Of a stretch of DNA of 64,000 bases, positions 1-64,000 are shown piece after piece. Origin of the DNA: Massilia frigida (GTDB taxonomy: Bacteria; Pseudomonadota; Gammaproteobacteria; Burkholderiales; Burkholderiaceae_D); contig NZ_WHJG01000013.1 of the NCBI RefSeq assembly GCF_011682175.1, positions 1-64,000 of the forward strand. The letters run 5' to 3'. The translations under genes were made by a program, and so were the position numbers. Each line of letters begins with the position of its first letter. Within the stretch, counting starts at the first letter, position 1. The notes under the pieces were generated by a model. It made no database searches, was not told the origin of the DNA, and worked only from the letters and a program-made list of their open reading frames with translations.

Positions 1-90
1 CCGACACCGACACCGACACCGACACCAACGCCGACACCAACGCCAACACCGACGCCAACGCCGACACCAACCCCGACGCCCACGCCGGTG
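1..90 (+). repeat. Pro-Thr coding microsatellite (linker)
   Basis: A degenerate 6-bp repeat (ccgaca/ccaacg/ccgacg) gives about 15 consecutive Pro-Thr dipeptides in the frame of the downstream DUF1800 protein. It runs into the left window edge, so its full length is not visible. It probably joins an N-terminal anchor or signal to the DUF1800 domain. Such tracts vary in length by slippage. Confidence 0.9.
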
Positions 91-1620
91 GAAAAAATCG
101 GCGTCGCTGAAGCATCGCGCTTCCTGGCGCAGGCGTCGATGGGTGCCACGCGCGAGCACATCGCGCGGGTGCAGCAGCTCGGCTACGCCGGCTGGATCAA
201 CGAACAGATGGCCATGCCGCGCTCGCAGTCGCGTTGGGATTACCTGGTCTCCAAGAAGTTGAACACCGTCGAATTCAAGAACACCGAAGCCGGCCACGAT
301 GCGGCGTTCTGGCGCAAGATGGTATTCTCACCTGATACCCTGCGCCAGCGCGTCACCCTGGCGCTGTCCGAAATCCTGGTCGCTTCCCTGAGCGGTTTCA
401 ACGCAAGCTGGAGTAATTTTTCCAGCGCCGCCCACATGGACTTGCTGGAAGCCCACGCCTTCGGCAACTACCGCACCTTGCTCCAGCAGGTATCGCTGAG
501 CGCACCGATGGGCGAGTATCTGACCTATCGCGGCAACGTCAAGGTCAACCCCACCACCGGCGCCCTGCCCGATGAAAACTATGCGCGCGAAGTCATGCAG
601 TTGTTCACCATCGGCCTGGTCCAGCTGAACAACGACGGCACGCCCAAGCTCAGCGGTGGCTTGCAGCAGGAAACCTATACTCTGGACGATATCACCGGCC
701 TGGCCCGCGTATTCACGGGCTGGAACTACGACATGGCCGGCGCCGACAACAATACGCCGGAATACAAGCGCCGCCCGATGAGCCTGACGGCCAGCCGGCA
801 TGACACGAGCGCCAAAAACTTCCTGGGAAGCAGCATCGCCGCCGGCGTCGACGGCCTGACCAGCCTGACGCGCGCGCTCGACACCATCTTCGGCCATCCG
901 AACGTGGCCCCATTCATCGGCAAGCAATTGATCCAGCGCCTGGTGTGCAGCAATCCCTCGCCCGCCTACGTGGCCAGGGTCAGCGCCGTGTTCAACAGCG
1001 ACAATAACGGCGTCAAGGGCAACCTGGCCAAGGTCGTGTCCGCCATCCTGCTGGATACCGAAGCGCGCAGCGCCAGCCGCCTGACCGACCCCAACTTCGG
1101 CAAGCTGCGCGAACCGGTGCTGCGCTTCACGGCGTGGGCGCGCGCGTTCAAGGCCAACTCGCCGACCGACGCCTGGGCGATCGGCAACACATCCGACCCC
1201 GGCACCCGCCTGGGCCAGAGTCCCGGCCGCTCGGGGACGGTATTCAATTTCTTCCGTCCGGGCTACGTGCCGCCCAACAGCGCCATCGCCGCTGCGCGCA
1301 TGGTCGCTCCGGAGTTTCAGATCACCAATGAATCGACCGTGGTCGGCTATATCAACTATATGCAGACGGTGGTCAGCAAAGGCGTGGCCGACGTCAAGGC
1401 CGACTACAGCGCCCTGCTGCCGATGGCCGATGTCGCGGACAAGCTCGTGGCCGAGCTGAACCTGGTGCTGGTGGCGGGCCAGCTGGCGCCGGCGACGGTC
1501 AACCTGATCAAGGGCGGGATCGACTCCATGCCCAAAGGAACCGACCCCGCCCGCCTGAACCGCATTTACGCCGCCCTGGTACTGGTGCTGGCATCCCCCG
1601 AATTCATCGTCCAGAAATAG
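1..1620 (+). CDS. DUF1800 family protein, 5' end outside the window
   Basis: The reading frame is open from base 1, so the true start lies upstream. A GTG at 88 is only an internal codon. The first 29 codons encode alternating Pro-Thr, a flexible linker typical of secreted or surface proteins. The following roughly 510 residues match the DUF1800 family: an early SRFLAQASMGAT stretch, the NYAREVMQLFTIGL segment that is the family hallmark, RVFTGWNYD, and a C-terminal LASPEFIVQK. The biochemical function is unknown. The gene sits 8 bp upstream of a DUF1501 gene; this pairing recurs in many bacteria and suggests the two products act together outside the cytoplasm. The family call is firm; export is inferred from the linker and from the Tat signal on its partner. 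Confidence 0.88.
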   Translation, partial: PTPTPTPTPTPTPTPTPTPTPTPTPTPTPVEKIGVAEASRFLAQASMGATREHIARVQQLGYAGWINEQMAMPRSQSRWDYLVSKKLNTVEFKNTEAGHDAAFWRKMVFSPDTLRQRVTLALSEILVASLSGFNASWSNFSSAAHMDLLEAHAFGNYRTLLQQVSLSAPMGEYLTYRGNVKVNPTTGALPDENYAREVMQLFTIGLVQLNNDGTPKLSGGLQQETYTLDDITGLARVFTGWNYDMAGADNNTPEYKRRPMSLTASRHDTSAKNFLGSSIAAGVDGLTSLTRALDTIFGHPNVAPFIGKQLIQRLVCSNPSPAYVARVSAVFNSDNNGVKGNLAKVVSAILLDTEARSASRLTDPNFGKLREPVLRFTAWARAFKANSPTDAWAIGNTSDPGTRLGQSPGRSGTVFNFFRPGYVPPNSAIAAARMVAPEFQITNESTVVGYINYMQTVVSKGVADVKADYSALLPMADVADKLVAELNLVLVAGQLAPATVNLIKGGIDSMPKGTDPARLNRIYAALVLVLASPEFIVQK

Positions 1621-1628
1621 GAGCAGCC

Positions 1629-3029
1629 ATGCAAAATAAAAATGGAACCAATGCATCGCGCCGCGCCTTCTTACAACGCGCGTCGGCCCTGTCGGTCGCC
1701 GGCGTCGCCGCGCCGTGGGCCATCAACGTCGCCGCCATGGCCGAGGCGAGTGCCGCCACGGCCACCGACTACAAGGCGCTGGTCTGCGTGTTTCTGTACG
1801 GCGGCAACGACTATGCCAATACCGTCACGCCCTACGATCCCGACAGCTACGCGAAATACCAGTCATTCCGTCCCAGCTTCGCGCACAGCCGCACCGCGCT
1901 GGCCGCGACCGTGCTGAACCCGACCGTGGTGCCACAGGACTCGGCCGGCTTCGCGCACCAGTACGCGCTCGCTCCCACGCTGGCGCCACTGGTGCCGCTG
2001 TTTAACGACGGAAAACTGGCCGTGATGCTGAACGTGGGCAATCTGGTACAGCCCACCACCAAGCTCCAGTTCGTCAACAAGTCCGTCCGCTTGCCGCCCA
2101 AACTGTTTTCGCACAACGACCAGCAATCGGTGTTCCAGTCGTCGTCGCCGGAAGGCGCCACCTCCGGCTGGGGCGGACGTATCGGCGACCTGTTCCAGGC
2201 GAGCAATACGAATTCGACCTTTACCTGCATCAATGTGTCGAGCAATGCGGTATTCTTGTCGGGCAATACGGCGGTGCAATACCAGGTATCGACCAGTGGC
2301 TCGGTGCCGCTGGCGGGACTCAAGAATCCGCTGTTCGGTTCGACAACATCCTCGGCGGCGCTGCGCACGCTGATGACCCAGCAGCGCAGCCACGTGCTGG
2401 AAGACGAATACAACCGCATCGGCAGGCGCTCGATCGAAGCCAATGAAGTGCTGACCGGGGCCCTGAGCTCGACGCCGGCGCCGAAAACGGCGTTCCCGGC
2501 CGCCAACAACCTGGGCGACCAGCTGAAACTGGTCGCGCGCATGATCGCCGCCGGTCCGACCCTGGGTGCGAAACGGCAAGTGTTTTTCGTCTCCATGGGC
2601 GGCTTCGACACGCACGATGGCATGCTGACCAATCACCCGGCGCTGATGACCAAGCTGGGCGACGCGATGGCAGCGTTTTACGCGGCGACAGTGGAATTGG
2701 GCGTGGCGGAGAAAGTGACGACGTTCACCGCCTCCGACTTCGGCCGCACGATGGCGGGCAATGCCGACGGATCGGATCATGGCTGGGGCAGCATGCACTT
2801 CGTGATGGGTGGCGCGGTCAAGGGCAAGCGCTTTTACGGCACCGCGCCGGTGGTGGCCAATGGCGGACCGGACGATGTCGGCCAGGGACGTTTGCTGCCG
2901 ACCACCTCAGTCGACCAGTTTGCGGCCACGATGGGTGCGTGGCTGGGAGTGTCCAACAGCGAATTGCTGGCCTTGCTGCCGAATCTGGGGAATTACAACG
3001 CCAGTACGCGTAACTTAGGCTTCGTTTAA
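1629..3029 (+). CDS. DUF1501 family protein, Tat-exported
   Basis: 466 residues. The N-terminus carries a twin-arginine signal: S-R-R-A-F-L near residue 11, then a hydrophobic stretch ending around ANAAMAEA, so export of a folded protein is expected. The body fits DUF1501, a family related to sulfatase/alkaline-phosphatase folds: an early VCVFLYGGNDYANT segment, SMGGFDTH in the middle, and TASDFGRT followed by DHGWG, which resemble metal-site motifs of that superfamily. A GGAG sequence 5 nt before the ATG overlaps the end of the upstream DUF1800 gene, so the two are probably co-transcribed. Substrate unknown. Confidence 0.9.
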   Translation: MQNKNGTNASRRAFLQRASALSVAGVAAPWAINVAAMAEASAATATDYKALVCVFLYGGNDYANTVTPYDPDSYAKYQSFRPSFAHSRTALAATVLNPTVVPQDSAGFAHQYALAPTLAPLVPLFNDGKLAVMLNVGNLVQPTTKLQFVNKSVRLPPKLFSHNDQQSVFQSSSPEGATSGWGGRIGDLFQASNTNSTFTCINVSSNAVFLSGNTAVQYQVSTSGSVPLAGLKNPLFGSTTSSAALRTLMTQQRSHVLEDEYNRIGRRSIEANEVLTGALSSTPAPKTAFPAANNLGDQLKLVARMIAAGPTLGAKRQVFFVSMGGFDTHDGMLTNHPALMTKLGDAMAAFYAATVELGVAEKVTTFTASDFGRTMAGNADGSDHGWGSMHFVMGGAVKGKRFYGTAPVVANGGPDDVGQGRLLPTTSVDQFAATMGAWLGVSNSELLALLPNLGNYNASTRNLGFV

Positions 3030-3045
3030 TACGGCCAACGTAGCT

Positions 3046-3089
3046 CCGTCGTTCCCGCGCAGGGCTAGGCGCCCCCGCGGGAACGACGG
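3046..3089. terminator. Hairpin between convergent genes, REP-like
   Basis: A perfect 14-bp inverted repeat, CCGTCGTTCCCGCG at 3046-3059 and its complement at 3076-3089, with a 16-nt loop. It lies between the DUF1501 stop and the paaZ stop, and a run of T follows at 3105-3110 on the plus strand, so it can terminate DUF1501 transcription. The TTCCCGCG core recurs in hairpins near 17610 and 20850, so it may be a copy of a dispersed extragenic palindrome. Confidence 0.7.
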
Positions 3090-3116
3090 ACTTGAGGCTA
3101 AGGGTTTTTTGCCCGA

Positions 3117-5168
3117 TCACCCTTTCTTCATCACCAGCGTCAGAATGTCATAACTGGCCACCAGTTCATCATTCTGATTAGTGACCTGCACATCCCACGC
3201 CACCACGCCCTGTCCCACGCCCTTGTCGTCGGTACGGTTGCGATCGACCTTGCGCTTGCACGTCAGGCGCGCGCGGATCGTGTCGCCAATCGCCACCGGC
3301 GTGATAAACCGCAGATTATCCAGCCCGTAGTTGGCCAGCACCGGCCCCGGTGCCGGCGACACAAACAGCCCCGCCGCCGCCGACAGCACGAAGTAGCCGT
3401 GCGCGATGCGCTTGCCGAACTGCGAATCCCTGGCCGCGATCTCGTCGAAGTGCATGTAGAAATAGTCGCCCGAAATCCCGCCGAAGTTGACGATATCGGC
3501 CTCGCTCACCGTACGCCGGTGCGTGAGCAGCGAGTCGCCCATCTGCAGTTCCTCGAAATACTTGCGGAACGGGTGCAGGGCCTCCTCGCGCACGGCCGCG
3601 CCGCGCACATACTCGCCCGTGATCGCCGCCAGCATGGTCGGCGAACCCTGGACCGCCGCACGCTGCAGGAAGTGGCGCACCGCGCGGATGCCGCCCAGTT
3701 CCTCGCCACCGCCGGCGCGTCCCGGCCCGCCATGCTTCAACTGCGGCAAGGGCGAGCCGTGACCGGTCGAATCGACCGCCGCTTCACGCTCCAGCACCAG
3801 CACGCGGCCGTGCGTGGCCGCCGCCACCGGCACCGCGTGCGCCGCAATGGCCGTGTCCTTGGTCACCAGCGTACTGACCAGGCTTCCCTTGCCGCGCGCG
3901 GCCAGCGCCAGGGCTTCGTCCAGACTTGAGTACGTCATCATCGTGCTGACCGGGCCGAAGGCTTCGATATCGTGCACGGCATCGTTGTTCATGCCGTCGC
4001 GGCACAGCAGCAGCGTCGGCGAGAAGAAGGCGCCATTGGCCGCACCCTCGCCCACCGGATTGAACCCATCCTTGGCGCCGAACAAAATCTCATTGCCGCG
4101 CGCGAGCATCTCGACCCGCTCGCTGACGTCGCGGTGCTGGTCCATCGACGCCAGCGCGCCCATGCGCACCTCTTTCACCGACGGGTCGCCCACCACGATC
4201 TTGGCCAGGCGCTCGCGCAGGCGTTCGCCGACCGCTTCCACGTGCTGCCTGGGCACGATGATGCGGCGGATCGCAGTGCATTTCTGGCCGGCCTTGCCGG
4301 TCATTTCGCGCGCGACTTCCTTGACGAACAGGTCGAACTCCACATCGTCTGGCGTCACGTCCGGTCCCAGGATGGCACAGTTGAGCGAGTCCGCTTCAGC
4401 GGTGAACGGCACCGAGTGGGCGATCAGGTTCTTGTTGACGCGCAGCTTGGCGGCGGTGTCGGCCGAACCGGTGAAGGTGACGACATCGGCACCGGTCAGG
4501 CGGTCGAGCAGGTCGCCGGTGCTGCCGATGACCAGTTGCAGCGCGCCTTTCGGCAGCAGGCCGGAATCGTCCATCATGCGCACCACGGCTTCGGCCAGGT
4601 AGCTGGTGGCGGTGGCCGGCTTGCCGATGCAAGGCATCGCCGCGAGAAAACTCGGGGCGAATTTTTCGAGCAAGCCCCAGATCGGGAAGTTAAAGGCGTT
4701 GATGTGCACCGCCAGCCCGCCGCGCGGCACCAGGATGTGGGTGCCGGCGAAGCCGCCGTTCTTGCCGAGGGCGAGCGCCGGACCTTCGTGCAGCACATTG
4801 CTCGACGGGAGTTCGCGGCTGCCCATGCTGGCGTAGGCGAACAGGGTGCCGATGCCGCCTTCGATGTCGACCCAGCTGTCTGGACGGGTGGCGCCGGTCA
4901 GGTGCGAGATCGCGTACAGCTCTTCCTTGCGCTCCATCAGGTACAGCGCCAGCGCCTTGAGGCAGGCGGCGCGCTTCTGGAAGTCGAGCGACATCAGGGC
5001 CGGCACGCCGGTGCTGCGCGCGTAGGTGACTGCCTCGTCGAAGTCGATTTTTTCGGCGTGGGTGTGGTAAATCAGGCTGTTATTGAGTGCGCTGTGCAGC
5101 GGCACCGATGCTTCGGCGCCAAGCCAGCGGCCGCCGATCAGGCTTTGCAGGGTAGATATGGTTTGCAT
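3117..5168 (-). CDS. paaZ: PaaZ: oxepin-CoA hydrolase / 3-oxo-5,6-dehydrosuberyl-CoA semialdehyde dehydrogenase
   Basis: 683 residues, the usual length of bifunctional PaaZ. Residues 1 to about 520 are an aldehyde dehydrogenase domain with the general-base Glu258 (FTAEAD) and nucleophile Cys297 (GQKCTA). Residues from about 535 to the end are a MaoC-like hot-dog hydratase (FGGISGDYFYMHFDE, FGKRIAHGYF) that opens the oxepin ring. The enzyme hydrolyses oxepin-CoA and oxidises the resulting aldehyde in the cytoplasm. It is the last gene of the paa cluster, 24 nt after paaY. Because both domains are present, accumulation of the toxic semialdehyde should be avoided. Confidence 0.95.
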   Translation of the reverse strand: MQTISTLQSLIGGRWLGAEASVPLHSALNNSLIYHTHAEKIDFDEAVTYARSTGVPALMSLDFQKRAACLKALALYLMERKEELYAISHLTGATRPDSWVDIEGGIGTLFAYASMGSRELPSSNVLHEGPALALGKNGGFAGTHILVPRGGLAVHINAFNFPIWGLLEKFAPSFLAAMPCIGKPATATSYLAEAVVRMMDDSGLLPKGALQLVIGSTGDLLDRLTGADVVTFTGSADTAAKLRVNKNLIAHSVPFTAEADSLNCAILGPDVTPDDVEFDLFVKEVAREMTGKAGQKCTAIRRIIVPRQHVEAVGERLRERLAKIVVGDPSVKEVRMGALASMDQHRDVSERVEMLARGNEILFGAKDGFNPVGEGAANGAFFSPTLLLCRDGMNNDAVHDIEAFGPVSTMMTYSSLDEALALAARGKGSLVSTLVTKDTAIAAHAVPVAAATHGRVLVLEREAAVDSTGHGSPLPQLKHGGPGRAGGGEELGGIRAVRHFLQRAAVQGSPTMLAAITGEYVRGAAVREEALHPFRKYFEELQMGDSLLTHRRTVSEADIVNFGGISGDYFYMHFDEIAARDSQFGKRIAHGYFVLSAAAGLFVSPAPGPVLANYGLDNLRFITPVAIGDTIRARLTCKRKVDRNRTDDKGVGQGVVAWDVQVTNQNDELVASYDILTLVMKKG

Positions 5169-5192
5169 TGTGTCTTCTCCAAATTCTCTGTT

Positions 5193-5789
5193 TTATTCTT
5201 TAGGGGCGTGCATGCCGGGACCCAGGTCGATGCGCGCGCGGTCCGGCTCCGGTTCGGTCAATGCCTCGACTTCGCGCATCGTCTCCATGGAGCGGATCGC
5301 TAGGTCGTGGTACTGCCTGGTGCCGAAGCTTTTCCAGCTGATTTCCTGGTCCGTCAGTTCGCGCATGATACGCGCGGGCGTACCCATGACCATGCTGCGC
5401 GGCGGGATCAGCATGCCGGCCTTCACAAAACTCATCGCGGCGACGATCGATTCCTCGCCCACCACGGCGCGGTCCATCACGACGGCATTCATGCCGACCA
5501 TGGCATTGCGCTTGATGCGGCAGCCGTGCAGCACCGCGCCGTGGCCGATGTGGCCATCGGCTTCGACCACCGTGTCTTCGCCGGGAAAGCCGTGCATGAC
5601 GCAGGTATCCTGCAAGTTCGCGCCCTCTTCCAGGATCAGCCGGCCAAAGTCGCCGCGCATCGATGCCAGCGGGCCGATGTAGCAGCGCGGACCGACGATC
5701 ACGTCGCCGATCAGCACCGCGCTCGGATGCACGTAGGCGCTCGGATGAACCACCGGCGTGACGCCATTGATTGCATAGACCTTGACCAT
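5193..5789 (-). CDS. paaY: PaaY: hexapeptide-repeat thioesterase
   Basis: 198 residues from the ATG at 5789. The frame is open further upstream, but that part overlaps paaJ. The protein has left-handed beta-helix hexapeptide repeats typical of gamma-carbonic-anhydrase-like proteins ([33 protein letters not shown]) and the family C-terminal helix. In E. coli, PaaY is a thioesterase that removes dead-end CoA adducts such as 2-hydroxycyclohepta-1,4,6-triene-1-formyl-CoA. It starts 10 nt after the paaJ stop and is followed by paaZ, consistent with a detoxifying role in the ring-opening stage. Confidence 0.92.
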
Positions 5790-5799
5790 GGCGCGCACC

Positions 5800-7014
5800 T
5801 TATACTTTTTCGATGACCAGGGCAATGCCCTGCCCGACGCCGATGCACATCGTGCACAGCGCATAGCGCCCGCCGGTGCGGTGCAGCTGGTTGACGGCCG
5901 CCAGTACCAGGCGCGCGCCCGAGGCTCCCAGCGGATGGCCGATGGCAATCGCGCCGCCGTTCGGGTTCACATGGGCGGCGGCGTCGGCCAGGCCCAGGTC
6001 GCGCGTGACCGCCAGCCCCTGCGCGGCGAAAGCTTCATTGAGTTCGATCACATCCATCTGGCCGATGGACAGGCCCGTCATCGCCAGCACCTTTTTGGTC
6101 GCCGGCGACGGCCCGAAGCCCATGATGCGCGGCGCCAGGCCGGCCATGGCCATGCCGACGATGCGCGCGCGCGGCGTCAGGCCGAAGCGTTCGGCGGCGC
6201 TGCCGGAAGCAATCAGGATGGCGCAGGCGCCGTCGTTGATGCCGGAGGCGTTACCGGCGGTGACGCTGCCGTCGGGCGTGACCACGCCTTTGAGCTTGGC
6301 CAGCATCTCGATGCTGGTGTCGGGACGCGGATGTTCGTCGGTGTCGAACACGCGCGCGTCGCCCTTTTTCTGGGGGATGGTGACGGCGACGATTTCTTCC
6401 TTGAACACGCCGGCGGCATGGGCGGCGGCCCAGCGCTGCTGGCTGCGCAGGGCAAACGCATCCTGGTCGGCACGGCTGATGTTGAATTCCTTCGCCACGT
6501 TTTCGGCCGTTTCGGGCATTGAATCGATACCGTATTGTGCTTTCATGAGCGGGTTGATGAAGCGCCAGCCCATGGTCGTGTCTTCGATCTTGGCGGCGCG
6601 CGAAAACGCGCTGTCGGCCTTGCCCATGACGAAAGGCGCGCGCGTCATGCTTTCGACGCCGCCGGCGATGATCAGGTTCGCTTCGCCGGCCTTGATGGCG
6701 CGCGCGGCAATGCCGACGGCGTCCAGGCTGGAGCCGCACAGGCGGTTGATGGTGCTCGCCGGGACCTCGGGCGGCAGCCCGGCCAGCAGCGCAGCCATGC
6801 GGGCGACATTGCGGTTGTCTTCGCCGGCCTGGTTGGCGCAGCCGAAGTACAGGTCGTCCACGGCGGTCCAGTCCACGCCCGGATTGCGCGCAATCAGGGC
6901 GGCGATCGGCAGTGCCGCCAGGTCGTCGGCGCGCACGCCGGACAAGGAACCGCCGTAGCGGCCGAACGGGGTACGGATGGCGTCGCAGATAAAGGCGTCG
7001 GTCAGTTTGCTCAC
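5800..7014 (-). CDS. paaJ: 3-oxoadipyl-CoA / 3-oxo-5,6-dehydrosuberyl-CoA thiolase
   Basis: 404 residues from a GTG at 7014 that is preceded by AAGGAG at 5-nt spacing. A TTG six codons earlier lacks such a signal. The thiolase hallmarks are present: the acyl-enzyme cysteine in [11 protein letters not shown], the histidine in [17 protein letters not shown], and the second cysteine in [10 protein letters not shown]. The N-terminal [12 protein letters not shown] is typical of the PcaF/PaaJ branch. It cleaves C8 and C6 beta-keto acyl-CoAs to acetyl-CoA and, finally, succinyl-CoA. Its place between paaK and paaY supports the PaaJ role; it could also serve protocatechuate breakdown as PcaF. Confidence 0.93.
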
Positions 7015-7028
7015 AGGTGCTCCTTGGT

Positions 7029-8360
7029 TCAATTCGATGATTTCGGGCGCTGGTCGATCACGCGCCGGGCCTTGCCGGTCAGGGTGCGCTCGATGCCGTT
7101 GGCTGGCAGCAGGTTCACCCGCGTGGTCACGCCCACATAGGTCTTGATGCGGTGTTCAAGCTCGCGCGCCAGGGCCGCCACGGCGTCCTGCGACTCGGCG
7201 GGGTTCGCTGGCAAGTCGCGCAGTTCGGCCACCACATCGAGCTTGTCCAGATGGCCATCGCGCGAGACCAGCAGCTGGTAGTGCGGTGCCAGAAGCGGCA
7301 TCTGGAGGATCAGTTCTTCGATCTGGCTGGGGAATACGTTCACCCCGCGGATGATCAGCATATCGTCCGAGCGGCCGGTAATCTTGCCCATGCGGCGCAT
7401 CGCGCGCGAGGTCGGCGGCAGCAGGCGCGTCAGGTCGCGCGTGCGGTAACGGATGATCGGCAGCGCTTCCTTGGTGAGCGAGGTGAATACCAACTCACCC
7501 TCGGAGCCGTCGGGCAGCACTTCGCCGCTGTCCGGATCGATCACCTCGGGGTAGAAATGGTCTTCCCAGATCACCGGACCGTCCTTGCTCTCGATGCATT
7601 CGCTGGCCACGCCCGGCCCCATCACTTCGGACAGGCCGTAGATGTCGACCGCGTCGATGCCGGCGCGCCGTTCGATTTCACCGCGCATGGCATCGGTCCA
7701 CGGCTCGGCACCGAAAATGCCGACCTTCAGCGACGACGCCGCCGGATCGAGCCCCTGGCGCGTGAATTCCTCGATGATGTTCAACATGTACGACGGCGTG
7801 ACCATGATGATCTCGGGCTTGAAGTCGCAGATCAGCTGCACCTGCTTTTCGGTCTGCCCGACCGACATCGGGATCACGGTGCAGCCCAGCCGCTCGGCGC
7901 CGTAATGCGCGCCCAGCCCGCCGGTGAACAGGCCGTAGCCGTACGAGACGTGCACCATGTCGCCGGCACGCCCGCCGGCGGCGCGGATCGAGCGCGCCAC
8001 CACGTTGGCCCAGGTGTCGATATCCTTTTGCGTGTAGCCCACCACGGTCGCCTTGCCGGTGGTGCCGGACGAGGCGTGGATGCGCACCACCTTCTCGCGC
8101 GGGACCGCGAACAGGCCGAAGGGATAATTGTCGCGCAGGGTTTTCTTGTCGGTGAAGGGGAATTTGGCCAGGTCCGCCAGGGTGCGCAAGTCGTCCGGAT
8201 GCACGCCGGCGGCGTCGAACGCGGCGCGGTAGTGCGGCACGTTGTCGTAGGCGTGCCTGAGCGACCATTTCATGCGTTCGAGCTGCAACGCTTGCAGTTC
8301 GTCGCGGCTGGCGCGTTCGATTGCTTCGAGCTCGCCGGGAGCGGGCGTGCGCTGGACCAT
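7029..8360 (-). CDS. paaK: PaaK: phenylacetate-CoA ligase
   Basis: 443 residues from the ATG at 8360, with AAGGAG 6 nt upstream overlapping the paaI stop. This is an adenylate-forming enzyme of the PaaK type: the phosphate-binding loop HASSGTTGKATVVGYT, the IYGLSEVMGPGVA motif, and YRTRDLT followed by RSDDMLIIRGVNVFPSQIE near the C-terminal domain. It activates phenylacetate to phenylacetyl-CoA with ATP, the committing step. Phenylacetyl-CoA is the usual inducer that releases PaaX, so PaaK also generates the pathway's signal. Confidence 0.96.
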   Translation of the reverse strand: MVQRTPAPGELEAIERASRDELQALQLERMKWSLRHAYDNVPHYRAAFDAAGVHPDDLRTLADLAKFPFTDKKTLRDNYPFGLFAVPREKVVRIHASSGTTGKATVVGYTQKDIDTWANVVARSIRAAGGRAGDMVHVSYGYGLFTGGLGAHYGAERLGCTVIPMSVGQTEKQVQLICDFKPEIIMVTPSYMLNIIEEFTRQGLDPAASSLKVGIFGAEPWTDAMRGEIERRAGIDAVDIYGLSEVMGPGVASECIESKDGPVIWEDHFYPEVIDPDSGEVLPDGSEGELVFTSLTKEALPIIRYRTRDLTRLLPPTSRAMRRMGKITGRSDDMLIIRGVNVFPSQIEELILQMPLLAPHYQLLVSRDGHLDKLDVVAELRDLPANPAESQDAVAALARELEHRIKTYVGVTTRVNLLPANGIERTLTGKARRVIDQRPKSSN

Positions 8361-8370
8361 GGTGTTCTCC

Positions 8371-8808
8371 TTATTGCGCCAGTTCGGCCACGTTGCCGGC
8401 CACCCGATGCGATTTGCCACGCAACAGGGCGACCTTGCGGCCATCCTGGTTGGTGACCGTGACGTCGTAGACGCCGGTTTTCCCGGCCAATGCCTGTTCG
8501 GTGGCTTCGGCCGTCAACAGGTCGCCTTCGCGCCCCGGAGCCAGGTAATCGATGGTGCAGCCCGCGCCCACGGTGTTCAGGTTGTGCGAATTGCAGGCGA
8601 AGGCAAAGGCGCTGTCGGCCAGCATGAAGATGTAGCCGCCGTGGCAGGTCTGGTGGCCATTGAGCATATCGACGCGTACCGGCATCGTCATGCGCGCGTA
8701 GCCGGGACGGATTTCTGCGAGCAGCATGCCGAGCGCCTGGCTGGCGGGATCGCGCTCGAACATGGTTTTACCGGCCAGTTCGGCCAGCGCCTGAAGATCG
8801 TTATGCAT
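8371..8808 (-). CDS. paaI: PaaI: hydroxyphenylacetyl-CoA thioesterase
   Basis: 145 residues, a hot-dog fold thioesterase of the PaaI type. The diagnostic segment is HQTCHGGYIFMLADSAFAFACN around residues 53-74, which carries the catalytic Asp and the HGG loop. PaaI hydrolyses phenylacetyl-CoA derivatives that cannot proceed and so recovers CoA. It lies 3 nt after paaH and 10 nt before paaK. Confidence 0.93.
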   Translation of the reverse strand: MHNDLQALAELAGKTMFERDPASQALGMLLAEIRPGYARMTMPVRVDMLNGHQTCHGGYIFMLADSAFAFACNSHNLNTVGAGCTIDYLAPGREGDLLTAEATEQALAGKTGVYDVTVTNQDGRKVALLRGKSHRVAGNVAELAQ

Positions 8809-8811
8809 GGG

Positions 8812-10359
8812 TCAGAAGCCGCTTCCATTGGCGAGTTTGCGGCGCAGCAGCGCAGAGACGCGGTAGCGGTCTTCGCCATAGGCGGCGGCCAGGTTGGCCA
8901 GTACGCTGACGATATGCGGTATACCGACCGCATTCGTCCAGGCCAGCGGCCCACGCGGGTAGTTGACGCCCTTTTGCATCGCGATGTCGACCGCCGGGGC
9001 GGTGCACACGCCCTGGTTGACGGCATCGGCCGCTTCGTTGGCCAGCATGGCGACGGTGCGCATGACTGCCATGCCAGGCACGTCGTCCAGGCGCGTGACC
9101 ACGAAGCCGGCCGCCTGGAACAGGCCGACCGCCGCGTTGTAAGCGGCGTCGCTGCACTGGTCCGCGCGCGCCAGGGCGATGCGGGTCGCCTTGCCGTAAT
9201 CGAGCGCAAGGTCGAACAGCACCGTGTCCGGATGGCGGTTGGCGCTGGCGCGCTCAGTGGCGCTGCGTCCGTCGGTCAGGAAGATGGCGGCGCCATTGCA
9301 GTGGAAGGCCGGCGCTTCGTTTTCGCCCGCATTCGGCAGCGGCTTGCGGTGGCCGACCGTGAAGCCGGCGCCGGCCAGGCGCTGTTCCAGCGGATGCGTC
9401 ACGGTGTCGGGCACGTCGGCATCGATGCTGATGCTGACCACTTCGGGACGCGCATGCGCCGCCTCCTGGCTGGCCGCCGCCTTGGCCGCGCCTTCGCCGT
9501 ACTGGTAAAAGCCGCGCCCCGATTTGCGGCCGAAGAAGCCGGCGTTGACCATCTCCTGCTGCAGCACCGACGGCGTAAAGCGGGGGTCGCCGAAATAGGC
9601 GTTGAACACCGACTGCGTGACCGAGAAATTGACGTCGTGGCCGATCAAGTCCATCAGCTCGAATGGACCCATGCGGAAACCGCCGCAGTCGCGCATCACC
9701 GCATCCAGGGTGGCGGCATCGGCGGCCTGTTCCTGCAACAGGCGCAGGCCTTCGGCGTAGAACGGGCGCGCCACGCGGTTGACGATGAAGCCGGGCGTCG
9801 ACTTGGCGTGCACCGGGTTCTTGCCCCAGGCGGTGGCGGTGGCGTACACCGTCTCGGCGACGGCCGGATCGGTGGCCAGGCCGCTGATGACTTCGACCAG
9901 CGCCATCAGCGGCACCGGATTAAAGAAGTGCATGCCGACCAGGCGTTGCGGGCGGCGCAGCGGCGCGGCAATCGCCGTCACTGAAATCGAGGAGGTATTG
10001 GTCGCCAAAATGCAGTCGTCGCCGACCACGTTCTCCAGGTCGGCGAACAGCATGCGCTTGACGTCGAGGTTTTCGACGATGGCTTCGACCACGAGAGCGG
10101 CGTCGCCGACTTCCTTCAGGGTCGCCACGCTGTGCAGGCGCGCGCGCGCGGCGATGGCTGCCTCGCCGCTCATGCGGCCTTTTTCGACCAGCGTGGTGTA
10201 GACCTTGCCGATATCGGCAATCGCCTTGTCGACCGCGCCGGTACGCGTGTCGAACAGCTTGACCACGTAGCCGGCGGCGGCGGCCACCTGCGCGATGCCC
10301 GCGCCCATGGCGCCACTGCCGATGACGGCGACGATGCTGCCTTGTTCCAGTGCTGCCAT
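8812..10359 (-). CDS. paaH: PaaH: 3-hydroxyadipyl-CoA dehydrogenase
   Basis: 515 residues counted from the ATG at 10359, which has GGGGGA at 6-nt spacing. A second in-frame ATG at 10365 forms an ATGA overlap with the paaG stop and is an alternative start. The N-terminal Rossmann domain shows GSGAMGAGIAQVAA. The central 3HCDH domains show STPGFIVNRVARPFYAE and the MGPFELMDLIGHDVN signature, followed by a second C-terminal 3HCDH repeat, the longer form usual for PaaH. It oxidises 3-hydroxyadipyl-CoA with NAD+. Confidence 0.94.
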   Translation of the reverse strand: MAALEQGSIVAVIGSGAMGAGIAQVAAAAGYVVKLFDTRTGAVDKAIADIGKVYTTLVEKGRMSGEAAIAARARLHSVATLKEVGDAALVVEAIVENLDVKRMLFADLENVVGDDCILATNTSSISVTAIAAPLRRPQRLVGMHFFNPVPLMALVEVISGLATDPAVAETVYATATAWGKNPVHAKSTPGFIVNRVARPFYAEGLRLLQEQAADAATLDAVMRDCGGFRMGPFELMDLIGHDVNFSVTQSVFNAYFGDPRFTPSVLQQEMVNAGFFGRKSGRGFYQYGEGAAKAAASQEAAHARPEVVSISIDADVPDTVTHPLEQRLAGAGFTVGHRKPLPNAGENEAPAFHCNGAAIFLTDGRSATERASANRHPDTVLFDLALDYGKATRIALARADQCSDAAYNAAVGLFQAAGFVVTRLDDVPGMAVMRTVAMLANEAADAVNQGVCTAPAVDIAMQKGVNYPRGPLAWTNAVGIPHIVSVLANLAAAYGEDRYRVSALLRRKLANGSGF

Positions 10360-10361
10360 GT

Positions 10362-11153
10362 TCATTCCCCCATGAAGTGCGGCGTGCGCTTCTCGATGAA
10401 GGCGGTCACGCCCTCGCGGTAATCGTGGCTGTATCCGAGTTCGCGCATCATGTCGCCTTCCAGCTTGAGCTGCTCGGGCAGGGTGTTGGCGTAGCTGGCC
10501 TGGAGCGCGCGCTTGGTGAAGGCCAGGCCCTTGGTCGGGGCGACGGCGAAGTGTTCGGCCATGGCCATCGCATCGTCCATCAGGGCGGTGTCGGCAACGG
10601 CCTTCCAGATCAGGCCCCATTGCTCGGCCAGTTCGGCCGGGATCTTTTCACCCAGCATGGCCATGCCCATGGCGCGCGCATGACCGACCAGGCGCGGAAG
10701 ATGCCAGGTGCCGCCGGTGTCGGGAATGAGGCCCAGTTTGCAGAACACTTCGACGAAGCTGGCCGATTTGGCGGCGATGACGATGTCGCAGGCCAGCGCC
10801 AGGTTGGCGCCCGCGCCGGCGGCCACGCCGTTGACGGCGCAAATGACCGGCATCGGCAAGGAGCGCAGGGTCATCACCAGCGGTGCGTAATAGGTTTCGA
10901 CCGAGTGGCCCAGGTCCACGCCTTCGGCGCCCGGTTCGACCGCACGGTCCGACAAATCCTGGCCGGCGCAGAAACCGCGTCCGGCGCCGGTGAGCAGCAG
11001 CACGCGCACGGTGGGGTCGGCCTGCACGGCGGCCAGCGCGGAGCGCACTTCCAGGTGCATCGCCTGCGTGAAGCTATTGAGCTTGTCGGGGCGGTTCAGG
11101 GTCAGGGTAGCGATGCCGTGCTCGATCTGGAACTTGATGTTTTCGTAGTTCAT
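10362..11153 (-). CDS. paaG: PaaG: 1,2-epoxyphenylacetyl-CoA isomerase (crotonase family)
   Basis: 263 residues, crotonase fold. Seen are LTLNRPDKLNSF at the N-terminus, the oxyanion-hole segment GAGRGFCAGQDLS, and NGVAAGAGANLALACD. The GAGRGFCAGQDL form with FVEVFCKLGLIPDTGGTW points to PaaG, which converts the ring epoxide to oxepin-CoA, rather than to PaaF. It is the only crotonase in the cluster, so it may also cover some hydratase activity, or PaaF is encoded elsewhere. The stop overlaps the first possible start of paaH. Confidence 0.88.
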   Translation of the reverse strand: MNYENIKFQIEHGIATLTLNRPDKLNSFTQAMHLEVRSALAAVQADPTVRVLLLTGAGRGFCAGQDLSDRAVEPGAEGVDLGHSVETYYAPLVMTLRSLPMPVICAVNGVAAGAGANLALACDIVIAAKSASFVEVFCKLGLIPDTGGTWHLPRLVGHARAMGMAMLGEKIPAELAEQWGLIWKAVADTALMDDAMAMAEHFAVAPTKGLAFTKRALQASYANTLPEQLKLEGDMMRELGYSHDYREGVTAFIEKRTPHFMGE

Positions 11154-11191
11154 GGCGCGTCCTGGGGTTGTGTGTTCGATTGTGGGTTGGA

Positions 11192-12268
11192 TTATTCGTG
11201 CTGGTCGAAATCGACGACTACTTTGTCTGTCACGGGAAAGCTCTGGCAGCTCAACACGAAACCGCGCGCGATCTCATAGTCTTCCAGCGCGTAGTTCACG
11301 TCCATGTCGACCTTGCCGTCGACCAGCTTGCAGCGGCAGGTCGAGCACACGCCGCCCTTGCACGAGTAGCGCATGTCGATGCCGGCGCGCAGGCCGGCGT
11401 CGAGGATCGATTCCTTGTCCTTGTCCATCGTGAAGCTGGTGTGGTTGCCGTCCAAAATGACGGTGACCTCGGTCTCGTGGCGCACCAGCGCGTCGAACTG
11501 GCGCGGCTTGTGCTGGTGCTTGGGAATGCTGGCGGCGAACAGCTCGACCTTGATATTCTGCTTCGGCATGCCGGCTTCCTGCAACGCCGCCGAGACGCCG
11601 TGCATCATGTCTTCCGGGCCGCAGATGAAGGCGATGTCGATATCGTCGATGCGAATCCAGTGCTTGATGAACTGTTCGACCTTTTCCTTGGTGATGCGGC
11701 CGTTGAACAGGTCAATGTCCTGCTGCTCGCGGCTCATCACGTAGGCCAGGTTGAGGCGCTCCATGTAGCTGTCTTTGAGGTCGGTCAGTTCTTCCTTGAA
11801 GATCACCGACGACGAGGCGCGGTTCCCGTAGAACAGCGTGAAGCCGCTTTTCGGCTCGGTAAGCAAGGTGGTCTTGATGATCGACAGGATCGGCGTGATG
11901 CCGCTGCCGGCCGCAAAGGCGACATAGTGGCGCGCGTTATCGGCCGCCAGCGGCACGTTGAAGTGCCCCATCGGCGGCATCACGTCAAGCACCGCGCCGG
12001 GCTGGAGATGCTCGTTGGCCCAGCTCGAAAACAGCCCGCCCGGGGTGCGCTTGATGGCCACGCGCAGCGTGCCGTCCTGCACCGCCGAACAGATGGAGTA
12101 GGAGCGGCGCACGTCTTCGTCGCCGATCTGCGCGCGCAGGGTCAGGTGCTGGCCCTGCTGGTAGGTGAAGCTGGCGGCCAGGTCGTCCGGCACGGCGAAG
12201 GTGACGGCGATGGTGTCGCGCGTTTCGTTGCGCACCTTGGCGACGGTCAGTGGATAGAATTTGCTCAT
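11192..12268 (-). CDS. paaE: PaaE: phenylacetyl-CoA epoxidase reductase subunit
   Basis: 358 residues from the ATG at 12268. It has an N-terminal ferredoxin-NADP reductase module with the FAD motif RRSYSICS, the NAD(P) motif AFAAGSGITPILSIIKT, and a C-terminal plant-type [2Fe-2S] domain with Cys-Lys-Gly-Gly-Val-Cys-Ser-Thr-Cys and a later Cys in VLSCQSFP. It passes electrons from NADPH to the di-iron PaaA subunit. It begins 8 nt after paaD and is followed 38 nt later by paaG. Confidence 0.96.
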   Translation of the reverse strand: MSKFYPLTVAKVRNETRDTIAVTFAVPDDLAASFTYQQGQHLTLRAQIGDEDVRRSYSICSAVQDGTLRVAIKRTPGGLFSSWANEHLQPGAVLDVMPPMGHFNVPLAADNARHYVAFAAGSGITPILSIIKTTLLTEPKSGFTLFYGNRASSSVIFKEELTDLKDSYMERLNLAYVMSREQQDIDLFNGRITKEKVEQFIKHWIRIDDIDIAFICGPEDMMHGVSAALQEAGMPKQNIKVELFAASIPKHQHKPRQFDALVRHETEVTVILDGNHTSFTMDKDKESILDAGLRAGIDMRYSCKGGVCSTCRCKLVDGKVDMDVNYALEDYEIARGFVLSCQSFPVTDKVVVDFDQHE

Positions 12269-12276
12269 AGCTGGCC

Positions 12277-12795
12277 TTAGTGGCACTTGAAATAATCGAA
12301 GGGTTCGCGGCAGTCCAGGCACTTGTAGAGCGCCTTGCACGGCGTCGAGCCGAATTGGCTGGTCAGTTCCGTATGGTCCGAACCGCAATTGGGACAGATG
12401 ACGACCAGCTTCGGCGCCGCCACGCGCTTGACGCCCGAATGCAGGCCGCTGATGTCGATCGCCTGCTGCGCCGGTGGGGCAATGCCGTAGCCTTTGAGCG
12501 CGGCCTTGCCGGCGTCGCTCATCCAGTCGGTGGTCCACGCCGGCGAGAGCTGGTTCACCAGCCGCACCTCGGGCACGCCGTGGCTGTGCAGCGCGTCGCG
12601 CACCGAGTCGGCGATTACGGTCATGGCCGGGCAGCCCGAGTAGGTCGGCGTGATGGTCACCACGCAGGTGGCCTCATCCCACGCCACCGCGCGCACGATG
12701 CCCAGGTCGACCACCGAGATCACCGGGATCTCGGGGTCGCTGACCTCGCCCAGCCAGGTCCAGACCTGTTCCGTGCTGGCCGGCTGCGTGCTCAT
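12277..12795 (-). CDS. paaD: PaaD: phenylacetyl-CoA epoxidase assembly protein
   Basis: 172 residues. The N-terminal half is a MIP18/DUF59 domain (SDPEIPVISVVDLGIV, TPTYSGCPAM). The C-terminal quarter holds a zinc-ribbon-like set of cysteines (CPNCGS, then CLDCREPFDYFKCH). This architecture is that of PaaD, needed for Fe-S cluster or di-iron maturation of the PaaABCE epoxidase. The start overlaps the paaC stop as TAATG, pointing to coupled translation. Confidence 0.95.
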   Translation of the reverse strand: MSTQPASTEQVWTWLGEVSDPEIPVISVVDLGIVRAVAWDEATCVVTITPTYSGCPAMTVIADSVRDALHSHGVPEVRLVNQLSPAWTTDWMSDAGKAALKGYGIAPPAQQAIDISGLHSGVKRVAAPKLVVICPNCGSDHTELTSQFGSTPCKALYKCLDCREPFDYFKCH

Positions 12796-13559
12796 TACCA
12801 CTCGGCCCCGGGGTACGACCGTTGCAGGAACTGCATTTCGGCCAGGATGTAGCCCAGGTGCTCGCTGTGGCGGCCGGTTTTGCCGCCGCGCTGCATCCAC
12901 GCCGCCGGATCGGGCATCGTCAACGTCGCTTCGGCGAAGATCTCGGACACATGCTCGATGAAGGCCGCGCGCAAGCCCTCGGCGGCGGGCGCGACGCCCT
13001 GCTCCACCATGGCGATGTCGATGGCGTCGTAGAGGAACATCTCGCCGCTGTACATCCACAGTTCGTTGACGGCGGCCTGGGTCTTGGCGTGGCTTTCTGG
13101 CGTGCCGTCGCCCAGGCGCACGATCAGGTCACCGCTGCGGCGCAGGTGGTAAGTGATTTCCTTGATCGATTTTTCGGCAATTTCCGCGATGCGCGCGTCA
13201 ACCGATTTGGCCAGCCCCTGCATCAGGAAGTAGTGCCAGGTATCGAAGAAGAACTGGCGCACCATGGTGTCGGCGTAATTGCCGTTGGGCTGTTCGACCA
13301 TCAGGCAGCAGCGCATTTCATGGGCGTCGCGCAGGAAGGCCAGCTGGTCTTCGGTGCGGCCGCGCCCTTCGAGTTCGCCGGCGTAGGTCAGCCACATGCG
13401 GGTCTGGCCGAGCAGGTCGAGGGCGACGTTGGTCAGCGCCATGTCTTCTTCGAGCGCCGGCCCCTTGCCGCACAATTTGGACAGCTGCTGCGACAGGATC
13501 AGGGCGTTGTCGCCCTGGCGCAGCAGGTATTCGATTTTCTGGTCCACAGGCACGCTCAC
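12795..13559 (-). CDS. paaC: PaaC: phenylacetyl-CoA epoxidase structural subunit
   Basis: 254 residues, all-helical ferritin-like PaaC. Conserved stretches are LLRQGDNALILSQQLSKLCG near the N-terminus, ALTNVALDLLGQTRMWLTYAGELEG, and FFDTWHYFLMQGL. PaaC lacks the complete di-iron site and forms the heterodimer core with PaaA. It overlaps paaB by 4 nt and paaD by 1 nt, as expected for stoichiometric subunits. Confidence 0.96.
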   Translation of the reverse strand: MSVPVDQKIEYLLRQGDNALILSQQLSKLCGKGPALEEDMALTNVALDLLGQTRMWLTYAGELEGRGRTEDQLAFLRDAHEMRCCLMVEQPNGNYADTMVRQFFFDTWHYFLMQGLAKSVDARIAEIAEKSIKEITYHLRRSGDLIVRLGDGTPESHAKTQAAVNELWMYSGEMFLYDAIDIAMVEQGVAPAAEGLRAAFIEHVSEIFAEATLTMPDPAAWMQRGGKTGRHSEHLGYILAEMQFLQRSYPGAEW

Positions 13560-13840
13560 AGGTTCTTGACTTCTTCCGGCATCGGGAAGAAGGTCGGGTG
13601 GCGATAGACTTTGCTGTTGGACGGCTCGAACAGGGCCGACTTGTCGCCCGGGCTGCTGGCGACGATGTCGGCGGCGCGCACGACCCAGATCGACACGCCT
13701 TCGTTGCGGCGCGTGTAGACGTCGCGCGCGTTATTGACCGCCATTTCGGCGTCGGACGCGTGCAGGCTGCCCACGTGCTTGTGCGCCAGGCCGTGCTGGC
13801 TGCGGATGAAGACTTCCCACAGGGGCCATTCTTTACTCAT
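13556..13840 (-). CDS. paaB: PaaB: phenylacetyl-CoA epoxidase small subunit
   Basis: 94 residues, the normal PaaB length. It begins WPLWEVFIRSQHGLAHKHVG and continues with the family NARDVYTRRNEG and FEPSNSKVYRHPTFF segments. PaaB bridges PaaAC heterodimers and may help the reductase dock. It has GGAG upstream of the ATG and lies 36 nt after paaA, the widest gap among the epoxidase genes. Confidence 0.96.
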   Translation of the reverse strand: MSKEWPLWEVFIRSQHGLAHKHVGSLHASDAEMAVNNARDVYTRRNEGVSIWVVRAADIVASSPGDKSALFEPSNSKVYRHPTFFPMPEEVKNL

Positions 13841-13876
13841 GTTTATTCTCCGGTGCGGTTCTGTGGATGCTGTGGA

Positions 13877-14863
13877 TCAGGCTGCGGCGCGCGCCGATTT
13901 CTTGTCGGCATAGGCGACCAGCGCATCGCGGAACCAGGCGCCGTCGTCGTACGCCTTCACGCGCGTGCGCAGGCGCTCGCGGTTGCACGGGCCATTCCCC
14001 TTCAGGACATTCTGGAACTCGCTCCAGTCGATCTCGCCGAATTCGTAGTGGCCCGTCTCGGCATTGAATTTGAGGTCGGGATCGGGCACGGTCAGGCCAA
14101 GGTACTCGGCCTGGGGCACGGTCTGGTCGACCATGCGCTGGCGCAGTTCGTCGTTGGAGAACAGCTTGATGCGCCACTGCGCCGACTGCGCGCTGTTGAC
14201 CGATTCGGCATCCGACGGGCCGAACATCATCAGGGAAGGCCACCACCAGCGGTTCAGCGCATCCTGCGCCATCGCCTTTTGTTCGGGCGTGCCCTGCGCG
14301 AGGCTCATCATGATGTCGTAGCCCTGGCGCGCGTGGAACGATTCTTCCTTGCAGACGCGGATCATTGCGCGCGCGTACGGACCGTACGAGCAGCGGCACA
14401 GCGGGATCTGGTTGATGATGGCCGAGCCATCGACCAGCCAGCCGATCGCGCCCATGTCGGCCCACGACAGGGTCGGGTAATTGAAGATGCTCGAATACTT
14501 GGCCTTGCCCGAATGGAGGGCGGCCAGCAGTTCGTCGCGCGAGACGCCCAAGGTTTCGGCCGCACTATATAAGTAAAGCCCGTGCCCCGCCTCGTCCTGG
14601 ATCTTGGCCAGCAGGATCGACTTGCGCTTGAGCGTGGGGGCACGCGTGACCCAGTTGCCCTCGGGCAGCTGGCCGACGATTTCGGAGTGCGCGTGCTGGG
14701 AAATCTGGCGGATCAGGGTCTTGCGGTAAGCCTCGGGCATCCAGTCCTTGGCTTCGATCTTGACGCCGGCATCGATGCGCGCCTGGAACTCGCGCTCCTG
14801 CTCATCCATGTCTTCGGCGCTCTGGACTTTCTTGAGGCCGGTTTCTACGAGTTGTGCATACAT
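13877..14863 (-). CDS. paaA: PaaA: phenylacetyl-CoA 1,2-epoxidase catalytic subunit
   Basis: 328 residues from the ATG at 14863, with GGGAG 7 nt upstream. The two carboxylate-bridged di-iron motifs are visible: [13 protein letters not shown] near residue 97 and [13 protein letters not shown] near residue 179. It performs the O2-dependent epoxidation of phenylacetyl-CoA with PaaBCE. It is the first gene of the paa operon and is read away from paaX. Confidence 0.97.
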
Positions 14864-15064
14864 GGTGCTGCTCCCATTGCAAAGGCGATCGACCGATAAT
14901 ACGATACGTAAAATAAGATGTACACAGTTAAATTGAGTCGCATTGTATATCCGTATCTCATCGGAATTGAATCGATAACAAAAAAACCATGCTGCGCCCA
15001 ACACGCGCTAAAGTAAACGGCTGCTTTGCTTGACAATCACCCCAGCGCGCCAGACCATGCACCC
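14864..15064. promoter_or_regulatory. Divergent paaA-paaX control region
   Basis: This 201-bp intergenic region is far richer in A+T (about 14895-14990) than its flanks and must hold both promoters. An imperfect inverted repeat, ATACGATACG at 14899-14908 and CGCATTGTAT at 14939-14948 (8 of 10 positions complementary), could be an operator for PaaX. PaaX is known as a GntR-like repressor relieved by phenylacetyl-CoA, but its site in this genus is not known to me. No confident -35/-10 pair was assigned. Confidence 0.5.
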
Positions 15065-16063
15065 ATGAAACAACTTACCAGCACAGCATGGATCGCCGAC
15101 TTTCTCGCCAGCGATCCGCCCCGTTCCAAGTCCCTTGTGATGACCATCTTCGGCGACGCCATCGCCCCGCACGGCGGCACCATCTGGCTCGGCAGCCTGA
15201 TTGAATTGCTGGCGCCGTTTGGCGTCAACGACCGCCTGCTGCGCACCAGCGTATTCCGGCTGGCGCAGGAAGGCTGGCTGGTGGCCAACCGCGACGGGCG
15301 CCGCAGTTCCTACGCCATCCTGCCGCAAGCCCTGCCCCGCTTCGAGCGTGCCAACCGGCGTATTTACGCGCCACTGACCGCGCATTGGGACGGCAACTGG
15401 ACCCTGGTGCTCTCGGGCGCCGGCAGCATCGACGCGCCCGAGCGCGCACTGCTGCGCAAGGAAATGCTGTGGGAGGGCTACGCCATGATCGCACCCGGCA
15501 TGTTCGGCCACCCGGCCAGCCATGCCGGCGTTCTCGAAGAACTGCTCGCGCGTGTGGGCGTGAAGGACAAGCTGTTTGTGTGCCGGGCCAGCGCGCTGCC
15601 GGGCGTATCAGGCAGGCCGCTGCAGGACCTGGTGCAGGATGGCTGGGACTTGTCCGGCGTGGTCCAGGGCTACCGCCATTTCATCGAACGCTTCGCGCCC
15701 TTGCTGGACCTGTTGGAAAACGATGAGGCGCTCGCGCCCGAGCAGGCGTTTGTGATCCGCACGCTGCTGGTCCATGCCTACCGGCGCGTACAGCTGCACG
15801 ACCCGATGCTGCCGATCGAACTGCTGCCCAATCCGTGGCCAGGCAGCAGTGCCTACGAACTGGCGCGCGCCGTGTATGCGCGTACCTACGCGGGCGCGGA
15901 AGCGCACATCATGGCCACCCTGCGGCGCGAGGACGATGGCGCGCCGCAGGCCGACGCCGGCTTCTTCCAGCGCTTCGGCGGGCTGGCCGACGGCGGCGCG
16001 CTAGGCGAGGCGCTAGGCGACGCGCTAGGCGACGCGCAAAATGGGTCGCCGGGGCCGCGATAG
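15065..16063 (+). CDS. paaX: PaaX: phenylacetate pathway transcriptional regulator
   Basis: 332 residues from the ATG at 15065; the frame extends to an unlikely TTG at 15026. The PaaX N-terminal winged-helix domain is clear (SKSLVMTIFGDAIAPHGG, LRTSVFRLAQEGWLV), followed by the central and C-terminal PaaX domains (FEPF-type HWDGNWTLV, and RTLLVHAYRRVQLHDPMLP). It should repress paaA-Z until phenylacetyl-CoA accumulates. The last residues are an odd expansion, A-L-G-E then twice A-L-G-D, from a 12-bp tandem repeat. No good Shine-Dalgarno precedes the start. Confidence 0.93.
   Translation: MKQLTSTAWIADFLASDPPRSKSLVMTIFGDAIAPHGGTIWLGSLIELLAPFGVNDRLLRTSVFRLAQEGWLVANRDGRRSSYAILPQALPRFERANRRIYAPLTAHWDGNWTLVLSGAGSIDAPERALLRKEMLWEGYAMIAPGMFGHPASHAGVLEELLARVGVKDKLFVCRASALPGVSGRPLQDLVQDGWDLSGVVQGYRHFIERFAPLLDLLENDEALAPEQAFVIRTLLVHAYRRVQLHDPMLPIELLPNPWPGSSAYELARAVYARTYAGAEAHIMATLRREDDGAPQADAGFFQRFGGLADGGALGEALGDALGDAQNGSPGPR
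15998..16036 (+). repeat. 12-bp tandem repeat in the 3' end of paaX
   Basis: Three consecutive copies of GCGCTAGGCGA(G/C) at 15998-16009, 16010-16021 and 16022-16033, followed by a partial GCG. Being a multiple of three, they keep the paaX frame and encode Ala-Leu-Gly-Asp/Glu units. The unit differs by one base from the repeat in the 5' end of hutI. Confidence 0.9.
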
Positions 16064-16156
16064 CGACGCTACAATTACACGCAACTTTTGCGCGTACAAG
16101 AGGCTACAATTGGGCGCACGTCCCTCAGCCACATTACAAAAAACTCGGAGACTGTC

Positions 16157-17242
16157 ATGCAACGTCGTTCCTTCCTCACCAAAAGCGCCGTGGGCGCCAC
16201 CGCCGCCGTCATTGCCGCGCCGGCGCTGGCGCAAATCAATCCTGAAGTCAAATGGCGCATGGCGTCGAGCTTTCCCAAGTCGCTCGATACCATCTTCGGC
16301 TCGGCCGAAGCCTTCACCAAGCGCGTAGCGGAACTGACCGGCGGGCGCTTCCAGATCCGCCAGTTCGCCGCCGGCGACATCGTGCCGGGCTTGCAGGTGA
16401 TGGACGCGGTGCAGGCGGGCACGGTCGAAATGGGTCACACGCCGTCGTACTACTACTTCGGCAAGGACGCCACCTTCGCGTTCGACTGCGCGGTGCCGTT
16501 CGGCCTTACCTCGCGCCAGCAGACCGCCTGGTTCGACCAGGGCGGCGGGCGTGAACTGATGCGCGACTTCTTCAAGGGCTACGGCATCGTCAATTTCATG
16601 GCCGGGAATACCGGCACGCAGATGGGTGGCTGGTACCGCAAGGAGATCAAGAGCCTGGAAGACGTCAAGGGCATGAAGATCCGCATCGCCGGTTTCGCCG
16701 GCCGCGTGATGGAGCGCATGGGCGCGGTGCCGCAGCAGATTCCGGCCGGCGACGTGTATGCGGCGCTGGAAAAAGGCACGATCGACGCAGCCGAGTGGGT
16801 CGGTCCGTACGACGATGAAAAGCTCGGCCTGGCCAAGGTGGCGCCGCACTACTACGCGCCGGGCTGGTGGGAAGCCGGGCCGCAGCTGTCGTTCTACATC
16901 AACATCAAGGAATGGGAAAAGCTGCCGGCGCAGTACAAGGCGGCGGTGGAAGCGGCCAGTTACGAGTGCCACGTGACGATGCAGGCCGAGTACGACACCA
17001 AGAATCCGGCGGCGCTGGCGCGCCTGATCAAGAACGGGGCCAAGCTGCACACCTTCTCCAAGGCGATCATGGACGAGGCCTACAAGATCTCGACCCAGGT
17101 CATGGAAGAGGAAGCGTCGAAGAACGCCAAATTCAAAAAGGTGTACGATCCTTGGAAGCGATTCCGCCAGGACCAGAACATGTGGGCCTCGGTGTCCGAG
17201 CAAGTGATGCAGAACTATATGATTTCGATAGGAAGAAAGTAG
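16157..17242 (+). CDS. TRAP transporter solute-binding protein, DctP family (orphan)
   Basis: 361 residues from the ATG at 16157, with CGGAG upstream. A Tat signal starts the protein (Q-R-R-S-F-L-T-K, then an Ala-rich core ending APALA), so it is a periplasmic binding protein exported folded. The mature part is DctP-like ([51 protein letters not shown]). The conserved Arg in KIRIAG is typical of carboxylate binding, so a keto or organic acid is the likely ligand. No dctQ/dctM membrane genes are near. A close paralogue lies convergently at 20880-21971. Confidence 0.9.
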   Translation: MQRRSFLTKSAVGATAAVIAAPALAQINPEVKWRMASSFPKSLDTIFGSAEAFTKRVAELTGGRFQIRQFAAGDIVPGLQVMDAVQAGTVEMGHTPSYYYFGKDATFAFDCAVPFGLTSRQQTAWFDQGGGRELMRDFFKGYGIVNFMAGNTGTQMGGWYRKEIKSLEDVKGMKIRIAGFAGRVMERMGAVPQQIPAGDVYAALEKGTIDAAEWVGPYDDEKLGLAKVAPHYYAPGWWEAGPQLSFYINIKEWEKLPAQYKAAVEAASYECHVTMQAEYDTKNPAALARLIKNGAKLHTFSKAIMDEAYKISTQVMEEEASKNAKFKKVYDPWKRFRQDQNMWASVSEQVMQNYMISIGRK

Positions 17243-17342
17243 CTTAGGGCTCATTTGCGCCAGGTCAAACGAATCGGCCGGCGCATTTGATACCTTCGAT
17301 GCGGCGACCCTGCCTGGGTGCGTCGCTTACCGGGGACTGATT

Positions 17343-17603
17343 ATGGATGGCATCTATTTTTCCTGCGCCGACGTGACGAGCCTGAGCCCGCACGGCTTCT
17401 GGCTGCAGTGTGGCGAGGAAGAGTTGTACTTGCCGTTCGTGGAGTTTCCGGTTTTCGAGCACGCGACCATTGCGCAGATTTGCCGGGTCAAGTGCGTGAG
17501 CACCGGACGGGTGTATTGGCCGGAGCTCGATGTGGATTTGACCCTGGAGGCGATCCGCAATCCGATGGCGTATCCGCGCGATAGCATCAATTACGATTGC
17601 TGA
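17343..17603 (+). CDS. DUF2442-like small protein
   Basis: 86 residues, soluble, no signal peptide. The pattern of hydrophobic residues with FPVFEHATIAQI, YWPELDVDLTLEAIRNP and a short C-terminal tail resembles DUF2442, a family often found beside small toxin-like DUF4160 proteins. No such partner is visible here. GGGGA lies 7 nt before the ATG. Function unknown. Confidence 0.65.
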   Translation: MDGIYFSCADVTSLSPHGFWLQCGEEELYLPFVEFPVFEHATIAQICRVKCVSTGRVYWPELDVDLTLEAIRNPMAYPRDSINYDC

Positions 17604-17609
17604 GTTGGG

Positions 17610-17654
17610 CCTTGCACCGTCATTCCCGCCATTGGCAGGAACGGCGGTGCAAGG
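17610..17654. terminator. Long hairpin, REP-like, between convergent genes
   Basis: CCTTGCACCGTCATTCC at 17610-17626 pairs with 17638-17654 over 17 positions with two imperfect pairs, and the loop is 11 nt. It follows the DUF2442 stop and lies before the 3' end of the convergent GFA gene. The CCGTCATTCCCGCC core resembles the 3046 hairpin. Confidence 0.65.
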
Positions 17655-17692
17655 TGCGCGGATGACGGTGGTCTGCGCGATCTGCCGGGATA

Positions 17693-18097
17693 CTACAAAA
17701 GCCGCGTCTCTGCCGGCACATTCCACCAGTTGTTGTGCAAGCCATCCGCATACTTCAGCGGCGCCGCGATCAGCTCTTCCGGCGTCACGTCGTCGAGCGC
17801 GGCCACATTGACCGACACGAACGCCCCGCCGATCTCTTCCACATACCCGCGTACGAACGAGCGCACGCCGCATTGCCGGCAGAACGGATGATGCACGCTC
17901 CTGGTCGCGAACTGGTAATCGCTCAGCTGCTCCTCTCCCGCCAGCAAGCGGAACGCCTCAGGCTTGATCGCCACGTTCCACGCCCGCGTCTTGCTGCAGA
18001 TGGTGCAGTTGCATTTGCCGGTACCCTGGCTCAGGTCGATATCGGCTTGGTAGCGTACCGCGCCGCAATGGCAGCTGCCGTGATAGGTCTTTTTCAT
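17693..18097 (-). CDS. GFA / CENP-V domain protein
   Basis: 134 residues. Zinc ligands of the GFA fold are visible: SCHCGAVRY near residue 8, CNCTIC at about 29-34, and FCRQCG near residue 72. Members were named after glutathione-dependent formaldehyde-activating enzyme, but many small stand-alone proteins have no demonstrated activity, and none is assigned here. A monocistronic unit with a weak AGGAG-like signal (gaagGAGAAC) upstream. Confidence 0.88.
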
Positions 18098-18246
18098 CGC
18101 TGTTCTCCTTCGGTGTGTTCAAAACATCAGCATAGAACCCAAACAGGGCGATTTTCGCCCTGTTAACCGTGTTGAATCCGAAGGCGTATCATGACGCCTC
18201 GCGCGCAAAGCTGTCGCGCTTCTCATTCACCAGCCAGGGACACACC

Positions 18247-19377
18247 ATGTCTATCAAAATCAGCAGCCGGTTCGACGCCGGCGCCATCGATATCGTGAGC
18301 GCCACCAGCGCCTCTTCGATCGACCTGAACATCCGCCGCGACTCGCACGCGGACATCACCCAGTGGTTCTACTTCCGCCTGCAAGGTGCCCAGGGGCAGG
18401 CGTGCACGATCCGCTTCCTCAACGCCGGCAAGAGCGCCTATCCGGCCGGCTGGGAAGGCTACCAGGCCATGGCCAGCTACGACCGCGTGCAGTGGTTCCG
18501 CGTGCCCACCAGCTTCGATGGCGAGGTGATGACGATTACCCACGCGCCCGAGATGGACAGCGTCTACTACGCCTACTTCGAGCCCTACTCGTGGGAACGC
18601 CACCTGGAATTGCTCGACCGCGCCCAGCTCTCCGAACAGGTGCGCATGCTCGACCTGGGCAGCAGCGTCGAAGGGCGCGACATGAACGTCCTGGTGATCG
18701 GCGACCCGGCAGCGAAGAAAAAGGTATGGGTCATCGCGCGCCAGCATCCGGGCGAAACCATGGCCGAATGGTTCGTCGAGGGCATGCTGGACGCCCTGCT
18801 CGACCCGGCCGACGCCTTTGGCCGCCATCTGCTCAAGGAAGCCGTGTTCTACGTGGTGCCGAACATGAACCCGGACGGCTCGGTGCGCGGCAACCTGCGC
18901 ACCAACGCGGCCGGCGCCAACCTCAACCGCGAGTGGAATACGCCGACCATGGAACGCAGCCCGGAAGTGTTCGTGGTCAAGAACAAGATGAAGGAAACCG
19001 GCTGCGACCTGTTCCTCGACGTGCATGGCGATGAAGGCTTGCCCTACGTGTTCGTGGCCGGAAGCAACTCGCTGCCAACCTTCACGCCAGAGCAGGCCGC
19101 GCAGGAAAAACGCTTCGCCGACGACTTCAAGATCGCCAGCCCCGACTTCCAGGACGTGCACGGTTACGGCGACTCGCCTTACACCGACGAAACCATCACC
19201 ATGGGCTCGCCGCATATCACGCACGCCTTCGGCTGCCTGTCGCTGACGCTGGAGCTGCCGTTCAAGGACAACGCCAACGATCCCGATCCGATTTGCGGCT
19301 GGGACGGCGCGCGCAGCGCACGCCTGGGCGCAGCGGTGCTGCAACCGATCCTGCAAGCGCTGCGCCATCCGGCCTGA
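18247..19377 (+). CDS. M14-family cytosolic-type zinc carboxypeptidase
   Basis: 376 residues from the ATG at 18247; upstream in-frame codons lack a start with a ribosome site. There is no signal peptide. The N-terminal beta-sandwich domain (about residues 1-125) is the extra domain found in cytosolic M14D peptidases related to Nna1/AGBL proteins. The catalytic domain has the zinc ligands in RQHPGETMAEW (HxxE), the arginine segment NLNREW, a third zinc ligand in FLDVHGDE, and the general base Glu in LTLELPFKDN. It should trim C-terminal residues from peptides; the substrate is unknown. Confidence 0.9.
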   Translation: MSIKISSRFDAGAIDIVSATSASSIDLNIRRDSHADITQWFYFRLQGAQGQACTIRFLNAGKSAYPAGWEGYQAMASYDRVQWFRVPTSFDGEVMTITHAPEMDSVYYAYFEPYSWERHLELLDRAQLSEQVRMLDLGSSVEGRDMNVLVIGDPAAKKKVWVIARQHPGETMAEWFVEGMLDALLDPADAFGRHLLKEAVFYVVPNMNPDGSVRGNLRTNAAGANLNREWNTPTMERSPEVFVVKNKMKETGCDLFLDVHGDEGLPYVFVAGSNSLPTFTPEQAAQEKRFADDFKIASPDFQDVHGYGDSPYTDETITMGSPHITHAFGCLSLTLELPFKDNANDPDPICGWDGARSARLGAAVLQPILQALRHPA

Positions 19378-19410
19378 TGCGATACGGCTTTTCGTCATTG
19401 CTTCAATTTT

Positions 19411-19452
19411 TTGATTCACATCAACGATTTAGTTGAGGTCAATCAATAAACT
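19411..19452 (+). promoter_or_regulatory. FNR/Anr box and probable class II promoter of ompW
   Basis: TTGATTCACATCAA at 19411-19424 is a perfect match to the FNR consensus TTGAT-N4-ATCAA. If the start point lies 41.5 bp downstream of the box centre, as in class II FNR promoters, a -10 is expected near 19447, where TAAACT (4 of 6) is found. The ATG of ompW is at 19491. This predicts induction under low oxygen. Confidence 0.72.
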
Positions 19453-19490
19453 TCTTCCATACCCAATGACAAACGAAGAAGGAAGTAGTG

Positions 19491-20102
19491 ATGAAGAGCA
19501 AATTGTTAGCAGTCGCAGTGAGCATGCTGGGCCTGATCGCCGTTGATGCCCAAGCCCAGGACGGACCATGGCTGGTGCGCGCGCGCGCCGCGCACCTGAA
19601 CCCGGCCGACAAGGCCACGCCGGTCGGCGGCGCCGGCGCGTCGGACCGCATTTCGGTGTCCGACAAAACCATTCCAGAAGTCGACGTCAGCTATTTTTTC
19701 ACGCCCAATTTCGCGGCCGAGCTGGTGCTGACCTATCCGCAAAAACATGAGGTGATGCTCGATGGCGCCAAGATCGGCACCTTCAAGCACTTGCCGCCAA
19801 GCGTGCTGGGCCAGTACCACTTCAACCCGATCGGCCAGTTCAAGCCTTACCTGGGCGCCGGTATCAACTACACGCGCATGTCGCAGGTCAAGCTGCTGGA
19901 CGGTGCGGGCGGCCTGGAAAACCACAGCGTGGGCCTGGCCCTGCAAACCGGCCTGGATTTCAGGATCGATAAAAACTGGTCGCTCAACCTGGACATCAAG
20001 CGCATCACTATCCGCAGCGATGTGATGATCTCCGGCGCCAAAGTGAGCACCGTGAAGATCGATCCGGTCCTGATCGCCGTGGGCGCCGGTTACCGCTTCT
20101 GA
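19491..20102 (+). CDS. ompW: OmpW family outer-membrane protein
   Basis: 203 residues from the ATG at 19491, with AAGGAAG at 5-nt spacing. A GTG directly upstream is disregarded. A Sec signal peptide (KSKLLAVAVSMLGLIAVDAQA) precedes an eight-stranded barrel of OmpW type: WLVRARAAHLNP, the central VDVSYFFTPNFAAEL, PYLGAGINYT, and a C-terminal GAGYRF ending in Phe as outer-membrane proteins do. OmpW-type barrels pass small hydrophobic compounds and respond to stress and oxygen. The FNR box upstream matches the known FNR control of ompW in E. coli. Confidence 0.92.
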   Translation: MKSKLLAVAVSMLGLIAVDAQAQDGPWLVRARAAHLNPADKATPVGGAGASDRISVSDKTIPEVDVSYFFTPNFAAELVLTYPQKHEVMLDGAKIGTFKHLPPSVLGQYHFNPIGQFKPYLGAGINYTRMSQVKLLDGAGGLENHSVGLALQTGLDFRIDKNWSLNLDIKRITIRSDVMISGAKVSTVKIDPVLIAVGAGYRF

Positions 20103-20144
20103 TGCAAGGGGGCGTGCCTGCCCTGGCAGGACGCCCTTTGCGGC

Positions 20145-20792
20145 CTAGCGCAGATTGGCTTGCGGCTTTTTCGTCAGTTCGTCGACGGCCGCCAGGATCT
20201 CGGCTTCCTTGTAGCCGCCGAAGCGGCGGTACCCCACGTACGTGAGCGGATAACCGCTGCCTTCGAGCGCGTTGTAGGCGATTGCGCCAGCTTCCGATGC
20301 CTCGACATCGACATCCTCGAAGGGGATCTTCTTTTCCTCGAACAGTTCGCGCTGCGCCTTGCAGTAGCCGCACCATTTGGTCCCGTACAGCACTACCCTG
20401 GGCTTGTCCTGCGCATCGAAATGGTTGGCCATGACGATCCGTTCGCGCCGCGTCAGCGCATCCTTGCCCAGCACTTCGCCGAGCATCCCGGCCAGGGCAT
20501 GCACATCGTCGCCGACGCTGCGCTGCTTGCCGGCGATGACCGTGGGCAGCGCGTCCACGCGGTATTTGTTATCCGGCTCGGTGAGGACCACTTCCTGGAA
20601 GGTCGGCACGCGCTTTTTCAATTCATTGCGTATCTTGTCGCAATGGTCGCCGCACTCGGCGCTGGTGAACAGCATCACGGCCGGCTTGCCATCCTTGTCG
20701 AACGCAGCGCCGCCGCCAGCGGACAGGCGCCCGGATTTGTAGGCATACAAGGCGCCGCCGGCGATCAGGGCAAGGAACAGGATTCTTTTCAT
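20145..20792 (-). CDS. Membrane-anchored double thioredoxin/glutaredoxin-fold protein
   Basis: 215 residues. A short hydrophobic N-terminus (RILFLALIAGGALYAY) serves as signal or anchor. Two thioredoxin-fold units follow: a degenerate first one with Cys47 and Cys51 (ECGDHC) and a C-terminal glutaredoxin-like one with a Cys141-Gly-Tyr-Cys144 motif in TKWCGYCKAQ and a later YPLTYVG cis-Pro-like segment. A thiol-disulfide role in the envelope is likely. No partner gene is adjacent. Confidence 0.8.
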   Translation of the reverse strand: MKRILFLALIAGGALYAYKSGRLSAGGGAAFDKDGKPAVMLFTSAECGDHCDKIRNELKKRVPTFQEVVLTEPDNKYRVDALPTVIAGKQRSVGDDVHALAGMLGEVLGKDALTRRERIVMANHFDAQDKPRVVLYGTKWCGYCKAQRELFEEKKIPFEDVDVEASEAGAIAYNALEGSGYPLTYVGYRRFGGYKEAEILAAVDELTKKPQANLR

Positions 20793-20811
20793 AATCGCTT
20801 CAATAAATAAA

Positions 20812-20846
20812 GGGGCCGGGCGACGCTGTTCGCTTCGCCCGGCCCC
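20812..20846 (-). terminator. Probable terminator of the second dctP gene
   Basis: A 12-bp perfect stem, GGGGCCGGGCGA at 20812-20823 with its complement at 20835-20846, and an 11-nt loop. On the minus strand it follows the dctP stop at 20880 and is followed by a T-rich stretch (TTTATTTATT). A second short GC palindrome with the TCCCGCGCAGGGA core lies at about 20855-20870, like the 3046 element. Confidence 0.75.
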
Positions 20847-20879
20847 GGCCGCCGCTCCCGCGCAGGGAACGAAGGGGTT

Positions 20880-21998
<1,119 letters not shown>

Positions 21999-22113
21999 TC
22001 ACGGGAAAACCACCAGTGTCATGGTGCTAGAGCTAGTGTATTTGCGTCTAGGCAAGCATGCAATGTAATTTATCTTACAGGAGTCTTACAGAAGGAGCGG
22101 AGGAGTGTGAGCG

Positions 22114-22150
22114 GTATTCCGCGTGGGCACAAGATACCCGCGCGGAATAC
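22114..22150 (-). terminator. Hairpin after pmbA
   Basis: GTATTCCGCGTGGG at 22114-22127 pairs with CCCGCGCGGAATAC at 22137-22150 with one mismatch; the loop is 9 nt. It starts 13 nt after the pmbA stop on the minus strand. No T-run follows, so it may stabilise the mRNA rather than terminate by itself. Confidence 0.6.
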
Positions 22151-22162
22151 CATCAGCGGCGA

Positions 22163-23515
22163 TCAGCTGCCGGCCACGACCATGTTTTCGATCAGGATCG
22201 ATCCGGTCTGCTTGTTTCCACGGATGAGAGTGTCATTGCCGATGGCGACGATCTGCTGGAAGATATCCTTCATGTTGCCGGCGATGGTGATTTCCTCGAC
22301 CGGATACTGGATCACGCCATTCTCGACCCAGAAACCGGAGGCGCCGCGCGAATAGTCGCCGGTCACGTAGTTGGTGCCCTGGCCCATCAGTTCAGTGACC
22401 AGCAAGCCGCGCCCCATCTTTTTGATCATGCCGGCGAAGTCGTCGCCGCGTTTGGTCTGGGTCGAGCTCATGGTGAGGTTGTGCGAACCGCCGGCATTGC
22501 CCGTGGTTTTCATGCCCAGCTTGCGCGCCGAGTACGACGACAGGAAATAACCCTGCACCACGCCATCCTTGACCACATTGCGGCGCACGGTGCGCACGCC
22601 TTCTTCATCGAACGGGGCCGAGCCGACCGCGCCGATCACGTGCGGGTCTTCCAGGATCTGGATATGCGAAGGGAACACCGACTGCCCCAGCGAATCGAGC
22701 AGGAAGGTCGACTTGCGGTACAGCGCGCCGCCCGAGGTGGCTTGCACGAAGGCACCCAGCAGGCCGGCTGCCAGCGGCGCCTCGAACAGCACCGGGCAGG
22801 TGCGCGTATCGAGCTTGCGCGCGTTCAGGCGCGCCAGGGCGCGTTCGGCGGCGTAGCGCCCGACCGCCTCCGGCTGGGCCATCTTGTTCGGATCGCGCAC
22901 CGAGGTGTACCAGTCGTCGCGCTGCATTTTGGCGCCCTTGCCGGCGATCGGCGCCACCGACAGGGTGTGGCGCGAAAACGGATAGCCGCCCGCGAAACCG
23001 CGCGAATTGGCCGACACGAAGTGCGACTGCTGCACGTGCACGCTGGCGCCTTCGCTGTTGGTGATGCGCGCATCGACGTCGAACGCGGCCGCTTCGGCGC
23101 GCTGCGCCAGCACCACCGCTTCTTCGGTGGAGATCATCCACGGGTAGCACAGGCGCAGGTCGCGCGGCTTCATTTCAAGCATGTCGGCATCGGCCAGGCC
23201 GGCGCAGTCGTCATCGGCCGTGAAACGGGCGATGTTGTAGGCCGCGTCGACGGTGGCGCGCAGCGCTGCCGGGGAAAAGTCGGAGGTGCTGGCATTGCCG
23301 CGTTTTTGACCGATATACACGGTCACGCCCATGCCTTTGTCTTTATTCTGCTCGATCGTCTCGATTTTGCCACGCCGGACCGACACTGACAGACCGCTTC
23401 CCTCGCTGATGTCGACGGCTGCATCGGTGCCGCCCATCTCCTTGGCAAAGGCCAAAACGTCGCGCGCCAGCTGCTGCAGCTGATCCTGGGTGTGGATAAA
23501 GACGGAGTCGTTCAT
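22163..23515 (-). CDS. pmbA: PmbA/TldE: metalloprotease-associated protein
   Basis: 450 residues, the usual PmbA length. Conserved features include SVRRGKIETIEQNKDKGMGVTVYIG in the first domain and NLTMSSTQTKRGDDFAGMIKKMGRGLLVTELMGQGTN-type sequence near the end (TELMGQGTNYVTGDYSRGASGFW). TldD and TldE form a heterodimeric protease that processes peptide antibiotics and the CcdA antitoxin; TldD is not in this window. It is divergent from yjgA, the arrangement also found in E. coli. Confidence 0.95.
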   Translation of the reverse strand: MNDSVFIHTQDQLQQLARDVLAFAKEMGGTDAAVDISEGSGLSVSVRRGKIETIEQNKDKGMGVTVYIGQKRGNASTSDFSPAALRATVDAAYNIARFTADDDCAGLADADMLEMKPRDLRLCYPWMISTEEAVVLAQRAEAAAFDVDARITNSEGASVHVQQSHFVSANSRGFAGGYPFSRHTLSVAPIAGKGAKMQRDDWYTSVRDPNKMAQPEAVGRYAAERALARLNARKLDTRTCPVLFEAPLAAGLLGAFVQATSGGALYRKSTFLLDSLGQSVFPSHIQILEDPHVIGAVGSAPFDEEGVRTVRRNVVKDGVVQGYFLSSYSARKLGMKTTGNAGGSHNLTMSSTQTKRGDDFAGMIKKMGRGLLVTELMGQGTNYVTGDYSRGASGFWVENGVIQYPVEEITIAGNMKDIFQQIVAIGNDTLIRGNKQTGSILIENMVVAGS

Positions 23516-23607
23516 GTGGTGTTTTCTTCGGCTGTCCGGTTAAACGGGTATGATAGCAGTCGTTTACAGTTTTTACTGATCGGCTTTACGCCTATCGGAA
23601 CCATATC

Positions 23608-24222
23608 ATGCCAAATCCAAACCGGGGCGCCTGCGGCTTCCAATCGTCCGAGTTCGAGCAAGAATACGAACGCCCTTCCAAGTCCGAACTCAAGCGCCAG
23701 ATGAGCGAGCTGCAAAAGCTCGGCGAAGAACTGGTCGCCGAAGCGCGCGACCGCGTCAAGCGCGTTCCCATGCCCGAAGACGTGCGCGATGCGATCCTGG
23801 CTTGCCAGCTGATCACCAACCACGAGGGACGGCGTCGCCAGATGCAATTCGTCGGCAAGAAGATGCGCACCCTCGACGAGGAAGAAGTGGCCGTCATCCA
23901 GCGCACTATTGACAGCTGGAAAGGCATGTCCAAGGCCGATACCGCGGCCCTGCACGCGCTCGAACGCCGCCGCGAAAAGCTGCTGGCCGACGACAAGGCC
24001 CTGACCGTGCTGCTCGAAGAAAACCCGGAACTCGATGTGCAGCACTTGCGCACCCTGATCCGCAACGCGCGCAAGGAACAGGCCGAGAACAAGCCACCGA
24101 AGGCCTACCGCGAGATCTTCCAGATCCTCAAGGATATCAACAAGAAGGGCAAGGCCGCGGCCAAGCCTGCCGACGAGGACGAAGACGGCGAGCCGATCGA
24201 TGACGAGTCCGACGACGAGTAA
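23608..24222 (+). CDS. yjgA: DarP/YjgA (DUF615) ribosome-associated protein
   Basis: 204 residues, highly charged. The DUF615 signature appears as SKSELKRQMSELQKLGEEL, then RRRQMQFVGKKMR and LRTLIRNARKEQAENKPPKAYREIFQ. DarP joins late 50S ribosomal subunit assembly. The C-terminus has an acidic tail (DEDEDGEPIDDESDDE) beyond the core domain. Its end overlaps the start of the next gene by 23 nt, suggesting one transcript. Confidence 0.93.
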   Translation: MPNPNRGACGFQSSEFEQEYERPSKSELKRQMSELQKLGEELVAEARDRVKRVPMPEDVRDAILACQLITNHEGRRRQMQFVGKKMRTLDEEEVAVIQRTIDSWKGMSKADTAALHALERRREKLLADDKALTVLLEENPELDVQHLRTLIRNARKEQAENKPPKAYREIFQILKDINKKGKAAAKPADEDEDGEPIDDESDDE

Positions 24223-25516
24223 TTCCACGCAGTTGGCGGATGAGCTGGTGATCGGCCTGGTGTCGGTCTCTGACCGCGCCAGCGGCGGCGTGTATGAAGA
24301 CAAGGGCTTGCCGGCGCTGGCCGACTGGCTCGCCGGCGCCCTCACCACCGCCTACCGCATCGAAACGCGCCTGATTCCCGACGAACGGGCGCAGATCGAA
24401 GCGACCCTGCTCGACCTGGTCGACGTGGCGCGCTGCCACCTGGTGCTGACCACGGGCGGCACCGGCCCGTCGCGGCGCGATGTCACGCCCGAGGCCACGG
24501 TCGCCATCGGCACCAAGGAAATGCCCGGTTTCGGCGAGCAAATGCGCCAGATCAGCCTGCAGTTCGTGCCGACCGCCATCCTGTCGCGCCAGACGGCCGT
24601 GATCCGCGAAATCGACGGCCACGCCGCGCTGGTGATGAACCTGCCCGGGCAGCCGAAGGCGATCAAGGAAACCCTCGAAGGTCTTAAAGATGATGACGGC
24701 AAACAACTGGTCGGCGGTATTTTCGCGGCCGTGCCTTACTGCGTCGACCTGATCGGCGGTCCGTATATGGAAACCAACCCGGCCGTGTGCAAGGCATTCC
24801 GGCCGAAATCGGCGCAGCGTCCCGCGCCGCCTACCGAAAATGAACGCATGAGCAAACTGTTAGACAACATCGAAATCGAAACCGCCCCCAACCCGACGGT
24901 GGCGATCATCTGGATGCACGGCCTGGGCGCGGACGGCAATGACTTCGTGCCGCTGGTAAGCGAGCTCGACTTGAAAGGCTTGCCCGGCATCCGCTTCGTT
25001 TTCCCGCATGCCAACACGATGCCGGTGACGGTCAACGGTGGCTACGTGATGCGCTCGTGGTACGACATCGTCAATGCCGACATCGGCCGGCGCGAAGACG
25101 AAGCCGGCCTGCGCGCATCGCAATTGCAGGTCGAAGCACTGATCGCGCGCGAAAAGGCGCGTGGCATTCCCGCCTCGCGCATCATCCTGGCGGGCTTTTC
25201 GCAGGGTTGCGCAATGACCTTGCAGACCGGCATGCGCCATCCGGAAAAGCTGGCCGGGCTGATGTGCTTGTCCGGGTATGTGCCGCTGGCCGACAAGATC
25301 GCCGCCGAGCGCTCGGAAGCGAGCCTGGGCACCCCGATTTTCCAGGTGCACGGGCAGCACGACGGCGTGATTCCGATCGCCCGCGCCCTCGCCTCGCGCG
25401 ACCTGCTCAAGTCGCTGGGCTACCAGCTTGAATGGCACGATTACACGATGCAGCACTCGCTGTGCCAGGAAGAAATCGACGATATCGGCGTCTGGCTCAA
25501 GAAAGTCCTGGCCTGA
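24200..25516 (+). CDS. Fusion: MogA-like molybdopterin adenylyltransferase + alpha/beta-hydrolase carboxylesterase
   Basis: 438 residues in a single open frame. Residues 1 to about 205 are MogA: GLVSVSDRASGGVYEDKG, the LTTGGTGPSRRDVTPEA loop and the terminal GGPYMETNPAVCKAFRP. Residues 217-438 are a YpfH/carboxylesterase-like hydrolase: IIWMHGLGADGNDF, the nucleophile serine in LAGFSQGCAM, the Asp in GQHDGVIP and the His in MQHSLCQEE. The second part begins with a Met (ATG at 24848) exactly where a separate esterase would start, with no stop between and no clear ribosome site there. It is either a genuine fusion or a lost stop codon. MogA makes adenylyl-molybdopterin for molybdenum cofactor. 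Confidence 0.82.
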   Translation: MTSPTTSNSTQLADELVIGLVSVSDRASGGVYEDKGLPALADWLAGALTTAYRIETRLIPDERAQIEATLLDLVDVARCHLVLTTGGTGPSRRDVTPEATVAIGTKEMPGFGEQMRQISLQFVPTAILSRQTAVIREIDGHAALVMNLPGQPKAIKETLEGLKDDDGKQLVGGIFAAVPYCVDLIGGPYMETNPAVCKAFRPKSAQRPAPPTENERMSKLLDNIEIETAPNPTVAIIWMHGLGADGNDFVPLVSELDLKGLPGIRFVFPHANTMPVTVNGGYVMRSWYDIVNADIGRREDEAGLRASQLQVEALIAREKARGIPASRIILAGFSQGCAMTLQTGMRHPEKLAGLMCLSGYVPLADKIAAERSEASLGTPIFQVHGQHDGVIPIARALASRDLLKSLGYQLEWHDYTMQHSLCQEEIDDIGVWLKKVLA

Positions 25517-25594
25517 TTCACACTGGCGGCCGTGCAAGTGAGTCGGTCTGCCCCGGAGAGCGTAGAATGCGTTCTTTGATAGCAAAGGCAGACA

Positions 25595-25861
25595 ATGAAA
25601 AAAACCGGCATGGCAAAGAGTGACGCCAAAAAATTGATGGGCAAGATGGTCGCCCCGGGCGCAGCTGGATTCGGCAACGCCGACAACGCCGCCGTCGACC
25701 GCCGCGAACAGCGCAAGCGCGATCAGGCGCTCGGCCTGGTCCCGTTCGCCGTCAAACTCAACAGCGACCTGGTGCTGCAACTGCAAACCCTGGCCAAGGA
25801 ACGCGACACCGACCTCAACGAGGTTGTCGCCGAACTGCTGGCCAAGGGCCTCGCGGCCTGA
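25595..25861 (+). CDS. Small basic protein, possible ribbon-helix-helix
   Basis: 88 residues. A basic Ala/Gly-rich N-terminal half is followed by PFAVKLNSDLVLQLQTLAKE and LNEVVAELLAKGL, which has the spacing of a ribbon-helix-helix DNA-binding unit (strand, then two helices). The exact family is not recognised. A related broken copy lies at 31744-31830. Upstream is GGCAGACA with no strong Shine-Dalgarno. Confidence 0.6.
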   Translation: MKKTGMAKSDAKKLMGKMVAPGAAGFGNADNAAVDRREQRKRDQALGLVPFAVKLNSDLVLQLQTLAKERDTDLNEVVAELLAKGLAA

Positions 25862-25871
25862 TCGACCCAAG

Positions 25872-26972
25872 GTGAAAACGGTCGTTCTCGGCGGATACGG
25901 TAACTTCGGCGCCCGCATCTGCCGCGCCCTGGCGTCCAGCCCCGGCATCGAACTGATCGTCGCCGGGCGCGACCTGAACAAGGCCAGCGCCCTGGCCAGC
26001 GCCTGCGGCCACGGCGCCGCTGCTGCGCGCATCGATATCCACGATCCCCACCTGGCACAGGCGCTGCGCGCCCTCGGCGCCGAACTCGTCATCCACACGG
26101 CAGGCCCTTTCCAGCAACAGGATTACGGCACCGCGCTGGCCACGGCGGCCGCTGGCGCCCACTATATCGACCTGGCCGACGGGCGCCGCTTCGTGTGCGA
26201 TTTTCCAGCCGCGCTCGATCACGCCTTCCGCCAGCAACAGCGCCTCGCCATCACGGGCGCGAGCAGCGTGCCGGCCATGTCGTCGGCCGTGGTCGACCAT
26301 CTGACGGCGGGCTGGCGCAGCATTTCGTCGATCGACATGTGCATCGCCCCGGCCCAGACCGCGCCGCGCGGGGTGGCCACCATGGAAGCGGTGCTGAGCT
26401 ACTGCGGCGCGCCGATCCAGGTGTGGCAGGATGGCCGCTGGGTCACCCAGCCGGGCTGGGCGGCGCCGAAGATGGTCGCGTACGCGCGCCTGCGCCCGCG
26501 CCTGGCATCGCTGTGCGACATTCCCGACCTCGAACTATTCCCGGCCCATTATGCGGGCGTGCAGTCGGTGATGTTCCGCGCCGCGCTCGAAATTGGCGTG
26601 AGCCAGCGTGGCATGGCGCTGCTGGCGGGCTTGCGCCGCATTGGGCTGGTGCCCCGTCCGGAACGCCTGGCCGGCCTGCTCAACCGCGCCGCCGACGGCT
26701 TGAATTTTCTCGGCTCGTCGCTGGGCGGGATGGTGGTGCGGGTGCGCGGCCTTGACGCCAACGGCAAGCCCGCGCAGCGCGCCTGGCACATTGCCGCCGA
26801 TCACGATCATGGCCCGGAAATTCCGTGCATGGCCGCCGTGCTGCTGGCGCGCCGGCTGGCGGCGGGTACCCTGGACCGGATCGGCGCGTTTACCAGCGTC
26901 GGCCAGCTGAGCCTGGCGGAGTTCGAACCGGAGTTTGGCAAGTGGGGCATGGTGACCGACCTCGGCGAGTGA
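25872..26972 (+). CDS. Saccharopine dehydrogenase-like NAD(P)-binding protein
   Basis: 366 residues from a GTG at 25872, chosen because the Rossmann strand VKTVVLGGYGNFGARICRAL begins there; upstream codons overlap the previous gene. The N-terminal domain continues with VIHTAGPFQQQDYG and HYIDLADGR, typical of the saccharopine dehydrogenase/trans-acting enoyl reductase superfamily. The C-terminal half is the less conserved catalytic domain. Substrate unknown. It starts 10 nt after the previous stop. Confidence 0.82.
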   Translation: MKTVVLGGYGNFGARICRALASSPGIELIVAGRDLNKASALASACGHGAAAARIDIHDPHLAQALRALGAELVIHTAGPFQQQDYGTALATAAAGAHYIDLADGRRFVCDFPAALDHAFRQQQRLAITGASSVPAMSSAVVDHLTAGWRSISSIDMCIAPAQTAPRGVATMEAVLSYCGAPIQVWQDGRWVTQPGWAAPKMVAYARLRPRLASLCDIPDLELFPAHYAGVQSVMFRAALEIGVSQRGMALLAGLRRIGLVPRPERLAGLLNRAADGLNFLGSSLGGMVVRVRGLDANGKPAQRAWHIAADHDHGPEIPCMAAVLLARRLAAGTLDRIGAFTSVGQLSLAEFEPEFGKWGMVTDLGE

Positions 26973-27019
26973 TCGGTTATCATCCATGCTTGGACAACAA
27001 CGCTGAAAGAGGTAACACC

Positions 27020-27217
27020 ATGGCCAAAAAAGAAGAACTCGACGAAGAAACCCTGGCGCTGATTCACTGGTGCATCGAAGTGGAAGGTTTTCTGGTGGCC
27101 GGCGGCGCAACCCAGAAGCAGGCGCAGGACCATATCGAAGAACAGGTCGAGTGGTTTACCGACCAGTTCTATGATGGCTTGACGCCGGAAGAAGCGGCGA
27201 AGGAAGCGCTGGCCTAA
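27020..27217 (+). CDS. Hypothetical acidic 65-residue protein
   Basis: A small, soluble, acidic, probably all-helical protein (LDEETLALIHWCIEVEGFL, TQKQAQDHIEEQVEWF, LTPEEAAKEALA). AGAGG precedes the ATG by 8 nt, and codon use agrees with its neighbours, so it is likely real. No function recognised. Its last four bases overlap the end of the convergent gene. Confidence 0.7.
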   Translation: MAKKEELDEETLALIHWCIEVEGFLVAGGATQKQAQDHIEEQVEWFTDQFYDGLTPEEAAKEALA

Positions 27218-27690
27218 GGCGGCGCTACCTCATCCGGCGCGGCCGGTGCATCGCGGCCGGTGCGGCGCACCGGCCTCCACTGGACGCGCTGGCCGTCCCA
27301 CAAGGCGTGCGGGTCGGGCGGCGACGCTGGCGGCCAGAACGCGGCCTTGAAGCGCTTTCGGTTGTCGGGGTCGGTCGCCAGCTTGTCGCCGATGGCCAGT
27401 TCCAGCGCGTCATGCCGTGCGCGATCACGCGCCAGCGCCGGATGCCTTGCATCGGCCGCTTCCGGGGTGCCGCTGGCCGCGAGATAGCGCACCCAGATGG
27501 CCCAGTCTTCCATCACCAGGGCCAGCAGCTCAGGCGCAATCGGTGACAAGTAATAAATTTCCTCGTCACGGTCTTCCAGGCCATACATATACCCCTTCGC
27601 ATAAATATGCGGAACGCCGTCCAGCTCGGCGATGCCGAGCAAATTGCCGTCGTAAAAAACGTTGACGGTCAATACACGATCGAATTTCAT
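27214..27690 (-). CDS. Hypothetical protein, 158 residues
   Basis: A soluble protein beginning KFDRVLTVNVFYDGNLLGIAELDG, followed by DRDEEIYYLSPI and a Pro/Arg-rich C-terminal tail. Not recognised. The N-terminal half looks like a compact alpha/beta domain with a conserved-looking FYDGNLLGIAE opening; the tail is low complexity. Single gene, convergent with the small protein at 27020. Confidence 0.6.
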   Translation of the reverse strand: MKFDRVLTVNVFYDGNLLGIAELDGVPHIYAKGYMYGLEDRDEEIYYLSPIAPELLALVMEDWAIWVRYLAASGTPEAADARHPALARDRARHDALELAIGDKLATDPDNRKRFKAAFWPPASPPDPHALWDGQRVQWRPVRRTGRDAPAAPDEVAPP

Positions 27691-27897
27691 CTACCTCGTT
27701 CTTTCGGCCACCGGGGCTGCAAAAGTTCAATATTCCGGAGCAATCGTTGAGACGTACACAGTCGTCGTCACTTAAGGTCGGAGCGGCCTGTGCCCGCGTA
27801 ACGATGCCGCGTACGCTGTCTGCACGCTCACTGCCCACCGCAGGCAGTCTCCACCGCAAAGTACTTTACAACGTTGCCAACTCCGACGTCCCGGATC

Positions 27898-28659
27898 ATG
27901 ACCATCGACCTCCGATGCGACGAGCACGATATACGAAAAATCGAATCGCTTTTGCTCGACCACGACATCGCACGGAGTTACTTCCGGGGCGAACTGCATG
28001 ACTGGCTGGGGAACAGTTTCGATGGCGTTTGGCTGGAACTAAAAGGTCGCAAGCCAGTCAGACTGAATACCGAAACGAGCGCGCACCTTTTTATGATACC
28101 GGACAGGTCAACGGTAAGGGTACTCAAAGTGAACGAGGATGGCAACGCACCGGCGGGCACGAAGATCCATTTCGTCAATTCCTTCGTCCCGGACGGTGAG
28201 CAAAACAGTGTCGTTGTCTTCTCCTTGGAAAAAACGCCTGGCGTTTGGTGCGCCGCTTTGCATATCGGCAGGATGATGCTGCGCCCGGATGCACCAGCCA
28301 GACTTTGCACCGTTGCGTTTGGCATGATGGCGGTCACCGCCTACCGTCTCGGCTTCGATCATATCCAGCTTTACGCCGCAGGACGGGGACCTCTGCACCA
28401 GAACGATCCCGACGCGTATATCGGATATCGCGTTTGGCCTAAATTCGGTTTCGACGCGCCTGTGAACGCCGCCGAAATGAGCAGGCATCCCGTTGTGTCA
28501 ATGCATGGGTTGCGCACGGTACAGGAAGTCGTCGCATGCACCCCGGCGTGGTGGGACGCCTGCGGCAGTGGGCGTCCGATGCAGTTTGATGTAAGCCCGA
28601 CCAGTCGATCGTGGTCGACTTTGATAAACGTCCTTTGGACGACCCTGGCGGATTTTTAG
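27898..28659 (+). CDS. Hypothetical protein, possible GNAT-like fold, lower-GC module
   Basis: 253 residues from the ATG at 27898. A TTG eight codons upstream is less likely. Not assigned to a family with certainty. The segment AVTAYRLGFDHIQLYAAGRG followed by GYRVWPKFGFDAP resembles the late part of acetyltransferase-like domains seen in some phage or polymorphic-toxin proteins; this is a weak resemblance judged by eye. The C-terminus has WWDACGSGRPMQFDV and SWSTLINVLW. The gene is visibly lower in G+C than its neighbours and sits 44 nt before another unknown gene, suggesting a transferred pair. Confidence 0.6.
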   Translation: MTIDLRCDEHDIRKIESLLLDHDIARSYFRGELHDWLGNSFDGVWLELKGRKPVRLNTETSAHLFMIPDRSTVRVLKVNEDGNAPAGTKIHFVNSFVPDGEQNSVVVFSLEKTPGVWCAALHIGRMMLRPDAPARLCTVAFGMMAVTAYRLGFDHIQLYAAGRGPLHQNDPDAYIGYRVWPKFGFDAPVNAAEMSRHPVVSMHGLRTVQEVVACTPAWWDACGSGRPMQFDVSPTSRSWSTLINVLWTTLADF

Positions 28660-28703
28660 CCACCGTTGCAATCACCAAAGCAATCCTACTTGAGGTGAAC
28701 GCC

Positions 28704-29165
28704 ATGAAACCACTTACCAAAGCGCAAGCAGAACAGCTCGCCGAGTACAGGCGTGCATCGGACGAACTGCGAAAAAAAATCGCTGCCACAGCTGTCCGCG
28801 ATGAGAACGAAATTCTTCCGGTGAACGGCGTCTTTCACTTCCCGCGCTGCAGGCCGCTGACCTCTGAGCAGGCCTTCGCCCTGTTCGGAAAATCAGAGTT
28901 TTCCGACAGCGTGCTTCGAGAGATTGCCGACGACGGCGTCAAGCAAACAGACGAGCTTGTTGCTTACAAGCGTGCAGCGGCCACGCTGCGGAAAGAAATC
29001 GCTGCCACCGCAATACCTGACGACCGGGAAATTCTTCCGGTGGGCGGAAGAGTTCATTTAACCCTGACGGGCAAACCTTTGAATCCCGAACAACAGAAAG
29101 TGCTGTTCGGCGAGTCAGCGTTTTCCATCACCGTGCTTCGGGAATTCGCCGACGACGGTACCTGA
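28704..29165 (+). CDS. Hypothetical protein with two tandem ~65-residue repeats
   Basis: 153 residues from the ATG at 28704, with GAGGTG 7 nt upstream. Two copies of one unit follow each other: a helix (YRRASDELRKKIAATA / YKRAAATLRKEIAATA), EILPV-x-G, a strand, PL-x-x-EQ, LFG-x-S-x-F and VLRE-x-ADDG. The internal duplication is obvious; the family is not known to me. It is probably co-transcribed with the gene at 27898 and could be its partner. Confidence 0.65.
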   Translation: MKPLTKAQAEQLAEYRRASDELRKKIAATAVRDENEILPVNGVFHFPRCRPLTSEQAFALFGKSEFSDSVLREIADDGVKQTDELVAYKRAAATLRKEIAATAIPDDREILPVGGRVHLTLTGKPLNPEQQKVLFGESAFSITVLREFADDGT

Positions 29166-29201
29166 GTCCGCCTCCTGCTACCTTGGCCGGCGTGACCGCC
29201 A

Positions 29202-29756
29202 CTACTCCGGCAATGGCGCCGCCGTCGATACCGGCGCCGGCGTCTGCGCCGCGTTCATCACCATCGCCAGAAACGTGTAGTACCCATTGATCCCCATCAA
29301 ATCGACCACACCTTTTTCGCCGAACAGCGCCAGCGCGTTGGCATACGTCACATCGCTGACCCGCTTGCTCCTGTGCAGCTCCACGCAAAAATCGTAGACC
29401 AGCGCTTCATCGACCAGCATCGCAGGCGACTTGCGGCGCTGCGCAATGGCCGCGACGATGCCCGGCTCGATGCCGCTGCGCTCGGCAATCGGCGCGTGGA
29501 TCGCCCACTCGACCTGCTGGTCCCACTCGCGCGCCGTCACCAGAATCGCGATTTCCGACAGGCGCGTGCCGATCGCGCTGCGGTAGCGCAGGTACTCGCC
29601 CATGCGCTGCGCGCTTTCCATCAGCTCCGGGCTGCGCAGCAGCGGCACGAACGGCCCGTACAGCGCCCCCCGCGGGCCGTCGATGATGGCTTGGGCGACG
29701 GCCTGCTGCTGCGGCGCGAGCTGCTCGAAGGGGATGGGGCCTAGTCTTTCTCTCAT
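29202..29756 (-). CDS. Carboxymuconolactone decarboxylase (CMD) family protein
   Basis: 184 residues from the ATG at 29756. It has DGPRGALYGPFVPLLRSPEL near residue 28, EIAILVTAREWDQQVEWAIHAPIAE in the middle, and KGVVDLMGINGYYTFLAMVMNA near the end. This is the CMD/AhpD-like fold, but the Cys-x-x-Cys pair of AhpD is absent, so a peroxidase role is unlikely. Parts of a second, broken copy lie at 31832-31963 and 32029-32166. Substrate unknown. Confidence 0.85.
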   Translation of the reverse strand: MRERLGPIPFEQLAPQQQAVAQAIIDGPRGALYGPFVPLLRSPELMESAQRMGEYLRYRSAIGTRLSEIAILVTAREWDQQVEWAIHAPIAERSGIEPGIVAAIAQRRKSPAMLVDEALVYDFCVELHRSKRVSDVTYANALALFGEKGVVDLMGINGYYTFLAMVMNAAQTPAPVSTAAPLPE

Positions 29757-30002
29757 CAAAGAATGTTCCCAAAGGCGGAAATATTTCGCAAATGCATAGC
29801 AAAATTAATTATAAATTCATCGTACTTTGTTTTGCTTTTTCGAGGTGTGCAGATTCATGAAAAAATTTCATGGCCCCCGAAAATGTGTGTTCATGGCGAC
29901 GCTATACTGGACTCAGTGGCTCCGGCCGAACACCTCGCTGCCGGACCACCAGCTTCCAAGTGCAATGGATCTCGATGACAAAAATACTGAGGAGATATTG
30001 AG

Positions 30003-31094
30003 ATGTCGAAAACGGCAAAGGCGGTATGGGGCGGTATTCTGGTGTTGGCGGCAGGCGGGGCATCTGCCCAGTCGTCGGTAACAATCGGTGGATTGGTCGA
30101 TCAGTATGTTGGATCGTTGCAGTATAGCGGTGAACCTGCACGCCGCACGGTGGTGCAAAATGGCGGCATGTCGACCTCGTGGTTTGGCTTTCGCGGCGTC
30201 GAGGATCTGGGCGGCGGCCTGAAAGCCGAGTTTATGCTCAACGGCTTCTTCCTTGCCGACACCGGCGCCTCGGGACGCTTCGGCGGCGACAACCTGTTCT
30301 CGCGCGACGCCTTCCTCGCGCTGTCGGGCAGTTTCGGAAAAATCACGGTGGGGCGCACCAGCGCGCCGAGTTTCCTGCCTGCCGTGCTATTTAACCCCTT
30401 CGGCGATTCCTTCCAGTTTTCCCCGCTGATCCTGCACACCTACGTGCCGACCGGAACTGTCGGTGCGCGCAAATGGGTCGCCACCACGGCTGGCGATAGC
30501 GGCTGGAGCAACCAGATCCAGTATTCCACGCCGGTGGTGAATAACTTCCAGTTCAATTTCTATTATGCGCCGGGCGAGCAAGCCGGCAAGAGCAGCAACA
30601 AGAACGTCGCAGTCAACGCTTACTACAATAATGGTCCGCTCGGCTTGACCGCGGTCTACCATACCGTGCGGGTGAGTAATCCGAATGGCGGCCTGCCGAT
30701 CCTCGACGCCACCAAAGCGCCAAACGATTACAGCAGCATCGAAAAGCAAACCGGCTTCTACCTGGGTGCACGCTACGATTTTTCGGTGCTTAAGGCATTC
30801 GTCACTTACCGAAAAAACAATGACGATGCCGCCGCCGCCCGCGAGATGGACGACAAGACATTTACCTTGGGGGCAAGCGTGCCGACCGCCAGCGGCGCCA
30901 TCCTGGTCGGCTATGCCAATACCGAACGTGGCGGCAACTTGCTCGCGGCAGACCTCAAACGCGATACGCTCAGTGTTGGGTACGACCACAACCTGTCCAA
31001 GCGCACCGACTTATACACGATCTTCATGTCCGACAAGATCACCGCATCGTCGCGTGCCCGCAGCTTCGCGGCCGGGGTACGCCACCGGTTCTGA
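30003..31094 (+). CDS. Gram-negative porin (Burkholderiales OmpC type)
   Basis: 363 residues, AGGAG about 8 nt before the ATG. The signal peptide ends GGASAQ, and the mature protein begins SSVTIGGLVDQYVG. It has the porin pattern: GFRGVEDLGGGLKAEFMLN, RDAFLALSGSFGKITVGR (which faces the pore constriction), alternating beta strands and a C-terminal VRHRF with terminal Phe. It forms trimeric general diffusion channels. The AT-rich 245-bp region upstream (29757-30002) should contain the promoter; no operator was identified. Confidence 0.92.
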   Translation: MSKTAKAVWGGILVLAAGGASAQSSVTIGGLVDQYVGSLQYSGEPARRTVVQNGGMSTSWFGFRGVEDLGGGLKAEFMLNGFFLADTGASGRFGGDNLFSRDAFLALSGSFGKITVGRTSAPSFLPAVLFNPFGDSFQFSPLILHTYVPTGTVGARKWVATTAGDSGWSNQIQYSTPVVNNFQFNFYYAPGEQAGKSSNKNVAVNAYYNNGPLGLTAVYHTVRVSNPNGGLPILDATKAPNDYSSIEKQTGFYLGARYDFSVLKAFVTYRKNNDDAAAAREMDDKTFTLGASVPTASGAILVGYANTERGGNLLAADLKRDTLSVGYDHNLSKRTDLYTIFMSDKITASSRARSFAAGVRHRF

Positions 31095-31139
31095 GTTGGG
31101 TTTGGAGCACGGCGTGGGGACCGCCGTGCTGGGATTGCC

Positions 31140-31595
31140 TTACTTGTAGATGCCGCAAGCGATCAGGATATCGTCGACCTTTTCAATATAGGCCGACTTC
31201 GGTTGCAGCGCTCCCGTTTGCGGATGGGGCCAGACGAAATCGACCCAGCCGCTGCCTTTCTGTTGTGCCACGTCGATGTAGCTCTTGACGGTTCGCACAC
31301 CATTCTGGTCTTTCACTTCATACATATTGCGGCCAATAATTTTTGGATTGGGGCTGGCCAGGTTGATGCCCTTCATGTCGTAGGCAAAGATATACAGGCT
31401 GCCGTCGACGAACTTCCCTTTGGGGTCATTGAATGCGGCTATAGCTTTTTCACGGCCCACTTCCTTGTAATACGCAACCCCTTTTTTTACCATGGCGATT
31501 GCTTCCTCCGGCGTGCGTTTCTCTTCCGCGGCGGCGCCGGCTTGCATGCCGATGGCAAGAACAAACATCGCTAACGCTTTGAAAAAAATCTTCAT
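31140..31595 (-). CDS. Secreted single-Cache-domain protein
   Basis: 151 residues. A Sec signal peptide (FFKALAMFVLAIGMQAGAAA) leads into one small Cache domain: EEAIAMVKKGVAYYKEVGREKAIAAFN, LYIFAYDMKGINLASPNPKIIGRN, and the C-terminal KSAYIEKVDDILIACGIYK. Cache domains bind small ligands in the periplasm, usually as part of chemoreceptors or kinases; here the domain stands alone. GGAGGGG precedes the ATG by 5 nt. A paralogue of the same length lies at 39427, next to a chemoreceptor. Confidence 0.87.
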   Translation of the reverse strand: MKIFFKALAMFVLAIGMQAGAAAEEKRTPEEAIAMVKKGVAYYKEVGREKAIAAFNDPKGKFVDGSLYIFAYDMKGINLASPNPKIIGRNMYEVKDQNGVRTVKSYIDVAQQKGSGWVDFVWPHPQTGALQPKSAYIEKVDDILIACGIYK

Positions 31596-31743
31596 AATGT
31601 CCCCTCCGGTTTGGCGTCATGGAGCCCGATTCTGGCCCGGTGAACCTTGCAGGTTCTCATTAATATTAGCAGCTTTTTTTACTAGAAACGACGGGCAACA
31701 GCGATTTGTCCGTCCGGTACGACAGCAATCCCTTACCCAATGA

Positions 31744-31830
31744 CAGCAGCGCCGCCGCGACCAAGCCCTGGGCCTGGTGCCTTTCGCCGTCACGCTCAAT
31801 AGCGAGCTGGTGGCGCACCTAGTTGGCGGC
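31744..31830 (+). pseudogene. Remnant of a gene like 25595-25861
   Basis: Codons from 31744 read QQRRRDQALGLVPFAVTLNS and then ELVAHL. This matches the central part of the small protein at 25595 (RDQALGLVPFAVKLNSDLV) nearly residue for residue. A stop lies directly upstream (31741), and the match breaks off by about 31818, after which another remnant begins in a different frame. Neither ends nor a start codon survive. Confidence 0.75.
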
Positions 31831-31831
31831 G

Positions 31832-31963
31832 CTGAAACGCGTCGGCGGGCAGGGCGTCATTGACCTGGCAGGCATCAACGGCTACTACACCTTTCTGGCG
31901 ACGACGATGAATGCGGCGCGGACGGCTGTCCCAGTGTCGCCTGCCAAGCCGTTACCTGAGTAG
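31832..31963 (+). pseudogene. C-terminal remnant of a CMD-family gene
   Basis: In frame from 31832, the sequence reads LKRVGGQGVIDLAGINGYYT, then FLATTMNAA and ends PLPE with a stop at 31961-31963. This is the last roughly 40 residues of the CMD protein at 29202-29756 (GEKGVVDLMGINGYYTFL and PLPE end). The rest of the domain is missing upstream. Confidence 0.8.
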
Positions 31964-32028
31964 ACCTCCTTGCGCTTGGACTGGGAGCGATGGTCGCCAA
32001 GTAAATCATATATTGATGGCCCGTCTAT

Positions 32029-32166
32029 TATCAGCTCCGGACTGCGCAGCAGCGGCACGAACGGCCCGTACAGCGCTCCGCGCGGCCCATCGAGAATCGC
32101 CTGCGCCGCCGCCTGCTGCGCGGCCGTTAATTGTTCCGCAGCCATCGGCCCGAGTCGGTCCATCAT
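32029..32166 (-). pseudogene. N-terminal remnant of a CMD-family gene, inverted
   Basis: On the minus strand, an ATG at 32166 begins a 46-residue piece matching the start of the CMD protein: MDRLGPMAAEQL, then DGPRGALYGPFVPLLRSPEL. Similarity stops abruptly at 32029/32030, in the middle of the domain. The nucleotide match to 29620-29666 is close, with about one difference in the first 47 bases. It points in the opposite direction to the C-terminal remnant 66 bp away, so the original gene was split by an inversion. Confidence 0.78.
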
Positions 32167-32298
32167 GGTGCTTGCCTTTCCTCTGTTGCGTTTATTGCCG
32201 CAGGTAAAAATATTCGCACAGCCCCCGGGATAAATCAAAAGAATCGCGCCGTTCTCAGCTTATTGTCAAACATCAATAATTTCAGCGATGAGGAAGCC

Positions 32299-33621
32299 AT
32301 GAGTCACATGATGCACCGCAATCTCCGGCAAACCCCGCCGGTTGCCGTCAGCGCCCAGGGAATGCTGGTGCGCGACAGCGAGGGGAAGACCTATATCGAT
32401 GCCTGCGGCGGCGCGGCGGTGTCCTCGCTCGGCCACGGCCACCCGGATATCCTGAGCGCGATGCACCGCCAGATCGACCGCAACGCCTACGCCCACACCG
32501 CCTTCTTCACCACCGACGTGGCCGAGGAACTGGCCGACCGCCTCACCGCCGGCGCGCCGGAAGGCTTGAGCCAAGTGTACCTCGTCTCGGGCGGCTCGGA
32601 AGCGATGGAAACGGCGATGAAGCTGGCGCGCCAGTATTTTGTCGAAACCGGCCAGACCCAGCGCACCAAATTCATCGGGCGCCGCCAGAGCTACCACGGC
32701 AACACGCTGGGCGCGCTGGCCGTGGGCGGCAACGAGTGGCGGCGGCGCCATTTCGCGCCCCTGCTGATCGACGTGACGCGCGTGGCGCCCTGCTACGAAT
32801 ACCGCGACCGCCTGCCGGACCAGACCCAGGACCAGTACACCAGCGCCCTGCTGCGCGAACTCGACGAACAGATCCACGCGGCCGGCCCGCACACCATCAT
32901 CGCCTTCGTGGCCGAGCCGGTGGTGGGCGCGACCGGCGGCGCGATTCCGCCCACGCCCGGCTACTTCCGTGGCGTGCGCAGCCTGTGCGACCGCTACGGC
33001 ATCCTGTTCATCGCCGATGAAGTCATGTGCGGCATGGGCCGCACCGGCACCATGTATTCGATCGAGCAGGATGGGGTCGCGCCCGACATCATCACCATCG
33101 CCAAGGGACTGGGGGCCGGCTACCAGCCGATCGGCGCGGTGCTGGCCCAGCGCGCCCTGGTCGACCAGCTGCGCAAGGGCAGCGGCGCATTCCAGCACGG
33201 GCATACCTACATCGGCCATCCGGTGGCCGCCGCCGCCGCGCTGGCGGTGCAAAAGGTGATCGAGCGCGACGACCTGCTGGCGGCGGTGCGCCTGCGCGGC
33301 GAATCGCTGCGGCGCATGCTGCAGGCCGAATTCGGCGCGCATCCGAACGTGGGCGACATCCGCGGCCGCGGCCTGCTGCTGGCGCTCGAACTGGTCAAGG
33401 ACCGCGACAGCAAGCAGCCGTTCGACCCGGCGCGCAAGCTGCACGCCTCGGTCAAGAACAAGGCCATGGCGAATGGCCTGATGGTGTACCCGATGGGCGG
33501 CACCATCGATGGCGTGCACGGTGACCATATCCTGCTGGCGCCGCCATTCATCGCGACCGAAGCGGACCTGTCGGAGATCGTGTCGCGCCTGTCGGACGCC
33601 ATCGCCGCCGCGCTCGACTGA
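32299..33621 (+). CDS. Class III pyridoxal-phosphate aminotransferase
   Basis: 440 residues from the ATG at 32299, with GAGGA upstream. Class III fold: DACGGAAVSSLGHGHP near the start, YLVSGGSEAMETAMKLAR (phosphate-binding region), SYHGNTLGALAVGG, the Asp in LFIADEVMCGMGRTG, and the Schiff-base lysine in ITIAKGLGAGYQPIGA. It is close to omega-amino-acid or beta-alanine:pyruvate-type aminotransferases, but the substrate cannot be read from the sequence. It stands alone on its strand, with the remnant region upstream. Confidence 0.88.
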   Translation: MSHMMHRNLRQTPPVAVSAQGMLVRDSEGKTYIDACGGAAVSSLGHGHPDILSAMHRQIDRNAYAHTAFFTTDVAEELADRLTAGAPEGLSQVYLVSGGSEAMETAMKLARQYFVETGQTQRTKFIGRRQSYHGNTLGALAVGGNEWRRRHFAPLLIDVTRVAPCYEYRDRLPDQTQDQYTSALLRELDEQIHAAGPHTIIAFVAEPVVGATGGAIPPTPGYFRGVRSLCDRYGILFIADEVMCGMGRTGTMYSIEQDGVAPDIITIAKGLGAGYQPIGAVLAQRALVDQLRKGSGAFQHGHTYIGHPVAAAAALAVQKVIERDDLLAAVRLRGESLRRMLQAEFGAHPNVGDIRGRGLLLALELVKDRDSKQPFDPARKLHASVKNKAMANGLMVYPMGGTIDGVHGDHILLAPPFIATEADLSEIVSRLSDAIAAALD

Positions 33622-33680
33622 AGCGGCAGCCGGCGCCCGTCACGGCGTCCGCTACGGCGCCGGCCTCCTTGCCGGCCAGC

Positions 33681-35273
33681 CTAGTTGGCCGGCGTCTTGA
33701 CGATCATGTCGACGATGGTCCACGAAAAGTCGGAACGCAGCGTGCCGTCGAACAGCGGGTCGGTGATGCTCATGTAAAAATCGCTGGCGTACGGCATGAC
33801 GGGTTTCGGCGCCGGCACGTAGGCCGCCATGTTGTGGCAGGTCATGCAGTTCGACTGCATCCCGGTGTTGGCGTTGACCGCGCCATTGATCGGGCGGCTG
33901 ATGCCGGCAAACACCTCCGGCCCGAAACCGGCTTCCAGATACGGGTTGTAGCCATACACCGGCGTCCCGACATTCTTGCCGCCGGTAATAGGCTGCGCCG
34001 GCGAGACGGTGGAATACGCCAGCGCCATCGCATAGTGGCGCGCCGCGCCGTCCAGGTTCGCCATCGGCCGCGCGGCGGCGATGGCGGACGAACTGGGCGC
34101 GAATGGACGGTCGGCATTGGCCGACCACCAGAAGGTTTGCCAGGTCCACATCTTGTTTTCGCGCGTGGTGATGTGCATGCCGATCAGGATCGCGATGTCG
34201 CCGGCCTTGACCGGCTGGTTGAGGCGGGCCGACAGGAAGGCCGCATTGGCGTGGCTGATCCGGCTATGGATGAAGTCGCTCAGATAGAAGGTGTTGGCGG
34301 GGGTGCGGTTGTTGCAACCGGCATCGTTGCTGTTGCCGCCGGTGCCGACCGGCCGGTTGACGTCGACATACACGCAGCTGTTCCAGTCCGCTTCGCCAAA
34401 GCCGCTGTCCGGCTTGGCGGCAGCGGGCCCGGGCCAGCCCGGAAAACTGTAGATGCCGCGCGCCACGTTCTTGGGAATAATCTTGAATACCGGCTTGATC
34501 GCGATCGCATTTGCTGGAAAATTCGGCAGCTCGCTGTAGCCGTTCGCCATCAGTTGCTTGAGCGTGCTTTCATAAAACAGGCGGTTGCTGATCGCATGTT
34601 GCGCGGCCGGCGGGTTGTACGCCACCGACACCAGGATTTCCGTGTCGGGCCGGGCCTCTTCGGACGTGGCGTCAAGCGCGCCTGCCGTGGCATTCTTGAG
34701 CGGCCGCCGGTGGCCATGCTGGAACTGGCGCGGCAGGTGCAGGTCCAGCGTGGGACGCGGAAACGGGCCGCGCTTGCCCTCCTCGCGCTGGCGCTCGGGC
34801 GCGCTGCGGAAGATGATGTTCGACGGCGAGGTCCAGGTCTCGAACGCGCGCACCACAGCGCCGTCGATCATGCCGACCGGCTGGGTCAGCCCGGCCCACA
34901 GTCCCCAGGCGTGCTGCTGGATCTGGCTCTCGTTGCCGCCAAAAATCCACTGGTTCAGCTGGGTCTCGGGCTTGGGAAACACAAACGCCGGGTTGGGACG
35001 CGGCAGGTCGGGCAGGCATACCAGGTTGCCGTCGATATTGCCGATGTCGCCGTACTGGCGGGTGGCATTCAGGCAGGCATCGACCTTGTCGAGCGTGGTC
35101 GCCTGCGGGGCCCCACTGAGTTTTTTGCAAGTGGCCCTGAGCAGGTCGCCGATGACAAAAATATTGTTGCAGGAAAGTTGATAGCTGCCGTTGGGAATGG
35201 TCTGGGCGGCGGCGGGCAGTGTTGCCGCCCAGCTTGCCAGGGCGAGCAGGAGGGGAGTGCGATAGCTGGTCAT
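33681..35273 (-). CDS. Secreted CVNH-domain protein with a C-terminal haem c motif
   Basis: 530 residues with a signal peptide (LLALASWAATLPAAAQ). Residues about 25-90 match the cyanovirin-N homology fold: GSYQLSCNNIFVIGDLLRATC, then DACLNATRQYGDIGNIDGNLVC. The remaining roughly 430 residues are not assigned, except for a single Cys476-Met-Thr-Cys-His haem c attachment motif near the C-terminus and many Trp-rich segments (MWTWQTFWWS) as in large cytochrome-like proteins. A carbohydrate-binding domain joined to a periplasmic haem protein is unusual; a redox role at a glycan surface is a guess. A monocistronic unit. Confidence 0.78.
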   Translation of the reverse strand: MTSYRTPLLLALASWAATLPAAAQTIPNGSYQLSCNNIFVIGDLLRATCKKLSGAPQATTLDKVDACLNATRQYGDIGNIDGNLVCLPDLPRPNPAFVFPKPETQLNQWIFGGNESQIQQHAWGLWAGLTQPVGMIDGAVVRAFETWTSPSNIIFRSAPERQREEGKRGPFPRPTLDLHLPRQFQHGHRRPLKNATAGALDATSEEARPDTEILVSVAYNPPAAQHAISNRLFYESTLKQLMANGYSELPNFPANAIAIKPVFKIIPKNVARGIYSFPGWPGPAAAKPDSGFGEADWNSCVYVDVNRPVGTGGNSNDAGCNNRTPANTFYLSDFIHSRISHANAAFLSARLNQPVKAGDIAILIGMHITTRENKMWTWQTFWWSANADRPFAPSSSAIAAARPMANLDGAARHYAMALAYSTVSPAQPITGGKNVGTPVYGYNPYLEAGFGPEVFAGISRPINGAVNANTGMQSNCMTCHNMAAYVPAPKPVMPYASDFYMSITDPLFDGTLRSDFSWTIVDMIVKTPAN

Positions 35274-35450
35274 GGTCTCTTTCTTCTATCAATTGAAAGG
35301 AGAGGGAGCCGCATGGCGCAAACAGGGCCACGCAGGCCGGCATGCCGGTTTTCCGGCGTACTGGTCTGCATGGTGTGCCTATATTCGCAGCAGAATCTAA
35401 TGAAAAGTCATGCTAAAACCAAGCTATGCATTCGCACAATGAACGCGCCG

Positions 35451-35557
35451 CCTTGGCGCACCGCCTTGGCGCACCGCCTTGGCGCACCGCCTTGGCGCGC
35501 CGCCTTGGCGCACCGCCTTGGCGCGTCGCCTTGGCGCGTCGCCTTGGCGCGCCAAGG
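35451..35557. repeat. 13-bp minisatellite ending in a 16-bp palindrome
   Basis: Eight tandem copies of CCTTGGCGC(A/G)(C/T)CG, starting at 35451, 35464, 35477, 35490, 35503, 35516, 35529 and 35542. The last copy runs into its own complement, giving the perfect palindrome CCTTGGCGCGCCAAGG at 35542-35557. The unit is not a multiple of three, and the array lies between two genes, just after the FAH stop on the minus strand, so it is most likely non-coding. It could form alternative hairpins at the end of the FAH/MFS/KamA transcript. Confidence 0.9.
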
Positions 35558-35563
35558 CGCCGA

Positions 35564-36412
35564 TCAGCCTGCCCAGGCGATCACATCCTGCTGCTGCTCG
35601 CCGATGCCGGCGATGCCCAGGCGCAAGGTGTCGCCTTTTTTCAGGAAGCGCTGCGGGCTGCGCGCCATGCCCACGCCCGGCGGGGTGCCGGTGGCGATGA
35701 TGTCGCCCGGTTCGAGCGTCATGAAGCGCGACAGGTAGCTGACGATCTGGGCCACGCTAAAGATCATGGTCTCGGTGCAGCCGGTCTGCATGCGCTTGCC
35801 GTTCAGTTCCAGGTACAGGTCGAGGCGCTGGACGTCGATCACTTCATCGCGCGTGACCAGCCACGGGCCGACCGGGCCGAAGGTGTCGCAGCCCTTGCCC
35901 TTGTCCCACTGCGGGCCGCGTTCGAGCTGGAAGGAGCGCTCCGAGATATCGTTGACGACGCAGTAGCCGGCCACGTAATCGAGCGCCTCTTCTTCCGTCA
36001 CATACTGCGCGCGGGTGCCGATCACCACGCCCAGTTCGACTTCCCAGTCGGTTTTCTTGGAACCCTGCGGCAGCATTACCGGGTCGTCCGGGCCGGACAG
36101 GCAACTGATGGCCTTCATGAACACGATCGGTTCCAGCGGCGGCGTGGCACCGGTTTCGGCGGCGTGGTCGGCGTAATTGAGGCCGATGCCGATGAATTTG
36201 CCCACGCCCTTGAGCGGCACGCCCAGGCGCGGATTGCCGCGCACCAGCGGCAGGGTCTTGTAATCGATCTTGGCCAGCTTGCGCAGCGCCTTGTCGGACA
36301 GGAGCGAGGCATCGATATCGGCAACCACGCCGGACAGGTCGCGAAGGCGGCCTTCTTCATCGAACAAGCCGGGTTTTTCCTTGCCGGGACGGCCGTAACG
36401 AACCAGTTTCAT
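35564..36412 (-). CDS. Fumarylacetoacetate hydrolase (FAH) family protein
   Basis: 282 residues from the ATG at 36412. The FAH signature is complete: FIGIGLNYADHAAETG, DWEVELGVVIG with the metal ligands Glu and Glu, YCVVNDISERSFQ, and GDIIATGTPPGVGM. This subgroup includes acylpyruvases, ureidoglycolate lyase-like and 2,4-diketo-acid hydrolases, so the exact reaction is open. It is the last gene of a three-gene run with an MFS transporter (71 nt upstream) and KamA. The stop lies 7 bp from the 13-bp repeat array. Confidence 0.88.
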   Translation of the reverse strand: MKLVRYGRPGKEKPGLFDEEGRLRDLSGVVADIDASLLSDKALRKLAKIDYKTLPLVRGNPRLGVPLKGVGKFIGIGLNYADHAAETGATPPLEPIVFMKAISCLSGPDDPVMLPQGSKKTDWEVELGVVIGTRAQYVTEEEALDYVAGYCVVNDISERSFQLERGPQWDKGKGCDTFGPVGPWLVTRDEVIDVQRLDLYLELNGKRMQTGCTETMIFSVAQIVSYLSRFMTLEPGDIIATGTPPGVGMARSPQRFLKKGDTLRLGIAGIGEQQQDVIAWAG

Positions 36413-36483
36413 GTTGTAGTCTTTCAAAGGGGACAGGCGTAAAGTCGCCCGCGATTGTAGCGCAGGCGCGGGCGGCCCGTCCC

Positions 36484-37770
36484 TCAGGCCACCGCCGCGC
36501 CCTCCCCGTGCCCCTGCGCGCGCGCGCTGGCCGCCACGCTGCCGCGGCGCCGCACATACAGCACCAGCCCGGGCAACTGCAACAGCACCAGGATGCCGAA
36601 GGCGGCCTGGTAAGCGCTGGCCGGATACTGGTGCAGCACATTCGCCTGCCACAAGCCCAGCACCTGGCCGAAGCCGGCCTGCACCAGGAAGGCTCCGATG
36701 AAGATCAGCAAATTGAGGCAGGTGGCGGCGCGCCCGGTCAGGCTGGGCGGCATGCTCCGGGCCACGATCGCATACTCGATGCCGGTGATGGTGCCGATCA
36801 GGGTAAACAGTACCGAGAGCGTCTGGAAGCCCGGCTTGAAGTTGAGCACGATACCGATCTGCACCAGCACGAACAGGCCGACGCCGACCGCCGCCACATC
36901 GAGCGGCTTGACCCCGCGCCGCCCGGCCCATTCGGTGATCATGCCGACCGCGATGGCGCCGAAAATCACGGCGGCCATGCTCAGGTACAACAGGTACGCC
37001 ACGGCGGCATCGGAAAAATGCGCGACATCGGACAGCCAGCGTCCCATCCACAAGCCCTGCAGGCCGAAAAACACGGTGTGCGGCACCAGCATGAGCGAAA
37101 TGGTCTTGCGAAACGCCGGATCGCGGTAGACATCGAGGATCGATTGCATGGTCGGCGCCGGCGCCCTGGGTGCGCCGGTGGCGGCGCGCGGGGTCACCAG
37201 CCAGATCAGCAGGCCGATGCAGGCGGCCAGCGCGCCGAGCAGGATGAACAGGCCGCGCCAGTCGGTGAACTGGAGCGCCAGGCGCACCGGCAAGGTGGCC
37301 GAGGCCGCCCCCAGCCCGCCCACCGCGATCAGGTAGCCGTGCACCGAGGGCAGGCGCTCCGGCGCGATCCAGCCGGAAATCGACTTGACGGCCGACATGA
37401 AGCAACCGCCCAGCCCGAAGCCGATGACGGCGCGCGCCACCACCAGTTCGGCGAAGCTGTTGCCATGCGCGAACATGAGGGCGCCGCTACCGGCCAGCAG
37501 CATCAGCACCAGTTGCACCTTGCGCGGTCCGTAGCGGTCGAGCGCGATGCCGACCGGCAGCTGGACCAGCGCGAAGGAAAAGAAAAAGGCGCTGGTGAGC
37601 AGCCCCAGCTGCCCGGAGGTGAGCGAGAGCGAGTGCACCAGGTTGGGCGCCAGCACGGCGTTGACGGTGCGCAGCAGCGAGGACAGGTAATGTCCCAGCG
37701 CAAACGGCAGGAACACGGAGAAAAACACGGCCAGGCCGGACAGTCGCTGCTGCTGCGCAGATCGCATCAT
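36484..37770 (-). CDS. MFS transporter, 12 transmembrane segments
   Basis: 428 residues from the ATG at 37770, with GGAG at 6-nt spacing. It is a major facilitator with the loop 2-3 signature LDRYGPRKVQL, RAVIGFGLGGCFMSAVKS in helix 4, and two six-helix halves separated by a cytoplasmic stretch (TPRAATGAPRAPAPTMQS). The family resembles the nitrate/organic-acid type D-galactonate group; substrate unknown. It starts 14 nt after the KamA stop, so it may move the substrate or product of that enzyme. Confidence 0.88.
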   Translation of the reverse strand: MMRSAQQQRLSGLAVFFSVFLPFALGHYLSSLLRTVNAVLAPNLVHSLSLTSGQLGLLTSAFFFSFALVQLPVGIALDRYGPRKVQLVLMLLAGSGALMFAHGNSFAELVVARAVIGFGLGGCFMSAVKSISGWIAPERLPSVHGYLIAVGGLGAASATLPVRLALQFTDWRGLFILLGALAACIGLLIWLVTPRAATGAPRAPAPTMQSILDVYRDPAFRKTISLMLVPHTVFFGLQGLWMGRWLSDVAHFSDAAVAYLLYLSMAAVIFGAIAVGMITEWAGRRGVKPLDVAAVGVGLFVLVQIGIVLNFKPGFQTLSVLFTLIGTITGIEYAIVARSMPPSLTGRAATCLNLLIFIGAFLVQAGFGQVLGLWQANVLHQYPASAYQAAFGILVLLQLPGLVLYVRRRGSVAASARAQGHGEGAAVA

Positions 37771-37784
37771 GCTTTTCTCCAGCC

Positions 37785-39185
37785 TCAGGCGGCGTCGGTC
37801 TGCTTGCCGCAGCCGCCCGCGCTGGCCCGCTGCGCCGTCGTGATCGGAATCACCTTGCCGGCCGGCGCATGGCCGGCGCCATCGTTCTCGCTCTCGAAGA
37901 AGAACTTGGTCTTGCCGAAAGCCGGCACCAGGTGGTCCATCCAGGTCGCCTTCTCGTCGAACTTGGCGAAAAAGGGCTTGCGCACCCAGTCCGGATTGCG
38001 TGCCTGCAAAAATTGCAAGGCGAACAGTTTTTCGCCATTGATGTTGACCACGCCATCGATCACCACCTTGCCCGGGAAGGCGCTCATGGACGGCCCGCGC
38101 ACCGTGCGCGACAAGCCGGACACCATCTGGTAAGCCGACTGGAAGATTTCGTGGGCGCGCGCCAGCGGCAGCGAAAAATACTCGCTGGGGCCGGTGTCGC
38201 GCTCGACGAACATATAGTAGGGAATCGCGCCCAGGCGCACGCCCGTGGTCCACAGCTCGGCCCAGCTGGCGGGGTCTTCGTTGATGTGGCGGATCAGGGG
38301 GCCTTGCATGCGCAGGGTGGCGCCGGTCGAGACGATGCGCTTGACCGCCTTTTGCGCCATCTCGTTGCGCAACTCCACGGCATGGCTGTAGTGGCCCATG
38401 ATGGCCAGGTTCTTGCCCGACGCGACCACCTTCTCGAACAAACGCATCAGGTCGTCGGCATCGCGGTCGGTAACGAAACGCTGCGGCCAGTAGGCCACCG
38501 ACTTGGTGCCGATGCGGATGTTCTGGATGTGCGCCAGTTCGGGCGCCAGCAGCGGCTCGATGAACTCGGCCAACGAGCGGGTATTCATGATCATCGGGTC
38601 GCCGCCGGTGATCAGGACGTCGGTCACGTCCGGATGGGTGGCGAGATAGGCGACCAGTTCGGTCGTTTCGCGCGCATCGAACTTCATGTCGTCCATCCCG
38701 ACGAACTGCGGCCAGCGGAAGCAAAAGGTGCAGTAGGCGTGGCAAGTCTGGCCGGCGCTGGGGAAGAACAGCACCGTTTCCTTGTACTTGTGCTGCAGGC
38801 CGCGCAGCGGCGCGTCGTTTACGCGCGGCACGTTGTGGGTCATCTGGCCGGCCGGGTGGGGGTTCATGCGCATCCGGATCGTATGCACCAGCTGGTTGAT
38901 GGCCGTTTCATCCTTCTTGTACAGCACCAGCTCGCGCAGCCGGGCATATTCCTGCGCTTGCAGCATGTCGCGGTGCGGAAACACGAGGCGGTAGATGGGA
39001 TCGTCCGGAATATTGCTCCAGTCGATCAACTGGTCCATCACATATTCATTGGTGCGAAACGGCAGCACGCGCGAGACCACCTCCACCGCTTCCTGCAGCT
39101 CGGGCGACATGAATTTCCACTGGCGCGCATTGGCGACCGACTGGCGGGTGTAGGGCTTGAATTTGGGGGGCGAAAGATCGGTCAC
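37785..39185 (-). CDS. KamA family radical SAM protein (lysine 2,3-aminomutase-like)
   Basis: 466 residues. The radical SAM cluster motif is C-H-A-Y-C-T-F-C (CxxxCxxC) in a GQTCHAYCTFCFRWPQ context near residue 150, followed by VLITGGDPMIMNTRSL, which binds SAM. The length, the N-terminal FRTNEYVMDQLIDW segment and the PLP-type context fit the KamA family rather than the shorter EpmB. It would shift an amino group from carbon 2 to 3 of lysine or a related amino acid. Substrate not proven. It heads the KamA-MFS-FAH run. The C-terminal GGCGKQ tail is unusual. Confidence 0.85.
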   Translation of the reverse strand: MTDLSPPKFKPYTRQSVANARQWKFMSPELQEAVEVVSRVLPFRTNEYVMDQLIDWSNIPDDPIYRLVFPHRDMLQAQEYARLRELVLYKKDETAINQLVHTIRMRMNPHPAGQMTHNVPRVNDAPLRGLQHKYKETVLFFPSAGQTCHAYCTFCFRWPQFVGMDDMKFDARETTELVAYLATHPDVTDVLITGGDPMIMNTRSLAEFIEPLLAPELAHIQNIRIGTKSVAYWPQRFVTDRDADDLMRLFEKVVASGKNLAIMGHYSHAVELRNEMAQKAVKRIVSTGATLRMQGPLIRHINEDPASWAELWTTGVRLGAIPYYMFVERDTGPSEYFSLPLARAHEIFQSAYQMVSGLSRTVRGPSMSAFPGKVVIDGVVNINGEKLFALQFLQARNPDWVRKPFFAKFDEKATWMDHLVPAFGKTKFFFESENDGAGHAPAGKVIPITTAQRASAGGCGKQTDAA

Positions 39186-39426
39186 GACGGGCTCCTGTAC
39201 AGGGTGGGAAGGCAGAAAGTCATCATATGCTTGCCCTGTGGAATCAAATTGCCTTAAATCAATATCACGAAGTGCGCTGCTTCTTGTGTCCGCGCAAGCA
39301 GCCTGAAGTGTGGCGTGCGCGCATCCTTCGCGCAGGCCTTGACATGGCGCAATCGGCGACGTGGGCGGGGGCGTAGATTACGCAATGCACCTAAGCAACA
39401 GCCCTCCCTTCCTGAAAGGATTTGCC

Positions 39427-39882
39427 ATGAAATTGCTGCTGACCGCCACCGCCCTGTGCTTCACCTTCGCCGCCGGCGTTGCCTGCGCCGCCGAGCCCAC
39501 CGAAAAAGACGCGATCGCCATGGTCGAGCGCGGCGTCGCCCTGATCAAGGCCAAGGGCAAGGAAGAAATGGTCAAGCGCATCAATGCCAAGGACAAGGAT
39601 TTCGTCCAGGGCGAGCTGTACATCGACATGCGCGACTTGCAAACCGGGATCGTGCTGGCGCACCCGATCAATCCTTCGATCGTGGGCAAGGACTTGACCG
39701 ACGTGCCCGATGCGAGCGGCAAGAAATATCGCCGCGACATCATCAACCTGGGCCAGTCCAAGGGCAAGGGCTGGGTCGACTACCAGTACAAGAACCCCAC
39801 CAACGGCAAGATCGAGCCGAAAACCACCTACATCCAGCGGGTCGACGACGTGGTGCTGGAAGCGGGCATTTATAAAAACTAA
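39427..39882 (+). CDS. Secreted single-Cache-domain protein next to a chemoreceptor
   Basis: 151 residues from the ATG at 39427. A signal peptide (KLLLTATALCFTFAAGVACAA) precedes one Cache domain: KDAIAMVERGVALIKAKGKEE, LYIDMRDLQTGIVLAHPINP, GWVDYQYKNP and YIQRVDDVVLEAGIYKN. It is paralogous to the protein at 31140-31595. The gene ends 58 bp before a methyl-accepting chemotaxis gene on the same strand, so the two may be co-expressed, with the free Cache protein serving as a periplasmic ligand-binding partner. That link is an inference. Confidence 0.87.
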   Translation: MKLLLTATALCFTFAAGVACAAEPTEKDAIAMVERGVALIKAKGKEEMVKRINAKDKDFVQGELYIDMRDLQTGIVLAHPINPSIVGKDLTDVPDASGKKYRRDIINLGQSKGKGWVDYQYKNPTNGKIEPKTTYIQRVDDVVLEAGIYKN

Positions 39883-39940
39883 ACCATGTGCGATGCGGGC
39901 GGCATCTGCCGTCCGTGCAACGTTTTGTCGGGAGTAAGGC

Positions 39941-41668
39941 ATGCTGAACAAACTGCGTATCGGGCCCAAGCTGCTGCTGGCCCCCGCCCTGGTGCTGATT
40001 TTGCTGATGCTGGTGGCCGCGGGCGCCTGGTATGGCATGGTGCGCCAGAATGCTTCGCTGGAAAAAATGGTGCTGGTGCATGCCACGCGCCAGAAAGCCG
40101 CGGCCGACGTCGCCGGCGACGCCAAGCATGCGCATGCCAATATTTATCAATTGCTGGCCTGGATCAACGGCAGCTTCGCCAAGGCGCGGGTGGATGCGCT
40201 GACCGCCGACATCGGCAACAAGCACCGCGCCATCGCCGGGCAGCTGACGGCGCTGGCGCGCATCTCCGACCCGTCCGGGAAAAAGCTGCTCGAGGCGGCC
40301 GGCGTCACGCTGGCGGCCTACCGCAAGGGTGTGCTGGAAACCATCGAAATGGCCCAGATGGACCAGTCGATCGCCACCAACTCGATGCAAAAGGCGGAAA
40401 AGGACTTCGTCGCGCTCAGCGCCAGCCTGGGCCAGCTGGCGACCCTGGAACAGACGATGGCCGAGCGCGCCTACGCCGAGGCGCGCGAACAATTCCGCTC
40501 GCTGGTGGGGGCGATGGCGGCCCTGGTGCTGCTCTCGATCGGCCTGTCGCTGCTGGCCACGATGCTGGTGCGGCGCGGCATGCTGGCCGATATCCGCGCC
40601 ATTGCCGAGGTGGTGGGCGAACTGGCCGAGGGGCGCCTGACGGTGCGCACGCCGCACCGCGGGCGCGATGAAATCGCCGATACCTCGCGCGCGCTGGACC
40701 ACACCATCGCCAACCTGAACCAGACCTTGCGTTCCGTGCTGACCTCGGTGCACTCGATCGATACCGCCTCCAAGGAAATCGCGACCGGCAACCTGGACTT
40801 GTCGAGCCGCACCGAAATGCAGGCCGGCTCGCTGGAACAGACCGCCAGCGCGATGGAAACCCTGACCCTGGCGGTGAAGGAAAACGCCAGCAATGCGCGC
40901 CGCGCCAACGAGCTGGCGTCCAGCGCCGCCACCCTGGCCGCGAGCGGCGGGCAGGCGGTCGAACGGGCGGTGACGACCATGGCCCAGATCAAGGCCAGCT
41001 CGGGCAAGATCGTCGACATCATCGGCGTGATCGACGGCATTTCCTTCCAGACCAATATCCTGGCGCTGAACGCGGCGGTGGAAGCGGCGCGCGCCGGCGA
41101 ACAGGGGCGCGGCTTTGCCGTGGTGGCGGCCGAAGTGCGCACCCTGGCCCAGCGTTCGGCGGCGGCGGCCAAGGAAATCAAGACCCTGATCGCGGCCTCG
41201 GTCGCCATCATCGATGGCGGCAGCGCCTCGGTCAACGAGGCGGGCAGCAGCATGGGCAATATCGTCGCCTCGGTCAAGCAGGTCAACGAAATCATCGAGC
41301 GCATCAGCCTGGCCAGTTCCGAGCAGGCCGAGGGGATTGCCGAAGTCAATATGGCGGTCGGACAAATGGATGCCATGACCCAGCAGAACGCGGCGCTGGT
41401 GGAGCAGGCGGCGGCGGCGGCCGAGAGCTTGCACGAGCAGACGGTGAACCTGTCGCGGGCGGTATCGATCTTCCAGATCGATGTCGATCCGGAGGACGAC
41501 GAGCAGGCGGATGCGCAGGATGCCGGGCATGCCGCCCTGCACGGCGACCCCGATGCCGAGTACCGCGAACCGGCCGAACGGCGCGCGGCGGCGAGCAAGA
41601 TGCGGGCGGTGGGGGCGCGCGGGCTGTCGCCGGCGGCACGCGCGGCAGCGGGAAGGCGCGCGCTCTGA
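39941..41668 (+). CDS. Methyl-accepting chemotaxis protein
   Basis: 575 residues. The first transmembrane helix is at about residues 10-30 ([20 protein letters not shown]); a periplasmic four-helix-bundle-type region runs to about 185, and a second helix ([22 protein letters not shown]) at about 188-210. A HAMP domain and a long signalling domain follow, with the invariant hairpin [33 protein letters not shown]. The C-terminal roughly 60 residues are acidic then Arg/Ala-rich, without the NWETF pentapeptide. It senses an unknown signal and controls CheA. Confidence 0.93.
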
Positions 41669-41702
41669 GCCGGGCTGCGCGCCCCGGCCAGCGTGGCCCG
41701 GC

Positions 41703-42281
41703 TCAGCGGAACGGCTTGCTGACGAAGCGCGAACCGGCTAGGCCGAAGCGCCAGGGCACGTCCATGGCCTTGGAAATGCCGATGCGCGGCCCGGCCACCA
41801 CCACCACCGGTTCACCCGGTGCGCTGAGCGCGAACGGCGGCGCGTCCAGCGCCAGCGCGTTGTGGGCGCGCGTCACGCCCAGCGCCTGGCACAGCTTGCC
41901 GGGCCCGGAACACAACAGGCGCACATCGTCCTGCCCGCGCCGCTCGCGCATCAGGCCGATTCCCGCCAGGGGTTCGAGCGCGCGGATCAGCACTCCGGCA
42001 CCATGGCCATCGTCGCGGCAGACAAAATTAAGGCACCAATGCATCCCATACGAGCGGTACACATAGGCATGCCCGGGCGGGCCGAACATGGCCAGGTTGC
42101 GCTCGCTGGGGCCGGAAAAGCTGTGCGAGGCCGGATCGTCGCGGTCGTAGGCCTCGGTCTCGACGATGCGCCCGCCCACGCCATCGACCAGCAGCACCAC
42201 GCCGATGAGCTGGCGCGCCACCTCCTGCGACGGCGCATGAAAATCGATGCCCGCCAACGGTGTCTTTGTCTGCATTTTCAT
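41703..42281 (-). CDS. DNA-3-methyladenine glycosylase (AAG/MPG type)
   Basis: 192 residues from the ATG at 42281. AAG fold: [26 protein letters not shown] contains the catalytic Glu (VETEAY), and [18 protein letters not shown] and [17 protein letters not shown] line the base pocket. It excises alkylated purines such as 3-methyladenine and hypoxanthine. Monocistronic, convergent with the chemoreceptor gene. Confidence 0.93.
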
Positions 42282-42446
42282 GAGAAACAATTCTACCTTG
42301 CGACAATGGCGCGCAATGTGTGACGGCGCGCCAACACTGAAGAAAGATTCTTTTTTGCTTGCCACAAGATCAGGCACAGCCGGGCAGACTGGTTTATAGT
42401 GATGCATTGCAAGAAATTCCTCGCGGAAACTAATCGCCGATATCAT

Positions 42447-43310
42447 ATGAGCAACCCAGCCGCCCTCGCCACCTCCTCCGACGACCCGGTCGACGCCCTG
42501 ATCAAGTCGATCCGGATTCCGCCGCGTCCGAGCCTGCTGGCCGACCTGCAGCGCGAACTGATGTCGGAAGACCCGTCGCCGGCCACCATCGGACGCATCA
42601 TCGCCAGCGACGTCGGCATGTCCGGGGCGCTGCTCAAGCTGGCCAATTCCTCTTTCTACGGCGGCAAGCGCAAGGCCAAGTCGATCGAGCAAGCGATTTT
42701 GTTTCTTGGAATCAACCAAGTAGCCGCCCTGATGACCGGCCTGCTGGCGCGCCGCACCATCGGCACCGACCACGCCTCGCTGGCCAGCTTCTGGGACCTG
42801 TCGACCCGGCGCGCCCAGGCCATGGTCTACCTGTCGCGCCGCCTGCGCATCGGCGAAGCCGACGTGGCCCATACTTTCGGCCTGTTCTGCGACACCGGCG
42901 TGCCGCTGCTGATGCAGCGCTTTCCCGGCTACGCCGCCACCTTCGCCGACGCCGCCAACGACCCGCTGCGCCCCTTCACCGCGCTCGAAGATGAACGCCA
43001 CAGCACCAACCACGCCGCCATCGGCTGCCTGCTGGCGCGCAACTGGGGCTTGTCGAGCGAGGTCGCCTGGGCCATCCTGCACCACCAGGATTACAGCGTG
43101 CTCGAAGACGAAGCCACCGACGACGCCGTGCGCGCCCTGGTGGCGCTGTCGCTGCTGGCCGAAAGCGCCATCCAGCAGTACCAGGGCCACGGCGGCTCGC
43201 TCGAATGGGACAAGGGCGGCGCGCGCGCCAGCGCCTACCTCGGCCTGTCCGACGACGACATCACCGACCTGCTCGACGAACTGCACGATTCCTTCCACGG
43301 CGAGCACTAG
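42447..43310 (+). CDS. HDOD domain protein
   Basis: 287 residues from the ATG at 42447. In-frame starts at 42399 and 42402 are alternatives, since no strong Shine-Dalgarno marks either site. A single HDOD domain covers most of the protein: [40 protein letters not shown], and [26 protein letters not shown] proteins lack the metal-binding His-Asp of true HD phosphohydrolases and act as signalling scaffolds. No output domain is fused. Confidence 0.88.
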
Positions 43311-43361
43311 ACTTTCCTGCGCGCGGCGACGATACTGAAAGCACGACTTCAGGAGGCGACG

Positions 43362-44549
43362 ATGAGACTACTTGCCAGCTTGGTCCTCTGTGCACTGTCC
43401 TTGCTGGGCAGCGGCTGCGCAGGTGTGCGCGTGCAGCCGCCGCTGCCGCTGCCGGCGGTCTTCAGCGACGCCTCGTTCGCGCCGCCGGCGTCCCCGGTCG
43501 GCCCGGAGCAGCTGTTCGTGATCAGCCCCGCCATGCGCGCCTACATCGACAGCCCCGAATTCACCGCCCTGATACGCAAGCTGGGCCCCGAGCGCGGCCT
43601 GGTCGAAGCGCTCTACACCAAGGGCGAGCTGAAACTCGAATACGATGCCAGCGTCACCCGCAACGCCGCCGAAACGTTCGACGCGCGCATGGGCAACTGC
43701 CTGTCGCTGGTGCTGATGACGTCCGCTTTCGCCAAGCACCTGGGACTGGAGGTGCAGTACCAGGACGTGATGATCGACGAAACCTGGACCCGCAACGCCG
43801 GCCTGTATTTCGCCAGCACCCACGTCAACCTCTCCATGGGCAAGCGCCGCACGGTCCAGCCGCGCGGCGTCCCGCCCGACGAGCGCATGCTGACCATCGA
43901 CTTCCTGCCGCCCGCGGACAGCGCGCGCTTCAACGCGCACACGATCGAAGAGCGCATGATCGAAGCGATGTACATGAATAACCGCGCGGCCGAGGCGCTG
44001 GCCGACATGCACCTCGATCAAGCTTACTGGTGGGCGCGCGCGGCGGTGGTGCACCTGCCCTCCTTCTCCACCCCGTACAACACGCTGGGCGTGATCTACC
44101 AGCGCCACGGCGACCATCCGCTGGCCGAGCGTGCGTTCAAGGCCGCGCTCACGCTGGAGCCGGAAAGCACGATCTCCATGCACAACCTGGTGCCGGTGCT
44201 GGCCAAACTGGGCAAGACACAGGAATCGCAGGCGCTGGCGGCGCGCCTGGCCAAGCTGGAGCCGACCCCGCCCTACCACTGGTTCCACCAGGCGATGAAG
44301 GCGCTGGCAGAGGCGCGCTATGACCAGGCGCGCGACCTGCTGGACAAGGAAGTGCGGCGCGCCCCCTTCAACCATGAGTTTCACTTCTGGCTGGCGATCG
44401 CGCACTGGCGCCTGGGCGAAGGCACGGCTGCGCGCGACGAACTGGCGCTGGCGCTCGACAACAGCACCACCCACGCGGCCACCGAACGCTATTCGGCCAA
44501 GCTGGCCTATTTGCGCTCCCAGATCGGCAACCGCCAGCGCGCTTACTGA
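43362..44549 (+). CDS. Lipoprotein with transglutaminase-like and TPR regions
   Basis: 395 residues. A type II signal with lipobox L-G-S-G-Cys places it in the membrane periphery. Residues about 95-190 contain [32 protein letters not shown], the transglutaminase-like core with a candidate Cys nucleophile. The C-terminal half holds TPR-like helices: [44 protein letters not shown] and [18 protein letters not shown]. Substrate unknown; a role in envelope processing or peptide binding is possible. Confidence 0.8.
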
Positions 44550-44638
44550 GCATGCGTTTGGGTACGTAGAAGTCGCAGCTGGCGCGCCCGGCAAGCAGCG
44601 GCCTATAATCGTCGCTCGTCCATTCTTAGCGAGCCCCC

Positions 44639-45202
44639 ATGCGCAGCGAACTGCCCGCCCTGATCATCATCGACATGCAAAAAGCCATGGCCAATCCGGC
44701 CGCCGGCCAGCGTAACAACCCCGATGCCGCGGAGCGCATCGCGCGCCTGCTGGCAGCCTGGCGCGCGGCCGGCGCGGCGGTGGTCCACGTACGCCACATC
44801 TCGCGCACGCCGGGCAGCCTGTTCTGGCCGGGCCAGGCGGGCGTACAATTCCAGGAAGCGCTCGCGCCCCTGCCGCATGAACACGTGGTCGAAAAAAACG
44901 TGCCCGATGCCTTTATCCATTCGACCCTGGAACGCTGGCTGCGGGTGCGCGACGTCAAACGTATCGTCATCGTGGGCGTGAGCACCAACAATTCGGTCGA
45001 AGGCAGCGCCCGCAGCGCCGGCAACCTGGGATTCGACACCACCGTCGTGGCCGACGCCTGCTTCGCCTTCGCCTGCACCGACTACGGCGGCCAGGCGCGC
45101 AGCGCCGACGAGGTGCACGCAATGGCGCTGGCCAACCTGGACGGCGAATACGCCACCATCAGCGACAGCGCCAGCGTGATGCGCGAACTGGCCGCGACCT
45201 GA
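44639..45202 (+). CDS. Isochorismatase-fold hydrolase with Ser in place of the catalytic Cys
   Basis: 187 residues. The fold is evident: ALIIIDMQKAMANPA with the triad Asp near residue 12, and VVEKNVPDAF with the triad Lys near residue 83. The nucleophile position, usually Cys in a T-x-x-C-V-E-x-T-A-R pattern, here reads STNNSVEGSARSAGN, with Ser. Some isochorismatase relatives lack the Cys and use a general-acid mechanism, so this may be a vinyl-ether hydrolase or a Ser variant rather than an amidase. Single gene, 89 bp after the TPR lipoprotein. Confidence 0.83.
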   Translation: MRSELPALIIIDMQKAMANPAAGQRNNPDAAERIARLLAAWRAAGAAVVHVRHISRTPGSLFWPGQAGVQFQEALAPLPHEHVVEKNVPDAFIHSTLERWLRVRDVKRIVIVGVSTNNSVEGSARSAGNLGFDTTVVADACFAFACTDYGGQARSADEVHAMALANLDGEYATISDSASVMRELAAT

Positions 45203-45274
45203 CTTTTCCGCGCCGATTCATCAGCGTGTCATAAACAGGCTCCAGACTTCCAGCCATCGTTCACTGGAGCCTTC

Positions 45275-46885
45275 ATGACCTCAACACTTTCACGCCGCGG
45301 TTTTCTCACGCGCGGCGGCATCCTCGCCGGCGGCACGGCGCTCAATGGTTCGCTGCTGCTGTCGGCCTGCGGCAGCTCGGACTCCCCCGCCCCCGCCGTG
45401 ATCCCCAGCGACGCCGAACGGCCCAAGCTGCCCTCCGGGATCGGGTTCGGCGACGTGACGGGCGAGCGCGCCGTGATCTGGAGCCGCAGCGACCGCAATG
45501 CGCAAATGATCGTCGAATACGACACCAGCGAACGCTTCACCAACGCCAGCCGCATTGTCGGCCCGTATGCCACCGACGCCACCGATTTCACCTCGCGCGT
45601 CGACTTGTCCGGCCTGCCCGCTGGCCAGACCGTGTTCGTGCGCGTGAAGTACATCGACCCGGCCAACGGCCGCATCGAGAGCGAAGTGGTGGCGGGCCAG
45701 TTCCGCACCATGCCGCAGGCCGACGGCAAGCGCGCCATCCGCTTTCACTGGAGCGGCGACCAGGCCGGCCAGGGCTGGGGCATCAACACCGATTTCGGCG
45801 GCGTGCGCATGTACGAATCGATGCGCAAGCGCGATCCGGATTTCTTCATCCACAATGGCGACACCGTCTACGCGGACGGCCCGATCGCGGCCGAAGCGAA
45901 GGCTGAAAATGGCCAGATCTGGAAAAGCCTGGTCACCGAGGAAGTGAGCAAGGTCGCCGAAACGCTCAAGGAATTCCGCGGGCGTCATGCCTACAACACG
46001 CTGGACCTGAACTTTCGCAAATTCGCCGCGCAGGTGCCGCAGATCTGGCAATGGGACGACCACGAGGTCACCAACAACTACAGCGGCGCCAAGGACCTCT
46101 CGGCCGATGCGCGCTACAAGGAAAAGAACGTCGCCACCCTGGCCGAACGGGGCCGCCGCGCCTTCCTGGAATACGCGCCGATGCGCTATTACAAACAGGC
46201 CGAACCCCAGCGCATCTACCGCAGCATCGGCTACGGCCCCCTGCTCGACGTGTTCGTGATCGACATGCGCAGCTACCGTGGTCCCAACAGCACCAACCTG
46301 CAAAGCGAGGAAAACGCCAGTTCGGCCATCCTCGGTTCGGTCCAGGTGGACTGGCTGATCGCCGAACTGAAGGCCTCCAAGGCGACCTGGAAGGTCATCT
46401 CGTCGGACATGCCGATCGGGCTGGAGGTGGCCGACGGCAAGGATGCCAAGGGCGTGGCGATGTGGGAAGCGGTGGCCAACGGCGTGAGCGGCCCGGCCTC
46501 GGGGCGCGAGCTGGAAATGGCGCGTCTGCTCAAGGGCATCAAGACGGTGCCGAACGTGGTCTGGATCACCACCGACGTGCATTACTGCGCGGCCCACTAC
46601 TACGACCCGGCCAAGGCGCATTTCACCGACTTCGCACCGTTCTGGGAGTTCGTGGCAGGCCCGATGAATGCCGGCTCCTTCGGCCCGGGCAAACTCGATA
46701 TGACCTTCGGCCCGACCGAAGTGTTTTCCAAGTCGCCGCCGGTGCAGAATTCGTCGCCGTTTGCCGGCTACCAGTTCTTCGGCGAAGTCAATATCGACCC
46801 GCAATCGAAAGCGATGAAGGTCGAACTGCTGGACCTGAATGGGGTAACGCAGTTCAGCAAAACCCTGCCCGCAGCCGGAATTTAA
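45275..46885 (+). CDS. phoD: PhoD-like alkaline phosphatase/phosphodiesterase
   Basis: 536 residues, GGAG 6 nt before the ATG. A Tat signal (S-R-R-G-F-L-T-R) is followed by a lipobox-like LLLSAC-G, so the protein may be a Tat-exported lipoprotein. The N-terminal domain covers about residues 50-160. The metal site shows FFIHNGDTVYADGP, IWQWDDHEVTNNY and WITTDVHYCAAHYY. PhoD enzymes cleave phosphate mono- and diesters with Fe/Ca cofactors. The last four bases overlap the 3' end of the convergent exporter gene. Confidence 0.9.
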   Translation: MTSTLSRRGFLTRGGILAGGTALNGSLLLSACGSSDSPAPAVIPSDAERPKLPSGIGFGDVTGERAVIWSRSDRNAQMIVEYDTSERFTNASRIVGPYATDATDFTSRVDLSGLPAGQTVFVRVKYIDPANGRIESEVVAGQFRTMPQADGKRAIRFHWSGDQAGQGWGINTDFGGVRMYESMRKRDPDFFIHNGDTVYADGPIAAEAKAENGQIWKSLVTEEVSKVAETLKEFRGRHAYNTLDLNFRKFAAQVPQIWQWDDHEVTNNYSGAKDLSADARYKEKNVATLAERGRRAFLEYAPMRYYKQAEPQRIYRSIGYGPLLDVFVIDMRSYRGPNSTNLQSEENASSAILGSVQVDWLIAELKASKATWKVISSDMPIGLEVADGKDAKGVAMWEAVANGVSGPASGRELEMARLLKGIKTVPNVVWITTDVHYCAAHYYDPAKAHFTDFAPFWEFVAGPMNAGSFGPGKLDMTFGPTEVFSKSPPVQNSSPFAGYQFFGEVNIDPQSKAMKVELLDLNGVTQFSKTLPAAGI

Positions 46886-48639
46886 GCCGCCACCGGCTGC
46901 GCGCGCGCGAGCTGGTGACGCATCAGGTGGAAATACAAACCATCCTGCTGCGCCACCAGTTGCGCGTGCGTGCCCTGCTGCGCGAGGCGGCCCTGGTCGA
47001 GCACCAGGATGCGGTCGGCCTTGACGATGGTGGAAAAGCGGTGCGCGATGATGATCGTGGTGCGCCCTTGCATCAAGGTGTCGAGGGCGTGCTGGACCTG
47101 CAGTTCGCTGGCCGAGTCGAGGGCGCTGGTCGCTTCGTCGAGAATCAGGATGCGCGGATCGCGCAGCAGGGCGCGCGCAATCGCGATGCGCTGTTTCTGG
47201 CCGCCCGACAGTTGCGTGCCGTGCTCGCCGACCAACGTGTCGTAGCCGTCCGGGAAGCAACAAATGAAATCGTGGGCATAGGCCAAAGCCGCCGCTGCCT
47301 TCACCTCGTCCAGCGTCACTTCCCGTTCGGCGACTGCGAACGCGATGTTCTCGAAGATACTGCCCGAAAAAAGCGATGGCTCCTGCTCGACGATCGCCAG
47401 CTTGCTGCGGATGCCGGCCAGCGGCATGGCGCCCGCGTCGACGCCATCGAAGGAGATGCTGCCGCTGTCGGGCTGGTAAAAGCCCAGGATCAGGCTCGCG
47501 ATGGTCGACTTGCCGGCGCCGGACGCGCCGACCAATGCAATGGTCTCGCCGGCGGCGATGGCAAAATCGATGCCTTTGAGCGCTTGCGCGTCGGGCCGCT
47601 CGGGATACGAGAACACCACATCGTTGAAGGCCAGGTTGCCCTGCAAGCGCACCTCGCCGCCGGCCGCCGCTGGCGGCGCGCATTCGGCGTTGATCACCTC
47701 GAAAATCCATTCTGTGGCGCCGATGGTGCGCATCCACGCGTTCCAGAATTCGCCGATGGCGCCGGCCGCTTCGGTCACCATGCTGGCGTACAGGATGAAG
47801 GCGGTCAGGTCGCCCACCGACAGCGCGCCCTGGCCGATCAGGCGCGCGCCGAACCACAGGGTACCCAGCAGCGCCAGGTACACCAGGAAGGACGAACCGC
47901 CGCGAAACAGCGCGAACAGCGCGCTGCTCGACACCGACAGCGACAGCGCGTGTTCGGTCGCACCGGCATACCGGGTGCGCGCGGTGCGCTGCTGGCTGAA
48001 GGCGTGCACCAGGCGGATATTGGAAAAATGTTCGTGCGCGACCTTGGCGCAATCGGCCTGCCCGTCCTGCATCAGGCGCGCCTGCTTGCGGTACACCTTG
48101 CCGGTCACTTTGCCGAGGTACAGGGTCGCGGGCAAAAAGAACACCAGCATCAGGCACAGGACCGGCGAAATTGTCAGCAGCATCGCCACGCCGCCGATGA
48201 ACACGCACAGGCAGCGCAGCGATACCGCCATGCCCATGGTCAGGGTGTCGTGCAGGATTTCGACATCGGCCGTGAGGCGGTTATTCAGTTCGCCGACATG
48301 GTGCTTGTCGTAGAAGCGGATCGGCTGGTCGATCAGCGCCGCGTACAACTGGCGCCGGATGCGCGTGACGATCATGTAGCCGGTCGACTCGAAAATGTAA
48401 TAGCGCGCGGTGGCCGCCACGGCCTGCACCGCGAGCACGGCCAGCATGATCAGCGCCAGTGAGCTGAACCAGGCCATGTCCTTCTGCAAATTGATGTTAT
48501 CGATGAAGTACGACAGCGCCTTGGGATAAGCCAGCTGGATCAGCACCGTGACGGCCATGCATGCCAGCCCGGCGCACAGGCGCGCGGCAAAGGGGCGCAG
48601 CAGGCGCAGGCGGTCGAGATGGGGCGATGGCTGGCTCAC
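46882..48639 (-). CDS. ABC exporter (transmembrane + ATPase half-transporter), putative RiPP exporter
   Basis: 585 residues from a GTG at 48639 whose last bases form the upstream stop (GTGA overlap). An N-terminal six-helix ABC exporter domain is followed by the ATPase: Walker A GASGAGKST at about 371-379, signature LSGGQKQR, Walker B ILILDEATSALD and the switch His in IIAHRFS. It functions as a homodimer, like MsbA or bacteriocin exporters. There is no N-terminal C39 peptidase domain, so if it exports a peptide, the leader must be cut by another protease, for example the one encoded at 49720. Last gene of the cluster. Confidence 0.9.
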   Translation of the reverse strand: MSQPSPHLDRLRLLRPFAARLCAGLACMAVTVLIQLAYPKALSYFIDNINLQKDMAWFSSLALIMLAVLAVQAVAATARYYIFESTGYMIVTRIRRQLYAALIDQPIRFYDKHHVGELNNRLTADVEILHDTLTMGMAVSLRCLCVFIGGVAMLLTISPVLCLMLVFFLPATLYLGKVTGKVYRKQARLMQDGQADCAKVAHEHFSNIRLVHAFSQQRTARTRYAGATEHALSLSVSSSALFALFRGGSSFLVYLALLGTLWFGARLIGQGALSVGDLTAFILYASMVTEAAGAIGEFWNAWMRTIGATEWIFEVINAECAPPAAAGGEVRLQGNLAFNDVVFSYPERPDAQALKGIDFAIAAGETIALVGASGAGKSTIASLILGFYQPDSGSISFDGVDAGAMPLAGIRSKLAIVEQEPSLFSGSIFENIAFAVAEREVTLDEVKAAAALAYAHDFICCFPDGYDTLVGEHGTQLSGGQKQRIAIARALLRDPRILILDEATSALDSASELQVQHALDTLMQGRTTIIIAHRFSTIVKADRILVLDQGRLAQQGTHAQLVAQQDGLYFHLMRHQLARAQPVAA

Positions 48640-49205
48640 GCGCTGGCCTCGCTGGCGATCCGCACCTCGTCCATCTGTTCGCAAAAACTGCGCCAGTCGT
48701 CATCGCCGATCATGCCGCGCGCGTCGAGCGTGCCGGCGGCGCTGACGAACAGGTACGATGGCGAGGACATCACGGGATTGAGCATCTCGTAGTCGGCGCC
48801 GGCCACGCGCAGGGTGCTGCCAGCCAGCGAAGTCGCCCGCAGGAAGCGGCGCAGGCGCCATGCGGGTTCGATGCTGACCAGCCAGAGCGCCAGGCCGGCG
48901 TCGCGCGCCAGCGGCGCCAGGCGCTCGATCTCCGCCAGCTTCTGGCGGCATTTGGGGCAGGCGCTGGAGAGGAACAGCAACACCATGGGCTGACCGGCGT
49001 CGCCCGCCGCGAGTGGCGCGCCGCCGGCCAGCAGCTTGCCGGAAAAGGCGGGAACAGCTTCGCCCACCGGCAGCAGCGACGCCGCCTTGGCGGCCGCGCT
49101 CAGGCTATTGACGACTTTCGACAGATGCAGCGACAGCTTCAGGTTCAGGGCCACGCTCAGTGCCAGCAGCAGCAGGATGAGGGCCAGGACGTCGCTATCC
49201 ATCAT
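48636..49205 (-). CDS. MauD/TlpA-like thioredoxin-fold protein
   Basis: 189 residues from the ATG at 49205 (ATGA overlap); a second ATG at 49202 is equally possible. One N-terminal membrane helix (DVLALILLLLALSVALNL) is followed by a thioredoxin fold with Cys83-Pro-Lys-Cys86 in LLFLSSACPKCRQKLAEI and a cis-Pro-like SSPSYLFVS. This resembles MauD of methylamine dehydrogenase assembly, a periplasmic thiol oxidoreductase or isomerase. No mau structural genes are present, so the target is probably the cysteine-containing peptide encoded at 51685. Confidence 0.85.
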   Translation of the reverse strand: MMDSDVLALILLLLALSVALNLKLSLHLSKVVNSLSAAAKAASLLPVGEAVPAFSGKLLAGGAPLAAGDAGQPMVLLFLSSACPKCRQKLAEIERLAPLARDAGLALWLVSIEPAWRLRRFLRATSLAGSTLRVAGADYEMLNPVMSSPSYLFVSAAGTLDARGMIGDDDWRSFCEQMDEVRIASEASA

Positions 49206-49723
49206 GCGCTCCGCTTCAGGGCGCGGGCCAGATCGTGGAAGCCGATAGCGCCGATCGTGGCGGTCAGCGCCAGCGCGGCGGCCAGCACGCTCTCTTTCTT
49301 GCCGAAGGCGGCGCCGCCGGAAAAAGCGAGGCAGACGCCAATGCTGGCGATGATCAAGCCATTGCGCAGCAAATCGAAGCCGGACACCGGCCGTTCGCTC
49401 TCGCCGAAGCAGCTGCATTTGACGCTGCCTTCCACCACGTAGCGATAGCCGACCAGCGCCGTTACCAGCACGAACAGCACCAGGGCGCCAGCCATGCCGG
49501 CGCGGCCGGTGCCGCCGCCGGCCAGGATCAGGGCGGCCAGCAGCGCTTCGGCCGCGACCACCGCGGGCGCCAGCATCGTGGCCGCCGGCCGGGGCAGGCC
49601 GAAGGAGTCGACCAGGTTATCGGCGAACGCGGCCAGCGTGCGCAATTTGCCGAGGGCGGCGCACGCGAGCAAAAAAGCGGTGAAGAAGCGGATGATCTCC
49701 GCGAGGTAGGGCGCGCTGCTCAT
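49202..49723 (-). CDS. MauE/DoxX-like redox-associated membrane protein
   Basis: 173 residues, four hydrophobic helices (around residues 9-25, 50-70, 77-92 and 145-165). The conserved Cys103-Ser-Cys105-Phe-Gly motif (KCSCFGE) lies in the loop after helix 3, as in MauE. MauE works with MauD to make disulfides in methylamine dehydrogenase. It is joined to the MauD-like gene and to the protease gene by 4-nt overlaps. It probably passes electrons between quinones or the cytoplasm and the thioredoxin-fold partner; that step is an inference. Confidence 0.85.
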   Translation of the reverse strand: MSSAPYLAEIIRFFTAFLLACAALGKLRTLAAFADNLVDSFGLPRPAATMLAPAVVAAEALLAALILAGGGTGRAGMAGALVLFVLVTALVGYRYVVEGSVKCSCFGESERPVSGFDLLRNGLIIASIGVCLAFSGGAAFGKKESVLAAALALTATIGAIGFHDLARALKRSA

Positions 49724-50610
49724 GGCGAGACGGGGAGCTGGCTCCAGCGCGGCAAAAAGCCGCCGCTGCGGCGCTTGCGCAGCATGGCGCCGTCGCGCGT
49801 GGCCAGCAAGGCATCGTTCCACGGTGCATCGGTCGATTCGCGCAGGCCGCCGCCGACGATCGTTTGCAGGACGCGCGAAATGGCCCACGCGCACTCCTCG
49901 ACATCGGGTTCGCGCCGGATGGCGAGGCCGAGTCTTGCCAGCTCTTCGCTGGTGAGCGCGTAGTTGTGCGAGTAGTAGCCGAACATCAGTTCCTTGACAA
50001 CGTCCTGGCGGAACGTCTCGGTTTTGCCAGGCAGCTGGAAGCGAAGCAGCTCTTCGCCGATCTGCATCACTTCCTGGGTGGAGCGGTAGAACGCGGTCAG
50101 GGTCGGCGGGAACACACTGTTACACAGAAGGCCCAGCGATTGCAGGCGCGCCTCGTCGGAGCTGACCCCGAACCATTCCTCGCTCATGGCGCCGAACATC
50201 TTGATGTCCTGGCACGAGAACGAGGAGGCGGGGCTGTCCTCATCGCTGCCGCCATGCAGGTGGGGATCGATCGGCGAGAACATGGCCAGGTCGCCGGCGA
50301 TGATTTCGTCGGCAGCCAGTGCCAGGATGGTGCCCGATGACTCGCAGTGATACGGCACGATGAAGCCCAGGTGGTCGGTGAACTGGCGCAGCAGCAGCGC
50401 GATGCGGCGCGCCGCGTTGACGATGCCGCCACGGCATTGCAGCACCACGTCCAGGCGCGGCACGCGGCCGATGCCGCGGCACTGGTCATACAAGGCGGGC
50501 AGGATCTCCATATCGATATCGGATGCGCAGAACACCAGGACGCGGCTTTTTCGCAGCGCTTCGATCCCCTTGATCTGGACCTGCATGGCAAAACGGTCTG
50601 GCTGGATCAT
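49720..50610 (-). CDS. SDH-type ClpP-fold serine protease, candidate leader peptidase
   Basis: 296 residues from the ATG at 50610, which forms an ATGA overlap with the ligase stop; a GTG two codons earlier is possible. It matches the serine dehydrogenase proteinase/SppA-like branch of the ClpP superfamily: VVLQCRGGIVNAARRIALLL, then CESSGTILALAADEIIAG with the candidate nucleophile at Ser91/Ser92, and MFSPIDPHL. No signal peptide; cytoplasmic. Its place between an ATP-grasp peptide ligase and a redox/export set suggests it trims the precursor. Weak point: many SDH proteins in other contexts have no known substrate. Confidence 0.82.
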   Translation of the reverse strand: MIQPDRFAMQVQIKGIEALRKSRVLVFCASDIDMEILPALYDQCRGIGRVPRLDVVLQCRGGIVNAARRIALLLRQFTDHLGFIVPYHCESSGTILALAADEIIAGDLAMFSPIDPHLHGGSDEDSPASSFSCQDIKMFGAMSEEWFGVSSDEARLQSLGLLCNSVFPPTLTAFYRSTQEVMQIGEELLRFQLPGKTETFRQDVVKELMFGYYSHNYALTSEELARLGLAIRREPDVEECAWAISRVLQTIVGGGLRESTDAPWNDALLATRDGAMLRKRRSGGFLPRWSQLPVSP

Positions 50611-51605
50611 GCGCACCCCTCAATGAGTCGGTCGGCCAGTGCGTCGAGCAGCGCGAATTCGGGAATCAACTGCTCGATATAGAGGAACTGGCCGACCGGA
50701 TTATTTTCGAGAAAAACGAGGTCCTGGCCCGGCGTGACGATCAGGTCCAGCGCGCTGTAAGGCAGGTTATAGCTGCGCACGAATGCCAGGCAGCGCTCGC
50801 GCACCGCGTCCGGCAAGACGGTCGCCTCGTAGCCGATAGCGGCCGACATGTCGCGCGAATCGATGGCGGTGCGCTGGTCGTCCTGCGAATGGATTTTGGC
50901 GGCGAACACGCGCTCGCCGATGATGGTCACGCGCAGTTCGTATTGTTTGGGGATGTACTGCTGAAAATGGCAAGCCAGTTCGCCGACCGATTCCAGCTGT
51001 TCGAGCATGGCCTGGTCGACCAGGGTGGTGCCGACGCCGGCGTTCACGCGGTCGGCGTCGGCCAGGCCGTCGCCACCGAGGTTGGGGCTGGACAATGCCT
51101 TGAAAATCATGGGACCGTCAAAACTGGCGCGGAAGGCTTTCACCTCGGCCGGCGAATTGGTCGTGAGCGAGGCGGGAATGAGGAAACCCATGCGCGCGGC
51201 GCGCTGCAATTGCTCGCCCTTCCACATGGCGCCACGCAGGGCCAGCGGATGGCTCATCCAGAAACAATCGAGGGTGTAGAGCATGCCGAACAGGGATTGT
51301 TCGGTTTCGGCCCTGGCGTAGATGCGTTCCTGGATGCCGAGGTCGGGGCTGAGAAAAGAGAAGTCGGCCGGCTTGCGGCTCCAGACCGCGCCCACCTCGT
51401 CCAGGTCCAGCGTCACGCCCGTGGGCAGGTGGCGGATCCACTGGCGCAGCACGCCCCCGGCAAACCACTGGGACGTTTGATAGTCGCGCGGGAAGGCGTC
51501 CAGATCGAGACGGAAGGCCGCGCATCCCTTGGCCTGCAGGATGGGAATGAGCAGGTCGACGTGCAGGTCGGCGCTGTTACTGACAATCAAAACCTTGTTT
51601 GCCAT
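50607..51605 (-). CDS. MvdD/MvdC-family ATP-grasp peptide ligase
   Basis: 332 residues from the ATG at 51605. The N-terminal pre-ATP-grasp region (VLIVSNSADLHVDLLIPIL, VWSRKPADF) and the ATP-grasp core match RiPP maturases of the microviridin ligase type: WKGEQLQRAARMGFLIPASL, TNSPAEVKAF, the lysine segment GPMIFKALSS, YELRVTIIGERVFAAKIHSQ, and the Mg-binding FLENNPVGQF. Such enzymes phosphorylate Asp or Glu side chains of a precursor and close ester or amide links to Ser, Thr or Lys. The gene is 79 nt after a 58-codon precursor-like gene and has only a weak Shine-Dalgarno. Confidence 0.88.
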   Translation of the reverse strand: MANKVLIVSNSADLHVDLLIPILQAKGCAAFRLDLDAFPRDYQTSQWFAGGVLRQWIRHLPTGVTLDLDEVGAVWSRKPADFSFLSPDLGIQERIYARAETEQSLFGMLYTLDCFWMSHPLALRGAMWKGEQLQRAARMGFLIPASLTTNSPAEVKAFRASFDGPMIFKALSSPNLGGDGLADADRVNAGVGTTLVDQAMLEQLESVGELACHFQQYIPKQYELRVTIIGERVFAAKIHSQDDQRTAIDSRDMSAAIGYEATVLPDAVRERCLAFVRSYNLPYSALDLIVTPGQDLVFLENNPVGQFLYIEQLIPEFALLDALADRLIEGCA

Positions 51606-51639
51606 ATGCCAATGAAAAGAGGGATGCGGGGTGCGGACG

Positions 51640-51670
51640 AAAAAAAGCCCTGCGATGAGCAAGGCTTTTT
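51640..51670 (-). terminator. Terminator-like attenuator between precursor and ligase genes
   Basis: On the minus strand, AAAAAGCCTTGC pairs with GCAGGGCTTTTT (51659-51670 with 51642-51653) over 12 positions including one G-T pair, with a 5-nt loop, followed by a run of seven T. This is a good intrinsic terminator inside the operon, 14 nt after the precursor stop. Partial read-through would give much precursor and little enzyme, a common arrangement in RiPP clusters. Confidence 0.85.
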
Positions 51671-51684
51671 ATCCAGCGAATCGG

Positions 51685-51861
51685 TCAGCAATAGATACCG
51701 TTGTCGCGACCTGGGCGGCGGTCGCCGCGCGCATCAGGACCGGAGCAACCGGCGGTGGACACGCCTTCGCGCGCTTGCCACTGTGGTGCGGGTTTCGCTT
51801 CCTTGGCTTTTTTCTCGGCCAGCTTGAACGCGAACGTTTTCATTCCATTTTGATTTTTCAT
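51685..51861 (-). CDS. Putative RiPP precursor peptide, 58 residues
   Basis: A small gene on the minus strand, ATG at 51861, TGA at 51685-51687. AGAAGGA lies 7 nt before the ATG, and a good promoter lies upstream. The N-terminal half is a basic, helix-prone leader: MKTFAFKLAEKKAKEAKP from residue 7, whose TFAFKLAE loosely recalls the F-rich helix recognised by graspetide ligases. The C-terminal half is a different, Gly-rich region with Ser35, Thr36 and Ser40, Asp43, Asp47 and Asp53, and two cysteines, Cys39 and the very last residue Cys58. Hydroxyl/carboxyl pairs suit ATP-grasp ester formation; the cysteines suit a disulfide made by the MauE/MauD-like pair. The product is not known to me. Confidence 0.78.
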   Translation of the reverse strand: MKNQNGMKTFAFKLAEKKAKEAKPAPQWQAREGVSTAGCSGPDARGDRRPGRDNGIYC

Positions 51862-51925
51862 TTTCGTATCCTTCTAAAAATAGCGAAATTCAATCGAACG
51901 GTATACCACCTTGGGTGGCAGAGAA

Positions 51926-51954
51926 ATGCTAGTCGCATGCCAACCTAGCGTCAA
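51926..51954 (-). promoter_or_regulatory. Sigma-70 promoter of the peptide operon
   Basis: On the minus strand, -35 TTGACG (51949-51954) and -10 TAGCAT (51926-51931) are separated by exactly 17 bp. The predicted 5' leader is about 55-60 nt and contains a small CCACC-caa-GGTGG hairpin at 51906-51918. Upstream of the -35, ATGCAATTTGCAT at 51977-51989 is a perfect inverted repeat that could bind a regulator. Confidence 0.72.
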
Positions 51955-52014
51955 GATAAAAATTATTGTTTGTGCAATGCAATTTGCATAAGTGAATGGA
52001 GCTCGTGTATCGCT

Positions 52015-52037
52015 CTTGCACGGGCGGAACGTGCAAG
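52015..52037 (-). terminator. Hairpin after the deoxyinosine glycosylase gene
   Basis: CTTGCAC at 52015-52021 pairs with GTGCAAG at 52031-52037 across a 9-nt loop. It begins 15 nt after the glycosylase stop on the minus strand. There is no T-run, so it is a modest terminator candidate that separates this gene from the peptide operon downstream. Confidence 0.5.
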
Positions 52038-52052
52038 CCCGGTCGCGCTGGT

Positions 52053-52589
52053 CTATTTCAATAGATCATCACGCAACGTCTTCCACACTATCAATTTTTC
52101 CATATACGGTGCCGTATACGCCGGGCTGCTCGACGGCAAGGACACGATACGGTAGCGCCGCGCGTGTTCGCCCAGCGCTTTCATGCCCAGCCGCGCCGCC
52201 GTACCGCCATTGAACGCAATCGTCCGGAGCTGCGGCAAGCTGTCCACCAATCCCACCAGATCGTTACCGACCTGGCCGCGAATCTGGCTGTCCAGACTGC
52301 CTTCGCGCGTGGCCTGCGCCACCACATCCCACAGGCCGATCCCCTGCGCCAGCAGCGCTTGCAGGCGCGCATCGTAGTCCAGCGCCACCAGGTCGACCCC
52401 GGTGGCTTCCGACATCAGCATCCAGAACCGGTTCTGGCGGTTGCCATAATATTGCTGCTGCGCCAGCGAGCGTTCGCCCGGCAGGCTGCCGAGCACCAGG
52501 ATGCGGGTGTGCGCGTCGACCACCGGCGCGAAACAGCGCTTGAGCGGTGCCGCGTCCGGGTCGGCCGTGGAAGACAGGAAATCGTTCAT
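52053..52589 (-). CDS. DNA-deoxyinosine glycosylase (uracil-DNA glycosylase superfamily)
   Basis: 178 residues from the ATG at 52589. Conserved features: ILVLGSLPGERSLAQQQYYGNRQNRFW near residue 32, which forms the active-site loop with the YYGN-x-x-N-x-F-W pattern of the hypoxanthine-DNA glycosylase family, GIGLWDVV, FNGGTAA, and LPSSSPAYT near the end. It removes deaminated bases from DNA. Monocistronic, divergent from the Mpo1-like gene. Confidence 0.87.
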   Translation of the reverse strand: MNDFLSSTADPDAAPLKRCFAPVVDAHTRILVLGSLPGERSLAQQQYYGNRQNRFWMLMSEATGVDLVALDYDARLQALLAQGIGLWDVVAQATREGSLDSQIRGQVGNDLVGLVDSLPQLRTIAFNGGTAARLGMKALGEHARRYRIVSLPSSSPAYTAPYMEKLIVWKTLRDDLLK

Positions 52590-52669
52590 GGCAGCGATTC
52601 TAGCAGGGCGCCAGACGGGTGTAGAATCGTCCGGCAAGCCAACCACAACAACAAAATCCGGAGACTCCC

Positions 52670-53116
52670 ATGGACCAAGCTACCCAGCCGCGCGCCATCG
52701 ATACCCTGCTCGCCAAATATAGCGAGAGCCACCTGAACCATACCAATGAAGTGATCCACTTCGTCTGCGTGCCCGTGATCGTGTTCACCCTGCTCGGGAT
52801 TGTCTGGTGGATCCACCCGTTCGCGGCCGTGGCCGTCACCTTGCTGTCGCTATGCTATTACTTCAAATTGTCGAAGCCGTTCGCGGCCGGCATGCTGGCG
52901 ATGTCGGCCGTGATGCTGGGCCTGCTCAGCCTGATGCCGCCCGCCACCGTGCTGCCGCTGTCGCTGGCCATCTTCGTGCTGGCATGGATCGGCCAGTTTA
53001 TCGGCCACAAGATCGAAGGCAAAAAACCCTCGTTCTTCGACGACCTGCGCTTCCTGCTGATCGGTCCGCTGTTCGTGCTGAGCTTCCTGTACCGCCGCCT
53101 GCACCTCGCGTGGTAG
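52670..53116 (+). CDS. Mpo1-like (DUF962) integral membrane protein
   Basis: 148 residues with four hydrophobic segments. It shows YSESHLNHTNEVIHFVCVPVI and WIGQFIGHKIEGKKPSFFDDLRFLLIGPLF, the His-rich pattern of the Mpo1/YGL010w family. The yeast member is an iron-dependent dioxygenase acting on 2-hydroxy fatty acids. The His set near both ends of the membrane part is retained, so the activity is plausible. A CCGGAG signal precedes the ATG. Confidence 0.88.
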   Translation: MDQATQPRAIDTLLAKYSESHLNHTNEVIHFVCVPVIVFTLLGIVWWIHPFAAVAVTLLSLCYYFKLSKPFAAGMLAMSAVMLGLLSLMPPATVLPLSLAIFVLAWIGQFIGHKIEGKKPSFFDDLRFLLIGPLFVLSFLYRRLHLAW

Positions 53117-53186
53117 ACAGGTTGGCGCGCTGACGCATTTATGGCGATGACGGGCAGGAAATTGAGAATGCCCATATACTTTCCGC

Positions 53187-54149
53187 ATGTCATCTCCACT
53201 CCTCTTCGCGATCGCGGCCCTGATCTGGGGCTCCACTTTTTTTGCCATCACCTTGCAGCTGGGCGAAGTCGCGCCGGCAGTGTCGGTGGTGTACCGCTTC
53301 GGCTTGGCGGCAGCCACCCTGTTTGCCTGGTGCCTGCTGCGCGGCGACAAGCTGCGCCTGCCGTGGCGCGCCCAGCGCTGGGTGATGCTGCAGGGATTCT
53401 TCACTTTTGCCCTGTCGTATGTGTGCACTTACGGGTCCGAGCAATACCTGGTGTCGGGCCTGGTGGCGGTACTGTTCGCGCTGATGGTGTTCTGGACTCC
53501 GATCTGCAGCCGCATCGCCTTCGGCACGCCGATTTCCTGGCGCACCTGGGCCGCCGGCATGATTGCCATCGCCGGCGTGACGATGCTGTTCTACCACTCG
53601 ATTGCCGGCGCCTGGCAAGACATCGCCGGCGGCGGCAGCGGCCACTTCCTGCTCGGCCTGGCGCTGGCCCTGGTCGCCACCATTGCCAGCTCGGCCGGCA
53701 CGGTGGTGGTGGCCAAGGTGCGCGAGCAATCGACGAACCTGATGCTGACCATGGCCTGGTCGATGTTCTGGGGCACCTCGATGGTGGCCCTCTGGGCGCT
53801 TGCGACCGGCCAGCAATTCGTGCTGCCCGCCGCGCCGCGCTACTGGATGGCACTGCTCTACCTGTCGCTGTTCGGCTCGGTCATCGCCTTCAACGCCTAC
53901 TTCACCCTGATCAACCGCATCGGCTCGCAAAAAGCCGTGTACATCGGCGTGGTCACGCCCGTCATTTCGGTGTTGCTGTCGATCCAGCTGGAACATTACC
54001 GGCCCGGCCCGGTCGAATGGCTGGGCATGGTCGTCTGCCTGGCCAGCGTCGCCTGGGCGCTGCGTGCGCCCGCGCCCGCCGCCGCATCCCCCGCTTCCAC
54101 CCAACCCGCGCCGGACGCCTGCCTGGCCGCCATTCCCGAGGTTCCATGA
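53187..54149 (+). CDS. EamA (DMT superfamily) transporter
   Basis: 320 residues with ten hydrophobic helices in two EamA repeats: IAALIWGSTFFAITLQLGEV at the N-terminus and a second set beginning near ALALVATIASSAGTVV. The C-terminal SVLLSIQLEHYRPGPVEWLGM matches the end of the second repeat. Probably exports amino acids or other small metabolites. It overlaps the next gene (ATGA), so the two are likely linked in function or expression. Confidence 0.88.
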   Translation: MSSPLLFAIAALIWGSTFFAITLQLGEVAPAVSVVYRFGLAAATLFAWCLLRGDKLRLPWRAQRWVMLQGFFTFALSYVCTYGSEQYLVSGLVAVLFALMVFWTPICSRIAFGTPISWRTWAAGMIAIAGVTMLFYHSIAGAWQDIAGGGSGHFLLGLALALVATIASSAGTVVVAKVREQSTNLMLTMAWSMFWGTSMVALWALATGQQFVLPAAPRYWMALLYLSLFGSVIAFNAYFTLINRIGSQKAVYIGVVTPVISVLLSIQLEHYRPGPVEWLGMVVCLASVAWALRAPAPAAASPASTQPAPDACLAAIPEVP

Positions 54150-54637
54150 ATTCCGACAACACCTTCACCATCCGCCCGGCGCAAGCGTCCGACGTCGCCC
54201 ATATTTACGGCATGATCGTCGAACTGGCCGTGTTCGAGAAACTCGAACACCTGGTCGTGGCCACCGAAGCGCAACTGCATGACGCCCTGTTCGGCGCGCG
54301 TCCCTCCTGCGAAGCGCTGGTCGGCGTGGAACATGGCGAGGTGGCCTGTTTCGCCTTGTTCTTCCACAATTTCTCCACCTTCCTCACGCGCAAGGGCCTG
54401 TACCTGGAAGACCTGTACGTCAAGCAAGTACACCGTGGAAAAGGTTACGGCAAACAAATGCTCGGCGCGCTGGCGCAACTGGCGGTGGAACGCCAGTGCG
54501 GCCGCTTCGAATGGTCGGTGCTCGACTGGAATGAAAACGCCATCAACTTTTACAAAAGCGTGGGTGCGCAACTCTTGCCGGACTGGCGTATCTGCCGCGT
54601 CGACGGCGACGCCCTCGGCAAGCTTGCAGCGTCCTGA
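54146..54637 (+). CDS. GNAT family N-acetyltransferase
   Basis: 163 residues from the ATG at 54146, overlapping the EamA stop by 4 nt. GNAT motif A is clear: LEDLYVKQVHRGKGYGKQMLGALAQLA, with R-G-K-G-Y-G binding the acetyl-CoA pyrophosphate, and then VLDWNENAINFYKSVGA. It resembles diamine or amino-acid acetyltransferases (GxxAxF-type N-terminus). Together with the exporter it may detoxify an amine; that is an inference. Confidence 0.88.
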   Translation: MNSDNTFTIRPAQASDVAHIYGMIVELAVFEKLEHLVVATEAQLHDALFGARPSCEALVGVEHGEVACFALFFHNFSTFLTRKGLYLEDLYVKQVHRGKGYGKQMLGALAQLAVERQCGRFEWSVLDWNENAINFYKSVGAQLLPDWRICRVDGDALGKLAAS

Positions 54638-54646
54638 AAAGAAAAA

Positions 54647-54687
54647 GCCCACGGGCTAAAATCACCGTGGGCAAACCCATTTTTTTC
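54647..54687 (+). terminator. Intrinsic terminator after the GNAT gene
   Basis: GCCCACGG at 54647-54654 pairs with CCGTGGGC at 54665-54672, a perfect 8-bp stem with a 10-nt loop. It is followed by a run of seven T at 54681-54687. It begins 9 nt after the GNAT stop. The remaining sequence to 54876 shows no gene. Confidence 0.85.
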
Positions 54688-54876
54688 GAATGGGGAGGGG
54701 AGACTGGAGTCAATCTACGGCTTCACTATAGTGGGCGGCTGCCGGTAATTCTTTAGCCTTTACAATTGCTTACCTCTGTTTAGAGCGGTAACTTGGTGTA
54801 AGCAATTATTATCCTCCCGAAAACGGCGTGCTTGACGCCGCGCAAACGCGTGCGCCAGCGTGCGCGCCACGCAACG

Positions 54877-56373
54877 CTAGCGGCGGCGCGCTATCAAGCG
54901 TTCCCCTGCTTCAAACAGCCCCTGTGTCAGCAAAGCCAGCAGCGCCGCCGGAATCGCGCCGGCCAGCAACATATCGTTATCGTTGAGCGCCAGGCCAATC
55001 GTGATGCGCTCGCCGAAACCGCCGGCGCCGATGAAGGCCGCAATCGTGGCCGTTCCCACGCTCATCACCGCCGCCGTCTTGATGCCCGCCAAAATCACCG
55101 GCAAGGCCAGCGGCAGCTCGACATGGACCAGCGTCGCGCGCCGGTCCAGCCCCAGCGCCAGCGCCGCCGTGCGCAAGCCCTGCGGCACGCCCAACAGGCC
55201 GGTGCAGGTATTGCGCACGATCGGCAGCAGCGCGTACACGAACAGCGCCACCAGCGCCGGCACGGTGCCGATCATGCCCAGCAGCGGGATCAGGATCGCC
55301 AGCAAGGCCAGCGACGGCACCGTCTGCAGCATGCCGGCCAGCGCCAGCACCGTTTGCCGCAGGCGCGGCGCGAACGCGGCCACGATCCCCAGCGGAATGC
55401 CGGCCAGGCAGGCCAGCAGCACCGATGCCAGCACCAGCACCACGTGCTGGCGCGTCAGGGTCCACAGGCTGGCATCGAACATCTTGCCCATCAGGCCAGC
55501 GCGCGCCGCCCCTTGGGCGCCCTTGGCGGGAGTCAGCCAGTTTTTGGCCACGGCGGCGAAACTCTTCCCTTCCAGTTCCACTTGCGCGTTCATGGCGATC
55601 ATCTGTTCGGCCGTGATGCGCCCTTCCAGTTGCGCGATGGCCGCCCACGCGGCCGGAAAGCGCTGCGGCGCATCGAGCCGGTACAGCAGCATGGCGTCGT
55701 AACGCGGAAAATAACCCAGGTCGTCCTTGAGCACGCGCAGGCCGTACTGGCGAATCTTGGCGTCGGTCGAGTAAATGTCGATCACGTCGACCTGGCGCTG
55801 CGCCAGGGCCTCGTAGGCGATGCCGTGATCGAGGCCGCGCGGCGTGTGCGGCAAGCCGTAGCGCTGCTTGAGGCCCGGCCAGCCATCGGCGCGGCCGATG
55901 AATTCGTGCGACAGGCCGAGCTTGAGCGCCGGCTGGCGCGCCAGGTCCGACAGGCTGTCGATGCCCTTGCTGTCGGCGCGCATGGCCAGCGCATAGGTAT
56001 TGTTAAAACCCAGCGGCAGCGCCACGCCCAGGCCCATGGGTTTCAGGGCCGCGCGCATCTGGTCGAGCGAACTGGCGGACGTGTTCTTGAGGATTTCGAG
56101 ATCGATCGTGCCCCTATATTCGGGATACACGTCGATGCTGCCGGCCTGCAGGGCGGCCAGCACGATCGCCGTATTGCCCAGGCCCTGGCGGTGTTCGGCC
56201 CTGGCGCCGTGGGCGGCCGCAGCCTGGGTCAGCACTTCGCCCAGGATGTACGACTCGGTAAAGCGCTTGGAACCGACGCGCAGGGGTTCGCCATCGGCCG
56301 CCGTGGCGGCGCCTCCAAGGACCAGCGTAAAGACAGATAGCCAGCGCAAGGCCGTGGCAAAAAAGGTGCGCAC
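54877..56373 (-). CDS. ABC transporter binding protein-permease fusion (betaine/histidine type)
   Basis: 498 residues from a GTG at 56373 with GGGAGA at 5-nt spacing; the frame continues upstream through hutI. A signal peptide ends near GGAATAAD. Residues about 30-300 are an OpuAC/ProX-like binding domain (VGSKRFTESYILGEVL, VYPEYRGT). Residues about 315-498 are the permease with ABC inner-membrane helices (LALPVILAGIKTAAVMSVGTATIAAFIGAGGFGE). The binding domain comes first, the reverse of the better-known permease-first fusions. No ATPase gene is visible. Lying 17 nt after hutI, it may import histidine, urocanate or betaines, as the related HutXWV system of Sinorhizobium does. Confidence 0.87.
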   Translation of the reverse strand: MRTFFATALRWLSVFTLVLGGAATAADGEPLRVGSKRFTESYILGEVLTQAAAAHGARAEHRQGLGNTAIVLAALQAGSIDVYPEYRGTIDLEILKNTSASSLDQMRAALKPMGLGVALPLGFNNTYALAMRADSKGIDSLSDLARQPALKLGLSHEFIGRADGWPGLKQRYGLPHTPRGLDHGIAYEALAQRQVDVIDIYSTDAKIRQYGLRVLKDDLGYFPRYDAMLLYRLDAPQRFPAAWAAIAQLEGRITAEQMIAMNAQVELEGKSFAAVAKNWLTPAKGAQGAARAGLMGKMFDASLWTLTRQHVVLVLASVLLACLAGIPLGIVAAFAPRLRQTVLALAGMLQTVPSLALLAILIPLLGMIGTVPALVALFVYALLPIVRNTCTGLLGVPQGLRTAALALGLDRRATLVHVELPLALPVILAGIKTAAVMSVGTATIAAFIGAGGFGERITIGLALNDNDMLLAGAIPAALLALLTQGLFEAGERLIARRR

Positions 56374-56390
56374 GGCACTCTCCCGAAAAT

Positions 56391-57662
56391 TTAACCGGGC
56401 AAGCTTACCACCGGTTTGCGCAGCACGCCCGCATTGACCACCGCGCGGCAGGGATTGAAACCGATCGCGTACGACAGGTCGGCCGGCCGCGCGATATCCC
56501 ACAGCGCGAAGTCGGCGCGCTTGCCGACCGCCAGCGAGCCGATGTCGGCATCGCGCCCGAGCGCGCGCGCGGCGTGGATGGTGGCGCCGGCCAGCGCTTC
56601 CTGCGGCGTCACCCGCCACAGGGTGCAGGCCATGTTCATCGCCAGCAGGATCGACGTCATCGGCGAGGTGCCGGGATTGCAGTCGGTGGCCACCGCCATC
56701 GGCACGCCGGAGGCGCGCAGGGCCGCCACCGGCGGCTGCACGGTATCGCGCAGGAAGTAGTAAGCACCCGGCAGCAGCACCGCCACCGTGCCGGATGCCG
56801 CCATCGCATCGATGCCGGCCAGGCTGAGGTGTTCGAGGTGGTCGGCCGACAGTCCGCCGAAGCGCGCCACCAGTTCGGCCCCACCCTGGTCCGACAGCTG
56901 CTCCGCATGCAGCTTGACCGGCAGGCCGTGGCGCCGCGCCGCCTCGAAAATGCGCTCGGTCTGGGCGCTGGAAAAGCCGATGCGCTCGCAAAAAGCGTCG
57001 ACCGCATCGGCCAGGCCCAGGGCCGCCAGTTGCGGCAGCATGCGCTGGCAGATCTCGTCGACATAGTCGTCGGCGCGGCCGGCAAATTCCGGCGGCAGCG
57101 CATGCGCGCCGAGGAAGGTGGTGGACACGCTCACCGGCAGCACCTGCCCCACGCGGCGCGCCACGCGCAGCATCTTGGCCTCGTCGTCCAGGGTCAGGCC
57201 ATAGCCGGACTTGATTTCGAGCGTGGTCACGCCTTCGGCCAGCAGGCTGGCCACGCGCGCAAGGCTCTGGCGCAGCAGCTCATCTTCCGATGCGGCGCGG
57301 GTGGCGCGCACGGTCGACATGATGCCGCCACCTGACTTGGCAATATCTTCATAGGTGGCGCCATTGAGGCGCGCCTCGAATTCGTCGCTGCGGTTGCCCG
57401 CGTGGACAATATGCGTGTGGCAGTCGACCAGGCCGGGCGTGAGCCAGCAGCCGCCGCCATCGTGCACGCTGGCGGCCGGCGGCGCCTCGGCGCGCGGCCC
57501 GAGCCAGGCGATGCGTCCATCCTTTACCGCAATCGCGCCGTCGCGCAGTTCGCCGTAGCCCTGCTCCATGGTGGCCAGGTGCACATTGGTAAAGAGCGCG
57601 TCGCATAGCGCGTCGCATAGCGCGTCGCATAGCGCGTCGCATCGCGCGTCGCAGGATGTCAT
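56391..57662 (-). CDS. hutI: HutI: imidazolonepropionase
   Basis: 423 residues. Metal-dependent amidohydrolase: [20 protein letters not shown] near residue 78, EIKSGYGL, the ligand His in [12 protein letters not shown], and [12 protein letters not shown]. It opens 4-imidazolone-5-propanoate to formimidoylglutamate. The N-terminus is expanded by a repeat: the peptide begins MTSCDAR and then repeats CDAL before [10 protein letters not shown], which is where the usual domain starts. The last of the catabolic hut genes, 3 nt after hutD. Confidence 0.93.
57597..57653 (-). repeat. 12-bp tandem repeat in the 5' end of hutI
   Basis: Minus-strand units GCGCTATGCGAC at 57635-57624, 57623-57612 and 57611-57600, preceded by the variant GCGCGATGCGAC at 57647-57636 and followed by a partial GCG. 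They encode Ala-Leu-Cys-Asp repeats within HutI. The unit differs from the paaX repeat (GCGCTAGGCGAC) at a single base. Confidence 0.9.
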
Positions 57663-57665
57663 CGG

Positions 57666-58250
57666 CTAGTCCTCATGGAAGTAAATATCGACAATGAAAA
57701 TTGTCGCCTGGCCCGCTTCGAGCGTCCAGATGGATTCGCCCTCGAACAGCACCGCGTCGTAGCGCACCATGCCGATCCGCTCATCGTCGCCGCTCACTTC
57801 CAGGCTGTCGCCTTCGGCCAGGAACAAGATCGTCACATCGGCGCGGGTGGCAAAGCCGGACGTGCCCGACAGGCTGCGCTTGCCCAGCTGGTGCGAACAG
57901 CGCGCGCGCCGCGTCATGACGTTGAAGTCCGTGGTCGGCCGCTCGCCGACGGTGGCGATGACTTGCGCTTCGCCGGCAAACTCCAGCACCGGATCGTCGT
58001 CGCCCAGCACAAAGCGGCTGTCACCATCGATATCGAGCGTCACGCCCGGGCCGTCGACCAGCGCCAGGGTGCGGTCGATGCCGGCAAAGACCGAAAACGG
58101 TCCGCTGCTGGCGATGGTAGCGAGACTGATGCGCCAATCAAACGTGTCGAGCCCCGCCAGCGGCGGCGAAATGGCGATTTCGGTGGTGCTGCCGCCGCCG
58201 TTCTTCCACGGGGACGCTTCCAGGCTGGCATAGGGAATCAGGATGGTCAT
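57666..58250 (-). CDS. hutD: HutD family protein
   Basis: 194 residues. The HutD/Ves cupin pattern is present: an N-terminal ASLEASPWKNGGGSTTEIA, then FDWRISLATIASSGPFSVF and a C-terminal beta stretch. HutD is conserved in hut operons, and in Pseudomonas it is thought to limit hut expression, perhaps by binding formylglutamate. It overlaps hutF by 4 nt and lies 3 nt before hutI, so translation is coupled. Confidence 0.9.
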   Translation of the reverse strand: MTILIPYASLEASPWKNGGGSTTEIAISPPLAGLDTFDWRISLATIASSGPFSVFAGIDRTLALVDGPGVTLDIDGDSRFVLGDDDPVLEFAGEAQVIATVGERPTTDFNVMTRRARCSHQLGKRSLSGTSGFATRADVTILFLAEGDSLEVSGDDERIGMVRYDAVLFEGESIWTLEAGQATIFIVDIYFHED

Positions 58251-59620
58251 GGTCGTAGCTTGCGCAGTTCGGCGATGGTCTGTTTGTAGCGCTGCGCAAT
58301 CGCCGTTTGCGCAATGTGCTCGTGATTGCGCACGACCCAGCGGCCGCCCACCATCACATCCCTGACAAGATTGTCGTTACCGCAGAAGAGGAAGCTGCCC
58401 AGCACATCCTCCGGACCGATGCCGGCCAGGTTGGGATGCTCGCTGTCGAGCACCAGCAGGTCGGCCCGTTTGCCGGCCGCCAGCACGCCCACCGGGCGCC
58501 CGCTGGCCTGGGCTCCGCCATGCAAGGCACTTTGCCACAAAAAGTCGCCGACGCGGCGCTGCGTTGGAGAGGCCGCCACATTGCGCTTCTGGTGCAGCAG
58601 GCGCTGGCCGTATTCGAGCCAGCGCAATTCCTCCACCGGCGACTGCGACACGTGGCTGTCGCTGCCGATGCCGATGCGCCCGCCGGCCGCCAGATAAGGC
58701 GCGAGCGGAAACAGGCCGTCGCCCAGGTTCGCTTCCGTGGTCGGGCACAGGCCCGCCACCGCGCCGCTGGCTGCCAGCGCGGCGGTTTCGCCTTGGTCCA
58801 GATGGGTGGCATGCACCAGGCACCAGCGCGCATCGAGCGCCACCTGCTCCATCAAATAGCGTACCGGGCGCTGTCCGGTCAACGCCAAACACTGTTCCAC
58901 CTCGCCCTGCTGCTCGGCGATGTGGATATGCAGCGGACGGGCCGCTGGCAGCGCCGCCAGCACCTCGCGGATCTGGCCCGCCGACGCCGCGCGCAGCGAA
59001 TGCGGGGCCACGCCGACTTCGACCTGGCTACTACGCAAAGGTTCGAGCGCGTCGACGATGCGCAGCACGTCGGCGGCATCGGTGCGGAAGCGCTGCTGCT
59101 CCGGCGCCAGCGGTTTTTCGCCAAAGCCCGCGTAGCTGTACAACACCGGCAGCATGGTCACGCCAATGCCGGCCAGGTGCGCCGCGGCGACCACGCGTTC
59201 GGCCGTTTCCGCCGGCCGCGCGTACAGCGCGCCATCCTGGTCGCGCTGCACGTAATGGAATTCGCACACCGATGTGTAACCGTGGCGCAGGCATTCCGAG
59301 AACAGCTGCGCGGCGATGGCCTCGATATGCTGCGGCGTGATATTGCGCGCGAAGCGATACATCAGCTGGCGCCAGGTCCAGAAGCTGTCCGGCCCCTCGC
59401 CAGCGGTTTCGGTCAGGCCGCCAAGGGCGCGCTGGAAAGCGTGCGAATGGAGGTTGACCATGCCCGGCAAGACCAGGTCGGCGATTGGCTCGCCGGCATG
59501 CACGGCGCCCGGCGCAACCGTCAGCAGGGTGCCGCCGGCATCCCATTCGAGCAGGACGTTGGCCTCCCAGCCGTGCGCCAGCAAGGCCTGGCGCGCAAAC
59601 AGGGTGCACGGCTCGCTCAT
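58247..59620 (-). CDS. hutF: HutF: formimidoylglutamate deiminase
   Basis: 457 residues. An amidohydrolase with LVLPGMVNLHSHAFQRALGG, GVAPHSLRAAS, HIHIAEQQGEVEQCL and GIGSDSHVSQSPVEELRWLEYGQRL, the HutF form. It deiminates N-formimidoyl-L-glutamate to N-formylglutamate with release of ammonia, the first half of the two-step branch that avoids formamide. It overlaps hutG and hutD by 4 nt each. Confidence 0.95.
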   Translation of the reverse strand: MSEPCTLFARQALLAHGWEANVLLEWDAGGTLLTVAPGAVHAGEPIADLVLPGMVNLHSHAFQRALGGLTETAGEGPDSFWTWRQLMYRFARNITPQHIEAIAAQLFSECLRHGYTSVCEFHYVQRDQDGALYARPAETAERVVAAAHLAGIGVTMLPVLYSYAGFGEKPLAPEQQRFRTDAADVLRIVDALEPLRSSQVEVGVAPHSLRAASAGQIREVLAALPAARPLHIHIAEQQGEVEQCLALTGQRPVRYLMEQVALDARWCLVHATHLDQGETAALAASGAVAGLCPTTEANLGDGLFPLAPYLAAGGRIGIGSDSHVSQSPVEELRWLEYGQRLLHQKRNVAASPTQRRVGDFLWQSALHGGAQASGRPVGVLAAGKRADLLVLDSEHPNLAGIGPEDVLGSFLFCGNDNLVRDVMVGGRWVVRNHEHIAQTAIAQRYKQTIAELRKLRP

Positions 59621-60405
59621 GAGCGCACCCAGTCCAGCGCCGCTTCGGTAAGTTGACGCAGCAGCGGCTGGACCTCGGCCGCGACCTGCGCCCGGTAAGC
59701 GAACGGCGCGTGTTCATCCATGTACAGGTCCTGGCACATCTCCAGCTGGATCGCATGCACGTTCGCGTCGGGCTGGCCGTAGTGGCGCGTGATGTAGCCC
59801 CCCTTGAAGCGCCCGTTGACAGCGACCGAAAAACGGTCCTGCGCCTGCGCCACGCCTACCACGGCCTGTTCCAGCCCCGGCGCGCACGACGTGCCCTGGG
59901 CGCTGCCGAAATTGAGGTCCGGCAGGCGCCCCTCGAAAAAGCGCGGCACCACCGAGGCGATCGAATGCGCATCCCACAGCACGACCCTGCCGTGCAGCGC
60001 CAGCAGGCGGTCGATTTCGGAACGCAGTTGGCGGTGGTACGGCTGCCAGTAACGCACCAGCCGTCCGCGCACGTCATGTTCATCTGGCGCCTGGCCGTCC
60101 CTGTACAAGGCGGCGTTGCCGAAGGTGTCGACCGGACAAAGCCCGGTCGTATCCATGCCCGGATACAGGTTGGTGTCTTCCGGCGGGCGATTCAGGTCGA
60201 TCACATAGCGCGACCAGCGCGCCGCCAGGGTCGACGCGCCCATCTCCTTCAAAAAACCGTACAGCTGCGCCAGGTGCCAGTCGGTGTCGGGACGAGCCAG
60301 CGCGTCAGGCGAGAAGCGCGCCGCGATGTCGTCCGGGATGTCGGTGCCCACGTGCGGCATCGACACCAGCAAAGCAATACTGCCCGCCTTGAAGTCAAAA
60401 TCCAT
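59617..60405 (-). CDS. hutG: HutG: N-formylglutamate deformylase
   Basis: 262 residues. FGH/N-formylglutamate amidohydrolase family: ALLVSMPHVGTDIPDDIAARF, WDAHSIASVVPRFFEGRLPDLNFG, and HYGQPDANVHAIQLEMCQDLYMDE near the C-terminus, with likely metal-binding His and Glu residues. It yields glutamate and formate, completing the HutF/HutG route. It is 40 nt after hutH and overlaps hutF. Confidence 0.95.
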   Translation of the reverse strand: MDFDFKAGSIALLVSMPHVGTDIPDDIAARFSPDALARPDTDWHLAQLYGFLKEMGASTLAARWSRYVIDLNRPPEDTNLYPGMDTTGLCPVDTFGNAALYRDGQAPDEHDVRGRLVRYWQPYHRQLRSEIDRLLALHGRVVLWDAHSIASVVPRFFEGRLPDLNFGSAQGTSCAPGLEQAVVGVAQAQDRFSVAVNGRFKGGYITRHYGQPDANVHAIQLEMCQDLYMDEHAPFAYRAQVAAEVQPLLRQLTEAALDWVRS

Positions 60406-60445
60406 GATCGCCCACCTTTACCTTTTTTGCATTATGGCCTGATTA

Positions 60446-62011
60446 TCAATTCGACGGCACAGCGCTGTACAGCGCCGCGAACAGCGGCTTGCAGGAAGCA
60501 CTCAACTCGCCGTCCAGCACCATCTGGCGCGCCGCCTCGATATCCGGGGCAAAAAAGCGGTCGGCATCAAAGAACGGCACCTTCTGGCGCAGTTGCTGGT
60601 GCACGTGCTCCAGGTGCGGCGAAGACGTGAGCGGACGGTGGAAATCGATCCCCTGCGCCGCCGCCAGCAGCTCGATGGCGACAATCACCGCCGTATTGTG
60701 CGCCATCTCGTCCAGGCGGCGCGCCGCGAAGGTCGCCATGCTCACATGGTCTTCCTGGTTGGCCGAGGTGGGCAGGCTGTCCACGCTGGCCGGGTGGGCC
60801 AGCGACTTGTTTTCCGACGCCAGCGCGGCGGCGGTGACGTGAGCGATCATGAAACCCGAATTGACGCCCGGTTCGCGCACCAGGAACGGCGGAAGACCCG
60901 ACAAGGTGGCGTCGATCAGCAGCGCGATGCGGCGTTCGGCCAGGCCGCCGATTTCGGCGATCGCCAGCGCCAGCGTGTCGGCCGCGAAGGCGACCGGCTC
61001 GGCGTGGAAGTTCCCGCCCGAGATGATCTCGCCGGTGTCGGCGAAGATCAGCGGATTGTCGGTGACGGCATTCGCCTCGATCAGCAGGGTGCGCGACACG
61101 TTCGCGATCAGGTCCATGATCGCGCCCATGACTTGCGGCTGGCAGCGCAGGCTGTACGGGTCCTGCACGCGCTCGTCGCCGACCAGGTGCGAGGCGCGGA
61201 TCGCGCTCGACGCCACCAGTTGCCGATAAATGGCGGCCGCCGCGATCTGGCCCGGCTGGCCGCGCACTTCATGCACGCGCGCGTCGAACGGCGCATCGCT
61301 GCCCTTGGCCGCATCCAGCGACAGGGAACCGGCCACCATGGCCGCTTCCAGCAGGCGTTCGGTCATGAACAGGCCATGCAGCGCCAGCGCGGTCGAAACC
61401 TGGGTGCCGTTGATCAGCGCCAGCCCTTCCTTGGGACCGAGCACCACCGGCTCGATGCCGGCCGCCTTGAGCGCGTCAAGCGCTTCGAGCAGCTCGCCGT
61501 TCACGCGCACCTGGCCCACGCCCAGCATGGCCAGCGTCATGTGCGCCAGCGGCGCCAGGTCGCCCGAGGCGCCGACCGAGCCCTTGGCCGGAATGGCCGG
61601 CATGATGCCGGCGTTGTACAGCGCGATCAGGGTATCGATGATGAGCGGCCGCACGCCCGAAAAGCCGCGCGCCAGGCTGCCGATTTTCATCAGCATGATC
61701 AGGCGCACCACCGCGTCCGACAGCAGCGCGCCGGTGCCGACCGAGTGCGACAGGATCAGGTTGCGCTGCAATTCTTCCAGCTTTTCGTCCGGGATGCGGG
61801 TCTTGGCCAGGATGCCGAAACCGGTATTGATGCCGTAGGCGGCGTCGCCCTTGGCGACGATGGCGTCCACCGCCGCGGCCGAGGCCCTGATGACGGGGTA
61901 AGCCGATGGCGCCAGCGTCAGCGCGCCTGGCGCGGCCCACACAGCGCGCAGGTCGGCCATGCTCATTGCGCCGGGAGTGAGGGTCCAGCCTTGGTTCGAA
62001 GTCGTGTTCAT
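60446..62011 (-). CDS. hutH: HutH: histidine ammonia-lyase
   Basis: 521 residues. The autocatalytic MIO triad Ala148-Ser149-Gly150 lies in [16 protein letters not shown]. Other marks are [15 protein letters not shown] near residue 59 and SREPGVN-type substrate segments toward the end. It converts histidine to urocanate and ammonia. It starts 34 nt after the hutU stop. Urocanate is the usual inducer that lifts HutC repression. Confidence 0.96.
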
Positions 62012-62045
62012 GTTTGCTCTGTTCAGATATGCGTGATTGGCGGAG

Positions 62046-63758
62046 TTAGGGAACCATCGGCAGGTTCAGGCCATTGCGCTTGGCGCAGGCGACGGCCGTC
62101 TCGTAGCCGGCGTCGGCGTGGCGCATGACGCCCGAGCCGCTGTCGTTGACCAGCACCCGCGCCAGCCGTTTGGCGGCGGCATCGGTGCCGTCGGCCACGA
62201 TGACCACGCCCGAATGCTGCGAGTAGCCCATGCCGACGCCGCCGCCGTGATGCAGCGACACCCAGGTGGCGCCACCGGCGGTATTGAGCAGCGCGTTCAG
62301 AAGCGGCCAGTCGGACACCGCATCGGTACCGTCACGCATGGCTTCCGTTTCGCGGTTCGGGCTGGCGACCGAGCCGGTATCGAGGTGGTCGCGGCCGATG
62401 ACGATCGGCGCTTTCAGTTCGCCCGTGCGCACCATCTCGTTGAAGGCCAGGCCGGCGATGTGGCGCTCGCCCAGGCCCAGCCAGCAGATCCGCGCCGGCA
62501 GGCCCTGGAAGGCGATCCGCTCGCGCGCCATGTCGAGCCAGTGGTGCACCTGCTTCTGCTCCGGGAACAGTTCCTTGATCTTGGCATCGGTCTTGTAGAT
62601 ATCTTCCGGGTCGCCCGACAGCGCCACCCAGCGGAACGGGCCGCGGCCCTCGCAGAACTGCGGCCGGATGTAGGCCGGCACGAAGCCCGGGAAAGCGAAG
62701 GCATCGAGCACGCCCTGGTCCTTGGCCACCTGGCGGATGTTGTTGCCGTAGTCGACCGCTTGCACGCCCATGGCGTGGAAATCGAGGATGGCCTGCACAT
62801 GCACCGCGCACGATGCCGCCGCGTCGGCGGTCAGGCGCGCGTGCTGCGCCGGGTCTTTTTGCGCCGCCTTCCACTGCTCCACGGTCCAGCCGCGCGGCAG
62901 GTAGCCGTTGATCAGGTCATGCGCCGAGGTCTGGTCGGTCACCATGTCCGGCACCAGGCCGCCCGCCCTGGCGCGCCGCACCAGCTCCGGCAGCACGTCG
63001 GCCGCGTTGCCCAGCAATCCGATCGACACCGCTTCGCGCGCGGCCGTGTGCTGCTTGATCAGGGCGATGGCGTCGTCAATGTCCTTGGCCTGCTTGTCCA
63101 GGTAGCGCGTGCGCAGGCGGAAGTCGATGCTGCTTTGCTGGCACTCGATATTGAGCGAGACCGCGCCGGCGAAGGTGGCCGCCAGTGGCTGCGCGCCACC
63201 CATGCCGCCCAGGCCCGCGGTGAGAATCCAGCGTCCGCCCCAGTCGCCGCCGAAATGCTGGCGCCCCGCCTCGGCGAAGGTTTCGTAGGTGCCCTGCACG
63301 ATGCCCTGGGTACCGATGTAGATCCAGCTGCCGGCCGTCATTTGCCCGTACATGAACAGGCCCTTGCGGTCGAGTTCATTGAAGTGTTCCCAGTTGGCCC
63401 ACTTGGGCACCAGGTTCGAGTTGGCGATCAGGACGCGCGGCGCGTCCGGGTGGGTCTGGAACACGCCGACCGGTTTGCCGGACTGGATCAGCAAGGTCTG
63501 GTCGTCTTCCAGTTCGCGCAGGGAGGCCAGGATCTGGTCGTAGCAGGCCCAGTTGCGCGCGGCCCGGCCGATGCCGCCGTAGACCACCAGGTGCTTGGGA
63601 TTTTCCGCCACCTCCGCATCCAGATTATTCTGGATCATGCGGTAGGCCGCCTCCGTCAGCCAGCTTTTGCAAGCCAGTTCAGTGCCGCGCGGGGCGCGGA
63701 TCGTGCGGCTGGCGTCGAAGCGGGGATCATCATCGAAACTGGTCGGATCGGTGGTCAT
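62046..63758 (-). CDS. hutU: HutU: urocanate hydratase
   Basis: 570 residues, AAGGAG at 5-nt spacing. NAD-dependent urocanase: [51 protein letters not shown] with the NAD-binding glycines, and a C-terminal [24 protein letters not shown]. It hydrates urocanate to imidazolone-propionate. It is the first gene of the operon, directly behind the HutC-controlled promoter. Confidence 0.96.
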
Positions 63759-63824
63759 GGCATCTCCTTCAAGAGTTTAGGGGCAGGCGCGTACGCAGGC
63801 GGCACGCGCCCCGTGCAGCTTCAA

Positions 63825-63853
63825 AGTCTAAGTTGTATATACAACCAAGTCAA
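63825..63853 (-). promoter_or_regulatory. hut promoter with HutC-type operator in the spacer
   Basis: On the minus strand, -35 TTGACT (63848-63853) and -10 TAGACT (63825-63830) are 17 bp apart. Within the spacer lies the perfect 14-bp palindrome GTTGTATATACAAC (63832-63845), which matches the TTGTATATACAA core reported for the GntR-family repressor HutC. A bound repressor would block polymerase directly. The hutC gene itself is not in the window. Confidence 0.85.
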
Positions 63854-63887
63854 ATCATTTATGCGCCCGCTGTTTCCTCCTTCCTGT

Positions 63888-64000
63888 TCACTCTTTCTTG
63901 AACACCTGGCGCCCGCCGACCCAGGTTTGCAGCACGCCGACCTTGTGGATATCGGCTACAGGCATGGTGAACAGGTCCTGGTCGACGACGATGAAATCGG
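63888..64000 (-). CDS. Amidohydrolase family protein, C-terminus only
   Basis: The last 37 codons of a minus-strand gene whose stop is at 63888-63890. The sequence reads DFIVVDQDLFTMPVADIHKV, then GVLQTWVGGRQVFKKE. This is the typical end of YtcJ-like amidohydrolase family 3 proteins, in which a late Asp-Phe-Ile-Val-x-Asp strand precedes V-x-x-T-W-V-x-G. The rest lies beyond the right edge. It would be read toward the hut promoter; whether it belongs with hut cannot be told. Confidence 0.75.
   Translation of the reverse strand, partial: DFIVVDQDLFTMPVADIHKVGVLQTWVGGRQVFKKE

Follow-up and report, generated by a model that had tools for sequence, protein, structure and literature searches.

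The locus examined here lies in a 64,000-nucleotide stretch of Massilia frigida DNA (the window) and raises the question of what is made by an operon that combines a small peptide gene with genes for an ATP-grasp ligase, a ClpP-fold serine protease, MauE- and MauD-like proteins and an ABC exporter. A preliminary description read it as an operon for a graspetide-like RiPP that also encodes a protease and a thiol-redox pair; the comparative evidence, from gene content and recurrence, supports that reading, and the six genes very probably make a small ring-closed peptide. More specifically, and with moderate confidence, the product is proposed to be a graspetide-like RiPP whose variable loop is held by a constant clasp and which is closed by a single ester, freed of its leader by the protease, exported, and given a disulfide by MauD/MauE.

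Operon organization and recurrence

All six genes called earlier are present on the minus strand (Table 1), and the four 4-nt stop/start overlaps that had been proposed to chain the last five are confirmed, reading ATGA, ATGA, ATGA and GTGA; the ligase/protease overlap presumes that the protease starts at the ATG at 50610, the start in the ORF list being a GTG two codons upstream (50616). Positions 49001-54500 were also searched for traces of the second precursor that close relatives carry, and the known precursor alone gave a good match. A reading as a defence system was rejected, as PADLOC gave no match at E 1e-5 for ligase, protease, MauE or MauD, and the ABC protein alone was matched, to mad3 and mad8.

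Table 1. Positions of the operon's genes and sequence features in the window.
Feature	Position	Strand	Basis or remark
Whole operon, six genes	46882-51861	-	All six present at these coordinates
ABC exporter, 585 aa, transmembrane + ATPase domains	46882..48639	-	ABC_membrane, ABC_tran
MauD/ABC overlap	48636-48639	-	
MauD/TlpA-like thioredoxin-fold protein, 189 aa, CxxC (C83, C86)	48636..49205	-	AhpC-TSA
MauE/MauD overlap	49202-49205	-	
MauE-like membrane protein, 173 aa, CxCFG (C103, C105)	49202..49723	-	PF07291
Protease/MauE overlap	49720-49723	-	
SDH-type ClpP-fold serine protease, 296 aa from ATG, Ser91 codon 50338-50340	49720..50610	-	PF01972
Ligase/protease overlap	50607-50610	-	
MdnC/MvdD-like ATP-grasp ligase, 332 aa	50607..51605	-	PF21068; PDB 5ig9
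Hairpin + T-tract, precursor-ligase gap	51640..51670	-	Fold computed; putative leaky terminator
Precursor peptide gene, 58 codons, ATG start	51685..51861	-	Ribosome-binding-like AGAAGGA upstream; homologues and dN < dS
Predicted core CSGPDARGDRRPGRDNGIYC, residues 39-58: Cys39, Ser40, Asp53, Gly55, Cys58	51688..51747	-	Predicted start between AG and C
Leader motif FAFKLAEKKAK, residues 10-20	51802..51834	-	FAF in 52/52 rows of the precursor alignment, whose gathering pattern itself required F[AC]F

The gene set had been expected to recur in other Oxalobacteraceae with a conserved peptide core, and it does so there and in other Proteobacteria as well. Among 22 loci selected by the ligase alone, every one carries one to four homologous peptides upstream of the ligase, 21 carry the protease, and 19 carry MauE, MauD and the exporter; contig ends truncate two of the remaining three. 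Ten precursors occur in one relative. One locus (L021) consists of precursors and ligase only, and the same genome has a full second locus (L096).

Comparison of the window precursor with six close orthologues gives dN of 0.007-0.088 and dS of 0.165-0.488; L003, which has a different core, accounts for both the lowest dS and the highest dN of the six. Because dN lies below dS and every ligase-selected locus has homologues upstream of the ligase, the precursor is a real gene; the two findings that had been named as counter-evidence, homologous operons without a small peptide gene and a peptide not conserved at the protein level, were thus looked for and did not appear.

Precursor-ligase hairpins were found by our own, looser scan in 23 of 36 loci, the window included, whereas 40 dinucleotide shuffles gave 5.7 on average and 11 at most; the hairpin of the window, which may be a leaky terminator, is not among the predictions of a standard terminator scan.

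The SDH-type protease

The protease matches PF01972 (SDH_protease; E 3.9e-16, 59.3 bits, cut-off 31.3), and all 33 rows compared keep its GG loop, Ser91 and His215, with Ser91 just ahead of a helix. Its predicted structure matches 1510-N, SppA and ClpP at 10-16% identity in aligned rows, and a sequence search against solved structures gave no match at E 0.1. It is a distinct subfamily, with one match in its own genome; 12 of 14 other cluster-bearing genomes likewise have a single match, located at the cluster. PLSDB matches to the protease occur in 24 plasmid records, none covering 80%, and no family member is among the matches listed.

As profile searches (Pfam/NCBIfam) matched no peptidase domain, C39 included, in the ABC protein, the SDH protein is the sole peptidase among the six genes and the best candidate for the leader-removing peptidase, a role for which one review of leader peptidases names no ClpP-fold enzyme. 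Proteases near graspetides have been suggested as maturation or as resistance genes, and microviridins and plesiocin inhibit serine proteases (PMC13097080), so that the protein might instead be a self-resistance protein or a homologue of the product's target, the leader being cut by a housekeeping protease. This is somewhat unlikely, given its standing as a separate subfamily that is tied to the cluster in all but one of the ligase-selected loci, whereas a resistance copy would be expected closer to the housekeeping protease; the ABC protein's apparent want of a peptidase domain argues in the same direction.

Leader and core of the precursor

The leader motif FAF[KR]LA is conserved, and an AF2 model of the window precursor places a helix at residues 10-20 with low confidence (mean pLDDT 60.6). 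By analogy with microviridin PFFARFL (PMC8939145), FAFKLAEKKAK is likely to be the helix recognized by the ligase. Pro directly precedes FAF in one of 52 leaders; the Phhx(1,2)h motif, which is reported for about half of known graspetide precursors and is not universal (PMC8939145), is therefore mostly absent here. When the 52 precursors were run against NCBIfam and Pfam, no family was matched by more than two members (best E 0.0056), and a literature search found no mention of FAFKLA or FAFRLA and nothing on Massilia microviridin gene clusters or Janthinobacterium ATP-grasp precursor peptides.

Cores were compared as a set of 76 distinct sequences, from which two false matches had been removed (L035, of 22 bits, at the same place as L069/L072 and with no ligase in 15 kb; and L079, in which the core frame is absent), and three cores of one genome were trimmed of an Ala that follows their last Cys. 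Two HMM matches fall outside the core parser (L075, degenerate and without the final Cys; L083, with GGC replacing AGC or SGC). A match at E 1e-3 also occurs in genome G1151 (L080). All 76 cores have both Cys, Ser/Thr2 and Asp(-6), in a shared frame of C-[S/T]-x(n)-D-x-G-x-x-C, and 75 match the full pattern C[ST]..D.G..C. Between these fixed ends lies a variable loop of 12-27 residues; mean identity is 0.25 for core interiors versus 0.50 for leaders overall, and 0.36 versus 0.60 among the ten paralogues of one genome.

The preliminary description had allowed ester or amide rings. A single ester is preferred here because Lys is scarce (missing from 63 of 78 cores, two false matches counted in) and because Ser/Thr2 and Asp(-6) are the sole universal donor and acceptor. 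Further rings are possible, since 75 of the 76 cores have extra Asp/Glu (Asp(-6) is the sole one in a single core, and the window core has two Asp besides Asp53) and 67 have extra Ser/Thr/Lys, and characterized synthetases typically install several linkages (PMC13097080). Nevertheless, a multi-ring graspetide, with at least two esters or amides that also use interior Asp/Glu and with a secondary disulfide, is unlikely: in nine cores, the window's included, Ser/Thr2 is the only Ser/Thr/Lys (core residues counted), and at the other tabulated N- or C-anchored positions the share of Asp/Glu, like that of Ser/Thr/Lys, is at most 0.41.

MauE, MauD and the exporter

The MauE-like protein matches PF07291 (E 1e-21, 78 bits, cut-off 27) with a CxCFG motif invariant in 18/18 rows, and the MauD-like protein matches AhpC-TSA (E 1.4e-6, 28.7 bits, cut-off 26) with both Cys of CxxC invariant in 19/19 rows. 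MauE and MauD have been studied in methylamine dehydrogenase maturation (PMC7794033); at 20.8 bits against a cut-off of 188.6 for the MauD equivalog TIGR02661, the protein here is, as judged by sequence, MauD-like and not the MauD of methylamine dehydrogenase. The exporter's ABC_membrane and ABC_tran domains score far over the Pfam cut-offs.

The pair is the best candidate for the disulfide-forming system: both proteins are present in 30 of 32 loci counted, including one (L033) in which they are split off and reversed yet kept, and exactly two Cys occur in 73 of 78 cores (two false matches counted in). These counts make it improbable that MauD and MauE serve the exporter or another envelope protein and not the peptide, as might be suggested by two loci with long flanks (L097, L102) whose precursors keep both Cys with MauE/MauD missing from the sequence covered.

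The ATP-grasp ligase

The ligase carries the MvdD pre-ATP-grasp domain (PF21068; E 1e-11, 45.4 bits, cut-off 27) and resembles MdnC over its full length (PDB 5ig9, E 8.2e-42, residues 5-331). It matched four NCBIfam peptide-maturase models, in each case with a score under the curated cut-off (TIGR04184, 195.9 bits/cut-off 475; TIGR04185, 144/425; TIGR04187, 207.2/350; TIGR04192, 69.3/230). The operon has one ligase, and its genome gives one ligase match at E 1e-5. In the tree, a branch with support 98/97 separates the 36 family ligases from eight control ligases, and long branches adjoin the family; in the eight control loci, short stretches of 3.5-14.9 kb, a search at E 0.01 brought up neither the precursor nor the protease, MauE or MauD. 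Ligase matches occur in 79 PLSDB plasmid records, all below 60% identity, with no family member among the 25 matches listed. It is very unlikely that the enzyme attaches an amino acid or small molecule, as happens in pheganomycin, where an ATP-grasp enzyme couples a peptide to a different group (PMC7794033, PMC8939145), or forms a thioester with one of the conserved core Cys, as graspetide enzymes can on changed substrates (PMC12291112), without closing a side-chain ring, since it aligns to ring-closing MdnC, has the MvdD domain, and would leave the conserved Ser/Thr2 and Asp(-6) without explanation.

Proposed pathway

From these observations we infer the following chemistry and order. The ligase would bind the FAFKLA leader helix and, driven by ATP, close a Ser/Thr2-Asp(-6) macrolactone (Ser40-Asp53 in the window; -18 Da). 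The SDH-type protease would then remove the leader while the peptide is still in the cytoplasm, most probably by cleaving behind the conserved Ala-Gly, which would make Cys residue 1; the ABC exporter would carry the peptide out; and MauD (CxxC) with MauE (CxC) would oxidize Cys39/Cys58 to a disulfide (-2 Da). The window product would have 20 residues and a predicted monoisotopic mass of 2143.939 (linear 2163.965). The two conserved Cys flank the ester, so that the disulfide would lie just outside it and share with it a constant eight-residue ring (C-S/T + D-x-G-x-aromatic-C), while everything between Ser/Thr2 and Asp(-6) would be free to vary. With a single donor in its core, the window peptide is the cleanest test peptide. 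Protease inhibition or antibiosis are guesses, made by analogy, at the function of the product.

Relation to known systems

In common with graspetides (microviridin MdnC, MvdD; tgmB), the family has an MvdD-type pre-ATP-grasp domain in a full-length MdnC-like ligase, a small precursor upstream, a hydrophobic leader motif (here mostly without the published Pro), and core donor and acceptor side chains, here conserved in 76/76. It differs from microviridin and tgmB in its one conserved donor, one conserved acceptor and two conserved terminal Cys, in having SDH protease, MauE and MauD in the operon, and in a ligase that scores under the NCBIfam cut-offs; from microviridins (group 1) also in its leader (FAF[KR]LA versus PFFARFL) and in having one ligase instead of two (MvdC, MvdD); and from graspimiditides (group 13) in that no isoaspartyl methyltransferase was found in the six operon genes and six flanking genes scanned. 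Group 9, compared by description only, resembles it in that over half of the group has a serine proteinase (PMC13097080), but group 9 motifs belong to a cluster of precursors associated with a branch of actinobacterial ligases (PMC8939145), which argues against identity. The peptide family, set against the groups by their descriptions, may already carry a graspetide group number.

Fuscimiditide (ThfA/ThfB) likewise has a cross-linked stem and a loop tolerant of change (PMC12291112), but it has two cross-linking pairs and a tailoring enzyme, ThfM (PMC13003496), and these descriptions of it name no MauE/MauD or SDH protease. Among Streptomyces candidates from decRiPPter, genes for MauE, and in one instance MauD, neighbour the candidate precursors, but those precursors have at least eight Cys, and no SDH protease is named in that account (PMC7794033). 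Stryphnines (sponge knottins) carry a Ser-Glu side-chain ester; they are animal peptides for which no ATP-grasp enzyme was found, and the likeness is one of plan only (PMC13418204). 1510-N, SppA and ClpP share the fold of the SDH protein, which here is tied to a RiPP operon.

Tentatively, the family might form a separate proteobacterial RiPP class, defined by an ester + disulfide clasp, a hypervariable loop of 12-27 residues, a dedicated ClpP-fold leader peptidase and up to ten precursors per enzyme set, and acting as a natural loop display. If the proposed chemistry holds, a single ester between fixed residues, together with a disulfide, closes peptides of widely differing sequence and length and offers a simple, testable scaffold for loop display; a substrate would be assigned to a subfamily of SDH-type ClpP-fold proteases, and MauE/MauD would be linked to peptide maturation.

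Organization of the operon

The ligase, the neighbourhood and the core residues support the preliminary description of a graspetide-like RiPP operon with a protease and a thiol-redox pair, and on the evidence of sequence they point to graspetide membership; the operon is most likely a graspetide pathway, with a predicted chemistry of one ester and one disulfide. The six-gene layout stands as described, and the four stop/start overlaps linking the last five genes (in order ATGA, ATGA, ATGA and GTGA) were read in the sequence. The window ligase matches 5ig9 (an ATP grasp ligase by its record, which we take to be MdnC) over residues 5-331 (E 8.2e-42), and falls outside the named ligase models against which its membership was tested. 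Peptide, ligase and protease each have a single match in their own genome. Convergent with the operon lies a PhoD-like phosphatase gene (45275-46885, plus strand; PF09423, E 2.8e-90), the end of which overlaps the end of the exporter gene by four bases (46882-46885).

Genes of the operon at 46882 to 51861 of the window
Gene	Position	Strand	Domain evidence
Precursor peptide	51685-51861	minus	
ATP-grasp ligase	50607-51605	minus	MvdD domain above Pfam cut-off
SDH-type protease	49720-50610	minus	above Pfam cut-off
MauE-like	49202-49723	minus	above Pfam cut-off
MauD-like	48636-49205	minus	AhpC-TSA above Pfam cut-off
ABC exporter	46882-48639	minus	ABC domains above Pfam cut-off

Recurrence and distribution of the gene set

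Recurrence of the six genes together had been predicted, with homologous operons devoid of a peptide named as the contrary outcome. With the ligase as sole query, 22 loci were drawn from 84,980 species; one to four precursor homologues lie upstream of the ligase in 22/22 (tblastn, window peptide as query), and profiles made from the window genes and their matches found the protease in 21/22 and MauE, MauD and the exporter in 19/22 each, as predicted. One locus, L021, has no protease, MauE, MauD or exporter over 3.6 kb beyond the ligase, and its genome (G724) also holds a second locus, L096, with the complete set; L022 and L023 end at contig ends within the protease, only part of which is present, and the MauE match in L029 is weak (34 bits). 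When precursor-profile loci, in which precursor presence is by construction, are added to the ligase-selected ones and L021, its duplicate L098, L022 and L023 are removed, 32 loci result, with protease in 32, MauE and MauD in 30 each and exporter in 28. MauE and MauD were not found in L097 and L102, also with a relaxed search, nor the exporter within the fetched stretches of L101, L102, L104 and L105. The genes mostly keep their order, but not in L029 (protease reversed) or L033 (MauD-MauE pair relocated and reversed). In eight loci (L027, L028, L032, L096, L097, L099, L100 and L103) the exporter gene does not close the operon; it stands ahead of the precursors on the other strand and is read divergently. 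Three Lysobacter-family genomes carry two loci each (L096 with L021/L098 in G724, L100 with L101 in G1169, L103 with L104 in G1095); core styles differ within each pair, and the fetched stretches show an exporter in only one locus per pair.

Among named species, those of Massilia have the closest ligases (86-88% identity), and 6/16 other genomes of the genus carry the ligase at up to 92% identity. The 22 loci come from Massilia, Janthinobacterium, Pseudoduganella, Lysobacter and Lysobacteraceae, Phenylobacterium, Brevundimonas, Hellea, Altererythrobacter, Pseudoalteromonas and one unplaced alphaproteobacterium, groups that we take to be beta-, gamma- and alphaproteobacteria. At E 1e-3 the precursor profile A1 matched 24/294 genomes of the window's family, its own included (5/44 genera); 2/398 across the phylum (its own and one weak match taken as false); 3/249 in the order to which the Phenylobacterium genome belongs (including that genome and the same false match); and 7/198 in the Lysobacter genome's family (including that genome and two weak unaccepted matches). 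These counts are lower bounds, because scoring took in some of the first-look candidates per genome (15 to 32), not all. The cluster appears to be patchily distributed. Profile A3, of the protease (E 1e-30, at most eight candidates scored per genome) matched 3/299 phylum genomes, the two matches outside the own genome at 112 and 120 bits, compared with 379-472 bits for intact cluster proteases and 347 for a member cut by a contig end. It gave a single match in 12/14 cluster-bearing genomes, the exceptions being G726 (two clusters) and G727 (two weak additional matches).

Conserved core frame and predicted clasp

The pattern with which the 52 rows of A1 were gathered required F[AC]F, W, GC[ST] and a terminal Cys, so selection accounts in part for the invariance of these columns; the pattern made no demand at Asp53, Gly55, Arg31 or Ala37 of the window precursor. 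Plain tblastn, free of the pattern, recovered the same precursors, and a profile search required neither Ser/Thr nor Asp, though the profile still favours its own residues. After removal of two false matches and two unparsed rows, and with a final Ala trimmed in three cores, 76 distinct cores were counted. Residue 2, next to the first Cys, is Ser or Thr in all of them (Ser in 28, Thr in 48); Asp at -6 from the C-terminus and the terminal Cys are likewise present in 76/76, Gly at -4 in 75/76, and Tyr, Trp or Phe at -2 in 68/76. At every other tabulated core position the share of Asp/Glu or Ser/Thr/Lys is at most 0.41. Residue 2 is the sole Ser/Thr/Lys in nine cores, that of the window included, and Asp(-6) the sole Asp/Glu in one. 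An ester between residue 2 and Asp(-6) would be nearly forced if the ligase acts as its relatives do; both Cys would then lie directly outside the ester, giving a constant eight-residue ring (C-S/T plus D-x-G-x-x-C).

The loop from residue 2 to -6 spans 12-27 residues in cores of 18-33. Core interiors are more divergent than leaders (mean identity 0.25 versus 0.50 overall; 0.36 versus 0.60 within the ten paralogues of one genome). A low-confidence AF2 model of the precursor has a helix at residues 10-20 and hardly more beyond, as would be expected of a leader followed by a core that is still unmodified.

The precursor gene, its copy number and its expression

Compared with six close orthologues, the window precursor shows dN of 0.007-0.088 and dS of 0.165-0.488, the smallest contrast (0.088 versus 0.165) being with L003, whose core differs; these substitution rates, together with the homologues upstream of the ligase in 22/22 loci, mark the peptide as a genuine gene. 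The close relatives L012, L013, L014 and L026 carry a pair of precursors, of which the window and L003 have the upstream type only, and copy number therefore seems to turn over quickly. G662, of the window's family, has ten precursors, arranged as a tandem array followed by one ligase (L065, 6444-8641); three of the ten have one additional Ala beyond the final Cys. Beside intact precursors in L075, an ORF at 1019-1219 (plus strand) is a degenerate relative without FAF or final Cys, likely a decayed paralogue.

By a non-standard criterion devised for this analysis, 23/36 loci, that of the window among them, have a T-tract hairpin separating the last precursor from the ligase, where 40 shuffles gave 5.7 on average and 11 at most; a standard terminator scan did not list the window hairpin. 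The natural reading is a leaky terminator, which would set peptide output above enzyme output.

Relation to known graspetides

Beside 24 earlier graspetide groups stand 19 new ones; several groups have proteases, group 9 having a serine proteinase in over half (PMC13097080, in part); thioredoxin, SDH and disulfide are absent from its main text. The accessible part of PMC8939145 names a Lysobacter precursor cluster, 859, and reports many new precursors with conserved cysteines, with no mention there of MauE, thioredoxin, disulfide, Massilia or Janthinobacterium. That of PMC10885120, on leader peptidases, contains none of ClpP, SppA, S49 or SDH. The operon is not described in the accessible parts of these three papers or of PMC7794033, PMC9576775, PMC10787088, PMC12291112, PMC13003496 and PMC13418204, nor among the literature matches listed, a scope of open-access main texts. 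Candidate RiPPs of Streptomyces with at least eight Cys have been linked to MauE and MauD (PMC7794033, in part).

In a tree of the 36 family ligases and eight controls (tgmB, MvdC, MvdD, Deinococcus, Burkholderia, Nonomuraea, Pedobacter and one same-order ligase), one branch separates all 36 from the controls (support 98/97), although the controls are long-branched and the tree program warns of false joins; against these eight, the operon ligases appear to be a group of their own. The control set is small, having been hand-picked from plasmid matches and relatives. No protease, MauE, MauD or precursor was found in the eight control loci (3.5-14.9 kb each; tblastn, E 0.01), and two gave a weak ABC match. 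In L114, on a Pedobacter plasmid, a distant ATP-grasp ligase has lasso-peptide B2 and asparagine-synthase-like genes in its vicinity (2998-6891), possibly a mixed RiPP locus.
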